Origin: Candidatus Bathyarchaeia archaeon
GTDB taxonomy: Archaea > Thermoproteota > Bathyarchaeia > 40CM-2-53-6
NCBI GenBank assembly: GCA_035935655.1
Contig: DASYWW010000024.1
Location: 1-64,000, forward strand
DNA: 64,000 nt
Direction of reading: 5' to 3'
The notes under the pieces: generated by a model
Told to the model about the DNA's origin: nothing
Databases searched by the model: none
Seen by the model: the letters and a program-made list of their open reading frames with translations, nothing else
In this document: positions 1 through 64,000 of the stretch, one piece after another
Layout: each line of letters begins with the position of its first letter
Numbering within the stretch: position 1 is the stretch's first letter
Program-made: the position numbers and the translations under genes

Positions 1-101
1 TCTGACCTGAACAATCATCGGCTCCAGTTGGGAAGCGGGTAAACCTTAAGAAATCCCGTTCTCCCTTCCTTTCGAATTCCAATTCAAGAAGGCTTGAAAG
101 A

Positions 102-1754
102 ATGTCTGCACAAGGATCCCAGGGAGTACCTGTCTATATCCTAAAGGAAGGAACAGGACGATCAACTGGTAAGGAAGCTCAGAGAAATAACATCACGGCT
201 GCCAAGGTTGTAGCGGAAACCGTCCGCTCGACCCTCGGACCCCGAGGAATGGACAAGATGCTAGTAAGCAGTATCGGCGACGTAACGATTACGAACGATG
301 GGGCGACGATCATGAAAGAGCTTGACGTGCAGCATCGAGCCGCGAAAATGCTGGTTGAAGTATCCAAGACCCAAGATAACGAGGTTGGCGACGGAACTAC
401 CACTGCTGTCCTCTTGTCCGGTGAACTTCTGGAGAAGGCGGAGAAGTTGTTGGACAAGGATGTCCATCCAACAGTGATTGTTGATGGTTACAAGAAGGCT
501 GCAGAGAAAGCCATCGAGATCCTCGACAAGTTATCGATCCCTATCTCAGAGAAGGACGATGTGATCCTCCGACAAGTCGCAACCACATCAATGTACAGCA
601 AAGGCATCGCGGTCGCGAAAGAACACTTCTCCGATATCGCCGTCAAAGCTGTCAAGCACATTGCCGAAAAAACCGATGGTAAGATCAAGGCTGATATCGA
701 TCAGATCAAGATTCTCAAGAAACACGGCAAGAGCCTCGAAGAAACGGAACTCGTCAAGGGCATTGTCATAGACAAGGAACTCGCCCATGCTCAGATGCCG
801 AAGACGATAACGGGCGCGCGAATCGCTCTGCTCAACGCCAAGATCGAGGTGGAGAAGACGGAGTTCGATGCGAAGATCAACATCAACAATCCTGACCAGA
901 TGCACCTCTTTATCGAGGAGGAGGAGAAGATGTTGGTCGACATGGTTTCCCAGATCGAAAAAACCGGCGCGAACATCGTATTCAGCGAGAAGGGAATTGA
1001 TGATGTTGCGTTACACTATCTTGCTAAGAAAGGAATTGGTGCTGTCAAGAACGTAAGCAGCGGCGACATCGAGAAGCTTTCAAAAGCGACTGGCGCAAGA
1101 GTCGTTGCCAGCGTCAAGGATCTCGCCAAGGACGCGCTAGGTGAGGCGAAGCTGATCGAAGAGGTCAAGATAGGCGACGACAAGCTTCTGTATGTTCGCG
1201 AGGCCAAGAACCCGAAGGCGGTCACCATCGTCATACGGGGAGGAACGGAACACGTGGTTGACGAGGCAGACAGGTCTCTGCATGACGCCCTATGCGTAGT
1301 AAGGAACGCTCTAGAAGATGGCAAGATCGTAGCTGGAGGTGGCGCACCTGAGGCAGAGTTAGCCAAGCGACTGCGAGAATACGCTGTCAAGGTAGGCGGA
1401 AGAGAACAGCTCGCGATAGAGGCTTTCGCAGAATCACTGGAAGCCGTTCCGATCACTCTAGCGGAGAACGCTGGGTTTGACCCGATCGATGTTCTGGTCG
1501 AGCTGCGCTCGAAGCACGAACGAGCGGGAAGTCCATGGTTCGGAATCGACGTATTTACAGGCGACGTGAAGGATATGAGGAAACTGAATGTGATCGAACC
1601 CCTACGGGTGAAACAACAGGTGATAAAATCGGCCTCCGAAGCAGCGTCAATGATACTGCGAATCGACGATGTAATAGCGTCGAAGGGGGTCGACAAGGGC
1701 GCTGGCGGCGGCAAAGACTTCAAGCCACCGGGCGGCGGAGACGAAGACTTCTAG
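102..1754 (+). CDS. Thermosome subunit (group II chaperonin)
   Basis: A 550-residue chaperonin subunit, the usual length for archaeal thermosomes, which form ATP-driven double rings that fold cytosolic proteins. The nucleotide-binding GDGTTT motif lies near residue 98 and the early TLGPRGMDKML signature near residue 45. A GGG-type motif (VAGGGAPEAEL) lies near residue 410, and the tail is the usual Gly/Asp-rich, flexible end. The ATG at 102 gives a standard N-terminus. The gene stands alone, with the next gene convergent. Which thermosome subunit (alpha, beta or gamma) this is cannot be decided here. Confidence 0.97.
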   Translation: MSAQGSQGVPVYILKEGTGRSTGKEAQRNNITAAKVVAETVRSTLGPRGMDKMLVSSIGDVTITNDGATIMKELDVQHRAAKMLVEVSKTQDNEVGDGTTTAVLLSGELLEKAEKLLDKDVHPTVIVDGYKKAAEKAIEILDKLSIPISEKDDVILRQVATTSMYSKGIAVAKEHFSDIAVKAVKHIAEKTDGKIKADIDQIKILKKHGKSLEETELVKGIVIDKELAHAQMPKTITGARIALLNAKIEVEKTEFDAKININNPDQMHLFIEEEEKMLVDMVSQIEKTGANIVFSEKGIDDVALHYLAKKGIGAVKNVSSGDIEKLSKATGARVVASVKDLAKDALGEAKLIEEVKIGDDKLLYVREAKNPKAVTIVIRGGTEHVVDEADRSLHDALCVVRNALEDGKIVAGGGAPEAELAKRLREYAVKVGGREQLAIEAFAESLEAVPITLAENAGFDPIDVLVELRSKHERAGSPWFGIDVFTGDVKDMRKLNVIEPLRVKQQVIKSASEAASMILRIDDVIASKGVDKGAGGGKDFKPPGGGDEDF

Positions 1755-1807
1755 CACTTTCGTGGGCAGTTTAACCTCAACGTTTCTCCTCCGCGTCTCT
1801 TACACCA

Positions 1808-2018
1808 CTCTTACGTCCCCAGATGTTCTGCTCTTATCCCCCGTCCGCCGCGGAGTGTTTCTGGCTGTCCGGCGTGGATTCTGGGCGAGTCTTGCGATTC
1901 AGGGCTTGGTCCGGGCTAGATTGATCTCTGCTCTTACGGTCGATTATGAAGGGTCTGCTTCGAATTCTAGTGACAGGCTCCCAGACTCGAGAACGAGGCT
2001 GAAAATGGGGAATCTCTT
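1808..2018 (+). repeat. Intergenic repeat family, copy A (~210 bp)
   Basis: It occupies most of the 370-bp gap between the convergent thermosome and kinase genes. By eye it matches 14264-14470 and 24136-24345 in the same orientation and at nearly the same length. Shared blocks include CTCTTACGTCC at the start, CTGGGCGAGTCTTGCGATTC in the middle and GGCTGAAAATGGG near the end. No convincing protein is encoded; the 102-codon frame at 1762-2070 lies across it and is not kept. It could be a non-autonomous mobile element or an RNA. Confidence 0.6.
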
Positions 2019-2124
2019 TGATGAACTCATAACTCAGAAACGCTCGGAGCAACGGGGAGTCACGGAATAACCTGTTTTTTCAAGCTTGAAACAGTCTTCT
2101 CGGGTTGTATCCGCAGGTTAGCTT

Positions 2125-2901
2125 CTAAGTTTCAGTGAGTTTTTTCCGGATGTGATGCAATATATTCGGCGGGGTCCAGACGGAGAACACTCTCACATAT
2201 CGGGGCGAGGCAGCAGCTCTAAGCGTGCTTGCACCGCCCTGTTCCCTGTATCCCTTGATGAAAGAATCAACATATCCCGCAAGGGTCTTGTTGAACGAAA
2301 GCCAGTAGTGACCTGAATAGAAGAGGAACTCTGCCAAATCCCAAGAATAATCCCCTCGATAACGAGCCTGCTCAAGATCGACTAATGTCACCTCTCCTCT
2401 CTTCTCTACAAGGAAGTTCTCTGGTTTCGTATCACCTAGGGCGGCTTCGAGCTGGTGCGCGCTCGCCATGAGTTTTCCCACCTGGTGGACGGCCTCTCGT
2501 TCTCTCTGCCCGATCTGGGTCGCCATGACCAATTTCGGAAGGAGACTGGAGAGTTGATCTCCGGAAACGTAGGAGAAGAGGATCGTCCTGGATTTCTGGT
2601 CGGCTCCCAAAATAGAAGGCACCGGTATTCCACGATGCGAAAGCAGATCATTGAAAGCATACTCAGCCTCCATCCGTCTTTTCCCCGATATTGAGAAGTG
2701 AACGGACCCCAGGCCGAAGAGGCTTAGAGTGACCCATTTGAGCGACACCCAGTTCGTGTACCGTTTAGCTACGAGCCTTTCGCTGTCCACCTTGACAAGA
2801 AAAACATCGTTGACGAAGCTACCGATACGTCGAATCGATACTCGTCCGGTAGGACGGTACCTCCTAACAATCCGAAGGATAAGATCCATTTCCTCGGTCA
2901 A
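2125..2901 (-). CDS. Bud32/RIO-like small protein kinase
   Basis: A 258-residue protein with the core of the lipopolysaccharide-kinase/Bud32/RIO group. A phosphate-loop-like N-lobe (RRIGSFVNDVFLVK, then LVAKRY with the likely ATP lysine) is followed by a catalytic loop GDTKPENFLV near residue 155. The metal-binding DFG equivalent is LVDLEQ near residue 173. The lengths fit archaeal Bud32-like kinases, but the C-terminal basic tail typical of Bud32 is only partly present (RKKLTET). The substrate is unknown. It is convergent with the thermosome gene and divergent from 2992. Confidence 0.75.
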   Translation of the reverse strand: MTEEMDLILRIVRRYRPTGRVSIRRIGSFVNDVFLVKVDSERLVAKRYTNWVSLKWVTLSLFGLGSVHFSISGKRRMEAEYAFNDLLSHRGIPVPSILGADQKSRTILFSYVSGDQLSSLLPKLVMATQIGQREREAVHQVGKLMASAHQLEAALGDTKPENFLVEKRGEVTLVDLEQARYRGDYSWDLAEFLFYSGHYWLSFNKTLAGYVDSFIKGYREQGGASTLRAAASPRYVRVFSVWTPPNILHHIRKKLTET

Positions 2902-2991
2902 GACAAGATCTTCCGTTAACTCTCAATCCAGAGTCCGAGGACCAGTTTTCCTAAATATCGTCGAACAGTCGAGGCCACTGCTCGGGAAAGA

Positions 2992-3867
2992 TTGTCGATC
3001 CACGCTGGAACTTCCCACAATAGACGAAATCTGCTCATCTGCTTCGTTGGAACCTTCACTATCTTCTTCATCGGCTCGTCGTCATTGTTGCTTCTCCTAG
3101 CGTCGGCGACTAGAATACTCCCTAGAAACACACAACTCGAACTCGTGACATTAGCACTTAGCGCGACATTGTCGCTCGTGATATCTCTCATTGCCATACC
3201 GATAGGGTTCGGGTACATGTACTTCTTTGGCGGTGTCGTATCAACGAAGGCGATTAAGCTCTATCTCTTCGTTACGAAGGGAACTCATGTTATCGGTTCC
3301 AAGGTGTCGGAACTCTCGACAGTCCAAGCTTCCAAAGGTTTGAGACTGCAACTTCGCAGACAGATCACCTACTTCGGGTTCATCCTCGCGGTTGTAGTGC
3401 CTTTTGCAACCTACGAAGCCAATCACAAGGACATCCCGTTTTTTTCGCCTCTAGCCCGGACAACCGACATAGTGTCCTTGATCACACAGGATGTTGTAAC
3501 TCTCACGATGGCCGCCTCGCTAATGCTCCCACTAGTTGCTCTTGCCCTCCCATACTTTGGAGGACTGAGACTTCGAAGCATCGATGTTGGCCCCTTTCAC
3601 ACAACAGTCTTATCCACAGTCATCGGCGCATCGGGCGGCTTCTCGCTCCTCTACACGGCCCTTACCCGACCCGTCTTCAACACCCTCGCCTACATTTACA
3701 TCCTCCTGGTCGGCGTTTGCTGGTGTTTCGCGCTCGGTTGCAACCTCGCTGCTGACCCCGCGAACCGACATATAGCACAGGTTGTGCTGTCTGAGAAAGT
3801 CAGCTCAAGAGTCGTTTCTTCCAAAATATGGCTGGAAAATCCGCCTGGAAAATTCCGGGAGGTCTAG
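2992..3867 (+). CDS. Multi-pass membrane protein, unknown function
   Basis: A 291-residue protein with about six hydrophobic segments: near residues 15-38, 50-78, 128-145, 172-192, 208-225 and 233-252. These are separated by short basic loops such as GLRLQLRRQ. No transport or enzyme signature was recognised. The start is a TTG 90 bp from the divergent kinase gene; a later start is possible but would remove part of the first membrane segment. Confidence 0.6.
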   Translation: MSIHAGTSHNRRNLLICFVGTFTIFFIGSSSLLLLLASATRILPRNTQLELVTLALSATLSLVISLIAIPIGFGYMYFFGGVVSTKAIKLYLFVTKGTHVIGSKVSELSTVQASKGLRLQLRRQITYFGFILAVVVPFATYEANHKDIPFFSPLARTTDIVSLITQDVVTLTMAASLMLPLVALALPYFGGLRLRSIDVGPFHTTVLSTVIGASGGFSLLYTALTRPVFNTLAYIYILLVGVCWCFALGCNLAADPANRHIAQVVLSEKVSSRVVSSKIWLENPPGKFREV

Positions 3868-3960
3868 ACAAGATCTCGAAATACTATTTCTCCAATTGAA
3901 TTTGGGAGTATGCTTCTTGGGGAGCGTGGTGCTTATTTGGACGGCTAACAAGGGTGTTCC

Positions 3961-4950
3961 TTGCCTAGGGTGAAAAGATATCGATTGAACAAATCGTTCG
4001 ATGATACGGTTGAACTCTCCATGTGGAGCGCTCTTGATTGCGCATCCAGAGACATAGGCCGCCGGTTTCTCGAAATTCTCCTGAGGTTTGGTTTTGTCCC
4101 TGAGAGATTTGGCGATGAGGACCCTCCCAAACGCAAATTCGACCGACTGTCAACTGCCGAATTCTTGAACGTTTGGGAGACGCATCCGGGCCAACTCGTG
4201 ATTGAGAAACACGGCAGTCGTGGCTTTCAGGCTCTCGCCCATCTCAATGTCAATCCATACGTAGTAATGCCCACCTACCTTGTCTTCTATCTTCATGATG
4301 AGTATTTTGACAAAGAGAGCCCTGGAAACTTCCTCTTGTTTGCAGAAGAAATGTACGCTTTGTTCAAACCTGTTCACGGCGATATCGGACACTATCAGGA
4401 CAGAAAAGCCAAGACATTCACTCGAACTCCAATCATAATGGGTAAAGTGCGCACATATGCGGAGGGATATATTCCGGCAAATCCGACTTGGGGATTGCCC
4501 GGAATCTATTGGGCCAACTTCCTAGGCCCAATCTTTGTGGATTTCTTTTCAAAGGAGAAAATCGAAACGGTTCCGTGTTATAGCAAGAAAAGGCTGGCAG
4601 ATGGCGGGTATTTGATTCTGACAAGTGAAAGTCCACTGGACTATTCGAAAGTCGAAACGAAACAACTAGAGAGAACTCTCACCAAGTACTTAGGCGAGGA
4701 CACAGTATTTGACAAGACTCGCCCGGACATAGTTCTTAGGTCTCCCCTTCCGTTCCGTGGCAAAAGGCCTTCTCCTCCCACGGACAAACCTAGGATTATT
4801 ACCGCATCAGGGGACTTGAAGGCCTGTCCAGACTGTGGGGAGGCTGCGAAGATTGATGAGACCTCGCGTGATGCGCTAAACAAGCTCGTCAGTTTCAAGT
4901 GTCTGAAATGTGGTGCAATTTGGGCGGTGCATATTTCCTTGCTTCGGTAA
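3961..4950 (+). CDS. Unknown protein with C-terminal zinc ribbon (weak Imm52-like resemblance)
   Basis: A 329-residue soluble protein starting at TTG. Residues 1-250 contain an aromatic-rich block (GIYWANFLGPIFVDFF) followed by a block (ADGGYLILTSESPLDYS) that recalls polymorphic-toxin immunity proteins of the Imm52 kind. That resemblance is from memory and not certain. The C-terminus is a clear zinc ribbon with CPDCGEA and, after about 24 residues, CLKCGAIW. The combination would suit a nucleic-acid or protein-binding role. No toxin gene is visible nearby. Confidence 0.6.
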   Translation: MPRVKRYRLNKSFDDTVELSMWSALDCASRDIGRRFLEILLRFGFVPERFGDEDPPKRKFDRLSTAEFLNVWETHPGQLVIEKHGSRGFQALAHLNVNPYVVMPTYLVFYLHDEYFDKESPGNFLLFAEEMYALFKPVHGDIGHYQDRKAKTFTRTPIIMGKVRTYAEGYIPANPTWGLPGIYWANFLGPIFVDFFSKEKIETVPCYSKKRLADGGYLILTSESPLDYSKVETKQLERTLTKYLGEDTVFDKTRPDIVLRSPLPFRGKRPSPPTDKPRIITASGDLKACPDCGEAAKIDETSRDALNKLVSFKCLKCGAIWAVHISLLR

Positions 4951-5208
4951 GTGCAATTCCAGCATTGTCCGAGCTCCGTATCCAACATTGCTCGTTTCGT
5001 GGTTCCTCCCCCGCAACATTAACTTTGGAACCCCAACCAGCTAAGAATACGTCCCCTAAATCTAGGAGCGACAATTTTGGACGAGTCTAAGTCTTCAGAA
5101 AAAGACAACTGAAAAGCTGCAACATAGAACAATCCATCTCGCGATAGGACGACTTTTAGCAGAATTTTCAAAAACGGTTTTTACAATCAGATTTTTAATG
5201 GACATACT

Positions 5209-5217
5209 ATTTTTATA
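5209..5217 (+). promoter_or_regulatory. TATA box of the KaiC-like gene
   Basis: The AT-rich element ATTTTTATA stands in a 300-bp gene-free stretch. It lies 31-39 bases before the TTG start at 5248, so transcription would begin about 5-10 bases before the start codon. This short-leader arrangement recurs elsewhere in the window. Confidence 0.5.
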
Positions 5218-5247
5218 CATTGATAAGCGGTCGATCTACGAACACAT

Positions 5248-5988
5248 TTGGATAGGGTTCCAACAGGGATCAAAGGACTAGACGAGCTTCTCGGTGGAGG
5301 CTTCCCTGAAGGAAAGTGCATCCTCGTAGTTGGAAGTCCAGGGTCCGGAAAGACAACTTTTGCGATCCAGTACCTTTACAGCGGGGCCCTTCAAGGCGAA
5401 ACAGGACTATATGTCACACTCGACGAATACCCCGACGTCATAAAACAGAACTTCCAATCCTACAACTGGGACTTGGATAGCGTCGAAAAGAAAGGCAGAC
5501 TCTTGTTCTTGGACGCCAGCGGTTTGAGAAGGACTAGGATCAAGAACAATGGGCCCCATGCACTATATTCCTCGGATTCCTCCGAGGGGCTTGGTTTCAC
5601 AGATGTCTTGAAGACTCTGACAAAACTGGTCGAAGGCGAGAATGTCGAAAGGATCGCCCTCGACCCTATCACCTCGGTAATGTTGAGGTATGGCGACGAG
5701 TTGAAGAGACGGAGGGCAACTGTAGAATTCTTCGACGCCCTAGCCGACACCGGTTGCACATCTCTGGTGACGAGCGAGTTGAAGACATCACTGTTAGATC
5801 GAAGATTTCAACTTGAAGAGTTCCTTTCCCACGGTGTAGTTGTTCTTCATACACTCATGCATCAAGGAAACTTTGTCCGAGCAGTTCAAGTGGAAAAGAT
5901 GCGTGGAATATCACATGACACGCAGATTCGCCCGTATCAATTTGGGACCTCAGGAATAGAAGTCTTCCCACGGGACAAGGTATTCTAG
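5248..5988 (+). CDS. KaiC/RadA-superfamily ATPase
   Basis: A 246-residue single-domain RecA-fold ATPase. It opens with the family signature (TGIKGLDELLGGGFPEG), then Walker A GSPGSGKTT near residue 30, a sensor-like stretch (YVTLDEYPD) and a Walker B region (RIALDPITSV). This is the archaeal KaiC-like group, which is abundant in archaea and linked to signalling. The start is a TTG placed right after a TATA box; no upstream ATG fits the conserved N-terminus. Its 3' end overlaps by 4 bp the 3' end of the convergent membrane KaiC gene. Confidence 0.9.
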   Translation: MDRVPTGIKGLDELLGGGFPEGKCILVVGSPGSGKTTFAIQYLYSGALQGETGLYVTLDEYPDVIKQNFQSYNWDLDSVEKKGRLLFLDASGLRRTRIKNNGPHALYSSDSSEGLGFTDVLKTLTKLVEGENVERIALDPITSVMLRYGDELKRRRATVEFFDALADTGCTSLVTSELKTSLLDRRFQLEEFLSHGVVVLHTLMHQGNFVRAVQVEKMRGISHDTQIRPYQFGTSGIEVFPRDKVF

Positions 5989-7745
5989 GTCTTAGGCTTC
6001 TTAGAATAGAAGATTATCCCCTTCCCATCTTCAATGACGAAAACATTCCAGCCCTCCTGATGCCTCCTCGCTCTAAGCTTCGCAATCTTCAGTCGTCGAC
6101 GGCGAACTCCGCGCTCCTCAAATGCCTCCATCTGAACAACGCAGTCCGACATATCCTCCAATTGCTTCTGAACGATTGGATCAACACTGGGGCCAAGAGT
6201 AAAAACCGCCTTTCCTCCCATTCCCTTCATTTTCGCACCGATTGACTGAACAAACGAGACAATGCTCTCCGGTTTCGTTTTAGATGCCAAGGGAACTAGG
6301 GAGTCAAAGTATAGACTTGCACCCTTGGAACTCGGCGGAGGAAGGGACGACGAAATCTTCATTCCTAGTGTTGTCAGGTCGCCAATAGATGGAACGGAGA
6401 ATTTCTCCGTCGACTCTTGTCCAGCTTCGGCTGAATATCCATCCACGAATGTCAGCAGTCCGCTCTGCTCATAACCCTTGACGTCGAGCCCCATTGACTT
6501 CATTCCGGACCTTACGTTAGAAGGAAAGTCGCCAGTCGAGACAAAGACACACGGCTTCCCTCGCTTAAGATCCTCGAACATCAGTTGTTCGGATAGTGTG
6601 GTCTTCCCAGACCCAGTGTTGCCTTCGATCGACACCGTTCCGCCATCCAATTCACCCGCGGTCAGAGTATTGAAATGCCCAAACGGAGCTAGGTAGCTCT
6701 TGCCTCTTCTCCTTCGATAATAGAAGACACCACCAGCCGATCCAACTCCCCCTATCGCGGCGACCGCGAAATATGGAATGAGGTTGTACGGTGGAGGGAT
6801 AAAGTTAGGGGGAACAAGCCCGAAGCTAGCGGGACCACGATAACTGTATGCCACGTTACCCTGAATGTCGACAACATCCACCCACACTTGGTATGTTACC
6901 TGTGCGGCACCAGAAGGGTAGGTCCAAGCGGCGATGAATTCGAATGGATTCTGCCCGGCTGGACACGGGGGAGATTGTTGCATCCCTCTATTGGAGGCCC
7001 CAATTGCGGGATGAGAAAGGGGGTCCACAATCGTCATGTTAACCCTCGATATATCTGAACATCCAAGGGCCGAGTTGACGAACACCTTTACCAGAACGAC
7101 ATTATTTCCCGCAGTCGCATTGACGTTGAAATAAGTAGTTGGAACTTGATCTCGATTAAGAATGCTAACTTGAAACAACGAGGCATAACCCGACAGCGGC
7201 AAGACCACGTAGGAAGGGGCGGAACCGGATCCCCAATCTAGGGTGACGTTCGCGTTCTTAGGAACAAATGATGCAAATACACTAATCGCGAGGAGAGTAC
7301 CCTCCAGCAGAAGGGTATTGGCGGGTGTCACTGTGAAGTTAAGATGTCCGAGTCCCGTCGCGATTGGATGCGGGGGAGTTGATGTTACGTTGAACCAGTT
7401 TTGTCCTGGTAGACGATAGCTGAATGTTCCCGACAACATTACGGGTTGGGACACGGAGACGTTGCCGCTCCAGTCGGTCCACGTTGAGAAGGTTGACTGG
7501 CCGACGACTGTGGCTGACGAGAGCAGTGGCGTCTGAAGTACGAAACTGCCCGCTGAACGGGTTATGTTAGTTGTCGATGGGGGCCCGTTGCCCGATGGGG
7601 GAGCGGAACCCAGGGTCCCTGACGAGGATAGGTAGAAGACTCTATTGATCTGGGCCGTTTGGTTAACCGCAGAAGCCTCTGGCGGGCTTGTAAAGACAAG
7701 CATTCCGACGAGCGCAATTACCAGTACGGTGCGGGCCAGACTCAC
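5985..7745 (-). CDS. Secreted-domain / TM / KaiC-like ATPase fusion
   Basis: A 586-residue protein in three parts. There is a signal peptide at residues 1-26 (ending PPEASA), then about 290 residues of Ser/Thr/Asn-rich beta-type extracellular sequence. One membrane span follows near residue 328 (FAVAAIGGVGSAGGVFYY), ending in RRRRGK. Last comes a cytoplasmic RecA-like domain with Walker A GNTGSGKTT near residue 378. The ATPase part resembles KaiC-like/FlaH-like proteins. The architecture suggests an external sensor coupled to an internal ATPase, which is inference. It converges on a soluble KaiC gene with a 4-bp overlap. Confidence 0.85.
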   Translation of the reverse strand: MSLARTVLVIALVGMLVFTSPPEASAVNQTAQINRVFYLSSSGTLGSAPPSGNGPPSTTNITRSAGSFVLQTPLLSSATVVGQSTFSTWTDWSGNVSVSQPVMLSGTFSYRLPGQNWFNVTSTPPHPIATGLGHLNFTVTPANTLLLEGTLLAISVFASFVPKNANVTLDWGSGSAPSYVVLPLSGYASLFQVSILNRDQVPTTYFNVNATAGNNVVLVKVFVNSALGCSDISRVNMTIVDPLSHPAIGASNRGMQQSPPCPAGQNPFEFIAAWTYPSGAAQVTYQVWVDVVDIQGNVAYSYRGPASFGLVPPNFIPPPYNLIPYFAVAAIGGVGSAGGVFYYRRRRGKSYLAPFGHFNTLTAGELDGGTVSIEGNTGSGKTTLSEQLMFEDLKRGKPCVFVSTGDFPSNVRSGMKSMGLDVKGYEQSGLLTFVDGYSAEAGQESTEKFSVPSIGDLTTLGMKISSSLPPPSSKGASLYFDSLVPLASKTKPESIVSFVQSIGAKMKGMGGKAVFTLGPSVDPIVQKQLEDMSDCVVQMEAFEERGVRRRRLKIAKLRARRHQEGWNVFVIEDGKGIIFYSKKPKT

Positions 7746-7845
7746 TATTATCTCGTGAAGGATCGTTGGTCCGAATTAAAAAGTTCTTCGAGATAAAATG
7801 GGTTTCTGAGAAGAGGGAGAGGAAAAAGAACTCTGTCGAGGGCGC

Positions 7846-7989
7846 CTAGCCCTTTCCGATTCGGAAGACTGAGGTTCCGCAGTTGGGGCATACGCCCTTA
7901 ACCGCAGCCTTTCCGTTCTTGAGCGTGACGTTCTGAGGGTTCTTTATCTCGATGTTCGCTTTACATTTGACGCAATATGCTTGTGGCAT
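7846..7989 (-). CDS. Mini zinc-ribbon protein, DUF5679-like (47 aa)
   Basis: A short frame reads from the ATG at 7989 to a TAG: M-P-Q-A-Y-C-V-K-C, then 24 residues, then VCPNCGTSVFRIGKG. Two CxxC pairs form a rubredoxin-like zinc knuckle. The sequence closely matches my memory of the DUF5679 family of tiny archaeal proteins, whose function is unknown. Confidence 0.88.
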   Translation of the reverse strand: MPQAYCVKCKANIEIKNPQNVTLKNGKAAVKGVCPNCGTSVFRIGKG

Positions 7990-8230
7990 TTCTATTCAGC
8001 TGAGCGTGCACTGGAGCGTGGTAGTATTTGAAACTCACGTAGAACTTGGAGATACCCACGAAGGATGAGGTCGAAAAGGAGCTAGAATAAGAGCTATTTC
8101 ATCGAAACTACCCTGGAAGGGCGCTTGTTGGATTACTATGTCCACTTCTGAGTCCAGAACATCTATTACAGTTTGAAACTTCCTCAAAATTTTTCCTCAG
8201 CAATTCATGGAAACTTGCGTCTCGAACTCC

Positions 8231-8539
8231 CTAGTATCTCCGCGTGAGTGTCTCATAGGAGTCCTTCAGGAGTCTCTTTGTGGAATAGTTTAGAAGCTTC
8301 TGAGACCAAGTGCGCTCGAAGAGTTCTCTCATGCTTGGGTTCTTCAATCGGTCGAGATCAACCTGTTTGCTTGCCCCCATGAGGCCGGTTGCCATGGTTG
8401 AGAAGGTTTCGAAGCTGGGAGGATTTCCCCTCTCACCCCGAGCAAGAGCTTCCTTTCTGAGCTCGTTGTAGAACCTGAGCGTAGCCTTCACAGATCTTCC
8501 TCTGGCCAAGTCGACCTTCTGGTCAAACTGAAACTGCAT
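8231..8539 (-). CDS. Hypothetical 102-aa protein
   Basis: A mainly helical, basic, soluble protein. It contains a run (ATLRFYNELRKEALARGERG) followed by a helical C-terminus ending TLTRRY. No family was recognised. The ATG start is well placed and no competing frame is better. It stands between the mini zinc protein and the dehydrogenase, all on the minus strand but with wide gaps. Confidence 0.6.
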   Translation of the reverse strand: MQFQFDQKVDLARGRSVKATLRFYNELRKEALARGERGNPPSFETFSTMATGLMGASKQVDLDRLKNPSMRELFERTWSQKLLNYSTKRLLKDSYETLTRRY

Positions 8540-8685
8540 ATTTGTGTTCGCCTCGAATTGACCGTGGAGGCATCGAACGGTAAGACTCGTCTGCTTTGTT
8601 TGGGGTTCTGCTCACGAACGGACGCATCGGCCTGCCCTTCGACATGTTGATTCAGAAGGGTGTTTCAAGTGCCCCGCGAAGTGTT

Positions 8686-9726
8686 TCAGCCATCCGGCTT
8701 GGGTGCGGGGACTATTATCGTCTTTACTGCAGTCTTCGATGCTCGAGCGTGCTCAAGCGCGTTGGGAGCGTCTCGAAGCGCAAACCGGTCAGTAACCATA
8801 GAGAGAAGGTCAATTTCTCCGTTCGACAGGAACTCGAGCGCCCGATGAATATCTGATTCTACACAAGAATAGCTTGTCACAATCGAGATTTGTCGGCTGA
8901 ACAAATTCCCGACATCGAGATTTATGGTTGAACCTTGAGCGGGTGCGCCAAAAAGGAGCAGCTTTCCTCCTTTTCTTATCGAGTCGAGTGCTGGTTGTAT
9001 TGCCTTCGGATTCCCGGTAGATACGATTGCTAGGTCGACCCCGAGACCGGTCGACTTTGCAATATGTTCGATGATTCTCTCTGAGGATGAATCAATTGCC
9101 TCATCCGCGCCCAACTTGCGCGCCAGTTCAAGCCTGTGAGGAAGAATGTCAACCCCGATGATTCTTGACGCACCCATTCTCCTTACCAATTGTATCTGCG
9201 TCAAGCCAGTTGGACCCAGCCCTACGACAAGGACCTTGTCTCCTCGCCTCACCTCTGCCTTGTCGAGCGCTCTTACGCAGCACGCGGTTGGTTCGATCAT
9301 TGATCCTTCTTCGAAGCTCGCTTCCGGGGGTAGGCGCACGACGCCGCCTCGAGTGACATTGGTCTCTGGAACTTTGAAATACTCTGCAAGTCCGCAGGGA
9401 TCGAAATTTGTTTTCCGGAAGAGGTCGCACATCGTGTGATCCCCTTGCTGGCAGTAGTGGCAGTTGTAGCAAGGGACATGGTGGTGGGCGATGATTCGGT
9501 CAGATTCTTTCAGGTCGGTCACCTCGTCGCCTACACTCGCAATTGTTCCGCTGACTTCGTGACCGAGGATTCCTCCAGGTCCATAGGAGCCGCGGACTTT
9601 TTCGATGTCAGTTCCGCATATTCCGGCTGCTGCCAGTTTGATCAAGACTTCTCCTGGTTTGAGTCTGGGGACGGGTACGTCTGTGATTTCTGCGTGCCCT
9701 TGTCTATTGATTAGGCATGCGAGCAT
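8686..9726 (-). CDS. Zinc-dependent medium-chain alcohol/polyol dehydrogenase
   Basis: A 346-residue NAD(P)-linked MDR dehydrogenase. The catalytic zinc site is CGTDIEK near residue 37 with GHEVSG near residue 55. The structural zinc loop has the cysteine cluster CYNCHYCQQGDHTMC near residues 85-100. The Rossmann motif is VVGLGPTGLTQIQL near residue 165, followed by an acidic residue (GVDILPHR). The family covers threonine, sorbitol and galactitol dehydrogenases; the substrate cannot be fixed. The first ATG starts a canonical N-terminus. It is transcribed alone. Confidence 0.93.
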   Translation of the reverse strand: MLACLINRQGHAEITDVPVPRLKPGEVLIKLAAAGICGTDIEKVRGSYGPGGILGHEVSGTIASVGDEVTDLKESDRIIAHHHVPCYNCHYCQQGDHTMCDLFRKTNFDPCGLAEYFKVPETNVTRGGVVRLPPEASFEEGSMIEPTACCVRALDKAEVRRGDKVLVVGLGPTGLTQIQLVRRMGASRIIGVDILPHRLELARKLGADEAIDSSSERIIEHIAKSTGLGVDLAIVSTGNPKAIQPALDSIRKGGKLLLFGAPAQGSTINLDVGNLFSRQISIVTSYSCVESDIHRALEFLSNGEIDLLSMVTDRFALRDAPNALEHARASKTAVKTIIVPAPKPDG

Positions 9727-9859
9727 AGGGGTTCTTTAGGAGTCGTGCGATTTAACGCATTTTTCCAAGTTGATTGGCGGTTTGATTGTTTCTGGATTGG
9801 AGTTTATTTCATAAGAAGAGTAGATGAGCCATGAATAGTAGTGGACTTCCGCTGTCTGT

Positions 9860-10132
9860 ATGCCAGTATCGAGAACTCGGGGCACTAAGGACTCCGTCAA
9901 GTTCATGCAGGTGCTCGACAGGGCTGTCTATCTGAGGCTCAAAGATCTCGCCCATCAGAGAGGGGTTACCGTCCAGGAGCTTATCCGGGTTCTTCTCATC
10001 CCTGACTGGTTGCATGGGGCGGAAGAGAGAAGGCTAAGAAGCGAGCTGGAGAGACGTCATCGTAGGTCTACTCAGAAGAGGCTCTTTCGGACTTCGCTTC
10101 AGAGGCCTCTGGTTTCTACCCGAAAGAACTGA
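9860..10132 (+). CDS. Small RHH-like DNA-binding protein candidate
   Basis: A 90-residue basic protein. A short strand-like stretch (KFMQVLDRAVYLRL) is followed by two helices (KDLAHQRGVTVQELIRVLL), the order seen in ribbon-helix-helix regulators. A very basic tail follows. A TATA-like stretch (TTTATTTCATAAG) lies about 45 bases before the ATG. It is divergent from the dehydrogenase gene. The function is inferred from fold pattern only. Confidence 0.55.
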   Translation: MPVSRTRGTKDSVKFMQVLDRAVYLRLKDLAHQRGVTVQELIRVLLIPDWLHGAEERRLRSELERRHRRSTQKRLFRTSLQRPLVSTRKN

Positions 10133-10220
10133 TTCATTCATCGAAATTGGATGGTTGGCGGCGGGCGACCGCTCCCAATCATAATATAGTATTCTTGACT
10201 GATGCTATTGAGGCATCTTC

Positions 10221-11429
10221 TTGATCAAAGATCTCGACGTGGAGATGGAAAAGAGAAATGTTGACTCGATCATGGTCTTCGGAGATTCTACAGTCGGAAA
10301 TCCGGACCTTCGATACGTGGCAGGAACCTCTCTTCCAAGAGGCGGAATATTCCTGAAACGTAGATCAAATGATCCGACACTTATTGTCAGCAATATCGAC
10401 GTGGGAAGTGCCCGCGAGGGAAAAGTTCGCGATATCAAGACGTACTCGGATTATGGTTACGAACGCATAGCGAGTAAGTACGACCGGGATGAGGCTAGGG
10501 TCAGGTTCTACCAGAAGATCATGAAAGACGAGGGTCTTCGCGGCCCAACAATTCTGGGAGGAAGAAATGACGTGTCAAGTGCGCTGCACATGATCGATGC
10601 TCTCCGTCGTAGAGGTGTGAAGATCATTGGAGAGAAGTCGCCTACGATCATCGAAACTGCGCGTGAGACTAAGGATCGATGGGAGATTGAAAGGCTGAGA
10701 GTTCTGGGCAAGAAGACCATAAGGGTCGTAGAAGACACCCTCAGATTTCTGAGAGGAGCGAGAGTCAATGGGAAGAGGGTATCTTACAAGTCAAAGCCGT
10801 TGAGTGTCGGGACAGTCAGGAAGGTCATAGGAAGGTCGCTTGCCGAGGAGAACCTTGTTGCGCCGGAGGATACGATCTTCGCGCCTGGGAAAAGATCCAG
10901 CGATCCTCACTATAGAGGTGAAGATCAGGATATTGTCCGAGCTGAGGAGCCTATTGTCTTTGACATTTTTCCCTCCGAGCCAGATGGGTACTGGCACGAT
11001 TGCACCAGAACCTACCTGTTCGGTTCCGCCCCTAAGAAGGTCCAGGAGATGTATGATGCCGTTCTTGAAGTTCAGTCTTCTGCATTGGATGTGGTGAAGG
11101 AGCAGGTTCCTTGTAAAGAAATGATGGCAAACGCGTGCAAGATCTTCGAAAAGAAAGGGTACCTGACTGCAAGGCAGCTGATCAAGGGCAACAAAGAAGC
11201 GAGGACTCGCGGGTTCATGCACGGGCTCGGTCATGGCGTGGGATTGACTATTGGAGAGAGACCCTATCTCTCATTGTATGGCAAGGATCAGCTGAGAAAA
11301 GGGTCGGTGGTGACGATCGAACCAGGCCTCTACGAGCCCAGATGGGGCGGTGTCAGGATCGAGGATATTGTGGTTGTCGGTTCTCCCTCGGAAAATATCA
11401 CGCCTTTGTCGAAAGATATTGAATTATAG
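10221..11429 (+). CDS. M24-family metallopeptidase (Xaa-Pro aminopeptidase-like)
   Basis: A 402-residue protein with a creatinase-type N-domain and a pita-bread catalytic domain. The five metal ligands are visible: the two Asp of VFDIFPSEPDGYWHDCTRT (near residues 253 and 265), the His of HGLGHGVGL, the Glu of IEPGLYE and the Glu of RIEDIV. It is therefore predicted to be active, cleaving N-terminal X-Pro bonds or a related dipeptide. The TTG at 10221 gives the expected N-domain start. A Nudix gene follows 21 bp downstream, probably in the same transcript. Confidence 0.93.
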   Translation: MIKDLDVEMEKRNVDSIMVFGDSTVGNPDLRYVAGTSLPRGGIFLKRRSNDPTLIVSNIDVGSAREGKVRDIKTYSDYGYERIASKYDRDEARVRFYQKIMKDEGLRGPTILGGRNDVSSALHMIDALRRRGVKIIGEKSPTIIETARETKDRWEIERLRVLGKKTIRVVEDTLRFLRGARVNGKRVSYKSKPLSVGTVRKVIGRSLAEENLVAPEDTIFAPGKRSSDPHYRGEDQDIVRAEEPIVFDIFPSEPDGYWHDCTRTYLFGSAPKKVQEMYDAVLEVQSSALDVVKEQVPCKEMMANACKIFEKKGYLTARQLIKGNKEARTRGFMHGLGHGVGLTIGERPYLSLYGKDQLRKGSVVTIEPGLYEPRWGGVRIEDIVVVGSPSENITPLSKDIEL

Positions 11430-11450
11430 TCCGTAGCCTAGCTTGTACGC

Positions 11451-11948
11451 ATGTACGGGGGCGGGATGCAGCCCAGACAGAGGATCAAGGTCACGTCTGC
11501 AGGGGGAGTTGTCTATCGGTGGGATAGCGATAAGCCGCTTTTCTTGCTACTGTTGAGCAACAAGAGAGGAGTTTGGTGCCTGCCGAAAGGGTTGATCGAG
11601 GAAGGCGAGGACGAGGTTACGACGGCTATGCGGGAGGTCCGGGAAGAGACTGGGGTCAGCAGGGTAAAGCTGCATGGGAAGCTTGGCGCGATCAAGTACC
11701 AGTTCGGTTTTCGTGGGAAAACATACGATAAGACCGTTCACTTCTTTCTCTTTGAAACCGATCAGGCTGACGCGAAGGTGGGGACCGAGCACGATGCTAT
11801 GGAATGGATGCCTTACGAGAAGGCGGTTCAGACAATGTCTTATCCGAACGAGAAGGAGATGCTAACGAAGGCGTGGAATATGATACAGGCTGAGAAGGCG
11901 CATTCTTCTGAAGTCAAGCAAGGTCAAAGCAAGCTTCCAACGAGCTAA
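11451..11948 (+). CDS. Nudix hydrolase
   Basis: A 165-residue protein with a complete Nudix box (GLIEEGEDEVTTAMREVREETGV) near residues 46-68. It is preceded by the typical SAGGVVYR strand and VWCLPKG. Family members cleave nucleoside diphosphates linked to other moieties; the substrate here is unknown. Starts at ATG 11451 or ATG 11466 are both possible, the second giving MQPRQRIKVTSAGG. It lies 21 bp after the M24 peptidase and 53 bp before cysS on the same strand. Confidence 0.92.
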   Translation: MYGGGMQPRQRIKVTSAGGVVYRWDSDKPLFLLLLSNKRGVWCLPKGLIEEGEDEVTTAMREVREETGVSRVKLHGKLGAIKYQFGFRGKTYDKTVHFFLFETDQADAKVGTEHDAMEWMPYEKAVQTMSYPNEKEMLTKAWNMIQAEKAHSSEVKQGQSKLPTS

Positions 11949-12001
11949 GACTCAGTTATGGAGGAGTATTTCGTGACCGAAGGCGCCGTGAGGCCTCCGT
12001 A

Positions 12002-13417
12002 TTGACAGACCTAGCAACTTCTGAGCTTAGAGTATACAATACGCTGACTCGGGGGCAGGACAAGTTCCAGCCGAACCGGTCTAACCGCGTGAACATGTTT
12101 GTATGCGGCCCTACGGTTTGGGACGTGTCGCATATCGGCCATGGAAAGACCTACGTCGCCTACGATATCATTGCTCGATATCTGCGGAGGAAAGGATTCA
12201 GCGTCTTCTTCCTTCTCAATATTACCGATGTTGACGATAAGATCATCAACAAGGCTCACGATCTAGGCGAACAACCGCTTGCTCTAACAAAGCGTATGGC
12301 GAAATCCTTCTTCAAAGACATGAAAGACTTGCACGTGGACAGCGTCAACCTGTACGCCAATGCTTCCGATCACATTCCAGAGATCATCGACCAGGTCACA
12401 GGACTTCTCAAGAAAGGACTGGCCTATAGGGTTGATGACGATATCTACTTTGACATTTCGAAATTTCCAGGTTACGGAAAACTGTCTCATCAGAAGCTTG
12501 AGGATCTGACGGTTCACAGGGTCGACCCTGACCCTCGAAAGAAGCATCCCGGCGATTTTGCGTTGTGGAAGAGTCAGAAGCCTGGCGAGATATTCTGGGA
12601 TAGTCCTTGGGGAAAGGGACGACCTGGATGGCATATAGAAGATACAGCGATTACTCTGACATACTTCGGGCCGACATATGACGTTCATGGGGGTGGTACG
12701 GAGTTGATCTTTCCTCATCATGAGGCGGAGATTGCGCAGGCGGAGGGTTTGACAGGGAAAGAGCCGTTGGCGCGTTATTGGCTTCATACAGGATTATTGA
12801 GTATCAAGGGGACGGAGATGCACAAATCACTTGGGAATTTCATCACGATTCAGGAGATGATACGGAAGGTTGGTACTCCGGGTTTGCGGGTGTTCTATGC
12901 CGGGACGCATTATAGGAGTCCGTTGGACTTTACGGAGGACGCGTTGCAGCAGGCTGTTAGCCTCGCTAGAAGGTTCAGACGGGCACACGACCAACTTGTA
13001 ATGGCTGGTGCAAAGGCAGGTGGTAAGATGATGGAGTCAGCTCCGGTCTTGAAACTGCTGGGCGAGGCGCGGGACGATTTCTTCAAAGCGATGGACGACG
13101 ATTTCAACACTCCTGGAGCGCTTGCTGCGTTCATCAGAATAGTCGGATTGGCGGAGGAAGAGACGAGGAATCCGAAGAGCGAGTCGGTCAAAGCGATAAT
13201 TGACGCTATGGAGGATCTGGGGTCGGTCTTGGGGGTTTTGGAAACTGAGACTGTGGCGGGGGACAGGGTTGCTGAGCTAGTGAACTTCGTCTTGGAGTTG
13301 CGGAACGAACTGAGGAACAAACGTGACTATGGATCAGCCGATCGTATTCGTGATCGCATGGCTAAACTTGGCTTCGTGGTTGAGGATTCGGCTGAGGAGA
13401 CGCGCTGGATAACCTAG
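12002..13417 (+). CDS. cysS: Cysteinyl-tRNA synthetase
   Basis: A 471-residue class I synthetase that charges tRNA-Cys. The HIGH motif is seen as HIGHGKTYVAYD near residue 40 and the KMSKS equivalent as MHKSLGNF near residue 274. The zinc ligands include the Cys of NMFVCGPTVWDVS and the HGGGTELIFPHHEAE stretch. The length matches bacterial and archaeal CysRS. The start is TTG; an upstream ATG in the gap is out of frame. It converges with the nucleotidyltransferase gene, with a 4-bp overlap of 3' ends. Confidence 0.97.
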   Translation: MTDLATSELRVYNTLTRGQDKFQPNRSNRVNMFVCGPTVWDVSHIGHGKTYVAYDIIARYLRRKGFSVFFLLNITDVDDKIINKAHDLGEQPLALTKRMAKSFFKDMKDLHVDSVNLYANASDHIPEIIDQVTGLLKKGLAYRVDDDIYFDISKFPGYGKLSHQKLEDLTVHRVDPDPRKKHPGDFALWKSQKPGEIFWDSPWGKGRPGWHIEDTAITLTYFGPTYDVHGGGTELIFPHHEAEIAQAEGLTGKEPLARYWLHTGLLSIKGTEMHKSLGNFITIQEMIRKVGTPGLRVFYAGTHYRSPLDFTEDALQQAVSLARRFRRAHDQLVMAGAKAGGKMMESAPVLKLLGEARDDFFKAMDDDFNTPGALAAFIRIVGLAEEETRNPKSESVKAIIDAMEDLGSVLGVLETETVAGDRVAELVNFVLELRNELRNKRDYGSADRIRDRMAKLGFVVEDSAEETRWIT

Positions 13418-14142
13418 TCCTTCCTCAACGTGTCTTTCGTCTGCGTCTTGCCGTGAGTCTTCAAAATCTTCTTCACCTCGTCCAGCTGCTTGAACGATCC
13501 AATATCATGGTGTGGTTCTTGGGTCAGATATCCGTAGACTTGTTCACCTTTGGCGACCAGTGCTGGAATAACGTTGGCGGCGATATCTGATCCGGTAGTG
13601 CAATATTTGAGGACGGCTGGCTCACAGAGGCAGACGCCAATAGAGACGGGGTATTCTTTGATGACGGGTTTTTCTTCAAAATACTCTATTCTCCCGTCTT
13701 TGTCGACTCGCCCGACTCCATAGTCGATTCGGACGCCGGTGCTTAGTGCGACTGTGCAGGTTGCTTTCTTTTCTTTATGGAACCGGATCATATCCGTTAG
13801 ATCGAGGTTTGTGAGAACATCTCCGTAGTAGACGAGAAAGGTTGAGTCAATATGGCTACTCGCTTCCTTGAGCGCGTTTGCCGTCCCGGTTCGTGGACTG
13901 ATGCTGTAACCGATGTTTACACCGTACTTCGATCCATCGTCGAGATGGTTGCGGTAGACTTCGCTATCCTCGTCGGACAACAGCATGATGATATTTCGTA
14001 TTCCGTGGCCCGCGAGATAGCTGATGACATAATCGATGAACGGTCTGCCTGCGATCGGGATCATGCCTTTCGGAACGTAGCTTGTAAGTGGCGACAGCCG
14101 TGTTCCTGCGCCGCCGGCCAGAACAAACGCCTTCATCTGCAT
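13414..14142 (-). CDS. Sugar-phosphate nucleotidyltransferase
   Basis: The protein starts MQMKAFVLAGGAGTRLSPLT, the NTP-binding signature of glucose-1-phosphate thymidylyl- and mannose-1-phosphate guanylyl-transferases. KGMIPIAGRP (sugar-phosphate loop) and the metal-binding YYGDVL follow. I use the ATG at 14142 because the frame upstream to the TTG at 14205 adds 21 residues not seen in the family. At about 242 residues it lacks the left-handed-helix acyltransferase domain of longer relatives. The role is in activated sugar supply for glycans; the sugar is unknown. Confidence 0.9.
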   Translation of the reverse strand: MQMKAFVLAGGAGTRLSPLTSYVPKGMIPIAGRPFIDYVISYLAGHGIRNIIMLLSDEDSEVYRNHLDDGSKYGVNIGYSISPRTGTANALKEASSHIDSTFLVYYGDVLTNLDLTDMIRFHKEKKATCTVALSTGVRIDYGVGRVDKDGRIEYFEEKPVIKEYPVSIGVCLCEPAVLKYCTTGSDIAANVIPALVAKGEQVYGYLTQEPHHDIGSFKQLDEVKKILKTHGKTQTKDTLRKD

Positions 14143-14263
14143 CCTGCACTTTTGCGGCGGGTCTTCGATCTGTATAAGGACTTCAACTGTCCGAGGTGGA
14201 ACCAAATAGAATGAGCCTCTTTGGTTGCATTTGATTACCTTCGCAGGCCCTCCGAGACACTGA

Positions 14264-14470
14264 CTCTCGCGTCGCGAGGGTCAGTCGCTAAGACCCCCCC
14301 TTTCCTGGAAACGATTTCCTGTCTGGCAGTGATAATGGACGAGACAAGCGATTCTGGGCACAATCCAGGCTAAGATGGCATCGGAAGTATCCCGACGAAC
14401 CCGAACGAATTTCCCGACAATGAGCAGGGGCTTCCCAGAATCGCGATCAGGGCTGAAAATGGGCGATTTA
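14264..14470 (+). repeat. Intergenic repeat family, copy B (~207 bp)
   Basis: It fills the middle of the 480-bp gap between 14142 and 14621. It shares with copies A and C the opening CTCTCGCGTC, a C-rich run, TTTCCTGTCTGGCAGTGATA, CGATTCTGGGC, and the closing GATCAGGGCTGAAAATGGGC. No protein-coding frame was found in it. Confidence 0.65.
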
Positions 14471-14620
14471 GATGCGGCGAGCGTACTTCTTCCTTATTGG
14501 TGTCAAATGAAGATGAGATGAGTACATGCCAACGGGGCCGATCCTTGGTCGGCAGATTATCGGATTACGATTTATTTCTCTAATTAGTAAGAAAGATGGA
14601 AATCCGTGGTGCATTCATTG

Positions 14621-14959
14621 CTAGGCTTGTAAGGGACCACGGCCGATGGAATCCTCAAACTCGGCATGTTCCTCGTGAAGCCCGTGCACGTACCAAACCT
14701 GCAACTGATGTCCACCAACATCCGTTATCTTGGTCGAGAGAACCCTCGCCCCCGGCCTCATGACCCAATGGGTTAGACCCTCTTCTAGCTCCTCACGCGG
14801 GATCTCCGGAAAACCGGCCCGAAAATCCTCGAAGCTAACTTCAGCCTCGGGATTCAGATAGGGATCATGGAATCGCTGGCGGAAAAATCCGATAATGCTG
14901 CCTAGGGGCAGAATCTTCTCGATTCTTGTGGGCTTGTTCTTTCTCGCTTTGCTGGTCAT
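14621..14959 (-). CDS. Hypothetical 112-aa protein
   Basis: A soluble protein with an acidic middle and a basic N-terminus (MTSKARKNKPTRIEK). It has one aromatic block (HDPYLNPEAEVSFEDF) and a strand-like block (HQLQVWYVHGL). No domain was recognised. It is on the same strand as the Cdv operon but 126 bp beyond its last gene, so co-transcription is possible but not shown. Confidence 0.5.
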   Translation of the reverse strand: MTSKARKNKPTRIEKILPLGSIIGFFRQRFHDPYLNPEAEVSFEDFRAGFPEIPREELEEGLTHWVMRPGARVLSTKITDVGGHQLQVWYVHGLHEEHAEFEDSIGRGPLQA

Positions 14960-15085
14960 GAACTATCACGTCTATGCGCTGTTATCAGGAAAATGGCAAC
15001 GGAAAATATGGCTGTTACAGTACCCGGACCCGACTGCCGAAGGTAGCCATTTCCCCTATCCTCAACCATGTAGAATCGTAGGGTA

Positions 15086-15703
15086 CTAGTTAACGCTGAC
15101 CCTTGATGGCAGGACCTGCTCCACAATCTTGATCGATGAGGTAAGATCGTTTCTCTCCGCGATCAGAGGCCTAAGACTCGGCTCGATAGAGCCTTGTGCT
15201 AGCTTCAGAGAATCATCGTCAAGTTCTCCACTTTTGTGATCGAGTTTTGCGTTGACGAGATATTTTGTGAGACTTGTTATTTGTCCCGTTATCTCAGCGA
15301 GTCTCGACCTCATAGAGGAGACTAGGGAACTTGCTAGTTTGACCTTGTCCATATAGCCAGACTTCTGCGACTCGAGAAGCTCCGAATAAATCTCCCCATC
15401 GATCTCCTTCGAGTCTTTCAGGGATTCAAGTGCTCCGACCCTCTTCCTCAACAACGTTAGTTCGGAAATGATGTCCTCTGATTCCAGCTTCCACTCAGGC
15501 GATATGGTGATCGCCTTCGGGGTTAGAGCCATCTGCCGGGCTTTGGCTGTGAGAATAATTCCACCAGTAGCTTCTACCTGGACCCCTTCCATCTCACCAA
15601 ACGGGTTGCGCTCGATACCGATTACGCGTCCCAGTAGTCTGCCATAGATGTCTGAAACGCTTCGTCCTAGAAGCGCTTTCGTCTCGAGCTCAGGAGATAG
15701 CAT
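15086..15703 (-). CDS. cdvA: CdvA paralogue 2 (PRC-barrel + coiled coil)
   Basis: A 205-residue protein with an N-terminal PRC-barrel-like domain (LLGRSVSDIYGRLLGRVIGIERN) and then a long coiled coil from about residue 75 to the end. This is the layout of CdvA, which binds DNA/membrane and recruits ESCRT-III during archaeal division. It is shorter than CdvA1 (20007-20720) and lacks that protein's Pro/Gln-rich tail. It is the last gene of the nine-gene operon, 7 bp after cdvB3. Confidence 0.85.
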   Translation of the reverse strand: MLSPELETKALLGRSVSDIYGRLLGRVIGIERNPFGEMEGVQVEATGGIILTAKARQMALTPKAITISPEWKLESEDIISELTLLRKRVGALESLKDSKEIDGEIYSELLESQKSGYMDKVKLASSLVSSMRSRLAEITGQITSLTKYLVNAKLDHKSGELDDDSLKLAQGSIEPSLRPLIAERNDLTSSIKIVEQVLPSRVSVN

Positions 15704-15710
15704 CGAGATT

Positions 15711-16319
15711 CTACCTCACTCGATGAGCCGGATTCACGATCTGGGGAATCTCAGGGAATTTCTCTCTCATCTTCTGTTCAGCCATAAGATCCGCTTCCTT
15801 CAATATGTGAGCGGACTCATCATTAACCGGGATAGACATCCCATCTGAGTCGACAGCTTCACCAATTTCCATCGTCAGATTCTCTAACGAATCTTCGACG
15901 TCCCCAATGCCCGTTGAGATTTCAGGGAGTTTGCCCTCTAGCTCGCCTCTAACGGCGCCGAGGAGTCCTCTGACGGAGCCCATGCTGTGGACCATGTCGC
16001 CGAACTGCTCTACGGTCTCAAGACGAAGCAACGCCTGTTCGAGACAGATCTGGCTGCGGAGAGATGTCTTGATGAGCTTTCGAATTTGCACGCATTCGTT
16101 CGCGAAAACGGTCGCGGTCTGGGTGTCTCGGGCCTCAAGTGCCTTGGTGCACTTGTCCCGAAGCGTCTGGTCTCGCGATTCCATTTGGGCTATGCTTCGC
16201 TCCAGCCTTGTCGTCTGAGTGCGGAGCTTGTGCGTGGCGAACTGGATTCGTTGTTTCATCGGTGTGGGCTTGATAGCTTCTCGAATCCTATCGGTCAATG
16301 AGGGATTATCTCGAAACAT
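15711..16319 (-). CDS. cdvB: ESCRT-III (Snf7-type) protein, CdvB paralogue 3
   Basis: A 202-residue Snf7-family protein. A basic helical hairpin (MKQRIQFATHKLRTQTTRLERSIAQME) is followed by the conserved core (ANECVQIRKLIKTSLRSQICLEQALLRLETV). It ends with a Pro-containing MIM2-like motif (KFPEIPQI) that would bind the CdvC MIT domain. There is no C-terminal winged helix. ESCRT-III subunits polymerise to constrict membranes. It lies 2 bp after the ABC ATPase gene and 7 bp before cdvA2. Confidence 0.88.
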   Translation of the reverse strand: MFRDNPSLTDRIREAIKPTPMKQRIQFATHKLRTQTTRLERSIAQMESRDQTLRDKCTKALEARDTQTATVFANECVQIRKLIKTSLRSQICLEQALLRLETVEQFGDMVHSMGSVRGLLGAVRGELEGKLPEISTGIGDVEDSLENLTMEIGEAVDSDGMSIPVNDESAHILKEADLMAEQKMREKFPEIPQIVNPAHRVR

Positions 16320-16321
16320 GG

Positions 16322-17017
16322 TCAGTCTCCTATCATCCTGTTTTCTGGCGTGAGATGCAATGGTGGTCTAAGATGCACCTGGTGCTTGGCCTGGGATGCC
16401 TGACGAGGTAAGGCGGTCGTCATGAAGATCGTTGTTCCTTGGTTTCTGTTCAATCCCCTGAGAAGAGGAATCAACAGGTTTGTAGCAGAGCCATCCAAGT
16501 CACCTGTTGGCTCGTCGATTACCAGGAGCTCGGGTTTCACCGCGAGTGCTCTTGCGAGATCGATTCGCCTTCGTTGACCTGCACTCAGCCCGTCAGGGTA
16601 TGAACGTTCTATTTTGTCAAGTCCGAAGAAGGCGAGAGCTTCCTTTATCCTTTCATCTCGTTCTTTCCTGGGCACTCCTGCTAGCGATAAGGCTAGGTGC
16701 AGGTTTTGAGACACCGTCATTTGCGGAAGAGCTGTGGGACGCTGGAAAACGGCGGCTGTCTTCACCAAGGCACATCGCTTCACAAAAGACTCCCGTGTGA
16801 CGTCGTGTTCGCGGAACCTCACCTGGCCATGAATTGGCTTCTCCAATCCTAAGACAACATTGACGAGCGTCGATTTTCCCCACCCCGACCCGCCGAGAAT
16901 CGCGAGGAAGTCGCCCTGATCCACCTTCAAGGAAACGCCTTGATCGTAAAGACGCAGGGTGCCTCGGATGGACGGGTATTCAACTATTACCGATCTAGTC
17001 TCGATTACTGATGGCAT
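16322..17017 (-). CDS. ABC transporter ATPase (LolD/FtsE-like)
   Basis: A 231-residue ABC ATPase with Walker A GGSGWGKST near residue 42, a Q-loop (AVFQRPTALPQ), signature LSAGQRRRIDLARAL and Walker B LLVIDEPTGDLD. The usual switch-His position reads MTTALPR, so the H-loop histidine seems to be missing. The type resembles FtsE/MacB/LolD. It is embedded in the Cdv operon between the membrane protein (6 bp upstream) and cdvB3 (2 bp downstream), which suggests a link with division or membrane remodelling; this is inference. Confidence 0.92.
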   Translation of the reverse strand: MPSVIETRSVIVEYPSIRGTLRLYDQGVSLKVDQGDFLAILGGSGWGKSTLVNVVLGLEKPIHGQVRFREHDVTRESFVKRCALVKTAAVFQRPTALPQMTVSQNLHLALSLAGVPRKERDERIKEALAFFGLDKIERSYPDGLSAGQRRRIDLARALAVKPELLVIDEPTGDLDGSATNLLIPLLRGLNRNQGTTIFMTTALPRQASQAKHQVHLRPPLHLTPENRMIGD

Positions 17018-17023
17018 GCTTTG

Positions 17024-17491
17024 CTAGCTCTTGTAGTTCTCAACGAACGAGGAGGATCGGATTCTGCGAAGGCTCGAGAGTGAATAGAACAGGCCTCCCG
17101 CGAATGTTAGAACAGCTATTAGGACGATCAGTTCGAGTATCGAACTCGTTGTGAGGAATGCCTGGAGTAGTACGGGAGAGAATGCTACCAAAGCGACAAT
17201 CGCTCCCCTCAAGAAGTAACGTAGCAGGATTTGCCAGCCCGAGCCTCCGTACGCAAAGAGGGCCAGTTCCTCCTTCGTGCGTCGTGTGGTTGTCGAGACC
17301 GACGCTAGAGCACATGTAGGAGGAACAACTAGGAGAGAGAGCCAGATCCTTGAACCGAACGCTGGTGGACCTATTGTTGCGAGGGACGCCTCGATTCCTA
17401 CGATTCCCATTACCAGAATTGCGAGTAGGTCCGTGGCCTCGCGTGGGATCGCGCCGGATAGGACGATTGGGGTCCAGGATGGCTTTTCCAA
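17024..17491 (-). CDS. Membrane protein, probable permease partner of the ABC ATPase
   Basis: A 155-residue protein with about four hydrophobic segments (near residues 20-38, 47-66, 90-112 and 117-138). A cytoplasmic stretch (TKEELALFAYGGSGWQILLR) resembles the coupling region of FtsX/MacB permeases, in which the permease contacts the ATPase. At this size it would be half of a usual FtsX fold. It lies 6 bp before the ATPase gene and 14 bp after the Lrp gene. Confidence 0.75.
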   Translation of the reverse strand: MEKPSWTPIVLSGAIPREATDLLAILVMGIVGIEASLATIGPPAFGSRIWLSLLVVPPTCALASVSTTTRRTKEELALFAYGGSGWQILLRYFLRGAIVALVAFSPVLLQAFLTTSSILELIVLIAVLTFAGGLFYSLSSLRRIRSSSFVENYKS

Positions 17492-17505
17492 CCAACGCTG
17501 ACCTT

Positions 17506-17985
17506 CTATTCTGGGCCTGCCATTGACCGAAGGAACATTCCTAAGCGCCCTTCGTCGTAAGTCCTGATTACTGACGAGGCGAAGTCAATGTCAAGATGCA
17601 TTGAGCGGAGTTTGGATAGAACGGCGTTGACGTCCTCTTTGTTGCGGGCTACTATGAAGACGAGCCCTTCTGGAGTTCCTAGAGAGCTGATGACGTTGAG
17701 GGTCTCAGGAATTTCGCAAATCTGCTTGAGAATATCCTCTCTGGACGAGCTGCTGGGGAAGTTTGCTGCAACTATCACTTGTTCTGAAAGCCCGAGCTTT
17801 CCAAAATCGATGAGTGTCGTGTACTCACGGATTATGTGAGCATCTTCCAAACGGTTGACTCTGTAAGCGATGACGTTAGGATGGAGGGCGAGTTTGCGGC
17901 CTATCTCCACGTAGGACTGCTTTGAGTTCTCAACCAGTTCCGCGAGAATGCGCAGATCAGTTCCGTCAAGGTTCACTTCTTTCAT
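17506..17985 (-). CDS. Lrp/AsnC-family transcriptional regulator
   Basis: A 159-residue protein with an N-terminal winged helix (LDGTDLRILAELVENSKQSYVEIGRKLALHPNVIAYRVNRLE) and a C-terminal alpha/beta domain of the RAM/ligand-binding kind. It lies 3 bp from cdvC and inside the Cdv operon, so it may regulate this operon or the ABC genes. The effector is unknown. Confidence 0.85.
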   Translation of the reverse strand: MKEVNLDGTDLRILAELVENSKQSYVEIGRKLALHPNVIAYRVNRLEDAHIIREYTTLIDFGKLGLSEQVIVAANFPSSSSREDILKQICEIPETLNVISSLGTPEGLVFIVARNKEDVNAVLSKLRSMHLDIDFASSVIRTYDEGRLGMFLRSMAGPE

Positions 17986-17988
17986 CCT

Positions 17989-19137
17989 CTATGATGCCTT
18001 GAAGGATTCGTCCCAGTCGAAGTAGCGCTTGATGATGTTCTGGGAGACGCTTGGCCGTCGGCCCACGATGATGGTTTCGAAGTCTTCCATGGTGATTGGG
18101 TCCGGAATGGCGTTGAGGTCGTTGGCGGCGCCTCGCTGGAAGAAGTCTCGGACCACTTTGATCTGGGTGGACTGGAATAGATCGCGAATATCTCCTCCAG
18201 AGTAGCCTTCGGTCCTTCTTGCCAGTTCTGCGAAGTCGACGTTGTTCTGGAACTTCAGGTTCTGGGCGTAGATCTGGAACATATCCATGCGGGCTTTGAC
18301 GTCGGGGAGTGGGACGTAGATTCTCTTCTGGAAGCGTCTGATGAAGGGCTCGTCCAGGACCCATGGCTTGTTTGTCGCACCGATGAGGTAGACGTGGAGT
18401 TTCTTGTTTTTGTCGAGGATGCCGTCCATCTCTTTGAGGAACTGGTTTCTGACGCGGACTTCTCCGCCGACCTCTTCTCCCCGGACACCCATCAGAGAGT
18501 CTATTTCGTCGATGAAGACGATCGCGGGCTGCCCATTCTCAGAGACGTCTCTTGCCTTGGTGAATAATTGTGAGACGTTTCGCTCGGATTCTCCAAGCCA
18601 CTTCGACATCAACGACGCTGCGTCAGCGCAGAAGAACATCCCCTTGATCTCACTCGCGATTGCCGCAGCAAGAAGTGTTTTTCCGCAGCCGGGGGGTCCG
18701 AAGAAAAGTATTCCTCGAGGCCATCCGAGCGGGAAGAGGTCTGGTCTCCTGACTGGGAAGATTATGGATTCTTCGATCGCCCTTTTCGGCTTTTCCAGGT
18801 CTGCGATGTCACTCCAGCTGATGTCCGGCTTCTCTGTTAGGACCCACTGGTCAAGCTTGATCGTCTTGGAATCTCGGGTCTCATTCGAATCCATAGGATG
18901 AGCTATCGGCTCATCAGATTGGAGCTCCTGGATTCGTTTCTTGTAGGCCTCTACATGTTCGGTGTAGACTTTGTTTTGAGGAGCAGCTGGATAGAGGGAG
19001 CATAGTTTGAGAAGAACTTCGATAGCCCGTTGGTATTTTGTGGCGGCAAGCCGTTTGGAGCCTTTTCTCTCAAGCTCGATAGCTTCCTTCGCGTATCTTA
19101 CTGCCAGAGATTCGAGTTCTTCTGAGGCCGAGATCAC
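17989..19137 (-). CDS. cdvC: CdvC, Vps4-type AAA ATPase
   Basis: A 382-residue protein. An N-terminal MIT domain (residues 1-80, three helices including AVRYAKEAIELERKGSKRLAA) precedes one AAA module. That module has Walker A GPPGCGKTLLAAA near residue 148, Walker B IVFIDEIDSL near residue 205 and the arginine-finger region PFIRRFQKRIYVPLP. In Cdv systems this ATPase disassembles ESCRT-III polymers, gripping MIM2 motifs through MIT. It is the only cdvC in the window and serves at least three CdvB paralogues. Confidence 0.96.
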   Translation of the reverse strand: MISASEELESLAVRYAKEAIELERKGSKRLAATKYQRAIEVLLKLCSLYPAAPQNKVYTEHVEAYKKRIQELQSDEPIAHPMDSNETRDSKTIKLDQWVLTEKPDISWSDIADLEKPKRAIEESIIFPVRRPDLFPLGWPRGILFFGPPGCGKTLLAAAIASEIKGMFFCADAASLMSKWLGESERNVSQLFTKARDVSENGQPAIVFIDEIDSLMGVRGEEVGGEVRVRNQFLKEMDGILDKNKKLHVYLIGATNKPWVLDEPFIRRFQKRIYVPLPDVKARMDMFQIYAQNLKFQNNVDFAELARRTEGYSGGDIRDLFQSTQIKVVRDFFQRGAANDLNAIPDPITMEDFETIIVGRRPSVSQNIIKRYFDWDESFKAS

Positions 19138-19189
19138 TTGTCCCTCCTTGTAACACTGAAGGGCTTGGACGGGAGCACCTGTCTCCCGT

Positions 19190-19954
19190 CTAGTCCATGA
19201 CTATCTTTCCGTCATCCTTGAGCCGTTGTAGGGAACGCCTGATGTCGTCGCTTGGTACGAGGAGTTCTGCGGAGCAGCTGTTGAGGCTTAGCTCTCCATT
19301 GTGCGATTTGATGTAGTTTAGCAACCTGTCTTCTAGTGGAGCCTCTTCTGATCCATTCGTGGTGATGGCTATGGGAATTCTTTGTTCCGGTGCTCGGGTT
19401 GCGGCTTCGGGGACGGGTTGGCGGGTCTCTGGCATTGGCAGCTCTGGGAATCGTTCTTTCATTTGTTGGGATGCGATGGCGCTGGACTCTTCCAGTACTT
19501 TGCGTGCTTCAGTACTCGAAGCGCTCATGTCGAAGCCTTGATCTTCGCCGACTTGTCCGGTTTCCATGCTCATGTCGCTGAGCATGTTGTTTACTTCGCC
19601 AAGTTCGTTGGCGACTTCGGGGATGACGCCTGCGATTCTGCCCCGTGTCTCGCGTACGACTCCGATGACTGGTGCGATCTGAGCCATTATGTCGCCGAAT
19701 TCTTCGACCGTCTGCATTCGGAGGATAACGCGTTCGAGGGCTAGTTCGCTGCTGAGAGTAAGATGAGCCATTTTCCGAATCTCTGCGCACTCGTTGGCGT
19801 AGAGCGCCGCGTGGGCTGGGTCCTTCGAGAGTTGTGCGCCAATGCAACGCTGGAACATTTCCTTGTCGCGTTGCTGGAGCCTGGAGGACATGTGCTCCAG
19901 TTTCTCTTTCTGAGAGCCAAGCCGGAACAGGGCTTGCGCTATGCGCTCTTTCAA
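19190..19954 (-). CDS. cdvB: CdvB with C-terminal winged helix (ESCRT-III)
   Basis: A 254-residue Snf7-type core (residues 1-165) followed by an MIM2-like motif (RFPELPMPETRQPVPE) and a linker. The last 50 residues form a winged-helix domain (LEDRLLNYIKSHNGELSLNSC). In Sulfolobus CdvB this domain binds the CdvA tail and brings ESCRT-III to the division site. Of the three paralogues here only this one has it, so it is the likely CdvA-recruited subunit. It lies 52 bp before cdvC and 52 bp after cdvA1. Confidence 0.93.
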   Translation of the reverse strand: MKERIAQALFRLGSQKEKLEHMSSRLQQRDKEMFQRCIGAQLSKDPAHAALYANECAEIRKMAHLTLSSELALERVILRMQTVEEFGDIMAQIAPVIGVVRETRGRIAGVIPEVANELGEVNNMLSDMSMETGQVGEDQGFDMSASSTEARKVLEESSAIASQQMKERFPELPMPETRQPVPEAATRAPEQRIPIAITTNGSEEAPLEDRLLNYIKSHNGELSLNSCSAELLVPSDDIRRSLQRLKDDGKIVMD

Positions 19955-20006
19955 TGGAATAGGATGGACTTTCTCCTCAAACTTTCGGAACAGCCCTTGA
20001 ATCCTC

Positions 20007-20720
20007 CTAAGTCTCCCTCACGTGAAGTACTAGAACTGGATCTCTCGAGGGGGACGTTGTGGTTGCTGGTTGAGGGACTTGAGGAATGGGTTGTGGCTGT
20101 TGTGCAGCAGGCGGCCCTTGGGCCGAGTCGAGCTTCTGCAGATAACTGTAGATCGTCTCAACGTCCTTCTTCTCTGCCATCGCGCGAACCAGCCCGCTGT
20201 CAATGGCGTCGCTGGCTGCTTTGTAATTCATGTCATCGAACTCGCCGGAGGCGTGCAACATCTTGTTGCCCGCGAGGTGAGTCTGTAATTGCCGGAGTTG
20301 GGTGTTGAGGGTGCTGTTTCGCTGGCTGAGAGTGTCGATGATCTCCTTTCTCTTGCCCTTTAGTTCGTTGATCGCGTCTTCGTGCTGTTTCCTGAGATCT
20401 TCGTAGACATCTTTTTGGATGTCTCCGACACTGAACAGCTCGTCGAGGGCTCGTAGGCGTCGGGTCACGATGTCGAATTCTTTGCGAAATTCCTCAGCTT
20501 CGACCTTCCAAGCAGGTGCCAGGATGAGGGTATCGCCTGTTATGGCGACCCGGTCGCCGGGGCATTGGAGGAATTCTCCATTGCCGACCTCTATTCCTAC
20601 TCCGGTGATCTCGTCTCGGAGATTGGCTGATATGCCTACGACTTTGCCGAAGGCTCTGCCGTAGGGGTCTTGGAGGGTTCTGCCCAGGAATCTCCGGACT
20701 TGTTCAAGTGTTATCGGCAT
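20007..20720 (-). CDS. cdvA: CdvA paralogue 1 (PRC-barrel, coiled coil, Pro-rich tail)
   Basis: A 237-residue protein. The PRC-barrel-like N-domain (RRFLGRTLQDPYGRAFGKVVGI) and coiled coil (about residues 75-200) match CdvA. The tail is Pro/Gln-rich (AAQQPQPIPQVPQPATTT) and ends in a short hydrophobic peptide (DPVLVLHVRET), the sort of tail peptide that binds the CdvB winged helix. It lies between two cdvB genes. The pairing with CdvB at 19190-19954 is inferred from order and tail. Confidence 0.9.
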   Translation of the reverse strand: MPITLEQVRRFLGRTLQDPYGRAFGKVVGISANLRDEITGVGIEVGNGEFLQCPGDRVAITGDTLILAPAWKVEAEEFRKEFDIVTRRLRALDELFSVGDIQKDVYEDLRKQHEDAINELKGKRKEIIDTLSQRNSTLNTQLRQLQTHLAGNKMLHASGEFDDMNYKAASDAIDSGLVRAMAEKKDVETIYSYLQKLDSAQGPPAAQQPQPIPQVPQPATTTSPSRDPVLVLHVRET

Positions 20721-20756
20721 GATTTTGCACCCAAAAAAATGTTGTCGGAGTTACTC

Positions 20757-21461
20757 CTACCTTGGAATCACTGTCTCGTGTTCTGCGGTGGCGGTTGGAG
20801 AGGGTAACTCCGGGAACTTCTCACGCATCCGTGTCTCGGCTATGGTGTTGGCTTCTGAGATGATCTTTGATGCTTCTGGACCTGATGCTTCGAGGTCGTA
20901 ACCTTGGCCTGTTGCTTCGCCGACTTCCATGACTACGCTGTTTAGCGTGTCAGAGATCTCGCCTAGTTCGTATCCGACTTGTGGGATGACTCCTGCGATC
21001 TGGTTCTTGATCTGGTGTACAACTCCCGCTACTGGGCCCATCATTGCTGCGACGTCGCCGAATTCCTGGATTGTTTCGAGTCGTAGTACGACTTGTTCGA
21101 GTGCTAGTTCGCTTCTGAGTGTGACTTTGGCGATTTTCCGGATCTCCGCGATCTCGTTGGCGTACATTGCGCTTCTCATTGTATCTTTGGACATCTGGGC
21201 TTGAACGCACTTGTCGAAGAGTGACTTGTCGTGTTGCTGTGTTTTGAGATTGGCCCCTTCGAGCCTGTTCTGTTGTACTTTGAGTTTGTAGACGACTTGT
21301 GAGATCTTTTCTTTGAGTGGTTCTTGGTGGTGGATGCGATCGGTGACCTTCGAGAGTAAGGGTTCCCTTTGCTCTCGGTCCCAATTCTTCATGGACTTGT
21401 ATGACATTTCGATCTTGAAATCTGGTGTACTTGGGACAGGTTCCAAGTGGGTTCTTGACAC
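20757..21461 (-). CDS. cdvB: ESCRT-III (Snf7-type) protein, CdvB paralogue 2
   Basis: A 234-residue Snf7-type protein with a basic hairpin (KEKISQVVYKLKVQQNRLEGA), the core (ANEIAEIRKIAKVTLRSELALEQVVLRLETI) and a terminal MIM2-like motif (KFPELPSP). It has no winged helix. It is the first gene of the operon. The 5' start is uncertain: an in-frame ATG at 21407 (MSYKSMKNW) would drop 18 residues that are not family-like. Confidence 0.9.
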   Translation of the reverse strand: MSRTHLEPVPSTPDFKIEMSYKSMKNWDREQREPLLSKVTDRIHHQEPLKEKISQVVYKLKVQQNRLEGANLKTQQHDKSLFDKCVQAQMSKDTMRSAMYANEIAEIRKIAKVTLRSELALEQVVLRLETIQEFGDVAAMMGPVAGVVHQIKNQIAGVIPQVGYELGEISDTLNSVVMEVGEATGQGYDLEASGPEASKIISEANTIAETRMREKFPELPSPTATAEHETVIPR

Positions 21462-21574
21462 GTTAAGGTATGATTTCGTACTCTGCTAGCTAGAGAAATT
21501 CTAGCTCAGGCAATAGGTTGCATGTTGTCAACAGATATTCGGCGGGTATGTTGTGCGGGCCACAGGACGGTTTT

Positions 21575-21585
21575 GGTTTATATGC
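21575..21585. promoter_or_regulatory. TATA-like element between cdv operon and zinc-ribbon gene
   Basis: GGTTTATATGC is the clearest TATA-like sequence in the 325-bp gap between the divergent cdv operon and the gene at 21787. It is nearly symmetrical, so it could serve either strand. The rest of the gap shows no gene. Confidence 0.3.
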
Positions 21586-21786
21586 GGTGTCAGAAAATCG
21601 GTAGGAAGTTGTGTTTTCCCCAATCCCAGTTTAGCATTGCTAGTTAAAAACGACGCAGCTCGGCGTGCATCATTGACAGTCTTGTTTCTACCAAATTGGT
21701 GATTCTGAGTTTACAAGCCCAGTTTTTCAGGGTTTTTGCGGTCGAACGCTTTTACCATTTTACCTCATAGAAATCGCTTCCCTAGG

Positions 21787-22878
21787 ATGAAAAAAATGGT
21801 ACTAAACGATCTAACCCTAGAGAAGTTGATCAGCGAGATCAACGGCTACAAGGACAAAATGCGAACCATCTACGAGGAATACGGACGAGCCTCACAAGAT
21901 CTCCAAGACAGAATCAACGTGTTAGGATATACGTTGAACGAACATCTCAAAGAAACCAAGGACCAGATCGGCAGCACCCCACAACGACTGCTGAATCTTG
22001 AAACAAAATACGTGACCGGCGAAGTCAGCGAACAAGAATACCGCGGACAACGCGAAGAATTCAAAGGGCTCCTACAACGAAACCTCCACAGCATCGAAGA
22101 AATCAAAGACATGATTGAGGTCCTAACCCACATCGAAACCAGACCACTCGCACCCGCTGACTTCAAACAGGCCAACCCACCAGCTCCACGAACATTGATC
22201 GAGGAATGGGCAAGAAACGCCGTTCCACAACAAGCACCGGCCACTGCGCAACAGGCACCTGCTCCGACACCGACCTCGCCAAGCGTCAAGTTCGCTGCGA
22301 GCGGTATTGTTTCCGAGAGACCATGGGCTCCACCGGCAACACCTGCAGCACCAGTCAACGTCCCCATTTCGGCGCCGGCCCCAGTAACTACCCTGCAAGT
22401 CCAAGAACAGGCCCAACCAGTATCAACAATTACCGCTGATCCCATCGTCGCCGCTCCCGCTGCCCCATTGACCCAAACAAGCGCTCCCGCTGTCGAGGAC
22501 TCATTCACGAGTGCCCCCGCACAGGAATACGTGGAAGACGTCGCAGATGCACTCGTTGTCAAGGTCGTCGATGACATGCCCATCGTCGATGCTTCCTCCG
22601 CAGTTGCAACAGCAGAGACTGACATTCAGCCATCGATTCCAGGCACAGAAGTTGTTCCAGGCATGCCCTCAGGACCCAGTGTCGGCGAGCAAAGCCTCCA
22701 GCTACCAAGCCAGTTCTACAAGGTCGTCTGTCCAAAGTGCGGAGCTGACGTTCCCAAGGCTGCGAAAGTCTGGGAACTCAAAGGCGGAAAGTCCAAGAAG
22801 AACGTGCTGATCGGCCTCTTCCAGTGCCAAGACTGCAGGGTCAAGTTCAGAGAAGCCCTCACAAGGGATATCATCTAG
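21787..22878 (+). CDS. Coiled-coil / Ala-Pro linker / zinc-ribbon protein
   Basis: Starting at the ATG at 21787 (17 codons inside the longest frame), the protein has three parts. A coiled-coil region of about 110 residues (LEKLISEINGYKDKMRTIYEE ... YVTGEVSEQEYRGQREEF) is followed by an Ala/Pro/Thr-rich linker of about 170 residues. The C-terminal zinc ribbon has CPKCGAD and, after about 30 residues, CQDCRVKFREAL. The helical region resembles the coiled coils of the neighbouring CdvA proteins in style. The gene is divergent from the cdv operon, suggesting a shared promoter region and possibly a division role, which is inference. Confidence 0.8.
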   Translation: MKKMVLNDLTLEKLISEINGYKDKMRTIYEEYGRASQDLQDRINVLGYTLNEHLKETKDQIGSTPQRLLNLETKYVTGEVSEQEYRGQREEFKGLLQRNLHSIEEIKDMIEVLTHIETRPLAPADFKQANPPAPRTLIEEWARNAVPQQAPATAQQAPAPTPTSPSVKFAASGIVSERPWAPPATPAAPVNVPISAPAPVTTLQVQEQAQPVSTITADPIVAAPAAPLTQTSAPAVEDSFTSAPAQEYVEDVADALVVKVVDDMPIVDASSAVATAETDIQPSIPGTEVVPGMPSGPSVGEQSLQLPSQFYKVVCPKCGADVPKAAKVWELKGGKSKKNVLIGLFQCQDCRVKFREALTRDII

Positions 22879-23011
22879 TCTCCCGAACTCGACCCTCTAA
22901 TTTCCCCTTCACGTTTTTTTCCCGTTTCTTTTTCGCTAATGGTTAGCAAAGCCTTAAGTCGCAAAGAGCCTTCCCCGCTTCCTACCTGTAAGGATTCAAA
23001 GAGGCTAGTGT

Positions 23012-23386
23012 TTGCAAGTGGAGAAAACAGAACCGAAACATGCTGCGCGCACAGAACAAACTCCGGAAAGAGCTCCAGAAAGAACCCGTGAGGCCCGTCC
23101 TATGAGTCGGGCTCCTCCGGACGTTGTGTTCATTGGAAAGAAGCCCTTGATGGCCTACGCGACAGCTGTCATGATGCACTTCAACATGGGGTCCAAAACT
23201 TTGACAGTAAAGGCACGGGGTCAGTCGATCAGTCATGCTGTGGATGTTGTTGAAGTTGTTAGGAACAGGTTCTTCCAGGGCAAGCTGTCCATCAAAGAGG
23301 TCAGGATCGGGACCGAAATGCTGGGCGAAGGAGACGATCAGCGAAACGTCTCCACGATAGAGATTGTCCTTAGCAAGGCTGACTAG
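23012..23386 (+). CDS. alba: Alba chromatin / RNA-binding protein
   Basis: A 124-residue protein with a charged N-terminal extension of about 37 residues, then a full Alba domain. That domain comprises VVFIGKKPLMAYATAVMMHF (usual binding-loop lysine), LTVKARGQSISHAVDVVEVVRNRF and IGTEMLGEGDDQRNVSTIEIVL. Alba dimers coat DNA and bind RNA in many archaea. The TTG at 23012 and a GTG at 23019 region are alternatives; the extension makes the exact start uncertain. Confidence 0.93.
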   Translation: MQVEKTEPKHAARTEQTPERAPERTREARPMSRAPPDVVFIGKKPLMAYATAVMMHFNMGSKTLTVKARGQSISHAVDVVEVVRNRFFQGKLSIKEVRIGTEMLGEGDDQRNVSTIEIVLSKAD

Positions 23387-23393
23387 AGGAGTC

Positions 23394-23705
23394 TTACTTC
23401 ATCATTCGTAGAGTGCTTAGACCCCAAGTCCTCTCCACGCTGTACAGTTTCACTTCCGAGATCACTAGCGGCTTTTTCATCGTGCTCATGTTTTGGGGTG
23501 TCAGTTCCATGAAGAGGGGTCTTTCGGGACTGTTGGTGTAGAGTGCGCGGTCGACTAGGAAGAGTTTGTTCATGTCGTTTAGTGAGTTGTAGATGATTGC
23601 TTTGATTCGGAGGTATTCTTCGCTGACGCAGTCGAGCAGGACTTGGTCTGTGAATCCTGAGTCTAGGACGGTTAGCTCTCCAGAAGGGCCTTGGTCAAGC
23701 TTCAT
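23394..23705 (-). CDS. Hypothetical 103-aa protein
   Basis: A soluble protein with a run KLDQGPSGELTVLDSGFTDQVLLDCVSEEYLRIKAII and a strand-rich C-terminus. No family was recognised. It is convergent with alba, 7 bp apart. The ATG start and the absence of a better frame support it. Confidence 0.55.
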   Translation of the reverse strand: MKLDQGPSGELTVLDSGFTDQVLLDCVSEEYLRIKAIIYNSLNDMNKLFLVDRALYTNSPERPLFMELTPQNMSTMKKPLVISEVKLYSVERTWGLSTLRMMK

Positions 23706-24135
23706 TTGCTAAGCCAACAAACGGGCTCGTTGCTGTTCTGTTCGCTAACTAGAGCGTTGGTTTCGCGGCTTATAATTGGTATTGCTACCCACGCGGCACC
23801 AGTATGGAGAATGGTATCCGGCTAGGTTACTAGAGTACAGAAAGAATTCCTCCCTGCGGGAGGATAGATGCGGCGCGCGACTCGAGTAGGCCCCCCGGGC
23901 CCCCCGAAAATCAGGATTGTCATGTCGGAAAACCGCTCTGGAAAACCGGATTCAAAAAGCGTCTCCGATTCTCGTTCTAGAAAATCGATCTCAAAACCCG
24001 GTCATCATTTTCTATCGGTTTTCTGGGGTGAGAAACTGGCTTGGATTCGGGACTAGGTTGTTCAGGGGTGTCTTTGCGGGGTTGAAAGGGGAACATGGCT
24101 GCGCTTTCACTTTCTTGGGTGTCCGCGGGAACCCG

Positions 24136-24345
24136 CTCTTGCGTCCTGAGACCCTTGCGCTAGTCCCCCCTTTTTGTCCTGGAAGGTTTCCTGTCTGGCG
24201 GTGACGATGGGCGAGTCTTGCGAATCTGGGCTCGGTCTGGGTTCATCCTATCTTGGATTCTTAGCACCCGTCAAGAACGATTTGCTAGGAAATCTGGCGA
24301 CCGGTTCCCAGAGCCGGGATCAGGGCTGATAATGGGCGAATTTCT
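24136..24345 (+). repeat. Intergenic repeat family, copy C (~210 bp)
   Basis: It lies in the 677-bp gap 23706-24382. It shares CTCTTGCGTCC, a C-rich run, TTTCCTGTCTGGCGGTGACG, GGGCGAGTCTTGCGAATCTG and GATCAGGGCTGATAATGGGC with copies A and B. The remainder of this gap has AT/CG-patchy sequence with several AAAACCGG/AAATCGAT-like stretches (23935-24030) but no gene I can support. Confidence 0.65.
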
Positions 24346-24382
24346 AGGAGGGGGGTTTCCTTGGTCGCTTTACAACTTGTAG

Positions 24383-24802
24383 CTATTCGATGGAATCAGC
24401 AGGACCCGTTGATCGCTCGACGATTTTCTTTACGGCTTCTCTGTCACGCAGCAGATAGTAGGTAGCACCCCTCGTCTTCACGCTTACTCTAGCGATCCCG
24501 TCCGTAACAAGCCTGATCAGTTTTGTGGGGTGGGTCTCCACATCGTGCCATCTCCATCCCTGGGATGGTGCTCGAAGATTCTCCTCGTACAGGGAGGCTA
24601 AACTAAGCGTCTTGCCATATTCCGGAAACCTTTCCAGAAAGGCTAGTATCCTAGCCTCCTCGTTCTCGGTCCGGCGTATCTGCCTGCCTTCTTGATGGAT
24701 GGTGCGAGCTGCCAGCCTTAACCCCGAGCGCCTTTTGACCAGGTATAGAAGATAAAGCCTTTGACTCGTCGGCGCATATCCAACCCCTCTCAGGCCGGCC
24801 AA
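24383..24802 (-). CDS. Possible winged-helix protein (139 aa)
   Basis: A basic, mainly helical protein. Its C-terminal half (THPTKLIRLVTDGIARVSVKTRGATYYLLRDREAVKKIV) has the helix-turn-helix-then-strand pattern of a winged helix, as seen in archaeal regulators. The N-terminal 45 residues may not belong to the protein. No family was recognised. Confidence 0.5.
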   Translation of the reverse strand: MAGLRGVGYAPTSQRLYLLYLVKRRSGLRLAARTIHQEGRQIRRTENEEARILAFLERFPEYGKTLSLASLYEENLRAPSQGWRWHDVETHPTKLIRLVTDGIARVSVKTRGATYYLLRDREAVKKIVERSTGPADSIE

Positions 24803-25007
24803 ATCCGGTAGAGAAAATTAGGAGACCCTCTCATGCTACTGTAGAGGTGAACCCTCCTTGGGCGATGAAGGTCCCCCGACCCCGTTTACCCCCCCACACA
24901 TACCATCCCCGTAATGAACAAAGTTAAATCCGATCAACCCCCCTCCTCTTTTTCTATCAAACTTGCCCCAACCATTCGCCGCCGAATACTTCGACAGGAT
25001 TCACCGC

Positions 25008-26165
25008 ATGGTCTCGGCACTCGACGAGACGAATTTCAAGATCATCCAGGCAATCAGGGGAAACGGGCCACGAAACCTCCAGAGAGTCTCCCGCAAGGCC
25101 AAGATTCCCTACCCAACCGTACATGCAAGGGTCTCAAAACTCGAAAAGGAAGGGATCCTGCGCACGTGGGCCAGCCCAAACTACTCCAAGATCGGACTGA
25201 TCAGAGCCGAAGTCCTACTAACCCCAACTCCAGGAAAGGATCTCGTAAGCGGGGAAGCACTGAAGATTCCAGGATACTGGCTGCGCATCATGAAATGCAT
25301 GGGCGAATGCAACGGCTACTACTCGATCCACGCCATTCCAGAAGAAAACCGTGCCGACTTTCAACAGTACTTGGATAATCTCGTCACCTCGAACGTCGCC
25401 AAGGACTATCGCGTATACTGGCTGGAAGATCAACAAACCTCAATTCCCAACTTCGAATACTACGACACATCAAAGGGAAAATGGAAGTTCGCATGGGAAA
25501 CATGGCTGCGACAACTTTCCGAGCATAAACTACCGAAGCTTCCAAAGCTAGGCCTCCAAAAGCCATCAAGGCCGGCCTTTGACAAGAAGGACCTGATCAT
25601 TCTCAAGGAGCTCACGAAGAACGCCAGAATAACGCTCGCCGACCTAGCAAGAATGTTAGGAACAACAGTGCCCGGAGCAAAGTACCGCTTTGACAAGATA
25701 AGAGAAAGCGGTCTCATCCACGAGTTTGTCGTCGAATTCCTGCCATACTCTCCCGAAATATCAGACCTGTACGAGGTAAGACTAGATTTCAAAAATGAAG
25801 GCTTTCTACTCTCAAAGGCAGCCTGCTTCCTTGCTCTGCCCTTCACGCTCCACCAATCACGAATAAGAGGAATGACCTCTCTGGCCGCGAGGGTTTACCT
25901 GCCGCGCGGTGAGATGAGCAATCTGAATGCCTTGCTGTCTCAGTTGGTTGGGAATGGGATACTAAGCAACTTCGCCTTTCTATTGATTGACCCTCTCTCC
26001 ATCAAAACGCAATCATTTTCGTACGAATACTACGACGACGAAAAGGGATGGCATTACGACAATAACGACTACACTAGCAGGCTTCAAAACCTCTTGAATA
26101 CATTTGCAAGCAATGAAGCCCAACAAGTCGTCTTCAAGCCAATGTCAATTGCGACAACTGCGTAA
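25008..26165 (+). CDS. Regulator with two Lrp-like winged helices
   Basis: A protein of about 385 residues. The first winged helix is near the N-terminus (DETNFKIIQAIRGNGPRNLQRVSRKAKIPYPTVHARVSKLEKEGIL). The second is near residue 195 (FDKKDLIILKELTKNARITLADLARMLG). Each is followed by an alpha/beta region. I chose the ATG at 25008 rather than the TTG at 24963 because the domain begins immediately after it. This double-HTH form is known in archaeal Lrp relatives. The target is unknown. Confidence 0.8.
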   Translation: MVSALDETNFKIIQAIRGNGPRNLQRVSRKAKIPYPTVHARVSKLEKEGILRTWASPNYSKIGLIRAEVLLTPTPGKDLVSGEALKIPGYWLRIMKCMGECNGYYSIHAIPEENRADFQQYLDNLVTSNVAKDYRVYWLEDQQTSIPNFEYYDTSKGKWKFAWETWLRQLSEHKLPKLPKLGLQKPSRPAFDKKDLIILKELTKNARITLADLARMLGTTVPGAKYRFDKIRESGLIHEFVVEFLPYSPEISDLYEVRLDFKNEGFLLSKAACFLALPFTLHQSRIRGMTSLAARVYLPRGEMSNLNALLSQLVGNGILSNFAFLLIDPLSIKTQSFSYEYYDDEKGWHYDNNDYTSRLQNLLNTFASNEAQQVVFKPMSIATTA

Positions 26166-26347
26166 CGATAGCTGATAGAGAGCATCACGTCGTCAGTCGT
26201 CTTAGTCCCTGAAAAAAAGTCCCGTTGCCCAAATCCACGGTCAAGCACTGTACAACATCGCGGACGTTCCGAAGACGCAAGAATCCCCTCGTCTTCAATG
26301 TTGTCACCCTGAACAGACATTGCCGAAGCCAAGGTTGGCACAGCCAA

Positions 26348-26638
26348 CTATTCAGCATCCTTGCGAGGCCCTGAGCGTGTCTCCAAGACCTCGTTGATGT
26401 AATCTTCTTGTGCCTTTGCGACACGCTCCGGCGGGAGCCTGTCGTCGAAACGATTCTTTCCGGAATGGGTCCTCGATTGATTGAGCCAAAAGGCCACGAG
26501 AAGGTTTGCAGCTAGCCAAATGTACAACGCGAACCAGCCGATGCTCCCGGCCAGATACCAGCTGAAGGGGGCCGCGAACGCCCATACGCACAGCAATATG
26601 ACGAATGAATAGCCCTTGAGGGCTAGTCTTTGTCTCAT
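26348..26638 (-). CDS. Small two-TM membrane protein
   Basis: A 96-residue protein with two hydrophobic helices (residues about 10-30 and 33-52). A charged cytoplasmic tail follows, with a helix DRLPPERVAKAQEDYINEVLE. No family was recognised. The next 180 bp toward 26166 hold no supported gene. Confidence 0.55.
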   Translation of the reverse strand: MRQRLALKGYSFVILLCVWAFAAPFSWYLAGSIGWFALYIWLAANLLVAFWLNQSRTHSGKNRFDDRLPPERVAKAQEDYINEVLETRSGPRKDAE

Positions 26639-26764
26639 TTGAAATCCCCCTGATCCAAACCGAGATTCGTTCTTGGATCTTCAGTGAGCAATCCGTCAAC
26701 TAAAGTTTTCCTTCCCTCGGAAGGGGAAGTGGATCATTAGAATCAAGAACGGCCACGCGATTTG

Positions 26765-26908
26765 TGGCGCCGCCGAGAGGGTTCGAACCTCTGACCAACG
26801 GGTTGCTACAGTGGACCTTCCACCTTAACAGCTTCAGCCTCAGCCCTATGCCGAGTCCGCTGCTCTACCACTGAGCTCGCGCCCCCAAACATCTGAGGGA
26901 ACGGCGGC
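26765..26908 (-). tRNA. tRNA-Asn(GTT) interrupted by several insertions (probable introns)
   Basis: The 3' part is a perfect T-arm (AGAGG-TTCGAAC-CCTCT, 26776-26792), acceptor strand CGGCGGC (26769-26775), G and an encoded CCA (26765-26767). The matching 5' acceptor GCCGCCG is at 26902-26908. It is followed by T, a 23-nt insertion (26878-26900), then A-GCTC-AGTGGTA-GAGC. Removing the insertion gives the standard archaeal tRNA-Asn start. The anticodon heptamer CTGTTAA is at 26825-26831, but stems GCGGA (26856-26860) and TCCAC (26811-26815) lie apart, implying about 33 nt of intron. A 13-nt insertion sits in the variable loop. Exact splice sites are not resolved. Confidence 0.75.
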
Positions 26909-27219
26909 CCGCGTCTATAGCCGGCGGCAACCGACAACCCGACAGGACCCCGTTTATTAAAAGATAGGCAGGAGCACCATCAAGGGACAACGCCGTCCAA
27001 CGCGATCAATACTCGTACCGAAACAAGGCAAGACTACAGCGCCCCCAGACTGTGATGAGAACTCCTTCGACTCAAACCCAGTTAGACCGCACAACGGGAC
27101 CAAATGAAATAAGGAAAGTCCCGATGAGCGTCTGAACCGTGTTATTGGTGATAGCATGCCGATGCCCATCGCTCCATTCTCACTGGGGAGGTCGATGACG
27201 ACATGGGCAATTCAAGGAG
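26909..27219. other. Gene-free stretch
   Basis: About 310 bp between the tRNA-Asn and a small membrane-protein gene. I see no convincing protein; a 70-codon minus-strand frame (26957-27169) has composition unlike the neighbouring genes. A further GCCGCCG occurs at 26922-26928 on the minus strand, but it lacks a following tRNA D-arm. Confidence 0.4.
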
Positions 27220-27435
27220 TCAAGAGGATGTGGGTTTCTTGCGATTCGAGAGGTCTCCAAGTTGATCGACTACTAGGGTCGAACCAATGGCGATGAGAAT
27301 CCCTCCGGCTATGTACAATGGAATAGCGGTCGCAAGAGACTGATAGTACGTGTTTGTTGTTCCAAAAAAGAAGATGCCGAGAGCGATCAGAAACACTCCC
27401 ACCCATAGCACCCAGGCTCTTTGCAGCGGCTTCAA
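27220..27435 (-). CDS. Small two-TM membrane protein
   Basis: A 71-residue protein with two hydrophobic helices (WVLWVGVFLIALGIFFFG, then AIPLYIAGGILIAIGSTLVV). A short basic tail follows. No family was recognised. It is immediately upstream of, and divergent from, the CAT tRNA. Confidence 0.55.
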   Translation of the reverse strand: MKPLQRAWVLWVGVFLIALGIFFFGTTNTYYQSLATAIPLYIAGGILIAIGSTLVVDQLGDLSNRKKPTSS

Positions 27436-27513
27436 GGAGTAGCCTTGTCCTGGTTATGTCCCCGTCACCTCTAAAAGATTAAGAATTCGGGTTGTGCGAG
27501 CGGCTTTCTTGGA

Positions 27514-27630
27514 GGGCCCGTAGCTCAGCTAGGTTTTCTTCAGGTTGAAGAACTGAAAGAGCGGCAGGCTCATAGCCCTGAAGTTCGGGAAACCTGACGG
27601 TCCCCGGTTCGAATCCGGGCGGGCCCACCA
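27514..27630 (+). tRNA. tRNA with CAT anticodon (Ile2 or elongator Met) with introns
   Basis: Acceptor GGGCCCG (27514-27520) pairs with CGGGCCC (27620-27626), followed by A and an encoded CCA. The T-arm is CCCGG-TTCGAAT-CCGGG. The D-loop holds an extra 23 nt (about 27535-27557) containing the hairpin TTCTTC/GAAGAA; removing it leaves GCTCAGCTAGGTAGAGC. A second insertion of about 17 nt follows the anticodon loop CTCATA. The GGGCCCG acceptor is typical of archaeal tRNA-Ile, so Ile2 (modified CAT) is favoured over Met. Its 3' end serves as the integration site. Confidence 0.85.
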
Positions 27631-27631
27631 C
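27611..27631 (+). repeat. attL (3' end of the CAT tRNA)
   Basis: The 21-bp core GAATCCGGGCGGGCCCACCAC covers the T-arm 3' strand, acceptor and CCA. It is repeated exactly at 60171-60191, and in shorter or near-identical form at 62354-62370 and 63290-63309. This is the classical signature of tyrosine-recombinase integration into a tRNA 3' end. Confidence 0.9.
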
Positions 27632-27655
27632 TTCCTGGAGGCGAGTCTGGGGGAT

Positions 27656-29143
27656 TCAAGAATTTGAGAGCTCCTTGAGTTTCGCCAGAATGTACTCAGC
27701 GTACAGCTTTTCTTCGCTAGGCTCAGAGATGGCTACGATCCGGTGTGGTTCTGAAAACGCTGCCTTGACTTTGCTAGTGTCGAATCCGAGGGATTGAGCA
27801 AAGTTTTCCAAGATTTCGAGTCTGGTTTGGGGGGTCTTTGGTCGTAAACTGAATCCTGCTTTTGCGTATTCGTTCCTCATGTATTCGACGCCTTTGCTTT
27901 GCACTTGATGATACGTGTCGGTAACGTGGCCCATCGTATATTGAATTAGCGACATAGGCATTCTAGCGTACTCCATGTTCACTGCATAGACCTTTCTCAG
28001 AGTGTGTGGTCTCAAGGTGTAGTGAAGATGCCCAGGTTTTATGGGCCTCAGAAGACCAGCTCTTGCAATTGCAGAATGAACTAGTTTGTAGAGCTGCTTT
28101 TCGCCGATGGGCTGTGGTTTCATTCTGTTGAGACCTCGGACACGATCGTTCAGCTCGTCCCGGATCAGTGGCGAATCGTCGTCGATTTGTTCGGGTCCCA
28201 TATGCGGGTGCAACAAGCCGCCCTTCTTTCTAGCTTCGATGTATTGCCGGCAGTAGTACTCCGCTTCGTGTGAAAAGAACGCGTCGTATGGGGCGTACTT
28301 TCCTTTGGTTATGTCCTCGTTCACATGTACATGGATTATCGGATTCTTGGCTTCGTAGTCACGCTTGATATGACCGTACTTGAGCCGCACAAGTGTGCCT
28401 TCCCTCATTCCACTCAAGCACAGGACGCTAATGACGAATTTCTCTCGCAGCGTCGCATAGTCCAACATGCGAAGAATGTCTTCCACTGATGGTGAGGCAT
28501 CTTCGTAGATTGGGTTTGGCTTCCTCAGGGGGATGCGTGGTAGCTCGACTGCGTTTACGTTGTAGAACATTCTGATTTGTTTTTGGTAGCCGCTGATTCG
28601 TCCGGGGGCTCTTCCTTGTTCTTGCATTTCCTCGAGGCATGTTGCGAGGAACTTTCTGTGCTTTTCGATTCTCAGAGGGTTCGGCAGTCCCGTGGGCTTC
28701 ACGTCTGCAATTAGTTGGTCGGGCGTAGCGCCGACTCGAGTTGAGTACATGAGAACGGTGTTGACGGTGTGGTAGAGCGTCTGTTGGCTACCCGATCTAA
28801 CTCGAAGGAGGTGTCGCGCCATCTGAATTAAGGACTCGTTCTCAAGCACAAAAGGAAGAAGCTTTGGCCCTGTCGATAGAAACGTGTCGAGGACATATTG
28901 CACCAAGTCTGTCTGCTTCAGATTCAGCACCTTGGTTGTCTCGACAGTAATCGGCGTCTTCAGTCTGTAATTCTTGGGGCTACGTTCAAGTCGAATCGAC
29001 TCACCAACAAACGTTCCGTAGGACGTCAGGAAAGAAAGCTCGTCTAAGCGCAGTTCTCTCGGTCTGAGTAGGAGCTCTGTCGTCACTTGGTTTCCCAGCA
29101 GTATTTGTGTTGGCACGTATTTTCCAAATGTGTCGTTACACAA
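27656..29143 (-). CDS. int: Tyrosine recombinase / integrase
   Basis: A 495-residue integrase. All catalytic residues can be placed: Arg in LSGMREGTLVRLKYGHI (near 243), Lys in DITKGKYAPYDAFF (near 276), His-Arg in LRPHTLRKVYA (near 371), His in TMGHVTDTYHQ and the nucleophile Tyr in GVEYMRNEYAKAG. The gene is whole, unlike SSV-type integrases split by their own att site. The start is TTG, right beside a 14-bp inverted repeat. Its stop TGA lies 25 bp from attL; in the excised circle the next gene would be polB. Confidence 0.95.
   Translation of the reverse strand: MCNDTFGKYVPTQILLGNQVTTELLLRPRELRLDELSFLTSYGTFVGESIRLERSPKNYRLKTPITVETTKVLNLKQTDLVQYVLDTFLSTGPKLLPFVLENESLIQMARHLLRVRSGSQQTLYHTVNTVLMYSTRVGATPDQLIADVKPTGLPNPLRIEKHRKFLATCLEEMQEQGRAPGRISGYQKQIRMFYNVNAVELPRIPLRKPNPIYEDASPSVEDILRMLDYATLREKFVISVLCLSGMREGTLVRLKYGHIKRDYEAKNPIIHVHVNEDITKGKYAPYDAFFSHEAEYYCRQYIEARKKGGLLHPHMGPEQIDDDSPLIRDELNDRVRGLNRMKPQPIGEKQLYKLVHSAIARAGLLRPIKPGHLHYTLRPHTLRKVYAVNMEYARMPMSLIQYTMGHVTDTYHQVQSKGVEYMRNEYAKAGFSLRPKTPQTRLEILENFAQSLGFDTSKVKAAFSEPHRIVAISEPSEEKLYAEYILAKLKELSNS
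29129..29142. promoter_or_regulatory. Inverted repeat, probable operator
   Basis: TGTGTCGTTACACA has perfect 5-bp arms around CGTT. It abuts the integrase start codon (29143, minus strand) and lies 7 bp before the TATA box of the divergent RHH gene. A repressor bound here could control both int and its own gene. The function is inferred from position. Confidence 0.5.
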
Positions 29144-29148
29144 TCACG

Positions 29149-29156
29149 CATATAAG
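29149..29156 (+). promoter_or_regulatory. TATA box of the RHH regulator gene
   Basis: CATATAAG is centred about 27 bases before the ATG at 29180, predicting a leaderless transcript that starts at or next to the start codon. Confidence 0.6.
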
Positions 29157-29179
29157 GATAGTCTTGACCAACCAAATGC

Positions 29180-29335
29180 ATGGGCAGGCTAGATGTACTC
29201 ATCGCCGACGAGCTGGAGCGCGAATTTAGAATCCGAGTTGCCGAAAGGCTAGGCGGCACCCGAGGCGCTATCTCGAAGGCCGTCGCCGAAGCAATCAAAC
29301 TCTGGATGCGAGACGAGCCCAAAAGAAAGAAATGA
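29180..29335 (+). CDS. Ribbon-helix-helix regulator (51 aa)
   Basis: A short frame: MGRLDVLIADELEREFRIRV, then AERLGGTRGAISKAVAEAIK, then LWMRDEPKRKK. The strand-helix-helix order, the G-x-x-GAISKAV turn and the charged helix are typical of the CopG-like proteins common in archaeal plasmids and viruses. It is divergent from int with a shared operator-like inverted repeat, so it is a likely regulator of integration/excision. Confidence 0.85.
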   Translation: MGRLDVLIADELEREFRIRVAERLGGTRGAISKAVAEAIKLWMRDEPKRKK

Positions 29336-29338
29336 CGC

Positions 29339-29653
29339 TTATCCAAGACATTCCAACTCCAAGATTGCTGATCTGACGATGGTCATCCCATAAGGCGTGA
29401 ATCTCGATTTGACGGGAAATGTCTCCCGATCCGCAAATCGTTCCCAATCCAGCCTAACGGCATCCTTTGATGCGAAAGATAACCAACCAACAGTCTCGAG
29501 AATGGGGGGAGTGTTGAACCTTGAAGGGTCATCATCGCAATAGACTTGGTGATCGGCATACCTTATCCGGACCAAGCTCCCTAGCTTCAGACTCCCGTGT
29601 CTGACTGTGACCGGGCATCTCGAAGGCGGCGAACACGGGACTTCCTCGGTCAT
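29339..29653 (-). CDS. Hypothetical 104-aa protein
   Basis: A strand-rich soluble protein (GSLVRIRYADHQVYCDDDPSRF). Its C-terminus (SRFTPYGMTIVRSAILELE) could be a short wing or helix. No family was recognised. Its start overlaps the 3' end of the MCM-like gene by 4 bp, so translation is probably coupled. Confidence 0.65.
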   Translation of the reverse strand: MTEEVPCSPPSRCPVTVRHGSLKLGSLVRIRYADHQVYCDDDPSRFNTPPILETVGWLSFASKDAVRLDWERFADRETFPVKSRFTPYGMTIVRSAILELECLG

Positions 29654-32223
29654 TTCCTGCCCTCGTCTGTTGGTTGTTTTTCATGGCATTCTTGACAGCG
29701 TAGGAACGCGTCGCATCCAGCCCTCACCGGGCCAAGCTTTCCGCATACGGAGCAGTTCTCTGTGGCGACAAACGGAGGCCATAGACCGGGCTCTGGGACG
29801 GTTGCCGATTGCGCGGTTTTCGAGTCTAGGTTCAGAGAGCGGTTTGGATCTCCCTGTAGGATCTCTGGGCTCAGGTTCGGCTGATGCGGCGCTTGTTCAA
29901 CAACTTTCTCCTTCGCTACCGTGTGGTCAGCAGTTTCAGGTGGAGGAGGGTGGGGTGGATGTCTGGTATCGATGCTATGGATTCGGCCGGGCGACGGCTC
30001 GTAGATCAGCCCGTATTTTTTCAGCCGATCAAGTTTTTCCTCTCGATCTGCCAAAGTCCACTTACTCAACTGTGCATCTTCCGAGGCAAGGATCTTCTCA
30101 CGGTCCGCAAAGCCGTCCTCGGACTCGAGCTCCTCGATCTTGCGTAGAGTAAGCTTGTCAAGGTGATTTTCGGCAGGGTTACCACGAGCTAGTTGGGCCT
30201 GGATGGCCAATGGCCCTCCGCTGCTTGCCTGTGACTCGTCCTTCGTCCTCTTGTGGAACGTGTTGCCCTTTGGAGAGAGGCGCACCCCCGGCCTGCGGGG
30301 CTGGGCTTCTATTAGCCCCAAGGCTTTGAGTCGATTGGTCTTGTCAATCGTGTTTCGTTTGCTTCTCTCGAGCAGTTTTGATGCAAGTACTCCTGTTGTG
30401 ATGCCCGGATGGTCACGAATTTCCTCGTACGCTCTCCGAAGCGATAGATCAGCGGCGAACTCTTCCTTGATGGACTGCACTTCTTCATCCGAAAGCTCCG
30501 CGACTTTCTCCAGCCGCCTGACGAGGGCAGGATATTCCCAGCGCTCAAGATTTTCCTCGATGAACGCTAGGGCCTCCTTGACGTGCTGTTCCGTGACGTG
30601 AACTTTCCCGTCGTCTGCAACGTTATGTCTGAGGACGGCGAAAGCAGCGGAAATCCGCTCTATGGTTTCCATGAATCCGTTGTGGACCAGAGGGATTCTG
30701 GGAGTCGAAACCTCCATCAAGCGGGGAAACTCGCCCCGAGTCGCCGCAGTGGTGTTGGGGTCGAGGATCACGTCGTCGGGCTTCAGGTTAAGCGTCCAGT
30801 ACACGTGCTTTTGAAGGACATCAACAGGAATAGCGGGAGGACTGACGGTGGCATTAGCGATGAGGTCTGCCGGTACATCTTCGGTAACAAATGGAATGAT
30901 GAGATCAAACCTTGTCAGTTCGACTTGAGGGTCGGTCATGCTTGCGATGTCAAGCAGGGCCTCAGCTCGATCCGTGTACCCATCTCGCATAGCTTTACGG
31001 GGATTGGCGGCGGCTAGGATACGGTCACGGGCCCAAGCCTCCCCACCCACCTTCTTTGTGACAACCACCTTCCAGCTTCTCAACACCTCCCTCAGCTGAG
31101 GCAGCTCCTCAGGCGGGAAGCCTTGCATCCCGTCTAAGTAGGCAATCGTCCCATCCGCTAGCACCAAGGTTCCCCACCGAATCAGATCGTGTTCAGGATC
31201 GACTGAGTACGAAATTCCTGCTCTGCTAGCAGATTCTCCAACTGCCTTCTCGCCGATCTTGAGTTTGTCGTGGCACCACTCCATGATGGCGCTCTTGCCG
31301 TTCGTGCTGTCCCCAACGTATAGAGTGATTATTCCGCCTCGGATTATGCGTCCATCAACTCTAAGCCACAATGGGCTGTGAAGAGTGAGCGCAGCTGCAA
31401 GTTTGGCATCTCCGCGACCAACAATGTAGGGGGCAATAGTTCTGTCGAGATCCTCGCGAAGATTGGGATTGTTCTGAAAATATCTCCTGAAGTTCGCTTT
31501 GTCGACTTCCGATGGCTTGTAACTCTCAAAACTAAGCTCGATTGGTTGCACTTTGTAGACGAATAGGGTCAGATTTCTTTTCTCGTCATCCGTCACAATG
31601 CCTGTCAGTTCCACCCTTCGTGAGGAGGGCAAGTCTCCACAGTTGATGAATCGTACGAGGACTGGCCGGAAGGCCTCTTCTTTGTAGAGCACTTCCCCCG
31701 GTAACTGTCTAATCGAAACTTCAACGTAATTGATACGTGGAGAGTCTTTCACCGGCTGGAGAGTCTTGGACCGCTTTTGGAAGAGCGCATGGCGGAGTGT
31801 CTGATAGTTCGCCTTCTCAGAGATATCTACCCATTCTGCTTTGCTGGTCTCGTCCTCGCTGTTCTCCGTCCGTACCTCGTACTGTTTAGGTATGTTCTTG
31901 GCGTCACCCTGCCCTGCGATCTGGACCCGGACGCGGACCTCTAGGCCATAATTTTCCGCTTTGAGTGCAAGCGGTAGGGTAAGGAGTGGAGGCGACAGAA
32001 GAAATACGAAGACGGATTTCTTGAACAAATTGGCCAATGAAGCCTTTCGGGCAGCATCTCCCTGGCCAGCCTCGCCAACCTCAGGGTTTGTAGTTGCGAG
32101 AAGTTCTACGTCTTCATGGGTAAGCTGCACGATCAAGTCTTGAGACACCCACTCGGGGAGCTTTGTTTCTCGTCTCTCGGTCAGGGAGTAGAACCGAGAA
32201 CGTCGGCTTGTCACAGGCTGCAC
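29650..32223 (-). CDS. MCM-like replicative helicase, divergent
   Basis: 857 residues. The AAA core is MCM-like: DRTIAPYIVGRGDAKLAAAL, Walker A GDSTNGKSAIMEW near residue 307, and Walker B region TLVLADGTIAYLDGMQGF. An ELTRFDLIIPF segment (arginine-finger region) follows near residue 440. The Walker B acidic pair reads DG instead of DE. A helical winged-type region is near residues 580-650. A C-terminal zinc finger (CSVCGKLG ... CQECHEKQP) replaces the usual end. The N-terminal 270 residues are not recognisably the MCM N-domain. It likely opens the origin of this element. Confidence 0.82.
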   Translation of the reverse strand: MQPVTSRRSRFYSLTERRETKLPEWVSQDLIVQLTHEDVELLATTNPEVGEAGQGDAARKASLANLFKKSVFVFLLSPPLLTLPLALKAENYGLEVRVRVQIAGQGDAKNIPKQYEVRTENSEDETSKAEWVDISEKANYQTLRHALFQKRSKTLQPVKDSPRINYVEVSIRQLPGEVLYKEEAFRPVLVRFINCGDLPSSRRVELTGIVTDDEKRNLTLFVYKVQPIELSFESYKPSEVDKANFRRYFQNNPNLREDLDRTIAPYIVGRGDAKLAAALTLHSPLWLRVDGRIIRGGIITLYVGDSTNGKSAIMEWCHDKLKIGEKAVGESASRAGISYSVDPEHDLIRWGTLVLADGTIAYLDGMQGFPPEELPQLREVLRSWKVVVTKKVGGEAWARDRILAAANPRKAMRDGYTDRAEALLDIASMTDPQVELTRFDLIIPFVTEDVPADLIANATVSPPAIPVDVLQKHVYWTLNLKPDDVILDPNTTAATRGEFPRLMEVSTPRIPLVHNGFMETIERISAAFAVLRHNVADDGKVHVTEQHVKEALAFIEENLERWEYPALVRRLEKVAELSDEEVQSIKEEFAADLSLRRAYEEIRDHPGITTGVLASKLLERSKRNTIDKTNRLKALGLIEAQPRRPGVRLSPKGNTFHKRTKDESQASSGGPLAIQAQLARGNPAENHLDKLTLRKIEELESEDGFADREKILASEDAQLSKWTLADREEKLDRLKKYGLIYEPSPGRIHSIDTRHPPHPPPPETADHTVAKEKVVEQAPHQPNLSPEILQGDPNRSLNLDSKTAQSATVPEPGLWPPFVATENCSVCGKLGPVRAGCDAFLRCQECHEKQPTDEGRK

Positions 32224-32334
32224 GAACTGAACCTCCGCCCCGGAATAATTTGGGACGAGTAGATTCGACTCTGACGGTCTAACTCCTAAGAGGTGTTCAG
32301 GGAGAGCGAGATCCGAAGGGCTAGGCTCGACCAG

Positions 32335-33243
32335 CTAGCAAACCTCCCCTTCATTGGACTCATTGGCGCGGAGGCGCTTTCGTCGATCGCTAATGTTATC
32401 TTTAGCAAAAACAGGCCATGATCCCCAATTTGGGGGAGGGAGTTCCCTACCGGCAACGCTACGAGGACCTTCTCGAGACCCTGGTAAGCTCCCACGGTCA
32501 AAGCCATTGGGAGTGGCCGGGCTCCCTCTCTCCCTCTTCATCTTGGCTCTCTCCAAACAGGCAGGAAATGAGACGATGCGGCTGGTCCCCTGATGAGGTG
32601 GCGAATCAGATTCCGAACCATCGATTCCTCTAGGGGGTAAACCAGAACCTCGGCAGCTCTTGCAACGCTTGACGGAAGCGGCTTCCCACGACCCGGGAAC
32701 GATCAAGAATTCGCTCTTGCACTGCTTACAGCGTCGCAGCCAATCGTCGAACTGATCGGGTGGTATTCCGAACGATCGACCATAGATCTCCAAGAACCTA
32801 CGCGTGCTAGGGGGCTCTGAGCGCAGGGTCTCGAAAACTGTTAGTGAGTTGCCTCGAGCGCTCGCAAAGTCAAGTTCTCTCAGGTCTTTGTCCCTGACAG
32901 CCATTCTCGGGAGAGAGTCAACACCGGATACTTTGCAGAGCTCCCCAAGAGTCTTGGCAGGCGGCAGTTGTTCGGCAATGGTTGAGCTCACCCCTACTTT
33001 CCCCATCGTTTCTTCCCCAGACCGAGTCACTCGTGGCCAATGGGAACCGTGTTTACGGGTTCGACTCTGACCCTTTTCGAATGCAAAACCACGTTTTTCT
33101 AGCTCTCTACGAATCGCATCTCTGACAAGCTCGGACCGAGTAACATGGCTGTCTGCAAATACTGCCTGATCAAGCAGATCTGCGAGCGGCTTGGGGATCT
33201 TCACGCCGACAAAGACTAGTTCTCTTTCGTGTTCTATGTTCAA
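32335..33243 (-). CDS. RHH + zinc-ribbon protein of the element
   Basis: A 302-residue protein. The N-terminus has a strand (ELVFVGVKIPKPLADLLDQAV) and helices (HVTRSELVRDAIRRELEKRG) of the RHH type. A zinc ribbon lies near residue 170 (CKQCKSEF ... CKSCRGSG). The C-terminal third is low-complexity and basic. It is probably a DNA-binding protein of element regulation or replication, upstream of the MCM-like gene on the same strand and possibly in its operon. Confidence 0.7.
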   Translation of the reverse strand: MNIEHERELVFVGVKIPKPLADLLDQAVFADSHVTRSELVRDAIRRELEKRGFAFEKGQSRTRKHGSHWPRVTRSGEETMGKVGVSSTIAEQLPPAKTLGELCKVSGVDSLPRMAVRDKDLRELDFASARGNSLTVFETLRSEPPSTRRFLEIYGRSFGIPPDQFDDWLRRCKQCKSEFLIVPGSWEAASVKRCKSCRGSGLPPRGIDGSESDSPPHQGTSRIVSFPACLERAKMKRERGSPATPNGFDRGSLPGSREGPRSVAGRELPPPNWGSWPVFAKDNISDRRKRLRANESNEGEVC

Positions 33244-33286
33244 GTTTATCGCTGGTTAAACCTAAGTACAACAATACGGTTAGCAG

Positions 33287-33311
33287 TTGCTTCAAACCGG
33301 GTTTGAAGCAA
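33287..33311. promoter_or_regulatory. 25-bp palindrome overlapping a start codon
   Basis: The arms TTGCTTCAAACC and GGTTTGAAGCAA are perfect inverted copies around a single G. The site lies between the divergent RHH/zinc gene (start 33243) and the gene at 33303, whose TTG start is inside the right arm. It suits an operator or a replication-initiator site. Confidence 0.65.
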
Positions 33312-34034
33312 ATACCGGGGCCAGGCGACCCGTTAGTAAGAGCTCTCTCGTACCTTCTAGTCTCTACATACTTTGACAGTTCAGTCTCTGGTTACGCGCT
33401 TGGACGCGTGACGCGAACCCACAAGATCGCCTTTCCTCTGGATCCAAACTGGGCCGAGAAGGTATCGCAACGGAGTCCCCGAACAAGCGGTAGCCATGGA
33501 GCGTATTACATGAAGGAACTTGTCAGACTCGGTTACGCAGCTAAGAAGATGGATCTCAACGGGCATTGGGATGGAAAGTATGTGGCCTCCGTAGCAGGAG
33601 CACGCTTCATGTCACTCATCTTCGCGAGTAGCGCCCCTCACCCCTACAAAGAAGAACCTCCTCCAGGGCCATTCGACTATGTCGAACTTCGCCTTCTAGA
33701 TGAGTTCTTGCGAGATTTCCTGAGAAAGACCGAACAGGGCCTTTTGCTCCGCCGTAATCTGGGCGAACTACAAATCGAGGAACCGGGCGATGCGTGGCTC
33801 GAACGAGTCTTAGAAAGACGAGAGATTCTTGACGACAAACTGTTCTTCTTCCATCGTCGAATGCGAGAACATGAACGAGAAATGGCGGCGGAGAAATGGA
33901 TTTCGCGACCAGATTCGGCAAGAAAGGAAAGGCGCCTAATTGACGCGTTCGGTCAGTTCATGAATGACCAGCAGACGAAGTGGATACTTAGAGAATCAGA
34001 GGCGCTGGATGCCAGAGCTGAAATGGGCTCTTAA
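33303..34034 (+). CDS. Unknown 243-aa element protein
   Basis: A soluble, helix-rich, Arg/Glu-rich protein. The region near residues 40-110 (SGSHGAYYMKELVRLGYAAKKMDLNGH) might be a winged-helix segment. No family was recognised. The TTG start lies in the 25-bp palindrome; the next in-frame ATG would remove over 60 residues. It is the only gene between the replication module and the R-M genes, and on the opposite strand. Confidence 0.6.
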   Translation: MKQIPGPGDPLVRALSYLLVSTYFDSSVSGYALGRVTRTHKIAFPLDPNWAEKVSQRSPRTSGSHGAYYMKELVRLGYAAKKMDLNGHWDGKYVASVAGARFMSLIFASSAPHPYKEEPPPGPFDYVELRLLDEFLRDFLRKTEQGLLLRRNLGELQIEEPGDAWLERVLERREILDDKLFFFHRRMREHEREMAAEKWISRPDSARKERRLIDAFGQFMNDQQTKWILRESEALDARAEMGS

Positions 34035-34108
34035 CGTCAGGAACACTTCGACGCCACCGTTTCGAATTTCAACGACGATGCGCATCCCCAGAAGGCGATA
34101 ATGTTTTT

Positions 34109-34135
34109 CTGGTGAAGTGGTGAAATGTGGTGAAG
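34109..34135 (-). repeat. TTCACCA-type repeat, copy 1
   Basis: Read on the minus strand: CTTCACCACATTTCACCA then CTTCACCAG. It is nearly identical to 44470-44493 and 54511-54537 (plus strand). It lies in the 190-bp space between the convergent gene at 34034 and hsdS. No gene is seen in that space. Confidence 0.6.
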
Positions 34136-34224
34136 CTGCAAGTTAAGCTGCGAATTTAGCCAAATAGAGCGACAGTCGCTAAAACGCTAGCTACGCAAGG
34201 CGTTATGACTGATTCTTACAGAGC

Positions 34225-35745
34225 TTACTGACTCCCGGAGACTCGGTGATTTTTCTTTCTTACCGCTACGAAGCGGTTCGCTTTAATCCTCCCCAAGAGA
34301 ACGGATGCTGGCTCATCTTTCGGATCTTGAACAAGCAGTTTGCCGCGGAATGCATTGGATAACATGGATCGTTCAAACATGGCGGCGCGATTATGCCCAG
34401 TCGAAACTGCGCGTCTTGCCTCTTCAAGAGTGCTAAATTGCTCCCCGATCTTTGTGAGAATTCGGTTCATTTCTTCGAAAGGAGGAAGGGGAACGGGAAT
34501 GGAACGCAGCATCTCAAGATTGATGTTGTATTGGCCGGCGGTGCTCCTCGTTTTGCTCTCTATCGTCTTGCGACCGATGAATGAAGCCAGAACCAGGTTT
34601 AGGTATGCTGGGAGTACTTCAGAAATCGCTGGTCGAAGTCTAATGAGGTATGACGCGAAGAGAAATGTATCATCGAGTCTGTCCACCACTGCTGACTTTC
34701 CTACGAGGTCCAAGCTGCCGTTGGTCCTGCAAACCAACAAGTCGCCTCGCTCTAGTCGAAGACGCCCGATTTCATCACCATCGAATTTTGAATATTTCAG
34801 ATCTCGAAAATCTAGGATGCCCTTGACTATGTTTGGAATCCTGAGGACTGGCGTCCCTCCCGAATCATTGTTACATTTCCTAGAAGTTCCATATCCCGCA
34901 TCGTAAATTAGGGCACCAATGTTTGTCCAAGCCCACCCTCCCGGCAAGGTGGGAAGGGCTTCCGTTTCAGTGGTTTCCGGTCGCTTGTTTTCGTGTCTTC
35001 TGAGTTCTTTCTCTTCTGCTCGAACGGAGCTATTCCATCTCTTCCGTTGCTCCTCTCCGATTCTCTTCAGAAAAAAAGACGCAGGTTCATCGACCGGGTT
35101 CCGTTCTGTCAACTTTCCGGTTATGGCTCCGGCCAAGAAAGTTTGACGCAATCTGGCGAGGAGCTGCGGAACTTTCTCAAGTGATGTCTTGGCGATGAGA
35201 TTTATTCTCCTCAGCTCTCTAAGATGCGAAACGATTCTCATTTGTTCATGCAAAGGAGCGATAGGAATGGGTGCTGAAAGTAGGGTCTTCCTTTCTACTG
35301 TTGCCTGGTTGACCCATTGCTTGCAACGGCTTTCGAAATATCCTTCTCGCCAGATTGTTGCTAGCCAACACCAAATCCACTCCGGAGGAACACTACTTTC
35401 CGGAATTCTCAGTCGAGTAAGGTGATTGCTGAACGCGTATGGTCCATCTGTCCTGTCAAACATCGCCGTTTTGCCGACAAGTTTCTGGCTGTTTGTGTGA
35501 CAAAACAAGACGTCCCCGGGCTTCAGAATATAAGCCGCTTTAGCCAGCTCTCTTGGAACCGTTCGAACAGAGGAAAGGTCCAATGTGCACTCGGAACTAA
35601 TGTTGTTCATTCTTAGATGCTTAATTCCACCAGGCACATTCTTCTTTCCTGATGCAAATCCAGGCTGAGCGTCAACTATTGAATCTTGAACAGTGGCCCA
35701 GACCCAACTCTCGGGAATGGGAAACAGTGGTTCACTCACGTTCAC
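34225..35745 (-). CDS. hsdS: Type I restriction enzyme specificity subunit HsdS
   Basis: A 506-residue protein with two target-recognition domains, each starting with the family pattern (ESWVWATVQDSIVD near residue 12 and GGWAWTNIGALIYDAGYG near residue 270). Each is followed by conserved helices (RIVSHLRELRRINLIAKTSLEKV; RILTKIGEQFSTLEEARRAV). It sets the DNA target for the HsdR/HsdM complex. Its start overlaps the hsdM end by 14 bp. The length is slightly above the usual 400-460. Confidence 0.95.
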   Translation of the reverse strand: MNVSEPLFPIPESWVWATVQDSIVDAQPGFASGKKNVPGGIKHLRMNNISSECTLDLSSVRTVPRELAKAAYILKPGDVLFCHTNSQKLVGKTAMFDRTDGPYAFSNHLTRLRIPESSVPPEWIWCWLATIWREGYFESRCKQWVNQATVERKTLLSAPIPIAPLHEQMRIVSHLRELRRINLIAKTSLEKVPQLLARLRQTFLAGAITGKLTERNPVDEPASFFLKRIGEEQRKRWNSSVRAEEKELRRHENKRPETTETEALPTLPGGWAWTNIGALIYDAGYGTSRKCNNDSGGTPVLRIPNIVKGILDFRDLKYSKFDGDEIGRLRLERGDLLVCRTNGSLDLVGKSAVVDRLDDTFLFASYLIRLRPAISEVLPAYLNLVLASFIGRKTIESKTRSTAGQYNINLEMLRSIPVPLPPFEEMNRILTKIGEQFSTLEEARRAVSTGHNRAAMFERSMLSNAFRGKLLVQDPKDEPASVLLGRIKANRFVAVRKKNHRVSGSQ

Positions 35746-37135
35746 TCCATCGTTTATCGTTTGTCAGCAAGAGAGAGATCTCGTTTAATGCGTCGGTGGC
35801 CGTCTCAACTTGCGAAAGGGCTTCGGCCAAAAGTTCCTCAGGTTGACCGATTCCTTCCTCGCCTTGAGAGGATTCCTCCTTCAGCCAGAAAATGTCGAGA
35901 TTATCATCTCGCTTAGCAATTTCCTCTCTCCCAAACCTGCGAAAACGTTCCGTTTCTTTGCGAGACCCCTGATTGTAACACTTTTCAAAATCTGCAAAGT
36001 ACTTCGAAGTCAGTGGATTGCGAATAGCAACCTTTTCGATGCTTGTCCTACTATCATAGATCCAAGTCTCTCGCGTAGGTTCACCCTTGACAAAGAAAAT
36101 GATGTTTGCTTTTACGCCTGTGGAGTACGGGGTGAAAGTTCCGATCGGCAGTCGCAAAATCGTATGTAGACTGCAATCTTCCATCAGCAGCTTTCGAATC
36201 TCCTTCCCCGCGTTCTCCTCAAACAGCACGTTATCAGGAATAACCATGGCGGCTCTCCCTCCTAGCCTCAGTATAGTCATTACGTGCTGGACGAAATTCA
36301 GCTGCTTGTTTGATGTCCTGACTGTAAAATCTGATCGAATTGGTGCCTGACCTGCCCCCTTCGTGCCGAATGGCGGATTAGTCATTACGACATCATAGCG
36401 TTTGGATGTTTGAGGTCCCTCCTCAAGAGAGTCTCCGTCGTAGACATCCGCCTGAATCTCATGCAGGTAGAGGTTCATCAGACCCAACCGTCTAGTGCCC
36501 AGAACAATTTCTCCACCTGAGAACGTCCTATTCTGCAGTCTGTCCCTTTCCTCCCGAGACAGCAGAGCTCCTTCTTTTGTCTCTCTTAGAGTCCATTCGT
36601 AAGCTCCAATCAAGAAGCCCGCGGTTCCCAGCGCCGGGTCATGAATGGTGAAGTTTGGCTTTTCACGGAAGTCTGGCCTCATACATCGGACAACGCTTCG
36701 AATAGCCTCGCGAGGAGTGAAATATTGACCGGCCCCTTTTTCCTCTTCCGCGTACTTTTGGAGCAGTCCTTCGTATGCTTGTGCCTTGATGTCAACGTCG
36801 ATTGCAGTCCACTGTGTTTCGTCTATCAAATTGATGAGTTTCTTCAGATTGACAGGTTCTCGAAATTTTGAAAGCGAGCCGGCGAATATGTCCTCAAGAG
36901 GACCCTTCTGTCTTGAGAGTGTTCTCAAGATTTCCGAGTAGGCGTCCTGAAGGTCAGTCCCAGAGTTTACTCGGAGATCAGTCCAAGAACATCCTCGGGC
37001 AAGCTTGACGTCTTTCTCCTGAGCAATTTTGAGAAACAGTAGATAAGTGAGCTGTTCAATGTAGTCGCCGTATCCCATCCCATCGTGGCGAAGTGTGTGA
37101 CAGAATCCCCATAACCTGTTTACAACTTCGCTCAT
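35732..37135 (-). CDS. hsdM: Type I restriction enzyme methyltransferase subunit HsdM
   Basis: A 467-residue N6-adenine methyltransferase. An N-terminal HsdM helical domain is followed by the SAM-binding DPALGTAGFLIGAYEW near residue 178 and the catalytic NPPFG near residue 265. The gene lies between hsdR (4-bp overlap) and hsdS (14-bp overlap), giving a compact operon in the order hsdR-hsdM-hsdS. All motifs look intact, so the enzyme is predicted to be active. Confidence 0.97.
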   Translation of the reverse strand: MSEVVNRLWGFCHTLRHDGMGYGDYIEQLTYLLFLKIAQEKDVKLARGCSWTDLRVNSGTDLQDAYSEILRTLSRQKGPLEDIFAGSLSKFREPVNLKKLINLIDETQWTAIDVDIKAQAYEGLLQKYAEEEKGAGQYFTPREAIRSVVRCMRPDFREKPNFTIHDPALGTAGFLIGAYEWTLRETKEGALLSREERDRLQNRTFSGGEIVLGTRRLGLMNLYLHEIQADVYDGDSLEEGPQTSKRYDVVMTNPPFGTKGAGQAPIRSDFTVRTSNKQLNFVQHVMTILRLGGRAAMVIPDNVLFEENAGKEIRKLLMEDCSLHTILRLPIGTFTPYSTGVKANIIFFVKGEPTRETWIYDSRTSIEKVAIRNPLTSKYFADFEKCYNQGSRKETERFRRFGREEIAKRDDNLDIFWLKEESSQGEEGIGQPEELLAEALSQVETATDALNEISLLLTNDKRWSERE

Positions 37136-39849
37136 AATGACACCATCGCCAAGTCGACCTCTTCTAAGAGTGGCGAAAGCTCCCCTTTGAAGACATTACT
37201 CGCCTTCTCCCACCCACCATGTCGAGAAAATGGAATTTGTCTAAAGTCCCGCTCTTCGATTACCAGATTGTTAACCAAATGATCCTGAATGTATTGAAGC
37301 CATTGGGATTGCTCGGGGTTGAAATTCTTGCCGTGTTTTACTTTCGCCATCGCTCGTTCGACCCTTTCTTCAGCGGAGATGAGTGGTTCGTTCTTGATTG
37401 CATGATGTACAATCGAAATGATATCGGCAAGATTGTTTCGGTACACTTTCCGAAGGTTGTCCTCTGTGAACTTCTCAGGTCTCTGGGCAAGCTTCTTTCG
37501 CAATTCAGTCAACTCTTTGACCTTGAATTGCGCTGGCTTCTGGAGCAATATGTTTAGGGCCTCGATATGATCGGGATTGTTCTTGATGAAGTCTTCGAAA
37601 GCGACTAGATAGTCCGCGGGTTTCAGACTGCGCCCGTCAGTAGTTCTAAACACATATTCTGAATGCACTCTGTCCTCAGTATCCGCGACCAGGAAAGTCA
37701 TTACCGCACGAGGATAGGTTTCTAGCTGGTTCTGAAAGGCGGGATTCCTAAGAAGCTTCATCGTTTCTGCCCAGTCATTCTCTATCCTTTTCGGAAGTGA
37801 CCGAGCAAATTCTTGGATATCTCCCGTCGGTATGAACTGTGACAGAGAGTCTCGACCATTAGCTGAAATGCTCTTATCAATTCTCATTAGTCGTTTCACT
37901 AAGACTCGAATAGCGTAGTCCCGATCCTCGTTTCCGTAGATCGCTTCTATGATGGCTCGAATCGTTCGAGTGGGAGGTGAAGGGGGATCGGCCGTGAAGT
38001 CAGTTGTGTCTCGGAAATATTCCAGAAGGGTTCCTCCAAAGCAATCAAATACGCTGAAGTGATCCTTGGCTATCTCGTCGCACGTCCTAGTTCCACGACC
38101 CAGCATTTGAGCGAACAAAATGCGCGATTTTACGGGTCGTAGAAAGACAAGATTCTCAAGTTTCGGGATATCCACCCCCGTAGTCAGCATGTCCACGGTA
38201 ACGGCTATTGCTGGCTGAGGACGATTTCGAAACTCTCGAATCTTTTTGAGCGGTTCGTCGACGGACGGGCTTCCGGTAATCTTTGCTACGAATGAGTCTC
38301 CTCTGTTGAATTCGTCTCTGAGCATGTTTACGAGCTGATCAGCATGAGAAATGAACGGTATGTCATTGATCGCAAAAACTAGGGTCTTCGGAAAGTGTCC
38401 AAGATCTCTTTCCTGTTGCAGCGCAATCTTTGCGAACTCGGTCACGATTTTACGATTCCTATCCGGAGCAGTTGCCTTTTGCTCGAGGTCCGACGTGTTG
38501 TAGGCTCGCTCGTCCTCCAAGACATCGTAGGTCTCTCTGCCGGTCGCCGTATCGATCAGTCCAACTTGTTCCCCCGGCTGTAAGAATAGCCCCTTCATCG
38601 TAATGTCAGAATGAATGTTGAATGCATCGTAATCGACTAGATACTTTCCAAGTAGGGCCTGTGGGTAGTCGTAGCGGAAAATGATTTCTTGGAAGTAGGC
38701 TTTCGTGTGGGCGGCAGGAGTTGCTGTTAGGCCAATTTTGATCGCGTCAAAGTAGTCGAGTACTTGGCGCCACTTGCCCTCTTCAGTTGACGTATAGCCC
38801 CTGTGACACTCGTCTGCGATGACTATGTCGAATGCGTTTATTGGAATCGGGATTTTGTCTATGTCTTCATCAATTTCAGACTCGTTAGGAATTTCGTTGA
38901 ACATTCCCTCTTTTCCAAACAGATAGATTCGCATTCTCTGTATTGTACAGACATAGACGTATGCAAGGTTTGACTGAGGACTCTCCAAGTATCCCCTGGG
39001 TATTCTCTTTGGGTTGAACGCATATTCCTCTAGATCTTCGCGGCGAAATGGTTGACTGTACACTTCGTAGACCTTGTCGAATTTGAGGCCGGGTTCAGCA
39101 GTGAAACCTGAGAAAGCGCTGACGGCTTGTGCTGCTAATGCTCGGCGATCAACTAGGAAGAGTATCCTTCGACCTGCTCCTGATTTCAGTAGCCGGTAAA
39201 TGAGCGAAATCGCGACAACGGTTTTGCCGGTTCCCGTAGCCATCGAAATGAGCATCTTGCGCCTGCCCTTTCGGATAGCTTCTTCCACGGCTCGAGTTGC
39301 GTCCCTCTGATAGTCTCTTAGATACTGGTTTTCATTGGGATTCTGGCTGAGCCACGCATCTGGTTTTTGCCAGCCGTATTCCAGCATCTCTCGTAGAGCA
39401 CTCGGGGTGTGAAACTTGGCAATCTGCCTAGATCGACTATTAGGGTCTCTAAGGTCTTGAAACCAGAAGATCTCGCCGTTCGTTGAATAGACGAACGGTA
39501 TGCGGTACACCCCGAACTTGAAAGGTCCCGTTTGGAAGCCTCTTGCATAACGCTGAGCTTGCGATAGGACGTTCTGGGGGCCTACACTGAGCCTCTTTGA
39601 TTCTACCGCAGCGATTGGGTCCCCATTCTGAAAAAGCACGTAGTCTGCTGGACCGGTTGATGTCTCATACTCTGTCACAACACAATTATCGTATCTTCCA
39701 CCGGCTGCGAACTTGACAACTGGCGACCATCCCGATTCCTTCAGAGACTTGTCGACCAGCAGTCTCCGCGTAGCTTCTTCGTTCATTCCATGGGAACTCA
39801 ATTGTGTTTCACGAAATTGGAATGCCTTTGAAGCTGAGATTTCAGGCAC
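37132..39849 (-). CDS. hsdR: Type I restriction enzyme endonuclease/translocase HsdR
   Basis: 905 residues. An N-terminal PD-(D/E)XK nuclease (PADYVLFQNGDPIAAVESKR) precedes an SF2 translocase with SMATGTGKTVVAISL, DIVIADECHRG (DEAH-type box) and GLTATP. The helicase C-lobe includes TVDMLTTGVDIPKLENLVFLRPVKSRILFAQMLGRGTR. The C-terminal region matches the EcoEI-type HsdR arrangement. The subunit cuts unmethylated DNA far from the target after ATP-driven translocation. First gene of the operon. Confidence 0.97.
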   Translation of the reverse strand: MPEISASKAFQFRETQLSSHGMNEEATRRLLVDKSLKESGWSPVVKFAAGGRYDNCVVTEYETSTGPADYVLFQNGDPIAAVESKRLSVGPQNVLSQAQRYARGFQTGPFKFGVYRIPFVYSTNGEIFWFQDLRDPNSRSRQIAKFHTPSALREMLEYGWQKPDAWLSQNPNENQYLRDYQRDATRAVEEAIRKGRRKMLISMATGTGKTVVAISLIYRLLKSGAGRRILFLVDRRALAAQAVSAFSGFTAEPGLKFDKVYEVYSQPFRREDLEEYAFNPKRIPRGYLESPQSNLAYVYVCTIQRMRIYLFGKEGMFNEIPNESEIDEDIDKIPIPINAFDIVIADECHRGYTSTEEGKWRQVLDYFDAIKIGLTATPAAHTKAYFQEIIFRYDYPQALLGKYLVDYDAFNIHSDITMKGLFLQPGEQVGLIDTATGRETYDVLEDERAYNTSDLEQKATAPDRNRKIVTEFAKIALQQERDLGHFPKTLVFAINDIPFISHADQLVNMLRDEFNRGDSFVAKITGSPSVDEPLKKIREFRNRPQPAIAVTVDMLTTGVDIPKLENLVFLRPVKSRILFAQMLGRGTRTCDEIAKDHFSVFDCFGGTLLEYFRDTTDFTADPPSPPTRTIRAIIEAIYGNEDRDYAIRVLVKRLMRIDKSISANGRDSLSQFIPTGDIQEFARSLPKRIENDWAETMKLLRNPAFQNQLETYPRAVMTFLVADTEDRVHSEYVFRTTDGRSLKPADYLVAFEDFIKNNPDHIEALNILLQKPAQFKVKELTELRKKLAQRPEKFTEDNLRKVYRNNLADIISIVHHAIKNEPLISAEERVERAMAKVKHGKNFNPEQSQWLQYIQDHLVNNLVIEERDFRQIPFSRHGGWEKASNVFKGELSPLLEEVDLAMVSL

Positions 39850-39930
39850 AAGAACATTACCAGCGGGTAGTTCTCATGAAATGTAGCCAGGCTCTATCCT
39901 ACCTTCCAACCAACCTTCCGCATGGCACCC

Positions 39931-40158
39931 TTAACTGAGCCTCGGCCACAGCATCTTCCGGTCCCGGTGGTCAGAGGTGTCAACCTCAAATTGGACAGAG
40001 AGCTTTGATAATGCCGTGCCTAACCTATCTCCTGGAATATATTCCAGAAACAATTCTTCTCTCGATTTCAATGGTTCCCAAAACCCTTCTCCCCAGATAG
40101 CATCAATCCAACGAGCCGGGCAGGACTTCAGCCGAATCTTGCTTCTCGAAATCGTCAA
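39931..40158 (-). CDS. Doubtful small protein (75 aa)
   Basis: A frame with protein-like composition (CPARWIDAIWGEGFWEPLKSREELFLEYIPG). No family or promoter supports it, and it overlaps plus-strand frames of similar length. It lies upstream of hsdR on the same strand. Confidence 0.25.
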   Translation of the reverse strand: MTISRSKIRLKSCPARWIDAIWGEGFWEPLKSREELFLEYIPGDRLGTALSKLSVQFEVDTSDHRDRKMLWPRLS

Positions 40159-40194
40159 AGTTCTAGAAGGAGCGGCTCGGGTACCTTGCAGTCA

Positions 40195-40560
40195 ATGTCG
40201 GATGAGTTGTTTAGAACGATGCGAGAGTTCCACGAAGTCGAAGGAAAATACTGGCTGTCGTCGACGGCATCAAATTGGTACTTCGGAATATATGCGGGAG
40301 CATGGTCCAGCCTTCCGAATCAAGGAGTCTCTGTTCCCGCAACAAGGATTCTCGAATTGAGCTGCGAAATTGTCTGGGGCTGGGAACGGGTCTCGTCCCC
40401 ACCGTCAGACTTCTCAATCTTGACCACTTCCGCTCCGAGATCCGAGAGCATCATAGTTGCGGAAGGGACCGGCAAAGTCCCGTGTGAGATCGATTACTCG
40501 CAGACCCTCCAGGGAAGACCATGTTTCTCAGGGGAAAATGGCGACTGGGGCAAGAAATAG
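40195..40560 (+). CDS. Doubtful hypothetical protein (121 aa)
   Basis: The frame starts at ATG 40195 (MSDELFRTMREFHEVEGKYW) and continues with aromatic, strand-rich sequence. It has a plausible N-terminus but no recognised family. It precedes the YwgA-like operon on the same strand. Confidence 0.35.
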   Translation: MSDELFRTMREFHEVEGKYWLSSTASNWYFGIYAGAWSSLPNQGVSVPATRILELSCEIVWGWERVSSPPSDFSILTTSAPRSESIIVAEGTGKVPCEIDYSQTLQGRPCFSGENGDWGKK

Positions 40561-40585
40561 TTAGTCCATATGACTGTCCACTCGA

Positions 40586-40593
40586 CATATATG
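40586..40593 (+). promoter_or_regulatory. TATA box of the YwgA-like operon
   Basis: CATATATG lies about 27 bases before the ATG at 40616, matching the leaderless spacing seen at 29149 and 50692. This spacing is the reason for choosing 40616 as the start instead of the ATG at 40595. Confidence 0.55.
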
Positions 40594-40615
40594 CATGCGA
40601 GAAACCATAAGGAAA

Positions 40616-41185
40616 ATGAACTTGTCTACTCATCTCCTTAGTGAGAGAATCGGAATCCACAAGGGGCGGTTACAACAGGTTAACGTGTTTAGCAAGATTG
40701 GGGGCCATGATTTGCAGCAGGTAAAGGCTCGTCCCGCAATAGCCCAGGACAGATCTGACCTAATTCTCTTGTTGTTATATGCCCCCGGAGCGACAGGAGA
40801 AGTCTTCGAACCGGTAGAGGGAAAACAACGGCTCTTTTACGAGCTGTTTCTCCTCGGAAAGGAGGCGGGGCTTGAGAGGTTTGAGGGATTTTACCAACTG
40901 GATCCCATTCTAAATGGTGGTTATCCTGTTGAGGCAGATTCTGATCTTAAGTTCCTCGTCGGGGAGCGGATCGTGAGAGAAATCCCGAATGGTCTAGCAA
41001 TCACCCAAGAATATCGAGAACTCGCCAAAGAAATTGCCAAGAAATACCCCCCGGAGATCATTCAAGGAATATCTCGAGTCAAAGCTAGGTACAATCATCT
41101 TCCTCAACTCACACTTTTCTACTATGTGTTCTACAAATTCATCGATTCTAAGCCTACGTCCATGGAACATATCCCCGTTCCTTGA
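40616..41185 (+). CDS. YwgA/DUF4065-like regulatory protein
   Basis: About 189 residues from the ATG at 40616. The central pattern (DLILLLLYAPGATGEVFEPVEGKQRLFYELFLLGKEAGL) resembles YwgA and DUF4065/SocA-type proteins often found next to toxin or defence genes. There they act as antitoxins or regulators. A following block (PILNGGYPVEADSDLKFLVGERIV) fits the same fold. It is the first gene of a three-gene operon with 4-bp overlaps, together with two membrane proteins. Family assignment is from pattern memory only. Confidence 0.6.
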   Translation: MNLSTHLLSERIGIHKGRLQQVNVFSKIGGHDLQQVKARPAIAQDRSDLILLLLYAPGATGEVFEPVEGKQRLFYELFLLGKEAGLERFEGFYQLDPILNGGYPVEADSDLKFLVGERIVREIPNGLAITQEYRELAKEIAKKYPPEIIQGISRVKARYNHLPQLTLFYYVFYKFIDSKPTSMEHIPVP

Positions 41186-41727
41186 TTGATAATTTCTATC
41201 AAGCGTTAACGGTTTGCATTGGGTTCATCGGAGGTTTTCTCGCAGGAGGGTGGGCCCTCTCGCGCGAAGTCAACGAAGTCAAAACGAACTATCGCGATAA
41301 TGTAGACTCGTTCAAAGCTCTGACGAAAGCTCGTTTCGCTACTGATTTGATGTCTTTACATGGGCTCATACAAACTGCGAAATCGGGAAAAAAGAAGCTC
41401 GATCCCCAAGAACTCATGGACCCCACCTACGTCGCCAAGATTACCGCACTCTATGATTGCGTCAAGCAAGAGAGGGATGCAAAGGACTACTACGAGAGCA
41501 TGTGGCGAACTTGCTCAGAGGGAGCAAAAGCAATGATTGGTGGCGGAGTTGTGCTCGCAACATTCCCGTTCCTTCTTGTTTTCTACACTCCAGATCAGCT
41601 CAATTCCTTCGCGACAATCGGAGTCTTGATTGTATTCGTCGCAGCTATCTTTGCATACGCGGCTGGTCAACGAGTTTTGTCGTATTGGCGAAACAGAGAT
41701 AGACTGTTGAAATTATTAGGAGTTTGA
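41182..41727 (+). CDS. Membrane protein (181 aa), probable effector of a small operon
   Basis: An N-terminal membrane helix (QALTVCIGFIGGFLAGGWAL) is followed by a soluble helical segment of about 80 residues. Two C-terminal membrane helices (near 116-133 and 140-163) and a basic tail complete it. No family was recognised. The start overlaps the YwgA-like gene and the end overlaps the next membrane-protein gene, so the three are translated together. Confidence 0.7.
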   Translation: MIDNFYQALTVCIGFIGGFLAGGWALSREVNEVKTNYRDNVDSFKALTKARFATDLMSLHGLIQTAKSGKKKLDPQELMDPTYVAKITALYDCVKQERDAKDYYESMWRTCSEGAKAMIGGGVVLATFPFLLVFYTPDQLNSFATIGVLIVFVAAIFAYAAGQRVLSYWRNRDRLLKLLGV

Positions 41728-42026
41728 GGCAGATGGGTTACCAAAAGGAATTGGGAATTCTTGTCGCGATTCTTTTGGTAGATTTGTTTGTGTTCTTGTT
41801 AGTCGCGCCAGCTCTGACCCCCGACGTTCCGCCAGATTTTTGGCAGTTTCTCACCATCTTCTTTGCGCTCTTAGCCGTTTACAGCGCCGCTGTGACGGGC
41901 TTGTTTGAGTGGCTTTTTCGAACCGGCAAGAGGCACCGGCACGTTCTACTTTCCCTGTTGCCAAAGTCTCTCTCGGGGGCGGAAGATCAGGGGGCGAGCG
42001 AGGAGACTCCCTCTGACACGGGCTAA
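41724..42026 (+). CDS. Two-TM membrane protein (100 aa)
   Basis: Two hydrophobic helices (GILVAILLVDLFVFLLVAPA and FWQFLTIFFALLAVYSAAVTGLF) precede a basic stretch and an acidic tail. The next frame continues with protein-like sequence (LIRFLSEAESGEPTDAFYIR) to a stop at 42177 but has no usable start of its own. A frameshifted extension of this gene is therefore possible. Confidence 0.65.
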   Translation: MRQMGYQKELGILVAILLVDLFVFLLVAPALTPDVPPDFWQFLTIFFALLAVYSAAVTGLFEWLFRTGKRHRHVLLSLLPKSLSGAEDQGASEETPSDTG

Positions 42027-42314
42027 TCTGTTCCTAATACGCTTCCTAAGTGAGGCGGAGAGCGGGGAGCCCACCGACGCATTTTACATCCGTCACAAGA
42101 GTTTTTCCCTGGGAACCAATCGAAACCAGCAAGACAAGCTGAGTTCTTATCTTCACAATCTGTCGAGTCCGAGTTAGGCTAAGCCATTCTTTCCACCCAT
42201 TCTAGCCAGTTTGGCTGGACGCGTTGGGCGGAAGCTAGCCCTGATCTTTACTTTCACCCGGGCAGTCCCGGACCCTCTAACGCTGATTCCGATGTTTCAC
42301 CAAATTCCCTGATC

Positions 42315-42446
42315 ATGAGCCAGCGACAATGCAAGGTCTGCCGTGAACCAATATCCGACGAAGAAGAATGGTCCTACAGGGAGAACCGGATAGCAGGAAC
42401 ATGGGAGCCAGTTCATAGAAAGTGCTCGTCGGAAACCCGAAACTGA
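42315..42446 (+). CDS. Tiny zinc-finger-like protein (43 aa)
   Basis: The frame reads MSQRQCKVCREPISDEEEWS, then YRENRIAGTWEPVHRKCSSE and TRN. A CxxC pair near the start and an H-x-x-C pair near the end could bind one zinc. This compact pattern is common in archaeal element proteins. The ATG lies 2 bp after a TGA/ATCATG context with no clear promoter. Confidence 0.65.
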   Translation: MSQRQCKVCREPISDEEEWSYRENRIAGTWEPVHRKCSSETRN

Positions 42447-42767
42447 TTACTCAACCGGTGTGGTTGATGCTACGATTCGATCGTCGACTGTTGAGTGAAG
42501 CGGACGCCTCCTTGTCGCTCGCAATCGTATCCTCAACTTTTTCTTTGGGGGATGGGCAGAGTCAAGATATGAATCGACGGAAAGAATTGTGTAGCTTTTC
42601 CTGCGCGGTGGCGCGGAACTTGGATGTCTCTCCGCTCTGCTTCTCGACTCTTTCATAGGGAAAGATGATCTGACCGACTCATATGTGGGGACGCTGGAAC
42701 TAGAAACAATTCGATTGTAGGAGTAAACGAAAGCCTCATTTTGGACATCGCCCATTAAGTCGATTTC
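42447..42767. other. Gene-free stretch
   Basis: About 320 bp between two small plus-strand genes. A 130-codon minus-strand frame (42447-42839) runs through it, but it is Ser/Arg-rich and overlaps the start of the next gene, so I do not call it. No repeat or promoter stands out. Confidence 0.35.
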
Positions 42768-42980
42768 ATGCCTGCAAAGCGAGAGACTGGCGTCTACAAA
42801 TGGGAAGACACGCGCGATGGAATCATCTATCGGATCCACAGGTATTCTGACGGTAGCGGCAGATATGAGAACGTAGGTCGGCTTAGTTCCAGGGCAAGTT
42901 CACCGAAAGCGCAGCGTCGCAAGGGTTCGCTTGGAAGCAGCGCCCCGGCCTTCCTCTGGGGCGAAAGGTCGAAGATTTGA
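42768..42980 (+). CDS. Small protein (70 aa), uncertain
   Basis: The first 37 residues (MPAKRETGVYKWEDTRDGII then YRIHRYSDGSGRYENVG) look protein-like. The remainder is basic and Ser-rich where it overlaps the next gene in another frame. Either a short protein or the true N-terminus of the nuclease-like gene joined by a frameshift. Confidence 0.4.
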   Translation: MPAKRETGVYKWEDTRDGIIYRIHRYSDGSGRYENVGRLSSRASSPKAQRRKGSLGSSAPAFLWGERSKI

Positions 42981-43416
42981 GGATGAAGTGTTCTCGCTTG
43001 TTGGGAAGGCGGTACCGAAGGATCTTGTGGTAAGAAGAGCAAGACCTGTCATTGGGTCTGCAGGACCTTGGAAGACGGACATTGCGATCAATGACCCAGG
43101 CGATTTTGATTCGCAGTCCAACTCAGGTGATCTTGGGCGCGAAAGGGCCGTAATCGAGTGCAAGTATCTTAGCCCGGACGTCTCAGCGGGATCCTACCCG
43201 ACGAATTTGGCGAGGGCATACACTTCGCTCAACGACATTCGCTTGGAGAATAAGGCCAAGCTCTTTCTGGTTGTTAACCGGATGCCCGAAAAGGGCGAAG
43301 ACCCGAGGGACACAAGAAAACTCTTTGAAACTATTGGAGTTACCTTCGTCAATTTCGGAGACGAATCCCACCGTAGAAGGCTGGTCGAAGAAATAGAATC
43401 CCTGCACTCCCCGTGA
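42931..43416 (+). CDS. PD-(D/E)XK nuclease-like protein
   Basis: A 161-residue protein with the Asp of GPWKTDIAINDPGDF and, after a spacer, RAVIECKYL. This gives the D...ExK pattern of the restriction-endonuclease-like fold. A helix and strand follow (LARAYTSLNDIRLENKAKLFLVVNRM; ETIGVTFVNF), as in DUF2034/DUF234-like nuclease domains. The start is TTG. It is probably a DNA-processing or defence nuclease; the partner is unknown. Confidence 0.65.
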   Translation: MEAAPRPSSGAKGRRFEDEVFSLVGKAVPKDLVVRRARPVIGSAGPWKTDIAINDPGDFDSQSNSGDLGRERAVIECKYLSPDVSAGSYPTNLARAYTSLNDIRLENKAKLFLVVNRMPEKGEDPRDTRKLFETIGVTFVNFGDESHRRRLVEEIESLHSP

Positions 43417-43604
43417 TCAGTTAACCCAGAGCGCTCGACAAATTTTCCTTTCCCCCTCTACCCTCTATCCTCACGCGGAAAATTTGGGGGGGGGTTTGGG
43501 CTCACAAAGACTCGCCGAGGTTAGAGAGTGTGTCTGCAGTTCGCATACGTGCCGAAGCGTCAGCTCGGGCTGTTACGCTGTCCCTAGGACCTGGATTTCA
43601 TAGC

Positions 43605-43757
43605 TCACCAGTTCACTTTGAAGCGTCGCAAGACATCGTTCACAGCCTTCTGGGCTTTGTCCTGACTTGTTGCTTTGACACAGAACCGGGCCAGAACCTC
43701 GAACGCAGGATCCTTATCAGCCACGGCCACAGTCCCGCTTCCTCGTACCTTCTTCAT
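43605..43757 (-). CDS. Small basic protein (50 aa)
   Basis: The frame reads MKKVRGSGTVAVADKDPAFE, then VLARFCVKATSQDKAQKAVN and DVLRRFKVNW. Its protein-like composition, clean ATG start and amphipathic helices make it credible. No family was recognised. Between it and neighbouring genes lie G/C and A homopolymer runs (43487-43495, 43866-43890). Confidence 0.55.
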   Translation of the reverse strand: MKKVRGSGTVAVADKDPAFEVLARFCVKATSQDKAQKAVNDVLRRFKVNW

Positions 43758-43928
43758 GACTCAACCCTACATCAGTATGGACCGTTTAGGGCCGTCTCAT
43801 CATTAACGATTGCTCGTACCATCGTATCGTAGATGAGTGAAACTACTCGCGAATTTGTGTGTCACCCCCCCCCACAAAAAAAAACACACCTTGGGTTAGG
43901 GGTGCCGAGGGGGAAGGGCGGTAACTGC

Positions 43929-44435
43929 TCATTCCTTGTTGCAGACGGGATACTGCGCCTGCGCCTGAACAAATTCCCAAATTAGTCTGCGTTCGAGAAG
44001 CTGCACAAAACTCTTCTGGTGAATTCTTGACTCTATTTTCACAGGGAATACTGAGACAAAGAGATTGTCGCGTTGTTTTGAAGGGAACTTCGATCGATAA
44101 GTGTCTGCCGGGCCATGAAATCCCTTTCCCGTGTACACTACATTATGAAACTCCTTCAGTCGCTGCTTGAGTGTGCGGTTGTGGCTCTCTCCTATCAGAA
44201 TGATCTCTTTGGAATCGGTGTCGACCGAACCCGATGGAGCGGTCGCAAAATGCGCAAGCAGGTAGACTCCGGGATAATCCAGAGCGTCGCCTAGGGAAAC
44301 CCGTTCCGTAAGCTTGACCCACGGCGAAAACGAGACTTCAGGCTCCATAGAAGCTCTAGAACCTGGGGGCTCCCTGTAAAACAGTTTGGGGAACTCTAAT
44401 GGGTGAAAGCCTGAGGTGTGATGAGGCTGGCTCAA
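43929..44435 (-). CDS. GIY-YIG-like nuclease domain protein
   Basis: A 168-residue protein. The catalytic-type pattern DYPGVYLLAHF ... KEIILIGESHNRTLKQRLKEFHNVV corresponds to the GIY-YIG motif region with its following helix. A late Glu (QLLERRLIWEF) may be the metal ligand. The YIG motif reads LIG, so activity is uncertain. It could be an element-encoded endonuclease. A TTCACCA-type repeat stands just upstream. Confidence 0.7.
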   Translation of the reverse strand: MSQPHHTSGFHPLEFPKLFYREPPGSRASMEPEVSFSPWVKLTERVSLGDALDYPGVYLLAHFATAPSGSVDTDSKEIILIGESHNRTLKQRLKEFHNVVYTGKGFHGPADTYRSKFPSKQRDNLFVSVFPVKIESRIHQKSFVQLLERRLIWEFVQAQAQYPVCNKE

Positions 44436-44469
44436 CCGTTTGGAGAGGCGTGTGAATCAGTTTGGACTG

Positions 44470-44493
44470 CACCACATTTCACCACTTCACCAG
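44470..44493 (+). repeat. TTCACCA-type repeat, copy 2
   Basis: CACCACATTTCACCACTT then CACCAG, the plus-strand match of copy 1. It lies 35 bp upstream of the GIY-YIG gene start, in a 250-bp space free of genes. A further TTTCACCAG occurs at 44540-44548. Confidence 0.6.
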
Positions 44494-44652
44494 AAATTAT
44501 CATACCACCTCCTCTTCTTGCGGGACGAAAAATGAGGTCATTTCACCAGACTTCAACAGGAAAAGACCGCTGAGTCTCTTTGATCGCTCGCTGGGGAGAT
44601 CTAGCTACCGAACGCCATTCGCCGGCATCCCGATGAATCCTTGTGAGATATC

Positions 44653-44660
44653 ACTATAAA
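44653..44660 (+). promoter_or_regulatory. TATA box before the 79-aa gene
   Basis: ACTATAAA is centred 30 bases before the ATG at 44687, giving a leader of only a few bases. Confidence 0.5.
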
Positions 44661-44686
44661 GCGGGGGCGCGCACTTATCTTGAATC

Positions 44687-44926
44687 ATGGTCCGGAAATA
44701 TGTTCACGACAGCCGGAACCGGAAGCTTGCCAGGATGCGCTTTGTCATCGAAAAACTCAAAGAACTTCCAGAACCGAAGAGGACTGATCCCGAGGTCATC
44801 GAATCCTACCTTACGCCCTTCATGCTCAATCCTAGAACCGTCAAGATCTACGTCGAGAATATCAGGAAACTCTTCAAGTCAGAAGAACTTTACGGGATGA
44901 AGTGGGATCTCAACTCGATCCGCTAA
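44687..44926 (+). CDS. Small helical protein (79 aa)
   Basis: A basic helical protein (MVRKYVHDSRNRKLARMRFV) with a C-terminal half TDPEVIESYLTPFMLNPRTVKIYVENIRKLF that could be a helix-turn-helix. It has a good promoter and ATG. No family was recognised. The pattern recalls DNA-binding proteins of archaeal elements. Another small gene follows 55 bp on. Confidence 0.65.
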   Translation: MVRKYVHDSRNRKLARMRFVIEKLKELPEPKRTDPEVIESYLTPFMLNPRTVKIYVENIRKLFKSEELYGMKWDLNSIR

Positions 44927-44981
44927 ACCGGAAATACTCCTATCACAAAACTCTTAGGATTGAACGGGAATACAAGACGAT

Positions 44982-45272
44982 ATGCGCCACGGTAAAGCGA
45001 AACGAATGTCCCCTCGCATGAGAGAGGCACGATTCCTCCATCTCCTCAAAACTGCCCAAGACCGCAAATGGACGGAGTTATCAGAGAACGAGCTCGCCCG
45101 CAGACTCAACATCGTCGCCGGTGCACGGTTCACGTTGGGATATTTTGACCGACAACTTCTCGTCCTGGATGTTCTAGAAAAACTCAGAGTGGACGCCGAG
45201 CTCGATTCGCTTCGGCATTCCCAAGAAATGGCAGAATTAGCGGAGCTAGCGGACAAGATTACCGATTCCTAG
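44982..45272 (+). CDS. Small helical protein, possible HTH (96 aa)
   Basis: The middle part (KWTELSENELARRLNIVAGARFTLGYFDRQLLVLDVLEKLRV) reads like a helix-turn-helix with a wing. An acidic helical tail follows. No family was recognised. Probably co-transcribed with the 79-aa gene. Confidence 0.6.
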   Translation: MRHGKAKRMSPRMREARFLHLLKTAQDRKWTELSENELARRLNIVAGARFTLGYFDRQLLVLDVLEKLRVDAELDSLRHSQEMAELAELADKITDS

Positions 45273-45448
45273 TCGAACAAACCGAGTCTTGCGGTTCCCC
45301 TACGGCTGGCTGCCGATTCCACTTGCCATTGTATGAACTGATTCTTGGGAGTTCAATCTGAGAATAGCCCACTTTTGGGAAGATTATACCAGAGGCTGAC
45401 TTCACTGATTGACCGGTGAGATCTTTAGAAGGTCTTGCGACGCAATTC

Positions 45449-45868
45449 CTAGAGTGCTTTTTCGTAGGCCTCCCGGCTTAGCCCGTCCGCTTCCTCATTC
45501 TCTTTTCTGGGAATCCACTTGAATGAAAGATGACTGAACTTGGCAGCTAGACGTTTGGCCTCGTGATATTTCTCTGCATAGAGGCCGCCGTGGAACTTCC
45601 ACTTCTCGCTCATTTGGTAGACGACGAGGCGTGAATCACTCTTGACCTCCAAAGGTGACCCGGACCTGCCCTTGCTCAGGAGGAAACTCAGGGACTCGCA
45701 TAGAGCGGCGTATTCGGCCAGGTTATTGCTCATAGCAGGACCCTCCCCTACAAGTCCGGACCTGCTGGCGAGAATTGAGCCAGAATCGTCTCTAATCACG
45801 TAGCCGAAAGTAGCTGTGCCTCCCGGATTCACAGGTTCGCAAAGCCCATCGATGTGAACGACAATCAA
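45449..45868 (-). CDS. rnhA: Ribonuclease HI
   Basis: A 139-residue RNase H. The catalytic acids are in VHIDGLCEP, NNLAEYAAL, VKSDSRLVVYQM and EEADGLSREA, in the order D-E-D-D. The enzyme removes RNA from RNA-DNA hybrids, useful for primer removal in element replication. The size and motifs match archaeal type RNases HI. It is transcribed alone on the minus strand. Confidence 0.92.
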   Translation of the reverse strand: MIVVHIDGLCEPVNPGGTATFGYVIRDDSGSILASRSGLVGEGPAMSNNLAEYAALCESLSFLLSKGRSGSPLEVKSDSRLVVYQMSEKWKFHGGLYAEKYHEAKRLAAKFSHLSFKWIPRKENEEADGLSREAYEKAL

Positions 45869-45924
45869 AAAGTTCAGGTCGATTGTAATTGGCTTATCGT
45901 GCTATGGTCTCTCCAATGGGCATC

Positions 45925-46803
45925 CTAGTTGAGCAATTTCTCCTTAGCTTTGGTGTATTCGTCCTGTGTCAACATACCGTCCTTGAATAGAGCTGCCAGC
46001 TTCTCCAATTCGATGGCCATATCCGGCTTAGAATTCGTGGCGCTTCGAGCCGGAGTGACCTTTGGTGTGAAGACTTTAGTGGTTTTCTTGATTGCGTTCA
46101 ATTCGCGAACAAGTCCACGCGGGTCAGCAACGTATACGCTTCCAATCACTTGTCCGGCAGCCATGAACTTTACAGTTCCATAGGTCCGACTTGAACCATT
46201 CCAACTGCCGAGACTTCCAACACCGGTGTACATTCTATTACTCGATCCAATCGATTCCGTGTGGCTTGAGATTACGAATGCCTCGACCATTTGGATCGGA
46301 GCTTGGTTGTATGCTCGTTGCTCGTGGCTGACGAAAAGCAACCGCATGTTAGTTATGTAAGACTCTTGACTCACGTGCCTGTTGAATACCCCTACTTTTT
46401 TCTCCCATTTCCAAACTACGTGTTCGCCGGGTTGGAAAGGTTTGGCCCCGTAGAATGAAGATTGGTCATCGGGAATCAAAGAAGTAGTTCCTTCAGCTAA
46501 CTGTGTTGGTTCAGCATTCTGGCTGGACTCTATAGTTTGAATACCTTTCTTTGCGACCTCGACTTTCTGTATCATCTGCTCTATTGTGCTGACATCTTTC
46601 CCCTTTGAAATTGCATCATCCTTTTCTCTCCTGAGCTTCTCCAATTGGTGGTCATGCCAGCTCGGCTGTTCTGTCGAAGGCTGAGAAGCAAGCTGGTTCT
46701 CCTCCGCCTTTGCTCGGAGAATTTTTTGGTACCCTCGAAGCCGTTCGCTTTCTTCTTCTGGGGTCAAGAGATCGCCACCTGGTGGCGATTTAGTAGTAAC
46801 CAA
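45925..46803 (-). CDS. PH-like domain protein with SHOCT tail
   Basis: A 292-residue protein with a charged helical N-terminus (about residues 1-100). A strand-rich middle starting PFQPGEHVVWKWEKKVGVFNR resembles bacterial PH (YvbH/DUF1696-like) domains. It ends in a SHOCT motif (ELEKLAALFKDGMLTQDEYTKAKEKLL). SHOCT modules are oligomerisation or membrane-linked segments often found at C-termini. Role unknown. Divergent from the UvrD-type helicase, with 256 bp of otherwise empty sequence between. Confidence 0.75.
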   Translation of the reverse strand: MVTTKSPPGGDLLTPEEESERLRGYQKILRAKAEENQLASQPSTEQPSWHDHQLEKLRREKDDAISKGKDVSTIEQMIQKVEVAKKGIQTIESSQNAEPTQLAEGTTSLIPDDQSSFYGAKPFQPGEHVVWKWEKKVGVFNRHVSQESYITNMRLLFVSHEQRAYNQAPIQMVEAFVISSHTESIGSSNRMYTGVGSLGSWNGSSRTYGTVKFMAAGQVIGSVYVADPRGLVRELNAIKKTTKVFTPKVTPARSATNSKPDMAIELEKLAALFKDGMLTQDEYTKAKEKLLN

Positions 46804-47059
46804 ACTTTCTTTCTTTTGTTACCTTAACTCTTTGGGCACTCCCTAGGCGGGAACTTGCTAGCCAAGCGAGACACGGACAATTCCAGGAGTTGTGAAACAC
46901 GATTCAACTCAGGAGATACCATCGCTTGTGCTCCGACGCCTGTTCGCTCGGGCGAGTTGGCATTGAGTTTGTGCTCAGACACAAGAGTGAGACTACCTGT
47001 GCATCTTCAGCTAAGCACTGATAACCGGCATCTCTAAAGCTTGAGACACAACATAACCG

Positions 47060-49435
47060 TTGACTTTGTCTGCGCTAGAGCTACTTGTTGCCGCCCTCGC
47101 AATCACCGTGGCCCTTGGGATCTATCTCTTGTTCAGATGGGAATTTGCCAGAACAACTCGTTCTGTTGGAGAACAACTGCAGGCAATTGAAGGCAGGCTT
47201 TTGGGCTGTCGAGACTTCACAAACTACTTGCCAGGAAAGGAACGAGCCACCAGACTCAAGGAACTGAATTCTCTTGCAAGCTCCCTCAGCCTATTGGGAA
47301 AGTACCAAGTTCTCTTTGGGAAACGGCAACGCGATCTGATTGCAGGATACACGGGCCGAATCGAGTCCCTGAAAGCCTTCCTAGCCCGGTTCGTCAGCGA
47401 GTTTGCCAGAAAAGAGATCGAGCGTTCGAAGGACTTCTTCGAACACAGACCATTCGACAAGGATCAGTTGGAAGCGATTGTTAAGAGAGAAAATCGAAGT
47501 CTCGTTCTTGCATCTGCAGGGTCTGGAAAGACACGGACCTTAACGGCTCGAGTTGCCTACACAGTAAGACAGGGGGCTGAACCGCGAGACATACTAGCTC
47601 TCGCTTATACTAGATCGGCAGAGGAGGAAATGCGCAACCGCCTGCGAGGTGAATACGGCATCGCGGACACTAACGTCAGAACATTTCATTCTCTAGGGCG
47701 AGAGATCGCCAAACTTTCCCCCAATTTCAGAACAGGTGTGGCAGACAATCAACAAGAGCTCGTAGGAAAAGCGTGTGATCGGCTGCGAGCAGACAAAGGC
47801 TTCGCCAGACTGTTGCTGGACTTTGCATTGGAGTTGCAAACGTCGGATGTCGATGAGAAAGAATTCATTTCTCGCGAAAAGTACTACGAGTTCCTACGAG
47901 CCCAGAGACATGTAACACTAAGCGGCAGGCAAGTCAAGTCACTTGGAGAGCGGGATATTGCAAACTTTCTCTTTTTGAACCAGGTGAAGTTCGAGTACGA
48001 GTCACCAGCTACTTGGGCGGATAAGAATGTCAATTATCGAACGTACGAGCCCGACTTCTACTTGCCTGAATACGGATTGTGGATTGAGCACTGGGCAATA
48101 GATAGACAGGGTAACGTTCCGGCTTGGTTCTCAAGCAACCAATCGTTGGATCCGTCAACAAGATACAGACAGGGAATGCAATGGAAACGGTATCAATTCC
48201 AAAAACATGGACGTAGACTAATCGAGACATACAACCATCAGCAAAGCGATGGGACCCTGGTTCCTGAACTCGCTCAAAGACTTCAGGAAAACAAAGTTCG
48301 CATGAAGGAACTTACGACCGAGGAAATCCTGGCGAAGGTCGAGACGCTCATTCACCACAGAGACGCGTTGAATGAACTGATGTTCTCATTCATCAGCAAA
48401 GCGAAGACAAATGGACTAACGCCAGGAAGTATCGTAGCTCGGCTGAATCAGTTCAAGTGGAGTCGCAAACAACGAGTCTTCGCCTCCCTTATGATCCGAG
48501 TCTGGGAGGAATACGAGTCCATTCTCAAAGAACGCGACATGATTGACTTCAACGATATGATCAACTATGCACTGCAAGTTGCAAAGGGCTCTCCAAGCCT
48601 GTTTGCGAACAAGTATTCGCATATACTGATTGACGAGTACCAAGACATTACTGATCCTCAACTTGAGTTAATCATTTGTCTGCTAAACGCGAACGTAAGG
48701 AGCACGCTTTTCTGTGTAGGCGATGATCGGCAGAACATTTTCTCTTTCGCGGGTTCCAACATCTATAACATATTGCGCTTCGGGCAGCGGTTTCCTGATG
48801 CGGAAAACACCATCTTATCAACGAACTACAGATGTCCCACGAATATTGTGGAAGCCTCGAATTTCATTGCGAGCCTAAACAAGTTCAAGATAGAGAAGAG
48901 CGTTGTTCCCTCTTCGAAAGTCCAACACCCCATTCGTTTAGTAGAACAGCCGGGAAATGATCGAAGATCATACGACGATTGGCAGCATGAGAAGGCCAAG
49001 CAGCTGATACTTGATCTAGCTCAGCATAAAGATCCTCGTGAGGAAATAATGGTGCTCTCGCGATTCAATTGGCCTCTAAGACGATTGCAGCTAGAGTTTC
49101 CTCAAAACGAAACACTCAGGATTAGATTTCTGTCGATTCACAAGGCAAAAGGAACGGAGGCAAATTATGTTCTCCTCCTCAGCTGTATTAGAGGTCGTAA
49201 CGGATTCCCCTCAGAAATCCTAGACAGGAGAGTCCTTGATATCGTGGAGAACGCTCGGCAAGACGAGGCAGGAAAATTGGAGGAAGAACGTCGCCTCTTT
49301 TACGTTGCCCTGACGCGTTGCAAGAAGGAACTCTACCTATTCTCGTCTAGTTCTCAGAGGTCGCGATTCATCTTTGAAGCTCAACCCTATCTTTCACCAT
49401 GGACGGAGCCAAATACGAAGCTGGTTCCTACATAG
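47060..49435 (+). CDS. UvrD-type SF1 helicase with N-terminal TM and nuclease-like insert
   Basis: 791 residues. The N-terminus has a hydrophobic segment (LELLVAALAITVALGIYLLF). Helicase motifs are LVLASAGSGKTRTLTARV (I), HILIDEYQDITDPQ (II), CVGDDRQNIFSFAGS (III), IRFLSIHKAKGTEANYVLLL (V) and RRLFYVALTRCKKELYLF (VI). Between motifs I and II, near residue 320, there is a PD-(D/E)XK-type insert (NYRTYEPDFYLPEYGLWIEH). This layout is that of helicase IV-like proteins. It probably processes replication or repair intermediates. The start is TTG. Confidence 0.92.
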   Translation: MTLSALELLVAALAITVALGIYLLFRWEFARTTRSVGEQLQAIEGRLLGCRDFTNYLPGKERATRLKELNSLASSLSLLGKYQVLFGKRQRDLIAGYTGRIESLKAFLARFVSEFARKEIERSKDFFEHRPFDKDQLEAIVKRENRSLVLASAGSGKTRTLTARVAYTVRQGAEPRDILALAYTRSAEEEMRNRLRGEYGIADTNVRTFHSLGREIAKLSPNFRTGVADNQQELVGKACDRLRADKGFARLLLDFALELQTSDVDEKEFISREKYYEFLRAQRHVTLSGRQVKSLGERDIANFLFLNQVKFEYESPATWADKNVNYRTYEPDFYLPEYGLWIEHWAIDRQGNVPAWFSSNQSLDPSTRYRQGMQWKRYQFQKHGRRLIETYNHQQSDGTLVPELAQRLQENKVRMKELTTEEILAKVETLIHHRDALNELMFSFISKAKTNGLTPGSIVARLNQFKWSRKQRVFASLMIRVWEEYESILKERDMIDFNDMINYALQVAKGSPSLFANKYSHILIDEYQDITDPQLELIICLLNANVRSTLFCVGDDRQNIFSFAGSNIYNILRFGQRFPDAENTILSTNYRCPTNIVEASNFIASLNKFKIEKSVVPSSKVQHPIRLVEQPGNDRRSYDDWQHEKAKQLILDLAQHKDPREEIMVLSRFNWPLRRLQLEFPQNETLRIRFLSIHKAKGTEANYVLLLSCIRGRNGFPSEILDRRVLDIVENARQDEAGKLEEERRLFYVALTRCKKELYLFSSSSQRSRFIFEAQPYLSPWTEPNTKLVPT

Positions 49436-49547
49436 GCAACTTCTACTCATCGACTAAATGTTGCTTACATGGCGCGTCGAGGAAGCTTAGCCTCCAGGAA
49501 AGCGGATCGCGCGACTCTATGGACGACCTTATCGTTCCCGCAGCGTA

Positions 49548-49712
49548 TCATCTGAATTGTAGCTCTCTGTTCATGCCGCCGCATTCTTGACAAATATCGA
49601 GTAGCTTGAAGTGGATTCCTTGGGTTTCCATTCGTTTGTGCGATGTTCGATGCCAGGTTTTCTTGCCGCAGTTCTCGCAGTATGCTAGGAAGTCGAGGTC
49701 GATCTCTACCAC
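49548..49712 (-). CDS. Zinc-ribbon protein (54 aa)
   Basis: The frame begins at GTG: (M)VEIDLDFLAYCENCGKKTWH, then RTSHKRMETQGIHFKLLDIC and QECGGMNRELQFR. Two CxxC pairs are separated by about 24 residues and alternate with charged strands. The frame is too short for longer-frame searches but highly protein-like. Function unknown. Confidence 0.75.
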   Translation of the reverse strand: MVEIDLDFLAYCENCGKKTWHRTSHKRMETQGIHFKLLDICQECGGMNRELQFR

Positions 49713-49815
49713 AGGAGGATCTCTGGGGTCCTAGAGAATGAGGAACAGCGGATCATGAAAGTGAAAAGTGAAAGTGAGCTTCCGAAAACTCGAAGAGGGA
49801 GGATACACCAGCCAG

Positions 49816-50163
49816 TTAAACCAGGTCAGAGAATATTATCGCTGAGAACTTGTCCCCTAGAAACAAGCAAGAGCCAACTTCTCGGGCTTCCTCATTCATA
49901 CGGCTGCTAGACCAGACAAGGCACGTCACACTGCACTTATGACATGTGCAAACACGGGTTTGCCGGCCGCTGTATTGACCTAGAGTGTAAGTGCCGTACG
50001 GTCGGGCTAGACCTGCGAACCAAGCCAGACAGACTTGTTGACGATTACTTTCTTGGCTTTTCTTTCGCTTTCGTGTTTCTTCGAGAGGTATTGAGACAAG
50101 AGTGGCCGCATGAGCTACAAGTTCTGTGCCCATAGACTTGGCAGGAGCAAGGTTGGTGGTCAC
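49816..50163 (-). CDS. Uncertain Cys-rich protein (115 aa)
   Basis: The middle contains VCTCHKCSVTCLVW, a possible metal-binding knot, followed by an acidic helix. Competing plus-strand frames cover the same DNA, and no promoter or family supports a choice. Confidence 0.3.
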   Translation of the reverse strand: MTTNLAPAKSMGTELVAHAATLVSIPLEETRKRKKSQESNRQQVCLAWFAGLARPYGTYTLGQYSGRQTRVCTCHKCSVTCLVWSSSRMNEEAREVGSCLFLGDKFSAIIFSDLV

Positions 50164-50255
50164 AAGGAGGGTCGCAGTTTCCGCACATTGAAATCGGCTC
50201 CGCGACTCGCCACCATATTAAATGATCGAGAACATTCGAAAGATGTTCCCTTAGC

Positions 50256-50669
50256 TTACCATCTAGGCACGGTCAGGTTCAGAGGAGGGGTGTCAAGGTA
50301 ACGTCTCAAGTATCTGTGGAGGAGTCTTTTCTCTTCTTCTCTAGCTTTGCGCGTTGGGTGCCAGGACACATACAGCCCTTTCGGAAAGAAGTTTCTGCGG
50401 AATCCGAACTTGACAAACGTGTTTCCTGCCGTGTGCGGAGTAACTGGTTCTCCCTTATCGTGCAGCGCTTTCCAGAAAGTCATGAGACGACTGCGCAGAT
50501 CTTTCTCAGTCATTCCGATGTAGAGGAGACTGGAACGCTCTAGTCCTCCTGCTCGCCGCAAAGGGGTTTGTCTTCCGCCCGGAGAAAACCTTACGAAGTA
50601 TACCCCCGGTATTGCAGGAATATTTTGAAACCTGTTTTCTGAAAGTTTCGCCAGGCTCTTCCAGTTCAT
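50256..50669 (-). CDS. GIY-YIG nuclease-like protein (137 aa)
   Basis: From the ATG at 50669 (MNWKSLAKLSENRFQNI): PAIPGVYFVRF and SLLYIGMTEKDLRSRLMTF give the GIY-YIG pair with the following Arg helix. A late Glu lies in REEEKRLLHRYLRRYL. I chose this start over the longer frame (50753) because a TATA box is centred 27 bp upstream. It is divergent from the PNGase A-like gene. It resembles the GIY-YIG proteins of archaeal and phage elements. Confidence 0.75.
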   Translation of the reverse strand: MNWKSLAKLSENRFQNIPAIPGVYFVRFSPGGRQTPLRRAGGLERSSLLYIGMTEKDLRSRLMTFWKALHDKGEPVTPHTAGNTFVKFGFRRNFFPKGLYVSWHPTRKAREEEKRLLHRYLRRYLDTPPLNLTVPRW

Positions 50670-50691
50670 CGAACTTGCCGCGTCGGTCATG

Positions 50692-50699
50692 CATATAAA
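50692..50699 (-). promoter_or_regulatory. TATA box of the GIY-YIG gene
   Basis: On the minus strand it reads TTTATATG (plus CATATAAA), about 27 bases before the ATG at 50669, giving a leaderless transcript. Confidence 0.6.
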
Positions 50700-50829
50700 C
50701 GGCCTTCCTCTCAGCCTTTCTATCGTCATTGTTCCTGGATTCTCTTGTGGCACTCATTGCAGATTAGTCTCGTGTCATTCGTGGCCTTCAAGTAGGAACC
50801 CATCCCACAACCCAGAAAGGCTAGGTCCG

Positions 50830-52509
50830 ATGGGTCAAGAAGAGGGAAGCTTCCCCGAACACTTGTTCGACGAAGACTATCGGCTACGTGCCAAGAAGAC
50901 TCTGACGATAGCCACCTACGTCGTTCTGCTATTTCCAGTGGTCTCTGTCGGCTATGACCTGACTGCACCCCTCCTTACCGGTACGCTTCCCACGGTGTTG
51001 ACTGCGGAACCTCCGATTAGACGGCCTGGTACCCAGTCATGCAAACTGATCCTATTAGAGAACCAAACATTCGCGTCCGGTGTTAACCAACCATTCTTTG
51101 GCCACTACGCTCCTCCCACGTCGTGTCAACCCCCTTGGTCGATGATCGTTCTGGATTGGAACGGTACCGTTCCAATAAGTCAGTACGACCATGTCGGGGG
51201 CGTGTGGGTGGGCCCATCAGAGATTTTCAGATTTACAACTCCTGAAACTGGAGGCCAGCGATGGCATGTGGAGAAGGATGTCAGCGAGTACGCGGGCTTG
51301 CTGGCTCAGAATCAGACTGTCAAGATTCTTATCAGCGCCCCATCTGGTAAAATGTTCGCAAGTGCCTCGCTAACCTTCTACTTGACAAACTCTGTTAATC
51401 CGGTCATCAGTCATCCTACGATCATCGTTGGCGTTGTTAACTCGGGACCGATTCCGTGGTTCGGAATTGGGCGTGACGCTTTAGCTTCACAGAACATTTC
51501 GCTTCCAGTTAACATCGAGAAGGCGTATTTCGAGCTTTATGCCACGGCTCACTCATGTGACGAAACATGGTTCTCTAGCAACCTGGTTCCAAACACCAGT
51601 TGCAGCGGCCCTAACTCGAGAGAATCTTTCAGAGAGATTCAGATATTGATTGATGAAACGCTTGTAGGAGTGATTTGGCCCTTCCCGTTGATCTACATGG
51701 GAGGCTTGGGCTCGGACCTTTGGGAGTCTATTCCACCGGTCAACGCTCTCAACATTCCCCCATATCTGATCGACCTCACTCCTTTCATCGGAATCTTGGG
51801 AGATGGAAAAGCTCACGGACTCGCCATTCAAGTAACCAATAACCATGGGTACTGGCTTGTAGACGGCAATCTACTCCTCTCTCTGGATTCCTCGAATCGG
51901 ACGACCGGGAAACTTGTCAATTACAGTATTGCACGGAGCGCAACCTTGGAAGTGGCCCCGCTCTGGCCCTTTGAGACCAGCGCAAATCGCAAGATCAACA
52001 TTTCAGGCTACGTGAATACATCGACCGGACAAATTACGACCGAAGTGCAGCAGAACATGTTCTTCAACGACAACCTAGTACCAAATATCTTGGATTTGTC
52101 GGCTGATCTGATGGCAAATGTCGTGGTGACAACCACAACTACCATTATCGCGCCCAATGGAACCACTTTTCGAACTGCAATTGATTCCTACGGCGTCACC
52201 ATCAGAGAAGGATTGCCTGCAAAGTCTGGACCTGTAGGAATCCTGACTACCTATACAGTAGACCAAGTCTCTGCGCATACGTCCAAGACAAATACAGGAT
52301 CGAATGATTTGTCGCAAACGTATGTTGTCGACATAATTCATGCTGAACACGCCGGGCTGACAAGCGAACATTACGTTGCAAATAGGAATGTTTGCTCCAA
52401 CCACTACATAGGGGTGCTTCTAGGCTCTATCACGTCCGACGTGAATAGTACCGTCTGCCCCAAAATAGCTGCTAGCGTATCACTTCAGATATTACCTATA
52501 GTTGGTTGA
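50830..52509 (+). CDS. PNGase A-like peptide-N-glycosidase (asparagine amidase A)
   Basis: About 560 residues from the ATG at 50830. There is an N-terminal membrane/signal segment (TIATYVVLLFPVVSVGYDL), then the PNGase A core: PPWSMIVLDWNGTVPISQYD, GGVWVGPSEIFRFTTPETGG, WHVEKDVSEYAGLL and a strand-rich domain. A YNG-like linker carries several potential N-glycosylation sites. PNGase A cleaves N-glycans from glycoproteins; the family is best known from plants, fungi and some bacteria. In an archaeal element it might act on surface glycoproteins, which is inference. The longer frame to 50689 has an unlikely N-terminus. Confidence 0.8.
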   Translation: MGQEEGSFPEHLFDEDYRLRAKKTLTIATYVVLLFPVVSVGYDLTAPLLTGTLPTVLTAEPPIRRPGTQSCKLILLENQTFASGVNQPFFGHYAPPTSCQPPWSMIVLDWNGTVPISQYDHVGGVWVGPSEIFRFTTPETGGQRWHVEKDVSEYAGLLAQNQTVKILISAPSGKMFASASLTFYLTNSVNPVISHPTIIVGVVNSGPIPWFGIGRDALASQNISLPVNIEKAYFELYATAHSCDETWFSSNLVPNTSCSGPNSRESFREIQILIDETLVGVIWPFPLIYMGGLGSDLWESIPPVNALNIPPYLIDLTPFIGILGDGKAHGLAIQVTNNHGYWLVDGNLLLSLDSSNRTTGKLVNYSIARSATLEVAPLWPFETSANRKINISGYVNTSTGQITTEVQQNMFFNDNLVPNILDLSADLMANVVVTTTTTIIAPNGTTFRTAIDSYGVTIREGLPAKSGPVGILTTYTVDQVSAHTSKTNTGSNDLSQTYVVDIIHAEHAGLTSEHYVANRNVCSNHYIGVLLGSITSDVNSTVCPKIAASVSLQILPIVG

Positions 52510-52728
52510 CCACTAGACATGCGTTACTGAGAACGCCGAACTTTGTGAGAGTAATTGCTTCAACCCTCTACATGAGCCCGAACGAAGCGGACAAGTCGTA
52601 TCTTGATTGCTCCCATCCCCATATCTGATGATCTTTACCGTTTGAGAGAGAGTCCAGTACATCGTACCGCTAATAGGAGTTTTCCTGGGAGTATCAGAGG
52701 TAATGAGTGGCGGAGGTGAGAAGGGCAA

Positions 52729-52932
52729 ATGAAGAAAGCCTCAAGGAACTTGCACAAGCTCGACAAGCATATTCACCGAGCGATTAGGTCGCTTGTTCGA
52801 TTTGGCATTGAGGGTGCTGAGAATCCCGACTATCGAATATTCTTAGCCGGAAAGGAACTCGTTCTCGCCGTCCACCTCGATAGGTTCCCAGAATGGAAGC
52901 GCGGGAGTATCGCGAAAGGGTTCAAGTCGTAG
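52729..52932 (+). CDS. Small basic protein (67 aa)
   Basis: The sequence MKKASRNLHKLDKHIHRAIR leads into SLVRFGIEGAENPDYRIFLA and a short helical end. No family was recognised. The start is ATG. The 220 bp upstream hold nothing I can support. Confidence 0.55.
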   Translation: MKKASRNLHKLDKHIHRAIRSLVRFGIEGAENPDYRIFLAGKELVLAVHLDRFPEWKRGSIAKGFKS

Positions 52933-53056
52933 GGGCAGCCATGGGTGAAGGCATGGAACCGGGAGAGGCGTTACTCTGTCTTTAGGACAGGCAGATCTTA
53001 CCGAGAAAACTGTAATTGTTTGGAGGATCAACCACGCCTTCACGCATGAGGCTTTC

Positions 53057-53764
53057 GTGGTTAGACCGTCCATTCCGGTCCTGTATTTTGGGAACTTTCC
53101 CAAGTATCTCGAGTCCAAGAGGAAAATTGTGACAGTCGGACTAAACCCATCGGACAAAGAGTTTCGAGACGAGGGAGAGACTTATGACATTGGTCTGAGG
53201 TTCCCTCATGCTAAGAAGCTCGAAGGACGGAGTATCGTCGACAAATCGTTTTGCGAAGACTACCTGCTATGCCTTGATCAATATTTTGAGATTAGGCCCT
53301 ATTGGAGATGGTTCAGCTCTTATTTCCCATTACTCAATGCGATCGGCTCAGATTATAGGACTAACTTGAACATGGAGGGGTGCGCCTTGCATACCGACCT
53401 CTGTTCTCCCCTCGCAACCAATCCTACATGGAGTCATCTCAGCGCGAGAGCGAGATCCATGTTGCTAAGAGAAGGACCAGACCTTTGGAGTGCTTTGGTC
53501 CGTATCTTACGCCCCGACGTCATGCTGGTGTCTGTCGGCAAGGACTTACGGGAGAGAATCTTGAATTTGTTTCGACCTGAGAAACGCTTTCCGGACTTCT
53601 CTCCGGGTAGGCGACGAAAGCGAGTTGGAATTTACAGGACCCCCATTGGGGGTAAGGACTGTCATGTTGCTATGGGAATAAACTCAGATAGAGGACCGTT
53701 CAGCGGTCTCACGAACAAGGAAAAACAAGAACTGGGTTCAGAAATTGAAACAATCGCGTTTTAG
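53057..53764 (+). CDS. Possible uracil-DNA-glycosylase-fold protein
   Basis: A 235-residue protein. The segment RKIVTVGLNPSDKEF and a later ALHTDLCSPLATNPTWSHL recall the water-activating loop and middle region of the uracil-DNA glycosylase superfamily. A third segment, LRPDVMLVSVGKDLRERIL, matches the beta-alpha pattern of that fold. The frame is open further upstream (to about 52950) without a clear start, so the N-terminus may be longer or damaged. Start taken as GTG. Assignment is tentative. Confidence 0.55.
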   Translation: MVRPSIPVLYFGNFPKYLESKRKIVTVGLNPSDKEFRDEGETYDIGLRFPHAKKLEGRSIVDKSFCEDYLLCLDQYFEIRPYWRWFSSYFPLLNAIGSDYRTNLNMEGCALHTDLCSPLATNPTWSHLSARARSMLLREGPDLWSALVRILRPDVMLVSVGKDLRERILNLFRPEKRFPDFSPGRRRKRVGIYRTPIGGKDCHVAMGINSDRGPFSGLTNKEKQELGSEIETIAF

Positions 53765-54012
53765 GATGAAAGTCCCAGTGGGTGTCACAGAACCTTGTAG
53801 GTGCTTGTCTCCCCTAGTTCCCAACCTTACCGCAGAGAAAGCAAGTCCCAGAACTTTCGCCCCCGATCACCGCCAAACGAGACCTAGGCCCGCATAGTCT
53901 CCACCACCTTCAGAAGTCCCGCTCATAGAAGTGCATTTGTGGGTCAGCCCCCCCATCTTTTTCCATGGTGAGGATAGGGGGAAAGGAGGAGCCTAACTGA
54001 GGCTTTCAGGGT

Positions 54013-54174
54013 TCACTTTTTCTCCGCTGACTTTCGGTCAAGGAACTCTCTCACGGACTCTCTAACGGCCTCTGCCACTGACACATAACGTCCGCTAGAA
54101 TCGGCTACGAATCGCTCAAGCTCCACATATAGTTCATTTGGAACCGAGAGATTTCGGTAGCCTTTCCTCACCAA
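54013..54174 (-). CDS. Ribbon-helix-helix regulator (53 aa)
   Basis: From TTG (54174; GTG 54171 possible): MVRKGYRNLSVPNELYVELE, then RFVADSSGRYVSVAEAVRES and VREFLDRKSAEKK. The strand NLSVPNELY followed by two amphipathic helices is a clear RHH pattern. It is not visible in frames longer than 60 codons. The 240 bp between it and the preceding gene contain nothing else I can support. Confidence 0.8.
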   Translation of the reverse strand: MVRKGYRNLSVPNELYVELERFVADSSGRYVSVAEAVRESVREFLDRKSAEKK

Positions 54175-54279
54175 ACAGGTTCGATTGAAAAGCTAGTGAG
54201 CTGACGGGTAAGATACTTTTCAAGCACCGGTCCAGTACACTTAAACGACTGATAGCAACTCTCTCAATCAGGGAACACC

Positions 54280-54510
54280 GTGAGAAACCTAACCTCTCAG
54301 GAAATGCACGAGGAAGAGAAGAACCCAGGTATCACGAGAATCTACAAGGTACTAGCGAGATTCCAGGTCGCTGCGGTTGATAAAAGAGAGGTGAAGTCGA
54401 TCATCGAGGAATTTACTAAAGAACACGGAACCGTGGGACTGATTGAAATGCAAGTAGACGAGATCAGACGCCCTCAACTGTTTGGACCAAAGAGGGCAAA
54501 GAGTGACTAG
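54280..54510 (+). CDS. Small acidic/basic protein (76 aa)
   Basis: From GTG: MRNLTSQEMHEEEKNPGITR, then a middle part (IYKVLARFQVAAVDKREVKS) and a C-terminal helix. The protein-like composition supports it, but no family was recognised. A TTCACCA-type repeat starts directly after its stop. Confidence 0.5.
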   Translation: MRNLTSQEMHEEEKNPGITRIYKVLARFQVAAVDKREVKSIIEEFTKEHGTVGLIEMQVDEIRRPQLFGPKRAKSD

Positions 54511-54537
54511 CTTCACCACATTTCACCATTTCACCAG
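54511..54537 (+). repeat. TTCACCA-type repeat, copy 3
   Basis: CTTCACCACATTTCACCA then TTTCACCAG, matching copies 1 and 2. Two further CTTCACCAG units occur within 70 bp (54585-54606), and three TTGACC units follow at 54672-54697. This makes the region a candidate binding array. Confidence 0.6.
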
Positions 54538-54844
54538 AAAATAGTGCCCAACAATTTCTGATTCACGGGGCTTTAGTGGCTTCCACTTCACCAGCCTTCA
54601 CCAGTTCGACGCAAACGAACTCGCATAGTTAGAATAACAGGCCAAAGAGAAGGCCTTGCGAATCTCGACCAGATTGACCGCTTTGACCGATTGACCAATG
54701 CTTCTACGCTAACATTTCTGTCAGGCCCCTCCGTTGTCTGCATGCATGAATTTGCTCGCGCTAATCCAAATCCTATTAGATGGAGGAGGGCGTGTGTACA
54801 CCACATGAAACCTCTCAAGAATAGCAGGAATCAAAAAATGGTCC
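54538..54844. other. Gene-poor stretch with repeated TTCACCAG / TTGACC units
   Basis: About 300 bp without a supported gene. It contains CTTCACCAG at 54589-54597 and 54598-54606 approximately and three spaced TTGACC units. Such iteron-like clusters occur at plasmid or viral origins, but no AT-rich unwinding region of clear shape is seen. Confidence 0.35.
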
Positions 54845-55078
54845 GTGTACGATTGTTACTCGAAATTCTCAGGCGAGAGAAGACCAAGAACCCCCGAGAA
54901 GTTCGCGACGGCCGACGCAATCGAGAGGTTCCTAAACGATAGTGCCAGACGGTTTCTTTTAGAAAAACGATCAACGGATCGTCTCGTCGGGACGGCACTA
55001 CGCGTAATGGAGCTGTGGCCAAACGACTGGGAAAACAACCAGTTCCTTCATGAGCTCAGAAAACTGGGAGTCAATTAA
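54845..55078 (+). CDS. Small hypothetical protein (77 aa)
   Basis: The part TPEKFATADAIERFLNDSARRFLLEKRSTDRLVG and the C-terminal FLHELRKLGV look like packed helices. The GTG start is uncertain; an overlapping frame with ATG at 54838 (MVRVRLLLEILRREK) also looks protein-like, so a frameshift between the two is possible. No family was recognised. Confidence 0.45.
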   Translation: MYDCYSKFSGERRPRTPEKFATADAIERFLNDSARRFLLEKRSTDRLVGTALRVMELWPNDWENNQFLHELRKLGVN

Positions 55079-55207
55079 GGCGGGGTCCGCGAACAGGCGG
55101 AGAAGAAGAAAGGAAGGTTAACGCTACTTGCTTCGAGTCCGCTGGTTGCGCTAAAGATAGTCCTGGTTGTCTGGCTCCGAACTCTTGTTGAGCTAGAAAG
55201 TTGCATG

Positions 55208-55624
55208 CTAGTGTCGGAATCGAGAGCGTGGACGAAACGACAAGAAAATCATCACGCTGAATGACCCGACCACAGCGAGACTCAGGTAGGGATTTGCTGC
55301 TTGCAGAGGCGGTGGAGGTCCTCCCGGCCCCCAAGTTGAGGTTGAATGAGTAGCGTATGAGGTTATAGCATGAGATATAGAAATGCCGGGCGGAGAGATC
55401 GACTGGAGCCCAATCACCATCGCCGCGAAAGTGAGGATCGCTGTAAAGGGTCTGATCTTCTCGACAATAGATTTGACTTTTGAGAGGCGACGAATGTTCC
55501 TGCGGAACCAAGGTAGTGCTTGCCGTATTTTGTCGATGATACTCCAAGTGTAGTATATGTATTGGAGTAGCTCTAGCGGAGTGACTCGCGCCTTGACTAG
55601 AGGCGTCTCATCACCATCGTTCAT
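55208..55624 (-). CDS. Membrane protein (138 aa)
   Basis: A helical amphipathic N-half (LLQYIYYTWSIIDKIRQAL) precedes a hydrophobic helix (FTAILTFAAMVIGLQSI). A Pro/Gly-rich linker and a second membrane helix (YLSLAVVGSFSVMIFLSF) complete it, ending RPRSRFRH. No family was recognised. It is divergent from the ATPase/PIN pair at 55739. Confidence 0.6.
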   Translation of the reverse strand: MNDGDETPLVKARVTPLELLQYIYYTWSIIDKIRQALPWFRRNIRRLSKVKSIVEKIRPFTAILTFAAMVIGLQSISPPGISISHAITSYATHSTSTWGPGGPPPPLQAANPYLSLAVVGSFSVMIFLSFRPRSRFRH

Positions 55625-55738
55625 TTGACAGCATACACCTAGAGACCCTCAGATTAGCTTTCCGGCTGAAGCCGCTCTCAACCCCGTTGATCAACGCAGG
55701 AAGCACTATATCCGCATCAAACACCTCAAGAAGCTCTG

Positions 55739-56995
55739 ATGCTGTCAGATCTTTACGTTGCTAATTTCAAGTCGATCGGTGATAATGGGGTAGAGATCCA
55801 GCCTAAGCCTCTAACAATCCTGACTGGACCTAACGGGGCGGGCAAGTCTTCTATTCTTGAGGCATTGTGCCTTCTGTCTCAGAGTATCGGTCAAGCCCAA
55901 TTCAATATTCACAGTGGAGATTATGTTAGATATGCTTCGCCTCAGAGCTTCGTCCACAAAGGAGAACTTTCCCGACTTCTCCAAATTTCACTTACTCTCG
56001 ATAGGTCGCTAGACGTAGATCGTGGCCTGCGTTCGCCGGGAATGCTAATCAGGTATAGATACGATCCTGCCGAAGCACTTCAAACTGCAAGAATTGGCGG
56101 AAATGACATTGCTACGATGGAATGGGATCCGCGAAAGAGCGGAACTCCGACCTACAATGTGCAAGGATTTCCCCAATTCCAACACCACCCAGGGGTCGAT
56201 CCTAGAGCTATCTTTCATTCCAATATCTTTGGGATTTCGGTAGCGAACTCCCAAATGATGGAGAGGCTAAGAGTCGCTCAATCTGTCAGAAACTACATTT
56301 CAAATTTCCTTCAATACGAGTTCTTCTTCATTTCTGCATTCCGAGGAGCGTCGAAATTCTACCTTGACTCTGTGAGTGGACCTGATCCTTCTTGGGTTGG
56401 TACGGATGGTTCGATGACAAATCACATTCTGTCAAGAATTTGGGGGAGTAGAGAATACGACGAAGCAGCCGCCAAAATCAGCAAGTGGGCGGAGACGTTC
56501 TCTCTAGGAGGAATGAAGGCGGGATGGGCTGGAGCGGCGCGTTTGTCGTCGGGTTACGTCGAGCCTCAGCTTAAGAATGTCATAGAAACCTCGTTAGCTA
56601 GTCACGGCTCTAGACAGGCTCTGACCTTCATCACCCAGATTTTTTGGAGCAAGCGCGGGACTACCCCTGTGATTGAAGAGCCAGAAATCAGTTTGCACCC
56701 CGAATCCCAGACACTTCTTCCATCGCTCTTTGCAGAGGCAGTAAGCAGAGGAGTTCAGATAATCGTCACGACCCACAGCCCATTCCTCTCTCTGTCCCTT
56801 TGGAAACCGATCTCGGAAAAGACACTGTCAGCCAAAGATATTGCAGTGTACCATTTCGAAAAGAGACCTGAGGGATCCTCCGCGAGGAAGCTCGAAGTAA
56901 GTCCCGAGGGTCGCCTAAGAGAATGGATTCCCTCGTTCTCAGCAACCGAGACGAAGCTTCTGAAAGAATTCTTGGATGATGTACCCACTGAGTGA
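55739..56995 (+). CDS. OLD/RecF-like AAA ATPase (DUF3696-type)
   Basis: 418 residues. Walker A TGPNGAGKSSILEAL lies near residue 30. A long helical insert follows. Walker B with signature EEPEISLHPESQ lies near residue 320, and the D-loop/switch has TTHSPFLSLSL. No TOPRIM domain is fused, so it is an ATPase-only OLD-like protein. Such ATPases serve as sensor/regulator with separate nucleases in defence systems. It lies 9 bp before the PIN-domain gene. Confidence 0.9.
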   Translation: MLSDLYVANFKSIGDNGVEIQPKPLTILTGPNGAGKSSILEALCLLSQSIGQAQFNIHSGDYVRYASPQSFVHKGELSRLLQISLTLDRSLDVDRGLRSPGMLIRYRYDPAEALQTARIGGNDIATMEWDPRKSGTPTYNVQGFPQFQHHPGVDPRAIFHSNIFGISVANSQMMERLRVAQSVRNYISNFLQYEFFFISAFRGASKFYLDSVSGPDPSWVGTDGSMTNHILSRIWGSREYDEAAAKISKWAETFSLGGMKAGWAGAARLSSGYVEPQLKNVIETSLASHGSRQALTFITQIFWSKRGTTPVIEEPEISLHPESQTLLPSLFAEAVSRGVQIIVTTHSPFLSLSLWKPISEKTLSAKDIAVYHFEKRPEGSSARKLEVSPEGRLREWIPSFSATETKLLKEFLDDVPTE

Positions 56996-57004
56996 ATTCT
57001 CCCC

Positions 57005-57430
57005 ATGACTGACATGCTCATCTTGGATACAGGGGTTTTTCTGAACATACTAGCAGGCTCAGACACGGAAGGGCGAGTCTACCAGAAAATAATCAGGAGA
57101 TTTGATCGGGTAGCCATCCACGAAGAGTTACTGGACGAATACAAGACGACCTTGGCGACCAAATTTTCGGGGTTAGTTCCTTACATGATAACTACTCGCT
57201 TGTCCGAACTTTCGTCCTACAACAAAGTGGTTAAGGTTCCAGCGATCGACAAACCGCTTCTGGACATAGACGAGGAGGATCGACATGTCGTGTCAGCAGC
57301 AAAGTCCGCTCGCGCGAAGTATCTAATCACGAGTGACCAACGCCACTTGTGGAACAACCGAAACCACATCAAGGCAAGCCACCATATCGAGGTTCTAAGA
57401 CCTGTAGATTACATTGCATTGCCCGAATAG
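57005..57430 (+). CDS. PIN-domain ribonuclease-like protein
   Basis: A 141-residue PIN domain. Acids are in ILDTGVFLN (D8), DEYKTTLA (possibly the second acid), DEEDRHVVSAA and LITSDQRHL. The pattern D...E...D...D is that of PIN nucleases (COG1569-like). It is directly downstream of the ATPase with 9 bp spacing, so the two form a likely functional pair. It acts probably as an RNase effector. Confidence 0.85.
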   Translation: MTDMLILDTGVFLNILAGSDTEGRVYQKIIRRFDRVAIHEELLDEYKTTLATKFSGLVPYMITTRLSELSSYNKVVKVPAIDKPLLDIDEEDRHVVSAAKSARAKYLITSDQRHLWNNRNHIKASHHIEVLRPVDYIALPE

Positions 57431-57668
57431 ATCAGCTTGATGTCCGAGCGACCTGAAGAGGCAAATTGAGTAACGTCATCGACCCGAAGCCACCAAACGA
57501 TTGCGGCAGGACCGGAAGTTCCCGATTTCTGGCTTCAAAAGCATCCGAGGTTTTCATTGACAATATTATTTGCAGTTTTAATTGTCATCATTCCGCCAGA
57601 ACATGTCCCACTAGTTGAACCTCGAGAAAATGATACTTTGACGGCCCATGACGAGCCGTTGGGGAGAT

Positions 57669-57821
57669 TTACTCAACCGAGAATGGTCCGTCTTCGACCA
57701 TCATAACCTTCATCGACCAACCGCAAGATTTGGTAGCCTCACACATTACCTGAAGCACGTCGCCTCTTCTTTCCAGATGAAACCGAGTCCTCTCTTGACA
57801 CTTGGGGCAAACAAAGACCAT
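57669..57821 (-). CDS. Zinc-ribbon protein (50 aa)
   Basis: The frame reads MVFVCPKCQERTRFHLERRG, then DVLQVMCEATKSCGWSMKVM and MVEDGPFSVE. A CPKC pair and a C-x5-C pair suit a single zinc. It lies downstream of the polB/187-aa genes on the same strand, so it may be the third gene of the polymerase operon. The plus-strand frame at 57648-57899 across it is a shadow. Confidence 0.78.
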   Translation of the reverse strand: MVFVCPKCQERTRFHLERRGDVLQVMCEATKSCGWSMKVMMVEDGPFSVE

Positions 57822-57867
57822 GCCTTTTACGGGTACAATCGACAAGATAGCTGTTTCTTACTCTATC

Positions 57868-58431
57868 CTAGGACCCGTGACCTCTCGTTCTCGCCTTGAA
57901 CTGCTTCAATCGATAGGAGTGAGGCGTTAGACCGTAATCAACAATGTTGCCTGACAGAGGGAAAGGCAGTCGGCCCGATTGTTCAAGTTTCTGAAAACGT
58001 TGGATGGTCTTGTTGTCGTAGAAGCGATACAGAATACGTTGAGTCTTCAGAGTACCTTGATCGACATAATGTACTTGCACTCTTAGTTTCTGGATTGGTT
58101 GCTTCGGAGGACCATCGTATTGAGGGCCAGGCCTAATGCTGTGTGGACGTGAATATCGATCTCGAATTCCTATGTTTCGGTAGGAAGCTAAGGCTTTTCG
58201 CTCGCCCGGTACAAGAGCGATAGACGGACGAAAGTTCCTAATGATGTTCCGTTCGTTCTTGGTTGCGTTTCGCCAGCCTAAATACTTGACACTCTCAACG
58301 CGAAGATAACCGTTCGAATCCATTGTGTGCTGAGCGGCGTAGAAGCTGAGTCTCGGGCGATCGCCGCCCCTCGTAATTCGCACATGGTTTCCAACCAGTG
58401 AGAAGTTTTCGCTTGGCCGGGATTTCGACAA
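57868..58431 (-). CDS. Unknown basic protein downstream of polB (187 aa)
   Basis: A basic, Arg/Tyr-rich protein (RYSRPHSIRPGPQYDGPP; RILYRFYDNKTIQRFQKLEQ). It begins 6 bp after the polB stop codon, so it is probably in the same operon. No family was recognised. By position it could be a replication partner of the polymerase such as a priming or DNA-binding protein. That is speculation and no terminal-protein motif is visible. Confidence 0.6.
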   Translation of the reverse strand: MSKSRPSENFSLVGNHVRITRGGDRPRLSFYAAQHTMDSNGYLRVESVKYLGWRNATKNERNIIRNFRPSIALVPGERKALASYRNIGIRDRYSRPHSIRPGPQYDGPPKQPIQKLRVQVHYVDQGTLKTQRILYRFYDNKTIQRFQKLEQSGRLPFPLSGNIVDYGLTPHSYRLKQFKARTRGHGS

Positions 58432-58437
58432 CTCCTC

Positions 58438-60192
58438 TCAACTCCTCCCGTGTGGGTGGGATATTCTCGGCGAGACTTCGATAGGAAGTCTGTACTGGTC
58501 AAACATCAGCTCGATCTGGTATCGGACCCAGAGTCGCGGCCACCGATACCTGTTTGGGCCTAGTTCGAATCGACTCCATGCATTCCAGACAGGACTCCGA
58601 GTGTCCCACCTTTGTGGGAACATTTCGTTCTCCTTCCAAATGGTCGACTCCCAGAGACTCCTGTCTCGTGGGAGTCTGATGCTCTCGCGCACGAATCGCT
58701 TAGGATCCAATAGCGCTCTTCTCGCCTCCTTTGAGTCGGAGACGGTGGCCAGAAGATCATAGAACCTATCGCGCATCCATCGTAGGATAAGGGGATAGTT
58801 ATTGCCAAATGTTGGGAATCCCCTCGCTCGTACCTTCGGCGGATTATCATCGAGGAGCCCTAAGGTTCGTTGTTTGTCATAGACTGCGACCCATCGATAC
58901 TTGCTCTTGATTGTCAGTTCGTAACCGCCAAAACCCGGGACGACAAGACTCGCTGGCGCCAAGAAGCCATCGGTATGCACGAAAAGAACCTTCACAGGAA
59001 TCTTGGCTAGATAGTCGCTGAACTCTTTCGCAAATCCTTCGACAATCTCGCTGTACACGCCTTGTCTTCGCAAGAAATTGTTGTTAGAGCCCTGACTACC
59101 GACCAGTGAAACCGCAAGGAACTTCAGCATGGGTTTCTGGGCAGGATGCTCCCGGATTAGACGGTCGAACAGCTGCATCACGGATGTGAATACTGGCGGG
59201 TCCTCTTCGCTGTAGAGACGTATGGGTCTTGACGACGCCCGGGTCAGGTAAGCGTTCTTCACGTCGAACATTGCAAGGTCTTCGTAGACGCCAGCAACAG
59301 CGTTGCGAATAGGACCCTTGACAGGCACTAACTCACCGAAATGAGGATACTTGAGAGGAAGATACCCATGTTCGAGGTACCACGAGTGAAGGATTGCCTT
59401 GTGGGCTCTGTCCAGAAAGTTGTTCTGTAGTATCAGTGGGCAACAGTTCGTCAATTCAACCATTAGTTTCCAAGCTGTTCTCACATCGATTTTTTCCGCG
59501 AGAAATCGGGTCATGCGATTATCTTCGGCTGCACGGGTCTCGTCGTAGTTAGCTCGTTTAGAATCGTCGACGGGATAGCCCTCGAGCGCGGCCAAATCTC
59601 GGAGACTCTTCGACTCAGTGTCCGGATAGTGGTAGCGGGCCCAGTACCAGAGATCTACGTTCAGCATCTGAGGAAAATAGTGGATTGTGAAGGGTCCCGA
59701 CGTTATGCTGGGAATAAGGCCTAGCTTTCCGAGCACCCTGTTGTCAAACTTAAAACTGTTGAAACCACAGACAACCTTTCTTCCGGCGTCTCGGCCAGAG
59801 AGAACGGTCTCGACAAGCGTTCTTGGGCTAGTGAATACGACATCGTTCAGGACAGCTAGTTTGAATCCGTTCGTATCAGTCTCAATATCGAGACACTGCC
59901 AATCCGAGACTGGAGGCAGGTTCTCTTCGAATCGAATGCCGGATGTATGAGCGGCCAGCGTGCTTACGGGAATCCATGTCTTGCGCGCGTGGTCGGTATA
60001 GGTCCAACGATCAACAATTACCGGATGAAGCCCGGGTAGCGACCGGTATTCTTTGGAACTTTGAAATCTTGTCGAACCTTCAGGTCCAACAAAGCATCCG
60101 TCGGTAAAGTAATACGGGGACCTTAAGGTCGTAGTTCTTGGGCCAAAAAAGTTCGCTTCCAGGGAATGGGGAATCCGGGCGGGCCCACCACG
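58438..60192 (-). CDS. polB: Family B DNA polymerase, 5' end removed by integration
   Basis: The open frame runs from a stop at 60193 through the att core to 58438, about 580 residues without a start before GTG 59736. Exo motifs are present: CLDIETDTNG (Exo I) and CGFNSFKFDN (Exo II). Polymerase motifs are FDVKNAYLT (A), MLKFLAVSLVGSQGSNNN (B) and FVHTDGFL (C, with His for the first Asp). A basic patch KSKYRWVAVYDKQ follows. Size suggests the compact protein-primed group. In the excised circle the frame continues in frame through attP to a TTG at 27657-27659 overlapping the int stop, giving about 593 residues. Confidence 0.87.
   Translation of the reverse strand, partial: RGGPARIPHSLEANFFGPRTTTLRSPYYFTDGCFVGPEGSTRFQSSKEYRSLPGLHPVIVDRWTYTDHARKTWIPVSTLAAHTSGIRFEENLPPVSDWQCLDIETDTNGFKLAVLNDVVFTSPRTLVETVLSGRDAGRKVVCGFNSFKFDNRVLGKLGLIPSITSGPFTIHYFPQMLNVDLWYWARYHYPDTESKSLRDLAALEGYPVDDSKRANYDETRAAEDNRMTRFLAEKIDVRTAWKLMVELTNCCPLILQNNFLDRAHKAILHSWYLEHGYLPLKYPHFGELVPVKGPIRNAVAGVYEDLAMFDVKNAYLTRASSRPIRLYSEEDPPVFTSVMQLFDRLIREHPAQKPMLKFLAVSLVGSQGSNNNFLRRQGVYSEIVEGFAKEFSDYLAKIPVKVLFVHTDGFLAPASLVVPGFGGYELTIKSKYRWVAVYDKQRTLGLLDDNPPKVRARGFPTFGNNYPLILRWMRDRFYDLLATVSDSKEARRALLDPKRFVRESIRLPRDRSLWESTIWKENEMFPQRWDTRSPVWNAWSRFELGPNRYRWPRLWVRYQIELMFDQYRLPIEVSPRISHPHGRS
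60171..60191 (+). repeat. attR (exact 21-bp tRNA 3' end copy)
   Basis: Identical to 27611-27631. The polB reading frame crosses it on the minus strand and meets a stop directly after. It is also the last 21 bp of a 56-bp stretch (60135-60190) that is repeated perfectly at 63254-63309. Confidence 0.9.
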
Positions 60193-60240
60193 TTAACGTT
60201 GAGACATCGGAGATTCGAGAGGATTGGAGGCTGTGTTCAT

Positions 60241-60810
60241 TTACGATACGGGAGTCTGTGCCAGACGGTGTCCTCGAACGAGAAGAAGCAGGACAAGACA
60301 CGTGGCGAGGATTATCAGTCCGCCGAGAGTCAGAATTATCGATCCCGGTATGGGGAGTACGAATCCGAAGACGGTCGCGACCACGCCTATTGGAAATAGG
60401 ATCAAGCCAAAGTTCTTCCAGTCCGCTTCTGTCTTCGGGAGTCCAAACGGAAGAATCCAAGAATTGCTAACAAGAGATGTTGTAGCTCCCACCCAGGCCA
60501 GCCAAAAGCCTGTCTCAAAGGATGATGTAATCGTCACGTTTGATGCTGTAAAGAGAAGAGGGACGGGAGGGCCCGCAGCGAATCGCCATAGGCCTGCCAT
60601 TGACAAAAGACCGCCGTATCTGGACAATAATGAGATGATCCCTCCAGAGGAGACGAGGGCAGCTGACAACCATGCATCCTGGGCTTGGATGAGCGTGAGC
60701 GTTCCGCCTGTGCTGTAGCTGATCCAGGGAACAAATATCGATCCGAGCGTCAGTGCTGAGCTGACGAAGTTTGCTAAGATTTTGATTTGGGTGATAGCCA
60801 TGCTCTTCAT
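60241..60810 (-). CDS. Multi-pass membrane protein
   Basis: 189 residues with four or five hydrophobic segments (around 10-26, 46-66, 97-120, 133-152 and 157-178). No family was recognised. It starts about 100 bp downstream of the peptidase gene on the same strand in the att-bounded cassette. Whether it helps in secretion or immunity to the peptidase is unknown. Confidence 0.65.
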   Translation of the reverse strand: MKSMAITQIKILANFVSSALTLGSIFVPWISYSTGGTLTLIQAQDAWLSAALVSSGGIISLLSRYGGLLSMAGLWRFAAGPPVPLLFTASNVTITSSFETGFWLAWVGATTSLVSNSWILPFGLPKTEADWKNFGLILFPIGVVATVFGFVLPIPGSIILTLGGLIILATCLVLLLLVRGHRLAQTPVS

Positions 60811-60882
60811 TAGGATATCTTCCCCATAATCATAGATACTGATCGTAAAAAATTTGGGAGATACGCGTTCTGCTGAGGAGTT

Positions 60883-62109
60883 CTACGTGCAGCTACTGCC
60901 GAAGTAGGATGTCGTCCAGGAGTCTGATGTGTCCGGTGCAAGATGCCCAACGTTTGTGTAGCCGCAGTTTGCCATGTAATACTCGTTCGCTATTATATTG
61001 TGGCATCCCACTGGGTTCGGGCCAGGATCGACTGTGCACTGGCTAGTGGTGTATCGATTGAATGCAGGCAGTGTATTCTGTCGTTCTCCTATGACTTCGG
61101 CAAAGTTGGCACATGGTGTTGGAGAATAGTAGCAGTTCCGCGTATTGTCGAAAGAAGTGTAGTTTGCTTGGCCATTGCATCCATAGCCGGTAGTGAGGTC
61201 ATTGCCAGTTATGTAATAGATAGTGGAGCCGATGACTTGTTTAACGTCTTCCGAGTATGAGTCGCCGTAGCGAATGTTCGAATCTGTAGTGTTCCCACAG
61301 ACAACAGGATTCGCTGGCAAAAACTCGTACCAGGGCCAATAGTATCCTCCGTTGTTCGGCCCACAACCGCAACATCCGCACTGTTGTCCGGAATCCGTTC
61401 CGCCCTGAACTATGCAACCATACTGACTCGCGGCGCAGGATCCTCCTGCGTTCTCTGCCAGACCCACCCATGGCGCAAAGTCGCAATGGGTGGGCCAGTT
61501 ACAATTGGCTCCGGTTACCGAGTTCAAAGGGACGTGGGCCTGAGGAACAGTCCAGTGGGCAGTGGATTCAAAGACCCCTTGCGTGCCTAGGCTGAACTCC
61601 CAGCCATCCCAGATGCCTGAAAACTGACAGTTGCCTGAGCAGGAACAGTTCCATGAGTAATCGCACACACGCATTCCAATTCCGTTTTGAATTGTTAGCT
61701 TTACGATTCGGGCTAAGCCAGAGTCCTCAACGGCGACAACATTGGTTCCATTTCGGTCCGTACTGCGATGAGAGTAGACAACGTTCACGGTGTTCATAAC
61801 CACCGATGGTGTCGCGGCGAAGGGTGACCAAGAGAACTCCTCGTAGATACTGTTGAATTGATATGTTGCTGCACTTGTTATTGACTGGAACGCGGGCGAA
61901 CTGGTGGCTAAAGAGATGGCCTTGGCAAAATCAACGGACGAAGCAAGCTGATTTTCCTGGAGTTCAATGTACGAAAGGGACGCGTTTGTCCCTTTGACAC
62001 TTCCGCCGGTAGAAGAAACTCCATACACTCGCGAGAGGGGTAGCATTGAAATTGCCGCCATCATTAGCAACACAATCAGATAGAATTGCTTAGCTTTCGA
62101 CGCCTTCAT
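60883..62109 (-). CDS. Secreted glutamic (G1-family) peptidase
   Basis: About 408 residues from the ATG at 62109. A signal peptide (FYLIVLLMMAAISMLPLSRVYG) is followed by a pro-region, then a G1/eqolisin-like domain: HCDFAPWVGLAENAGG, GCIVQGGTDSGQ (catalytic Gln region), PWYEFLPANP and NFAEVIGERQNT (catalytic Glu region). Many Cys residues may form disulfides. Such enzymes digest proteins at acid pH; archaeal members occur in acid environments. The start at 62109 is preferred to the TTG at 62151, which is next to the TATA box. Confidence 0.8.
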   Translation of the reverse strand: MKASKAKQFYLIVLLMMAAISMLPLSRVYGVSSTGGSVKGTNASLSYIELQENQLASSVDFAKAISLATSSPAFQSITSAATYQFNSIYEEFSWSPFAATPSVVMNTVNVVYSHRSTDRNGTNVVAVEDSGLARIVKLTIQNGIGMRVCDYSWNCSCSGNCQFSGIWDGWEFSLGTQGVFESTAHWTVPQAHVPLNSVTGANCNWPTHCDFAPWVGLAENAGGSCAASQYGCIVQGGTDSGQQCGCCGCGPNNGGYYWPWYEFLPANPVVCGNTTDSNIRYGDSYSEDVKQVIGSTIYYITGNDLTTGYGCNGQANYTSFDNTRNCYYSPTPCANFAEVIGERQNTLPAFNRYTTSQCTVDPGPNPVGCHNIIANEYYMANCGYTNVGHLAPDTSDSWTTSYFGSSCT

Positions 62110-62154
62110 TGCTAGAGAAATCAAATTTTGCAAACTCAGATGTTCCCACAAATT

Positions 62155-62165
62155 GTTTTAAAAGG
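62155..62165 (-). promoter_or_regulatory. TATA box of the G1 peptidase
   Basis: CCTTTTAAAAC on the minus strand lies about 46-56 bases before ATG 62109, so the leader would be about 20-25 bases. The rest of 62110-62463 holds an att copy but no gene. An ACCACAAA/TTTACTTGTGG pair near 62179-62215 forms an imperfect inverted repeat. Confidence 0.45.
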
Positions 62166-62353
62166 CGCGTTTACATTTGACCACAAATCACATAGAATGT
62201 ACATTTACTTGTGGAAAAAAGGAAGGAATCAACGTGGCAAATTATAGCAATTCGTTATGGGGATAGTGCGTGTGACTGAGTGTGTAACTCTCCCGTACCG
62301 TCGGGCTAGTAGACGAACTCGGGGCCAAAAAAAGTGCCAACTGTGGTGGCGGT

Positions 62354-62370
62354 TCCGGGCGGGCCCACCA
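62354..62370 (+). repeat. Degenerate att copy
   Basis: TCCGGGCGGGCCCACCA is identical to the att core for 17 bp. The upstream polB-type sequence (GGCCAAAAAAA) is recognisable but altered, so the polB 5' end here is the most decayed of the three. Confidence 0.7.
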
Positions 62371-62463
62371 GTTTAGCCTATTGGATTCTCCGGGGCATAG
62401 GACCCTACACTCGGCATGTCGAACATCGAAAGCCACACTTACTGCAGATCAGGATTTTCTCGA

Positions 62464-63309
62464 TCAGCCGGGGTCGCGTGAGCCGATGGGCAACTCGTAG
62501 CCAGCGAAGGGAGGAGGTTGCATGCTCGTCGATGTTAGATACCCGTCAGTGTGAATGTAGAAAGGACTTAAAGGTAGCTTGGAGAGGTACCCCGCGAATT
62601 CCTCAGCGAATCCCTCGACCACATCCGTGTAGATGGTCTGGCGCCTGAGGAAGTTGTTGTCCGAATGCTGACTACCCACAAGTGAGACTGCGAGGAATTT
62701 TAGCATCGGTTTCTGTTTCGGAAATTGCCGAATCAACTCAAGGAACTTCTGCATGACCGACGTGAATGCGGGAGGATCCTCTTCGTCGTAAAGTCGCAGC
62801 TGCTTCGACGACGCACATGTCAGGTAGGCGGATTTGACGTCGACCATTGAGGCGTTTTCGTAACACCCAGGAACTGCTTCTCTGATTGGCCCTTTGACAA
62901 TAAGGGAGTCTCCGGGGTTAGGATACTCAATGGGCAGATACCCATGTTCAATATACCAGGAATGCAGGATCGCTTTGTGCGTTCGGTCCAGGAAGGCGTT
63001 CTGAAGAGTGAGTGGACAGCAGTTTGTCAATGTGATCATCAGCTTCCATGCATCTCTTACATTGATCTCGTTCGCAAGGAAGCCCGCCATCTTGTTGTCT
63101 TCCGAGGCTCGGATCTCGTCGTATTTCTCTAGCTTTGACCACTCAACCGGGTATCCTTCCAGCTGGGCTAGATCTCTGAGGCTCTTTGACTCTGCCTTCA
63201 GGCCCCTTCGAAGTATCCGTCAGCAAAGTAGAACGGCGAACTCGTGGCGACATTTCTTGGGCCAAAAAAGTTCGCTTCCAGGGAATGGGGAATCCGGGCG
63301 GGCCCACCA
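62464..63309 (-). pseudogene. Second family B polymerase, internally deleted and truncated
   Basis: The N-terminal piece (NFFGPRNVATSSPFYFADGYFEGA, 63200-63280) matches the N-terminus of polB. It is cut by a stop at 63198, and the next piece in another frame starts LKAESKSLRDLAQLEGYPVE, so the whole exonuclease domain is missing. Motifs A (MVDVKSAYLT), B (MLKFLAVSLVGSQHSDNN) and C (YIHTDGYL) remain. The C-terminus is lost at the next att junction (ends GSRDPG). A remnant of a related element. Confidence 0.82.
63290..63309 (+). repeat. Outermost att copy
   Basis: GAATCCGGGCGGGCCCACCA, followed by sequence not related to the element. The 56 bp 63254-63309 are identical to 60135-60190. This should be the original chromosomal right junction of the oldest integration. 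Confidence 0.8.
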
Positions 63310-63496
63310 TCTACCATGAACCGATTCGACTTTCTTGGTATCGGGTAAATTCCCACGGAAGAGAGTATCCATAAGGGAAGGTCCAAGGGACGATCTGAGC
63401 TTGGCCAGAGGCGTGTTCTGATTTCCGAACGGTTTGTTCTAAGGGCTGGAGCTAAATCGAAGACCTGTACTAGCCTAGAATAGGACAGCCGGCCAT

Positions 63497-64000
63497 ATGA
63501 ATTGGAAGAGACCTCTGCCCTTATGGGTGTTCTTGATAGGAATACTCGTGACTGCCTCCGCGACCTCAGGGGCGTTCCTTCTGGCAGGCGTTCTTGCTCA
63601 AAGACCTGACTTCGTCATTTCCAGCTTTCCCCTATGTACCTTATGGGAGGATGGCATAATACAACCTTGATCTCAGTCCAGGCAATTAGGAACTTCACTG
63701 GCATATTGACCGTTACGGTCACCTCACCTGCGGGGTTAAAGACAGCGCTTCAAGATTCACAAACGGGACGGGAAAAAGAGCAGATTCTACAGGGCAAGAC
63801 AGGAAATCTAATCCTCGATGTCGCTGATTGGCGATCGGTTGGGTACTTTTCTATAGCAGTAACCGCATCTAGCGGTGCCATATCTCATACGCAGAGTCTT
63901 CTTGTGATTGATCAAAATGTTACAATAACCGCCATCGGCGGGTCCCATCTTTGGATCCCCAGAGGCTCGTACGGAAATGTAGAGCTCGACCTTTCAAGCG
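63497..64000 (+). pseudogene. Secreted protein gene, apparently frameshifted, runs off the window
   Basis: The ATG at 63497 starts a signal/anchor sequence (PLWVFLIGILVTASATSGAFLLAG), but this frame stops at 63668. A second frame, open from about 63634 to the window end, carries extracellular-type sequence (GWHNTTLISVQAIRNFTGIL; VADWRSVGYFSIAVTA). The two join naturally around the TTTCCCC run near 63627-63632. One base too many or a real frameshift are both possible. No family was recognised. Confidence 0.6.

What the first reader, a model, noticed from the sequence alone, without database searches (positions are those of the whole stretch)
26765..26908. tRNA-Asn gene apparently broken by four insertions, one between positions 8 and 9
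Both acceptor strands, D-arm, T-arm and CTGTTAA heptamer can be found, but they are separated by 23 nt (after position 8), about 33 nt around the anticodon and 13 nt in the variable loop. Multiple non-canonical introns are known in some Thermoproteales tRNAs; this many in one gene would be unusual.
Basis: partly seen in the sequence, partly recalled or inferred. Interest (0 to 1): 0.72.

Follow-up and report, generated by a model that had tools for sequence, protein, structure and literature searches.

The report
Intron-broken tRNA with surrogate acceptor strand
The only asparagine tRNA gene of a soil archaeon is broken by three small introns, one so close to its start that it takes hold of half of the acceptor stem, and in related genes such introns come with a leader sequence that matches the tRNA's own 3' end and probably stands in for the missing strand until splicing.

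Summary
The gene is real: a single-copy tRNA-Asn(GUU), window 26908-26765 (-), in an unnamed Bathyarchaeia-like genome. It has three bulge-helix-bulge (BHB) introns, not four: 8/9 (23 nt), 30/31 (24 nt) and 37/38 (22 nt). The 13-nt variable-loop insertion is a misparse. Removing the introns gives a standard tRNA-Asn; 0 of 300 shuffles score as well.

The surprise lies outside the reported coordinates. The BHB of the 8/9 intron uses the 5' acceptor strand. Thirteen nt upstream of the gene is a second strand complementary to the tRNA's own 3' end (26929-26922). Such an element (7-11 contiguous pairs) is present in 44 of 44 distinct tRNA-Asn genes with an 8/9 intron and 1 of 31 without. tRNA-Cys, -Lys and -Phe genes with 8/9 or 9/10 introns carry one matched to their own 3' end (17/17, 20/20, 4/4). 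It mostly sits 28-34 nt after a TATA-like box, about the transcript's start.

I propose a surrogate acceptor strand that holds the 3' strand so that the true 5' strand can form the splice motif. Against: tRNA-Phe keeps it in 8 of 9 genes without the intron; tRNA-Ser has an 8/9 intron without it; folding predicts no release after splicing.

The parts
26955..26961 (-). TATA-like box (TTTAATA), 32 nt before the element
   Evidence: motif match only, no transcript data
26922..26929 (-). leader element TGCCGCCG: proposed surrogate acceptor strand, complementary to positions 66-73 of the same tRNA (one G.U pair, at G73)
26909..26921 (-). 13-nt linker between the element and G1 (3-25 nt among the 44 Asn genes)
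26901..26908 (-). exon 1, positions 1-8 (5' acceptor strand GCCGCCG + U8)
26878..26900 (-). intron 1, 23 nt at 8/9; BHB central helix CGCC (26906-26903) / GGCG (26883-26880), bulges GT|T and CG|A
26857..26877 (-). exon 2, positions 9-30 (D-arm and first part of the anticodon stem)
26833..26856 (-). intron 2, 24 nt at 30/31; central helix CAGC/GCTG, bulges GG|A and AA|G
26826..26832 (-). exon 3, positions 31-37 (G31, CTGTTA; anticodon GTT)
26804..26825 (-). intron 3, 22 nt at canonical 37/38; central helix CTGT/GTAG, bulges TA|A and CA|A
26765..26803 (-). exon 4, positions 38-76 (anticodon stem 3' side, T-arm, 3' acceptor strand, G73, encoded CCA)

Best explanation
It is the organism's functional tRNA-Asn(GUU) gene, with three BHB introns at 8/9, 30/31 and 37/38 that a two-subunit splicing endonuclease would remove. 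The 8/9 intron can form its BHB only if the 5' acceptor strand (positions 3-6) pairs with the intron and not with the 3' acceptor strand. The transcript therefore begins with a surrogate strand complementary to the 3' acceptor strand (in relatives also to G73 and CCA). In the unspliced precursor the surrogate holds the 3' strand in a stand-in acceptor helix, the true 5' strand is free to form the splice motif, and RNase P has no true acceptor stem to act on. After the intron is excised and the exons are ligated, the true 5' strand replaces the surrogate and RNase P removes the leader. Shown from sequence: the gene, its introns, the element, its complementarity, its co-occurrence with acceptor-proximal introns and its place after a TATA-like box. 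Computed only: that the element moves the 5' strand from acceptor stem to intron. Inferred: the function, the order of processing and the final exchange.
For: Introns: solver score 31.5 against 0 of 300 shuffles; 3'-half found once in G000; two endonuclease subunits. Element: 44 of 44 distinct Asn genes with the 8/9 intron, 1 of 31 without; 21 of 21 genomes found by an intron-only pattern among 398 of the phylum, 2 of them outside the class. Other tRNAs, each against its own 3' end: Cys 17/17 with the intron, 1/6 without (that one 40 nt away with G.U pairs); Lys 20/20 and 0/5; Phe 4/4 with the intron. Within-family contrasts agree: Asn in f12, f14 and f9, Cys in f2. Leaders fit their own 3' end best in all four. 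Opposite G the element has C or T (G.U kept) in all but 1 cell. Box-to-element distance is 28-34 nt in 74 of the 85 intron-bearing genes, while the element-to-gene gap is 0-25 nt. Folding at 25 C, window gene: P(acceptor stem) 0.00004 with the element, 0.98 without; expected pairs of the 5' strand with the intron region 6.7 and 0.16. Cys, Lys and Phe: P(acceptor) 0.00-0.01 with, 0.89-0.99 without.
Against: 8 of 9 Phe genes without an 8/9 intron keep a matched element. tRNA-Ser(UGA) of G000 has a good 8/9 intron and no matched element, as do its close orthologues by eye. The model still prefers the surrogate after splicing (mean P(acceptor) 0.01), so exchange needs tertiary contacts, RNase P or another factor. 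The exact BHB stays improbable (0.08 with, 0.01 without); 9 of 44 Asn genes gain no more than 0.5 kcal/mol from the element and 11 of 44 gain no 5'-strand pairing with the intron region. Scrambled elements lowered the BHB cost partly too (8.0, against 6.95 intact and 10.1 deleted). The window leader alone is not significant against its own shuffles (p 0.09). Many genes are close relatives, so counts are not independent. No RNA data were seen.
Confidence: 0.68

Rival explanations
1. Processing checkpoint: the element's main job is to mask the 3' acceptor and CCA end, delaying RNase P, 3' processing or charging until splicing is done, and freeing the 5' strand is a side effect.
For: In many relatives the element also pairs with G73, C74, C75 or A76 (7 of 20 Lys genes pair all four and 13 pair three; 9 of 44 Asn genes pair all four). 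Leader pairing with RCCA that extends the acceptor stem is reported to inhibit E. coli RNase P (PMC9433436, abstract and passages). It would also explain a Phe element without an 8/9 intron.
Against: In the window gene pairing stops at G73, and 16 of 17 Cys genes pair only 66-72. Most tRNAs of this genome with introns elsewhere show no such element.
Confidence: 0.25
2. The upstream copy is the real 5' acceptor strand, and the linker plus second copy are part of one longer intron.
For: The copy is nearly identical to the 5' strand and lies at the predicted transcript start.
Against: The downstream copy is always followed by T (position 8), which the search patterns require, but the upstream copy is usually followed by other bases. 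In L163, L165-L166 and L286-L290 the upstream copy lacks the partner of position 66, while the downstream copy is intact. In Lys the element is GGCGGGTTCG or similar, not the 5' strand.
Confidence: 0.05
3. Relic: the element is a leftover of a duplication linked to intron insertion and has no function.
For: Phe keeps it in 8 of 9 genes without the intron, as a relic of intron loss would.
Against: It recurs in four tRNAs and many families, extends to match G73 and CCA, drifts mainly by G.U-keeping changes and holds a fixed distance to the TATA-like box while the linker varies.
Confidence: 0.1
4. The gene is a tRNA pseudogene broken by insertions.
For: Standard finders miss it.
Against: It is the only tRNA-Asn 3' half in the genome, its exons restore a complete tRNA, and its congeners conserve the arrangement.
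Confidence: 0.02

Closest known systems
Multi-intron tRNA genes of Thermoproteales (Pyrobaculum and relatives)
   Same: BHB introns at canonical and non-canonical positions, several per gene, heteromeric endonuclease (PMC4090602 and PMC8450103, passages).
   Different: Passages seen give at most three introns per gene; three congeners here have four by the solver. Positions listed in PMC4090602 do not name 8/9, though the list ends in 'etc.' and 3/4 is mentioned. No leader strand complementary to the 3' end is described in the passages I saw.
Split (trans-spliced) tRNAs of Nanoarchaeum and Caldivirga
   Same: A leader sequence base-pairs to bring tRNA parts together for BHB cleavage (PMC4033280 and PMC4090602, passages).
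   Different: Here there is one collinear gene; the leader pairs with the 3' acceptor strand of the same tRNA, not with another half's trailer, and is not itself at a splice site.
Permuted tRNAs of Thermofilum and red algae
   Same: Unusual distance between promoter and gene; BHB processing (PMC3218864, passages).
   Different: Order of the halves is normal here.
Leader-RCCA pairing in bacterial RNase P substrates
   Same: Leader bases pair with the tRNA 3' end (PMC9433436, passages).
   Different: There it extends the true acceptor stem by a few pairs; here a whole stand-in strand of 7-11 pairs replaces the 5' strand.

Membership tests
archaeal BHB tRNA introns | 4-bp central helix between two 3-nt bulges at each intron | tested here: met
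   all three introns of the window gene; in several relatives the 8/9 central helix has one mismatch, GACG
archaeal BHB tRNA introns | removal restores a standard tRNA | tested here: met
   72-nt tRNA-Asn plus encoded CCA, score 31.5; 0 of 300 shuffles
archaeal BHB tRNA introns | matching splicing endonuclease in the genome | tested here: met
   two PF01974 genes over cut-off; one keeps and one lacks the recalled catalytic histidine by eye, not tested further
archaeal BHB tRNA introns | introns excised in the cell | not testable with these tools
   no RNA data
split tRNA | halves encoded at separate loci and joined in trans | tested here: not met
   all exons lie in order within 144 bases
permuted tRNA | 3' half upstream of 5' half | tested here: not met
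   normal order
surrogate acceptor strand (proposed here) | leader strand complementary to the gene's own 3' end, found with 8/9 or 9/10 introns | tested here: met
   exceptions Phe and Ser
surrogate acceptor strand (proposed here) | needed for splicing and later displaced | tested here: inconclusive
   folding supports the first step for most genes; displacement is not predicted

The most novel reading that the evidence does not exclude
A new kind of cis-acting RNA element: a leader-encoded stand-in acceptor strand that lets archaeal tRNAs carry introns which take hold of the 5' acceptor strand, by switching the 3' strand between a surrogate helix before splicing and the true acceptor stem after it. 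It arose or was kept in at least four tRNAs and several families of Bathyarchaeia-like and related archaea.
Probability: 0.55. Interest if true: 0.88.

Novelty: new variant of a known kind. Interest (0 to 1): 0.78.

Why it matters
It suggests how an intron can live inside the part of a tRNA that must pair to make the acceptor stem, which could explain how introns spread beyond the anticodon loop. It also gives a concrete, testable RNA switch: element, 5' strand and 3' strand can be mutated in compensating ways. In practice it offers a signature for finding tRNA genes that standard finders miss; here ARAGORN reported none in the window and Rfam fell short at this gene.

Tried and rejected
Rejected: a variable-loop intron of 13 nt (explained by the 37/38 intron); exon boundary GCGGA|CTGTTAA (BHB and stem pairing favour 30/31); a pseudogene; the upstream copy as true 5' exon.

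Led nowhere or against: no matched leader element in tRNA-Ser(UGA); the absolute BHB probability stayed low in folding; exchange after splicing was not predicted; the Lys intron pattern over 398 genomes found only 5 genomes, all in families already seen. My solver failed or gave implausible parses for several tRNAs of G000 (for example Asp L206, Cys L201, Ile L011 -) and for L116, L117, L120 and L047, so I do not give a total intron count for the genome.

Rows dropped before counts: leaders shorter than 20 nt (with intron) or shorter than 40 nt or holding N within 40 nt (without intron), duplicates, and genes whose 3' part did not fit the search expression. The Asn expression was narrower and gave 41 of 41 and 1 of 10; I quote. 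Genes left out but with intron and element visible: L185, L284, L291; L358 (Lys) was fetched after and has it too. In one search the Cys control with score 24.6 (L235, 40 nt away) counts as a hit. In one search scrambles that kept complementarity were dropped (mean 6.4 of 12 kept per gene).

Papers: passages of PMC4033280, PMC3293823, PMC4090602, PMC3218864, PMC8450103, PMC12918454 and PMC9433436; all others in search listings only. No paper in these listings or passages describes such an element; that is no proof of absence, since subscription papers, supplements and figures were not searched.

Recalled, not from a call: tRNA numbering and identity features (G73 of Asn, U8), the archaeal TATA-to-start distance, the catalytic triad of the endonuclease, RtcB as ligase, and the names of Cdv proteins and type I restriction genes below.

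Full report
What the window holds. On the minus strand, 26908-26765 encodes a tRNA-Asn. ARAGORN reports no tRNA in the window and Rfam RF00005 finds the D-arm to T-arm part here just below threshold (28.2 bits, cut-off 29).

How many introns. I wrote a solver that lists BHB candidates, removes sets of up to four and scores the product as a tRNA. Its best answer has introns of 23 nt at 8/9, 24 nt at 30/31 and 22 nt at 37/38 and scores 31.5; the next answer scores 28.3. With the acceptor strands and T-arm kept and the interior shuffled, 0 of 300 shuffles reach 31.5 (best 27.4). Each of the three has a 4-bp central helix and 3-nt bulges. The spliced product is GCCGCCGU-A-GCUC-AGUGGUA-GAGC-A-GCGGG-CUGUUAA-CCCGU-UGGUC-AGAGG-UUCGAAC-CCUCU-CGGCGGC-G with CCA encoded. 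Relatives that lack the 37/38 intron read CTGTTAACCCGTTGG straight through. So there are three introns, and the variable-loop insertion does not exist.

Is it the working gene. The genome (2.5 Mb, 65 contigs, 95.8% complete) gives one match to the tRNA-Asn 3' half, this gene. The same pattern, at up to 1 mismatch, matches 32 of 41 genomes of the relatives' set (the own genome included), in 30 of them once and in 2 twice. In one of those two, G026, the second match has a changed acceptor end and looks like another tRNA; the two matches of G013 both read as Asn 3' halves. Two endonuclease subunits are present. The nearest named matches of a window protein are soil 'Bathyarchaeota' metagenome assemblies (97-99% identity); the genome itself is unnamed to me.

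The intron-bearing tRNA set. Of 36 tRNA genes of G000 that the solver parsed, most show one to three introns; several parses are poor, so this is a rough picture. In congeners a further intron sits in the T-stem at 50/51: L113, L124 and L127 are solved with four introns. The passages I saw give three as the maximum.

The upstream element. Comparing 8/9-intron genes showed a second GCCGCCG-like strand upstream. In the window it is TGCCGCCG at 26929-26922, 13 nt before G1, and pairs with positions 66-73. In other families it is GGCGCCGCC, GGTGCCGCTG, GGCGCCGTTG and so on, with pairing that reaches C75 or A76. It is therefore better described as a strand complementary to the 3' end than as a copy of the 5' end.

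Co-occurrence. Scoring the best contiguous pairing between the 60 nt before G1 and positions 66-75, all 44 distinct Asn genes with an 8/9 intron have 7-10 pairs; of 31 without, one (L182, 28 nt away) reaches 7 G-C pairs. Shuffled leaders of intron-bearing genes reach the level of the weakest of these in about 2% (score 20 or more). A pattern that asks only for the intron found 21 of 398 genomes drawn across the phylum, two of them outside the class (G276, G454); all 21 have an element of 8-11 pairs. Within-family contrasts go the same way: f12 (genus g32 with, g24-g26 without), f14 (L163, L165, L166 with, L162 without), f9 (L292 with, L180 and L181 without; L182, also f9 and without the intron, is the exception above), and Cys in f2 (L231 with, L232 without). 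These are few independent events; the raw counts include many close relatives.

Other tRNAs. In G000 the tRNAs with the strongest leader-to-3'-end pairing against shuffles are Phe, Lys and Cys. Their orthologues: Cys with an 8/9 intron 17 of 17, without 1 of 6; Lys with a 9/10 intron 20 of 20, without 0 of 5; Phe with an 8/9 intron 4 of 4, but without it 8 of 9. The Lys element, (T)GGCGGGTTCG or (T)GGCGGGCTTG, pairs with CGGGCCCGCC(A). Leaders of each group fit their own 3' end best (means 24.4, 21.0, 25.5 and 21 on the diagonal; the highest off-diagonal value is 20.1, Cys leaders against Phe).

Constraint and position. Over positions 66-72 of the 85 genes, cells opposite G hold C 234 times, T 43 times and A once; opposite C they hold G 299 times and other bases 13 times, and opposite T they hold A 4 times (the alignment was chosen by best pairing, which favours pairs). 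A TATA-like box starts 28-34 nt before the element in 74 of 85 genes; no such box was found for the other 11, including all 4 Phe genes. The gap from element to G1 is 0-25 nt. By the usual archaeal spacing (recalled) the transcript would start at or just before the element.

Folding. With ViennaRNA at 25 C, the 44 unspliced Asn transcripts give mean P(acceptor stem) 0.00 and P(surrogate helix) 0.97; without the element P(acceptor) is 0.71. Forcing the 8/9 BHB costs 6.95 kcal/mol with and 10.1 without the element; 35 of 44 genes gain more than 0.5 kcal/mol. For the window gene P(acceptor) goes from 0.98 to 0.00004 when the element is present, and expected pairs of the 5' strand with the intron region from 0.16 to 6.7. 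Cys, Lys and Phe behave likewise in all 41 genes tested. Results against: the full BHB remains improbable (0.08); in several genes (for example L163, L165, L286, L287, L289, L294) the element changes nothing because the intron hairpin already occupies the 5' strand; scrambled elements help partly; and after splicing the surrogate is still preferred (P(acceptor) 0.01). The same holds for Phe genes without the intron, which presumably still make tRNA, so the model probably overstates the block; that is inference.

Mechanism proposed. The element at the start of the transcript pairs with the 3' acceptor strand; the 5' strand forms the BHB with the intron; endonuclease and ligase remove the intron; the 5' strand, now joined to A9, replaces the surrogate; RNase P cuts at G1. 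A bacterial RNase P is reported to unwind leader-RCCA pairs in its precatalytic complex (PMC9433436, passages), so an RNase P-assisted exchange is conceivable; for archaea this is inference.

What does not fit. tRNA-Ser(UGA) has an 8/9 intron with a perfect central helix but no matched element; its leader has a different conserved stretch. The Phe element outlives the intron, or precedes it. The element may thus have a wider role, such as masking the 3' end.

Standing. The gene belongs to the known kind of multi-intron archaeal tRNAs. The surrogate strand is, as far as my searches show (and the passages), not described; searches covered open-access full texts only.

Noticed in passing
window 27514-27627 (+): tRNA-Met (CAT) with an insertion in the D-loop and probably another after the anticodon; the solver parsed only the D-loop one (22 nt).
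   Followed up: partly
window 27656-32223 (-): Right after the tRNA-Met 3' end lie an integrase-family gene (PF00589) and an MCM-domain gene (PF00493), so an integrated element may use this tRNA; no second copy of the tRNA 3' end was found in the window.
   Followed up: partly
window 34225-39849 (-): Genes that by eye resemble a type I restriction-modification set (recalled likeness, no family search).
   Followed up: no
window 15086-21461 (-): Run of several paralogous genes around a Vps4-like ATPase (17989-19137), by eye like archaeal cell-division (Cdv/ESCRT) genes; the ATPase was used to find named relatives.
   Followed up: no
L325-L340 and L343, upstream of tRNA-Ser(UGA): Ser genes with an 8/9 intron share a conserved leader stretch (about GACCTGAANGCGGGTT) that by eye could pair with the start of the D-loop intron (AACCYGC); not tested.
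   Followed up: no
L195, L244-L246, L251-L255: tRNA-Phe genes keep a matched upstream element although they lack the 8/9 intron that congeners L247-L249 and L256 have.
   Followed up: partly
L113, L124, L127: tRNA-Asn genes solved with four introns (8/9, 30/31, 37/38, 50/51), one more than the maximum in the passages I saw.
   Followed up: yes
L206 (G000 contig 62): tRNA-Asp-like gene whose acceptor-proximal part my solver could not parse convincingly.
   Followed up: no
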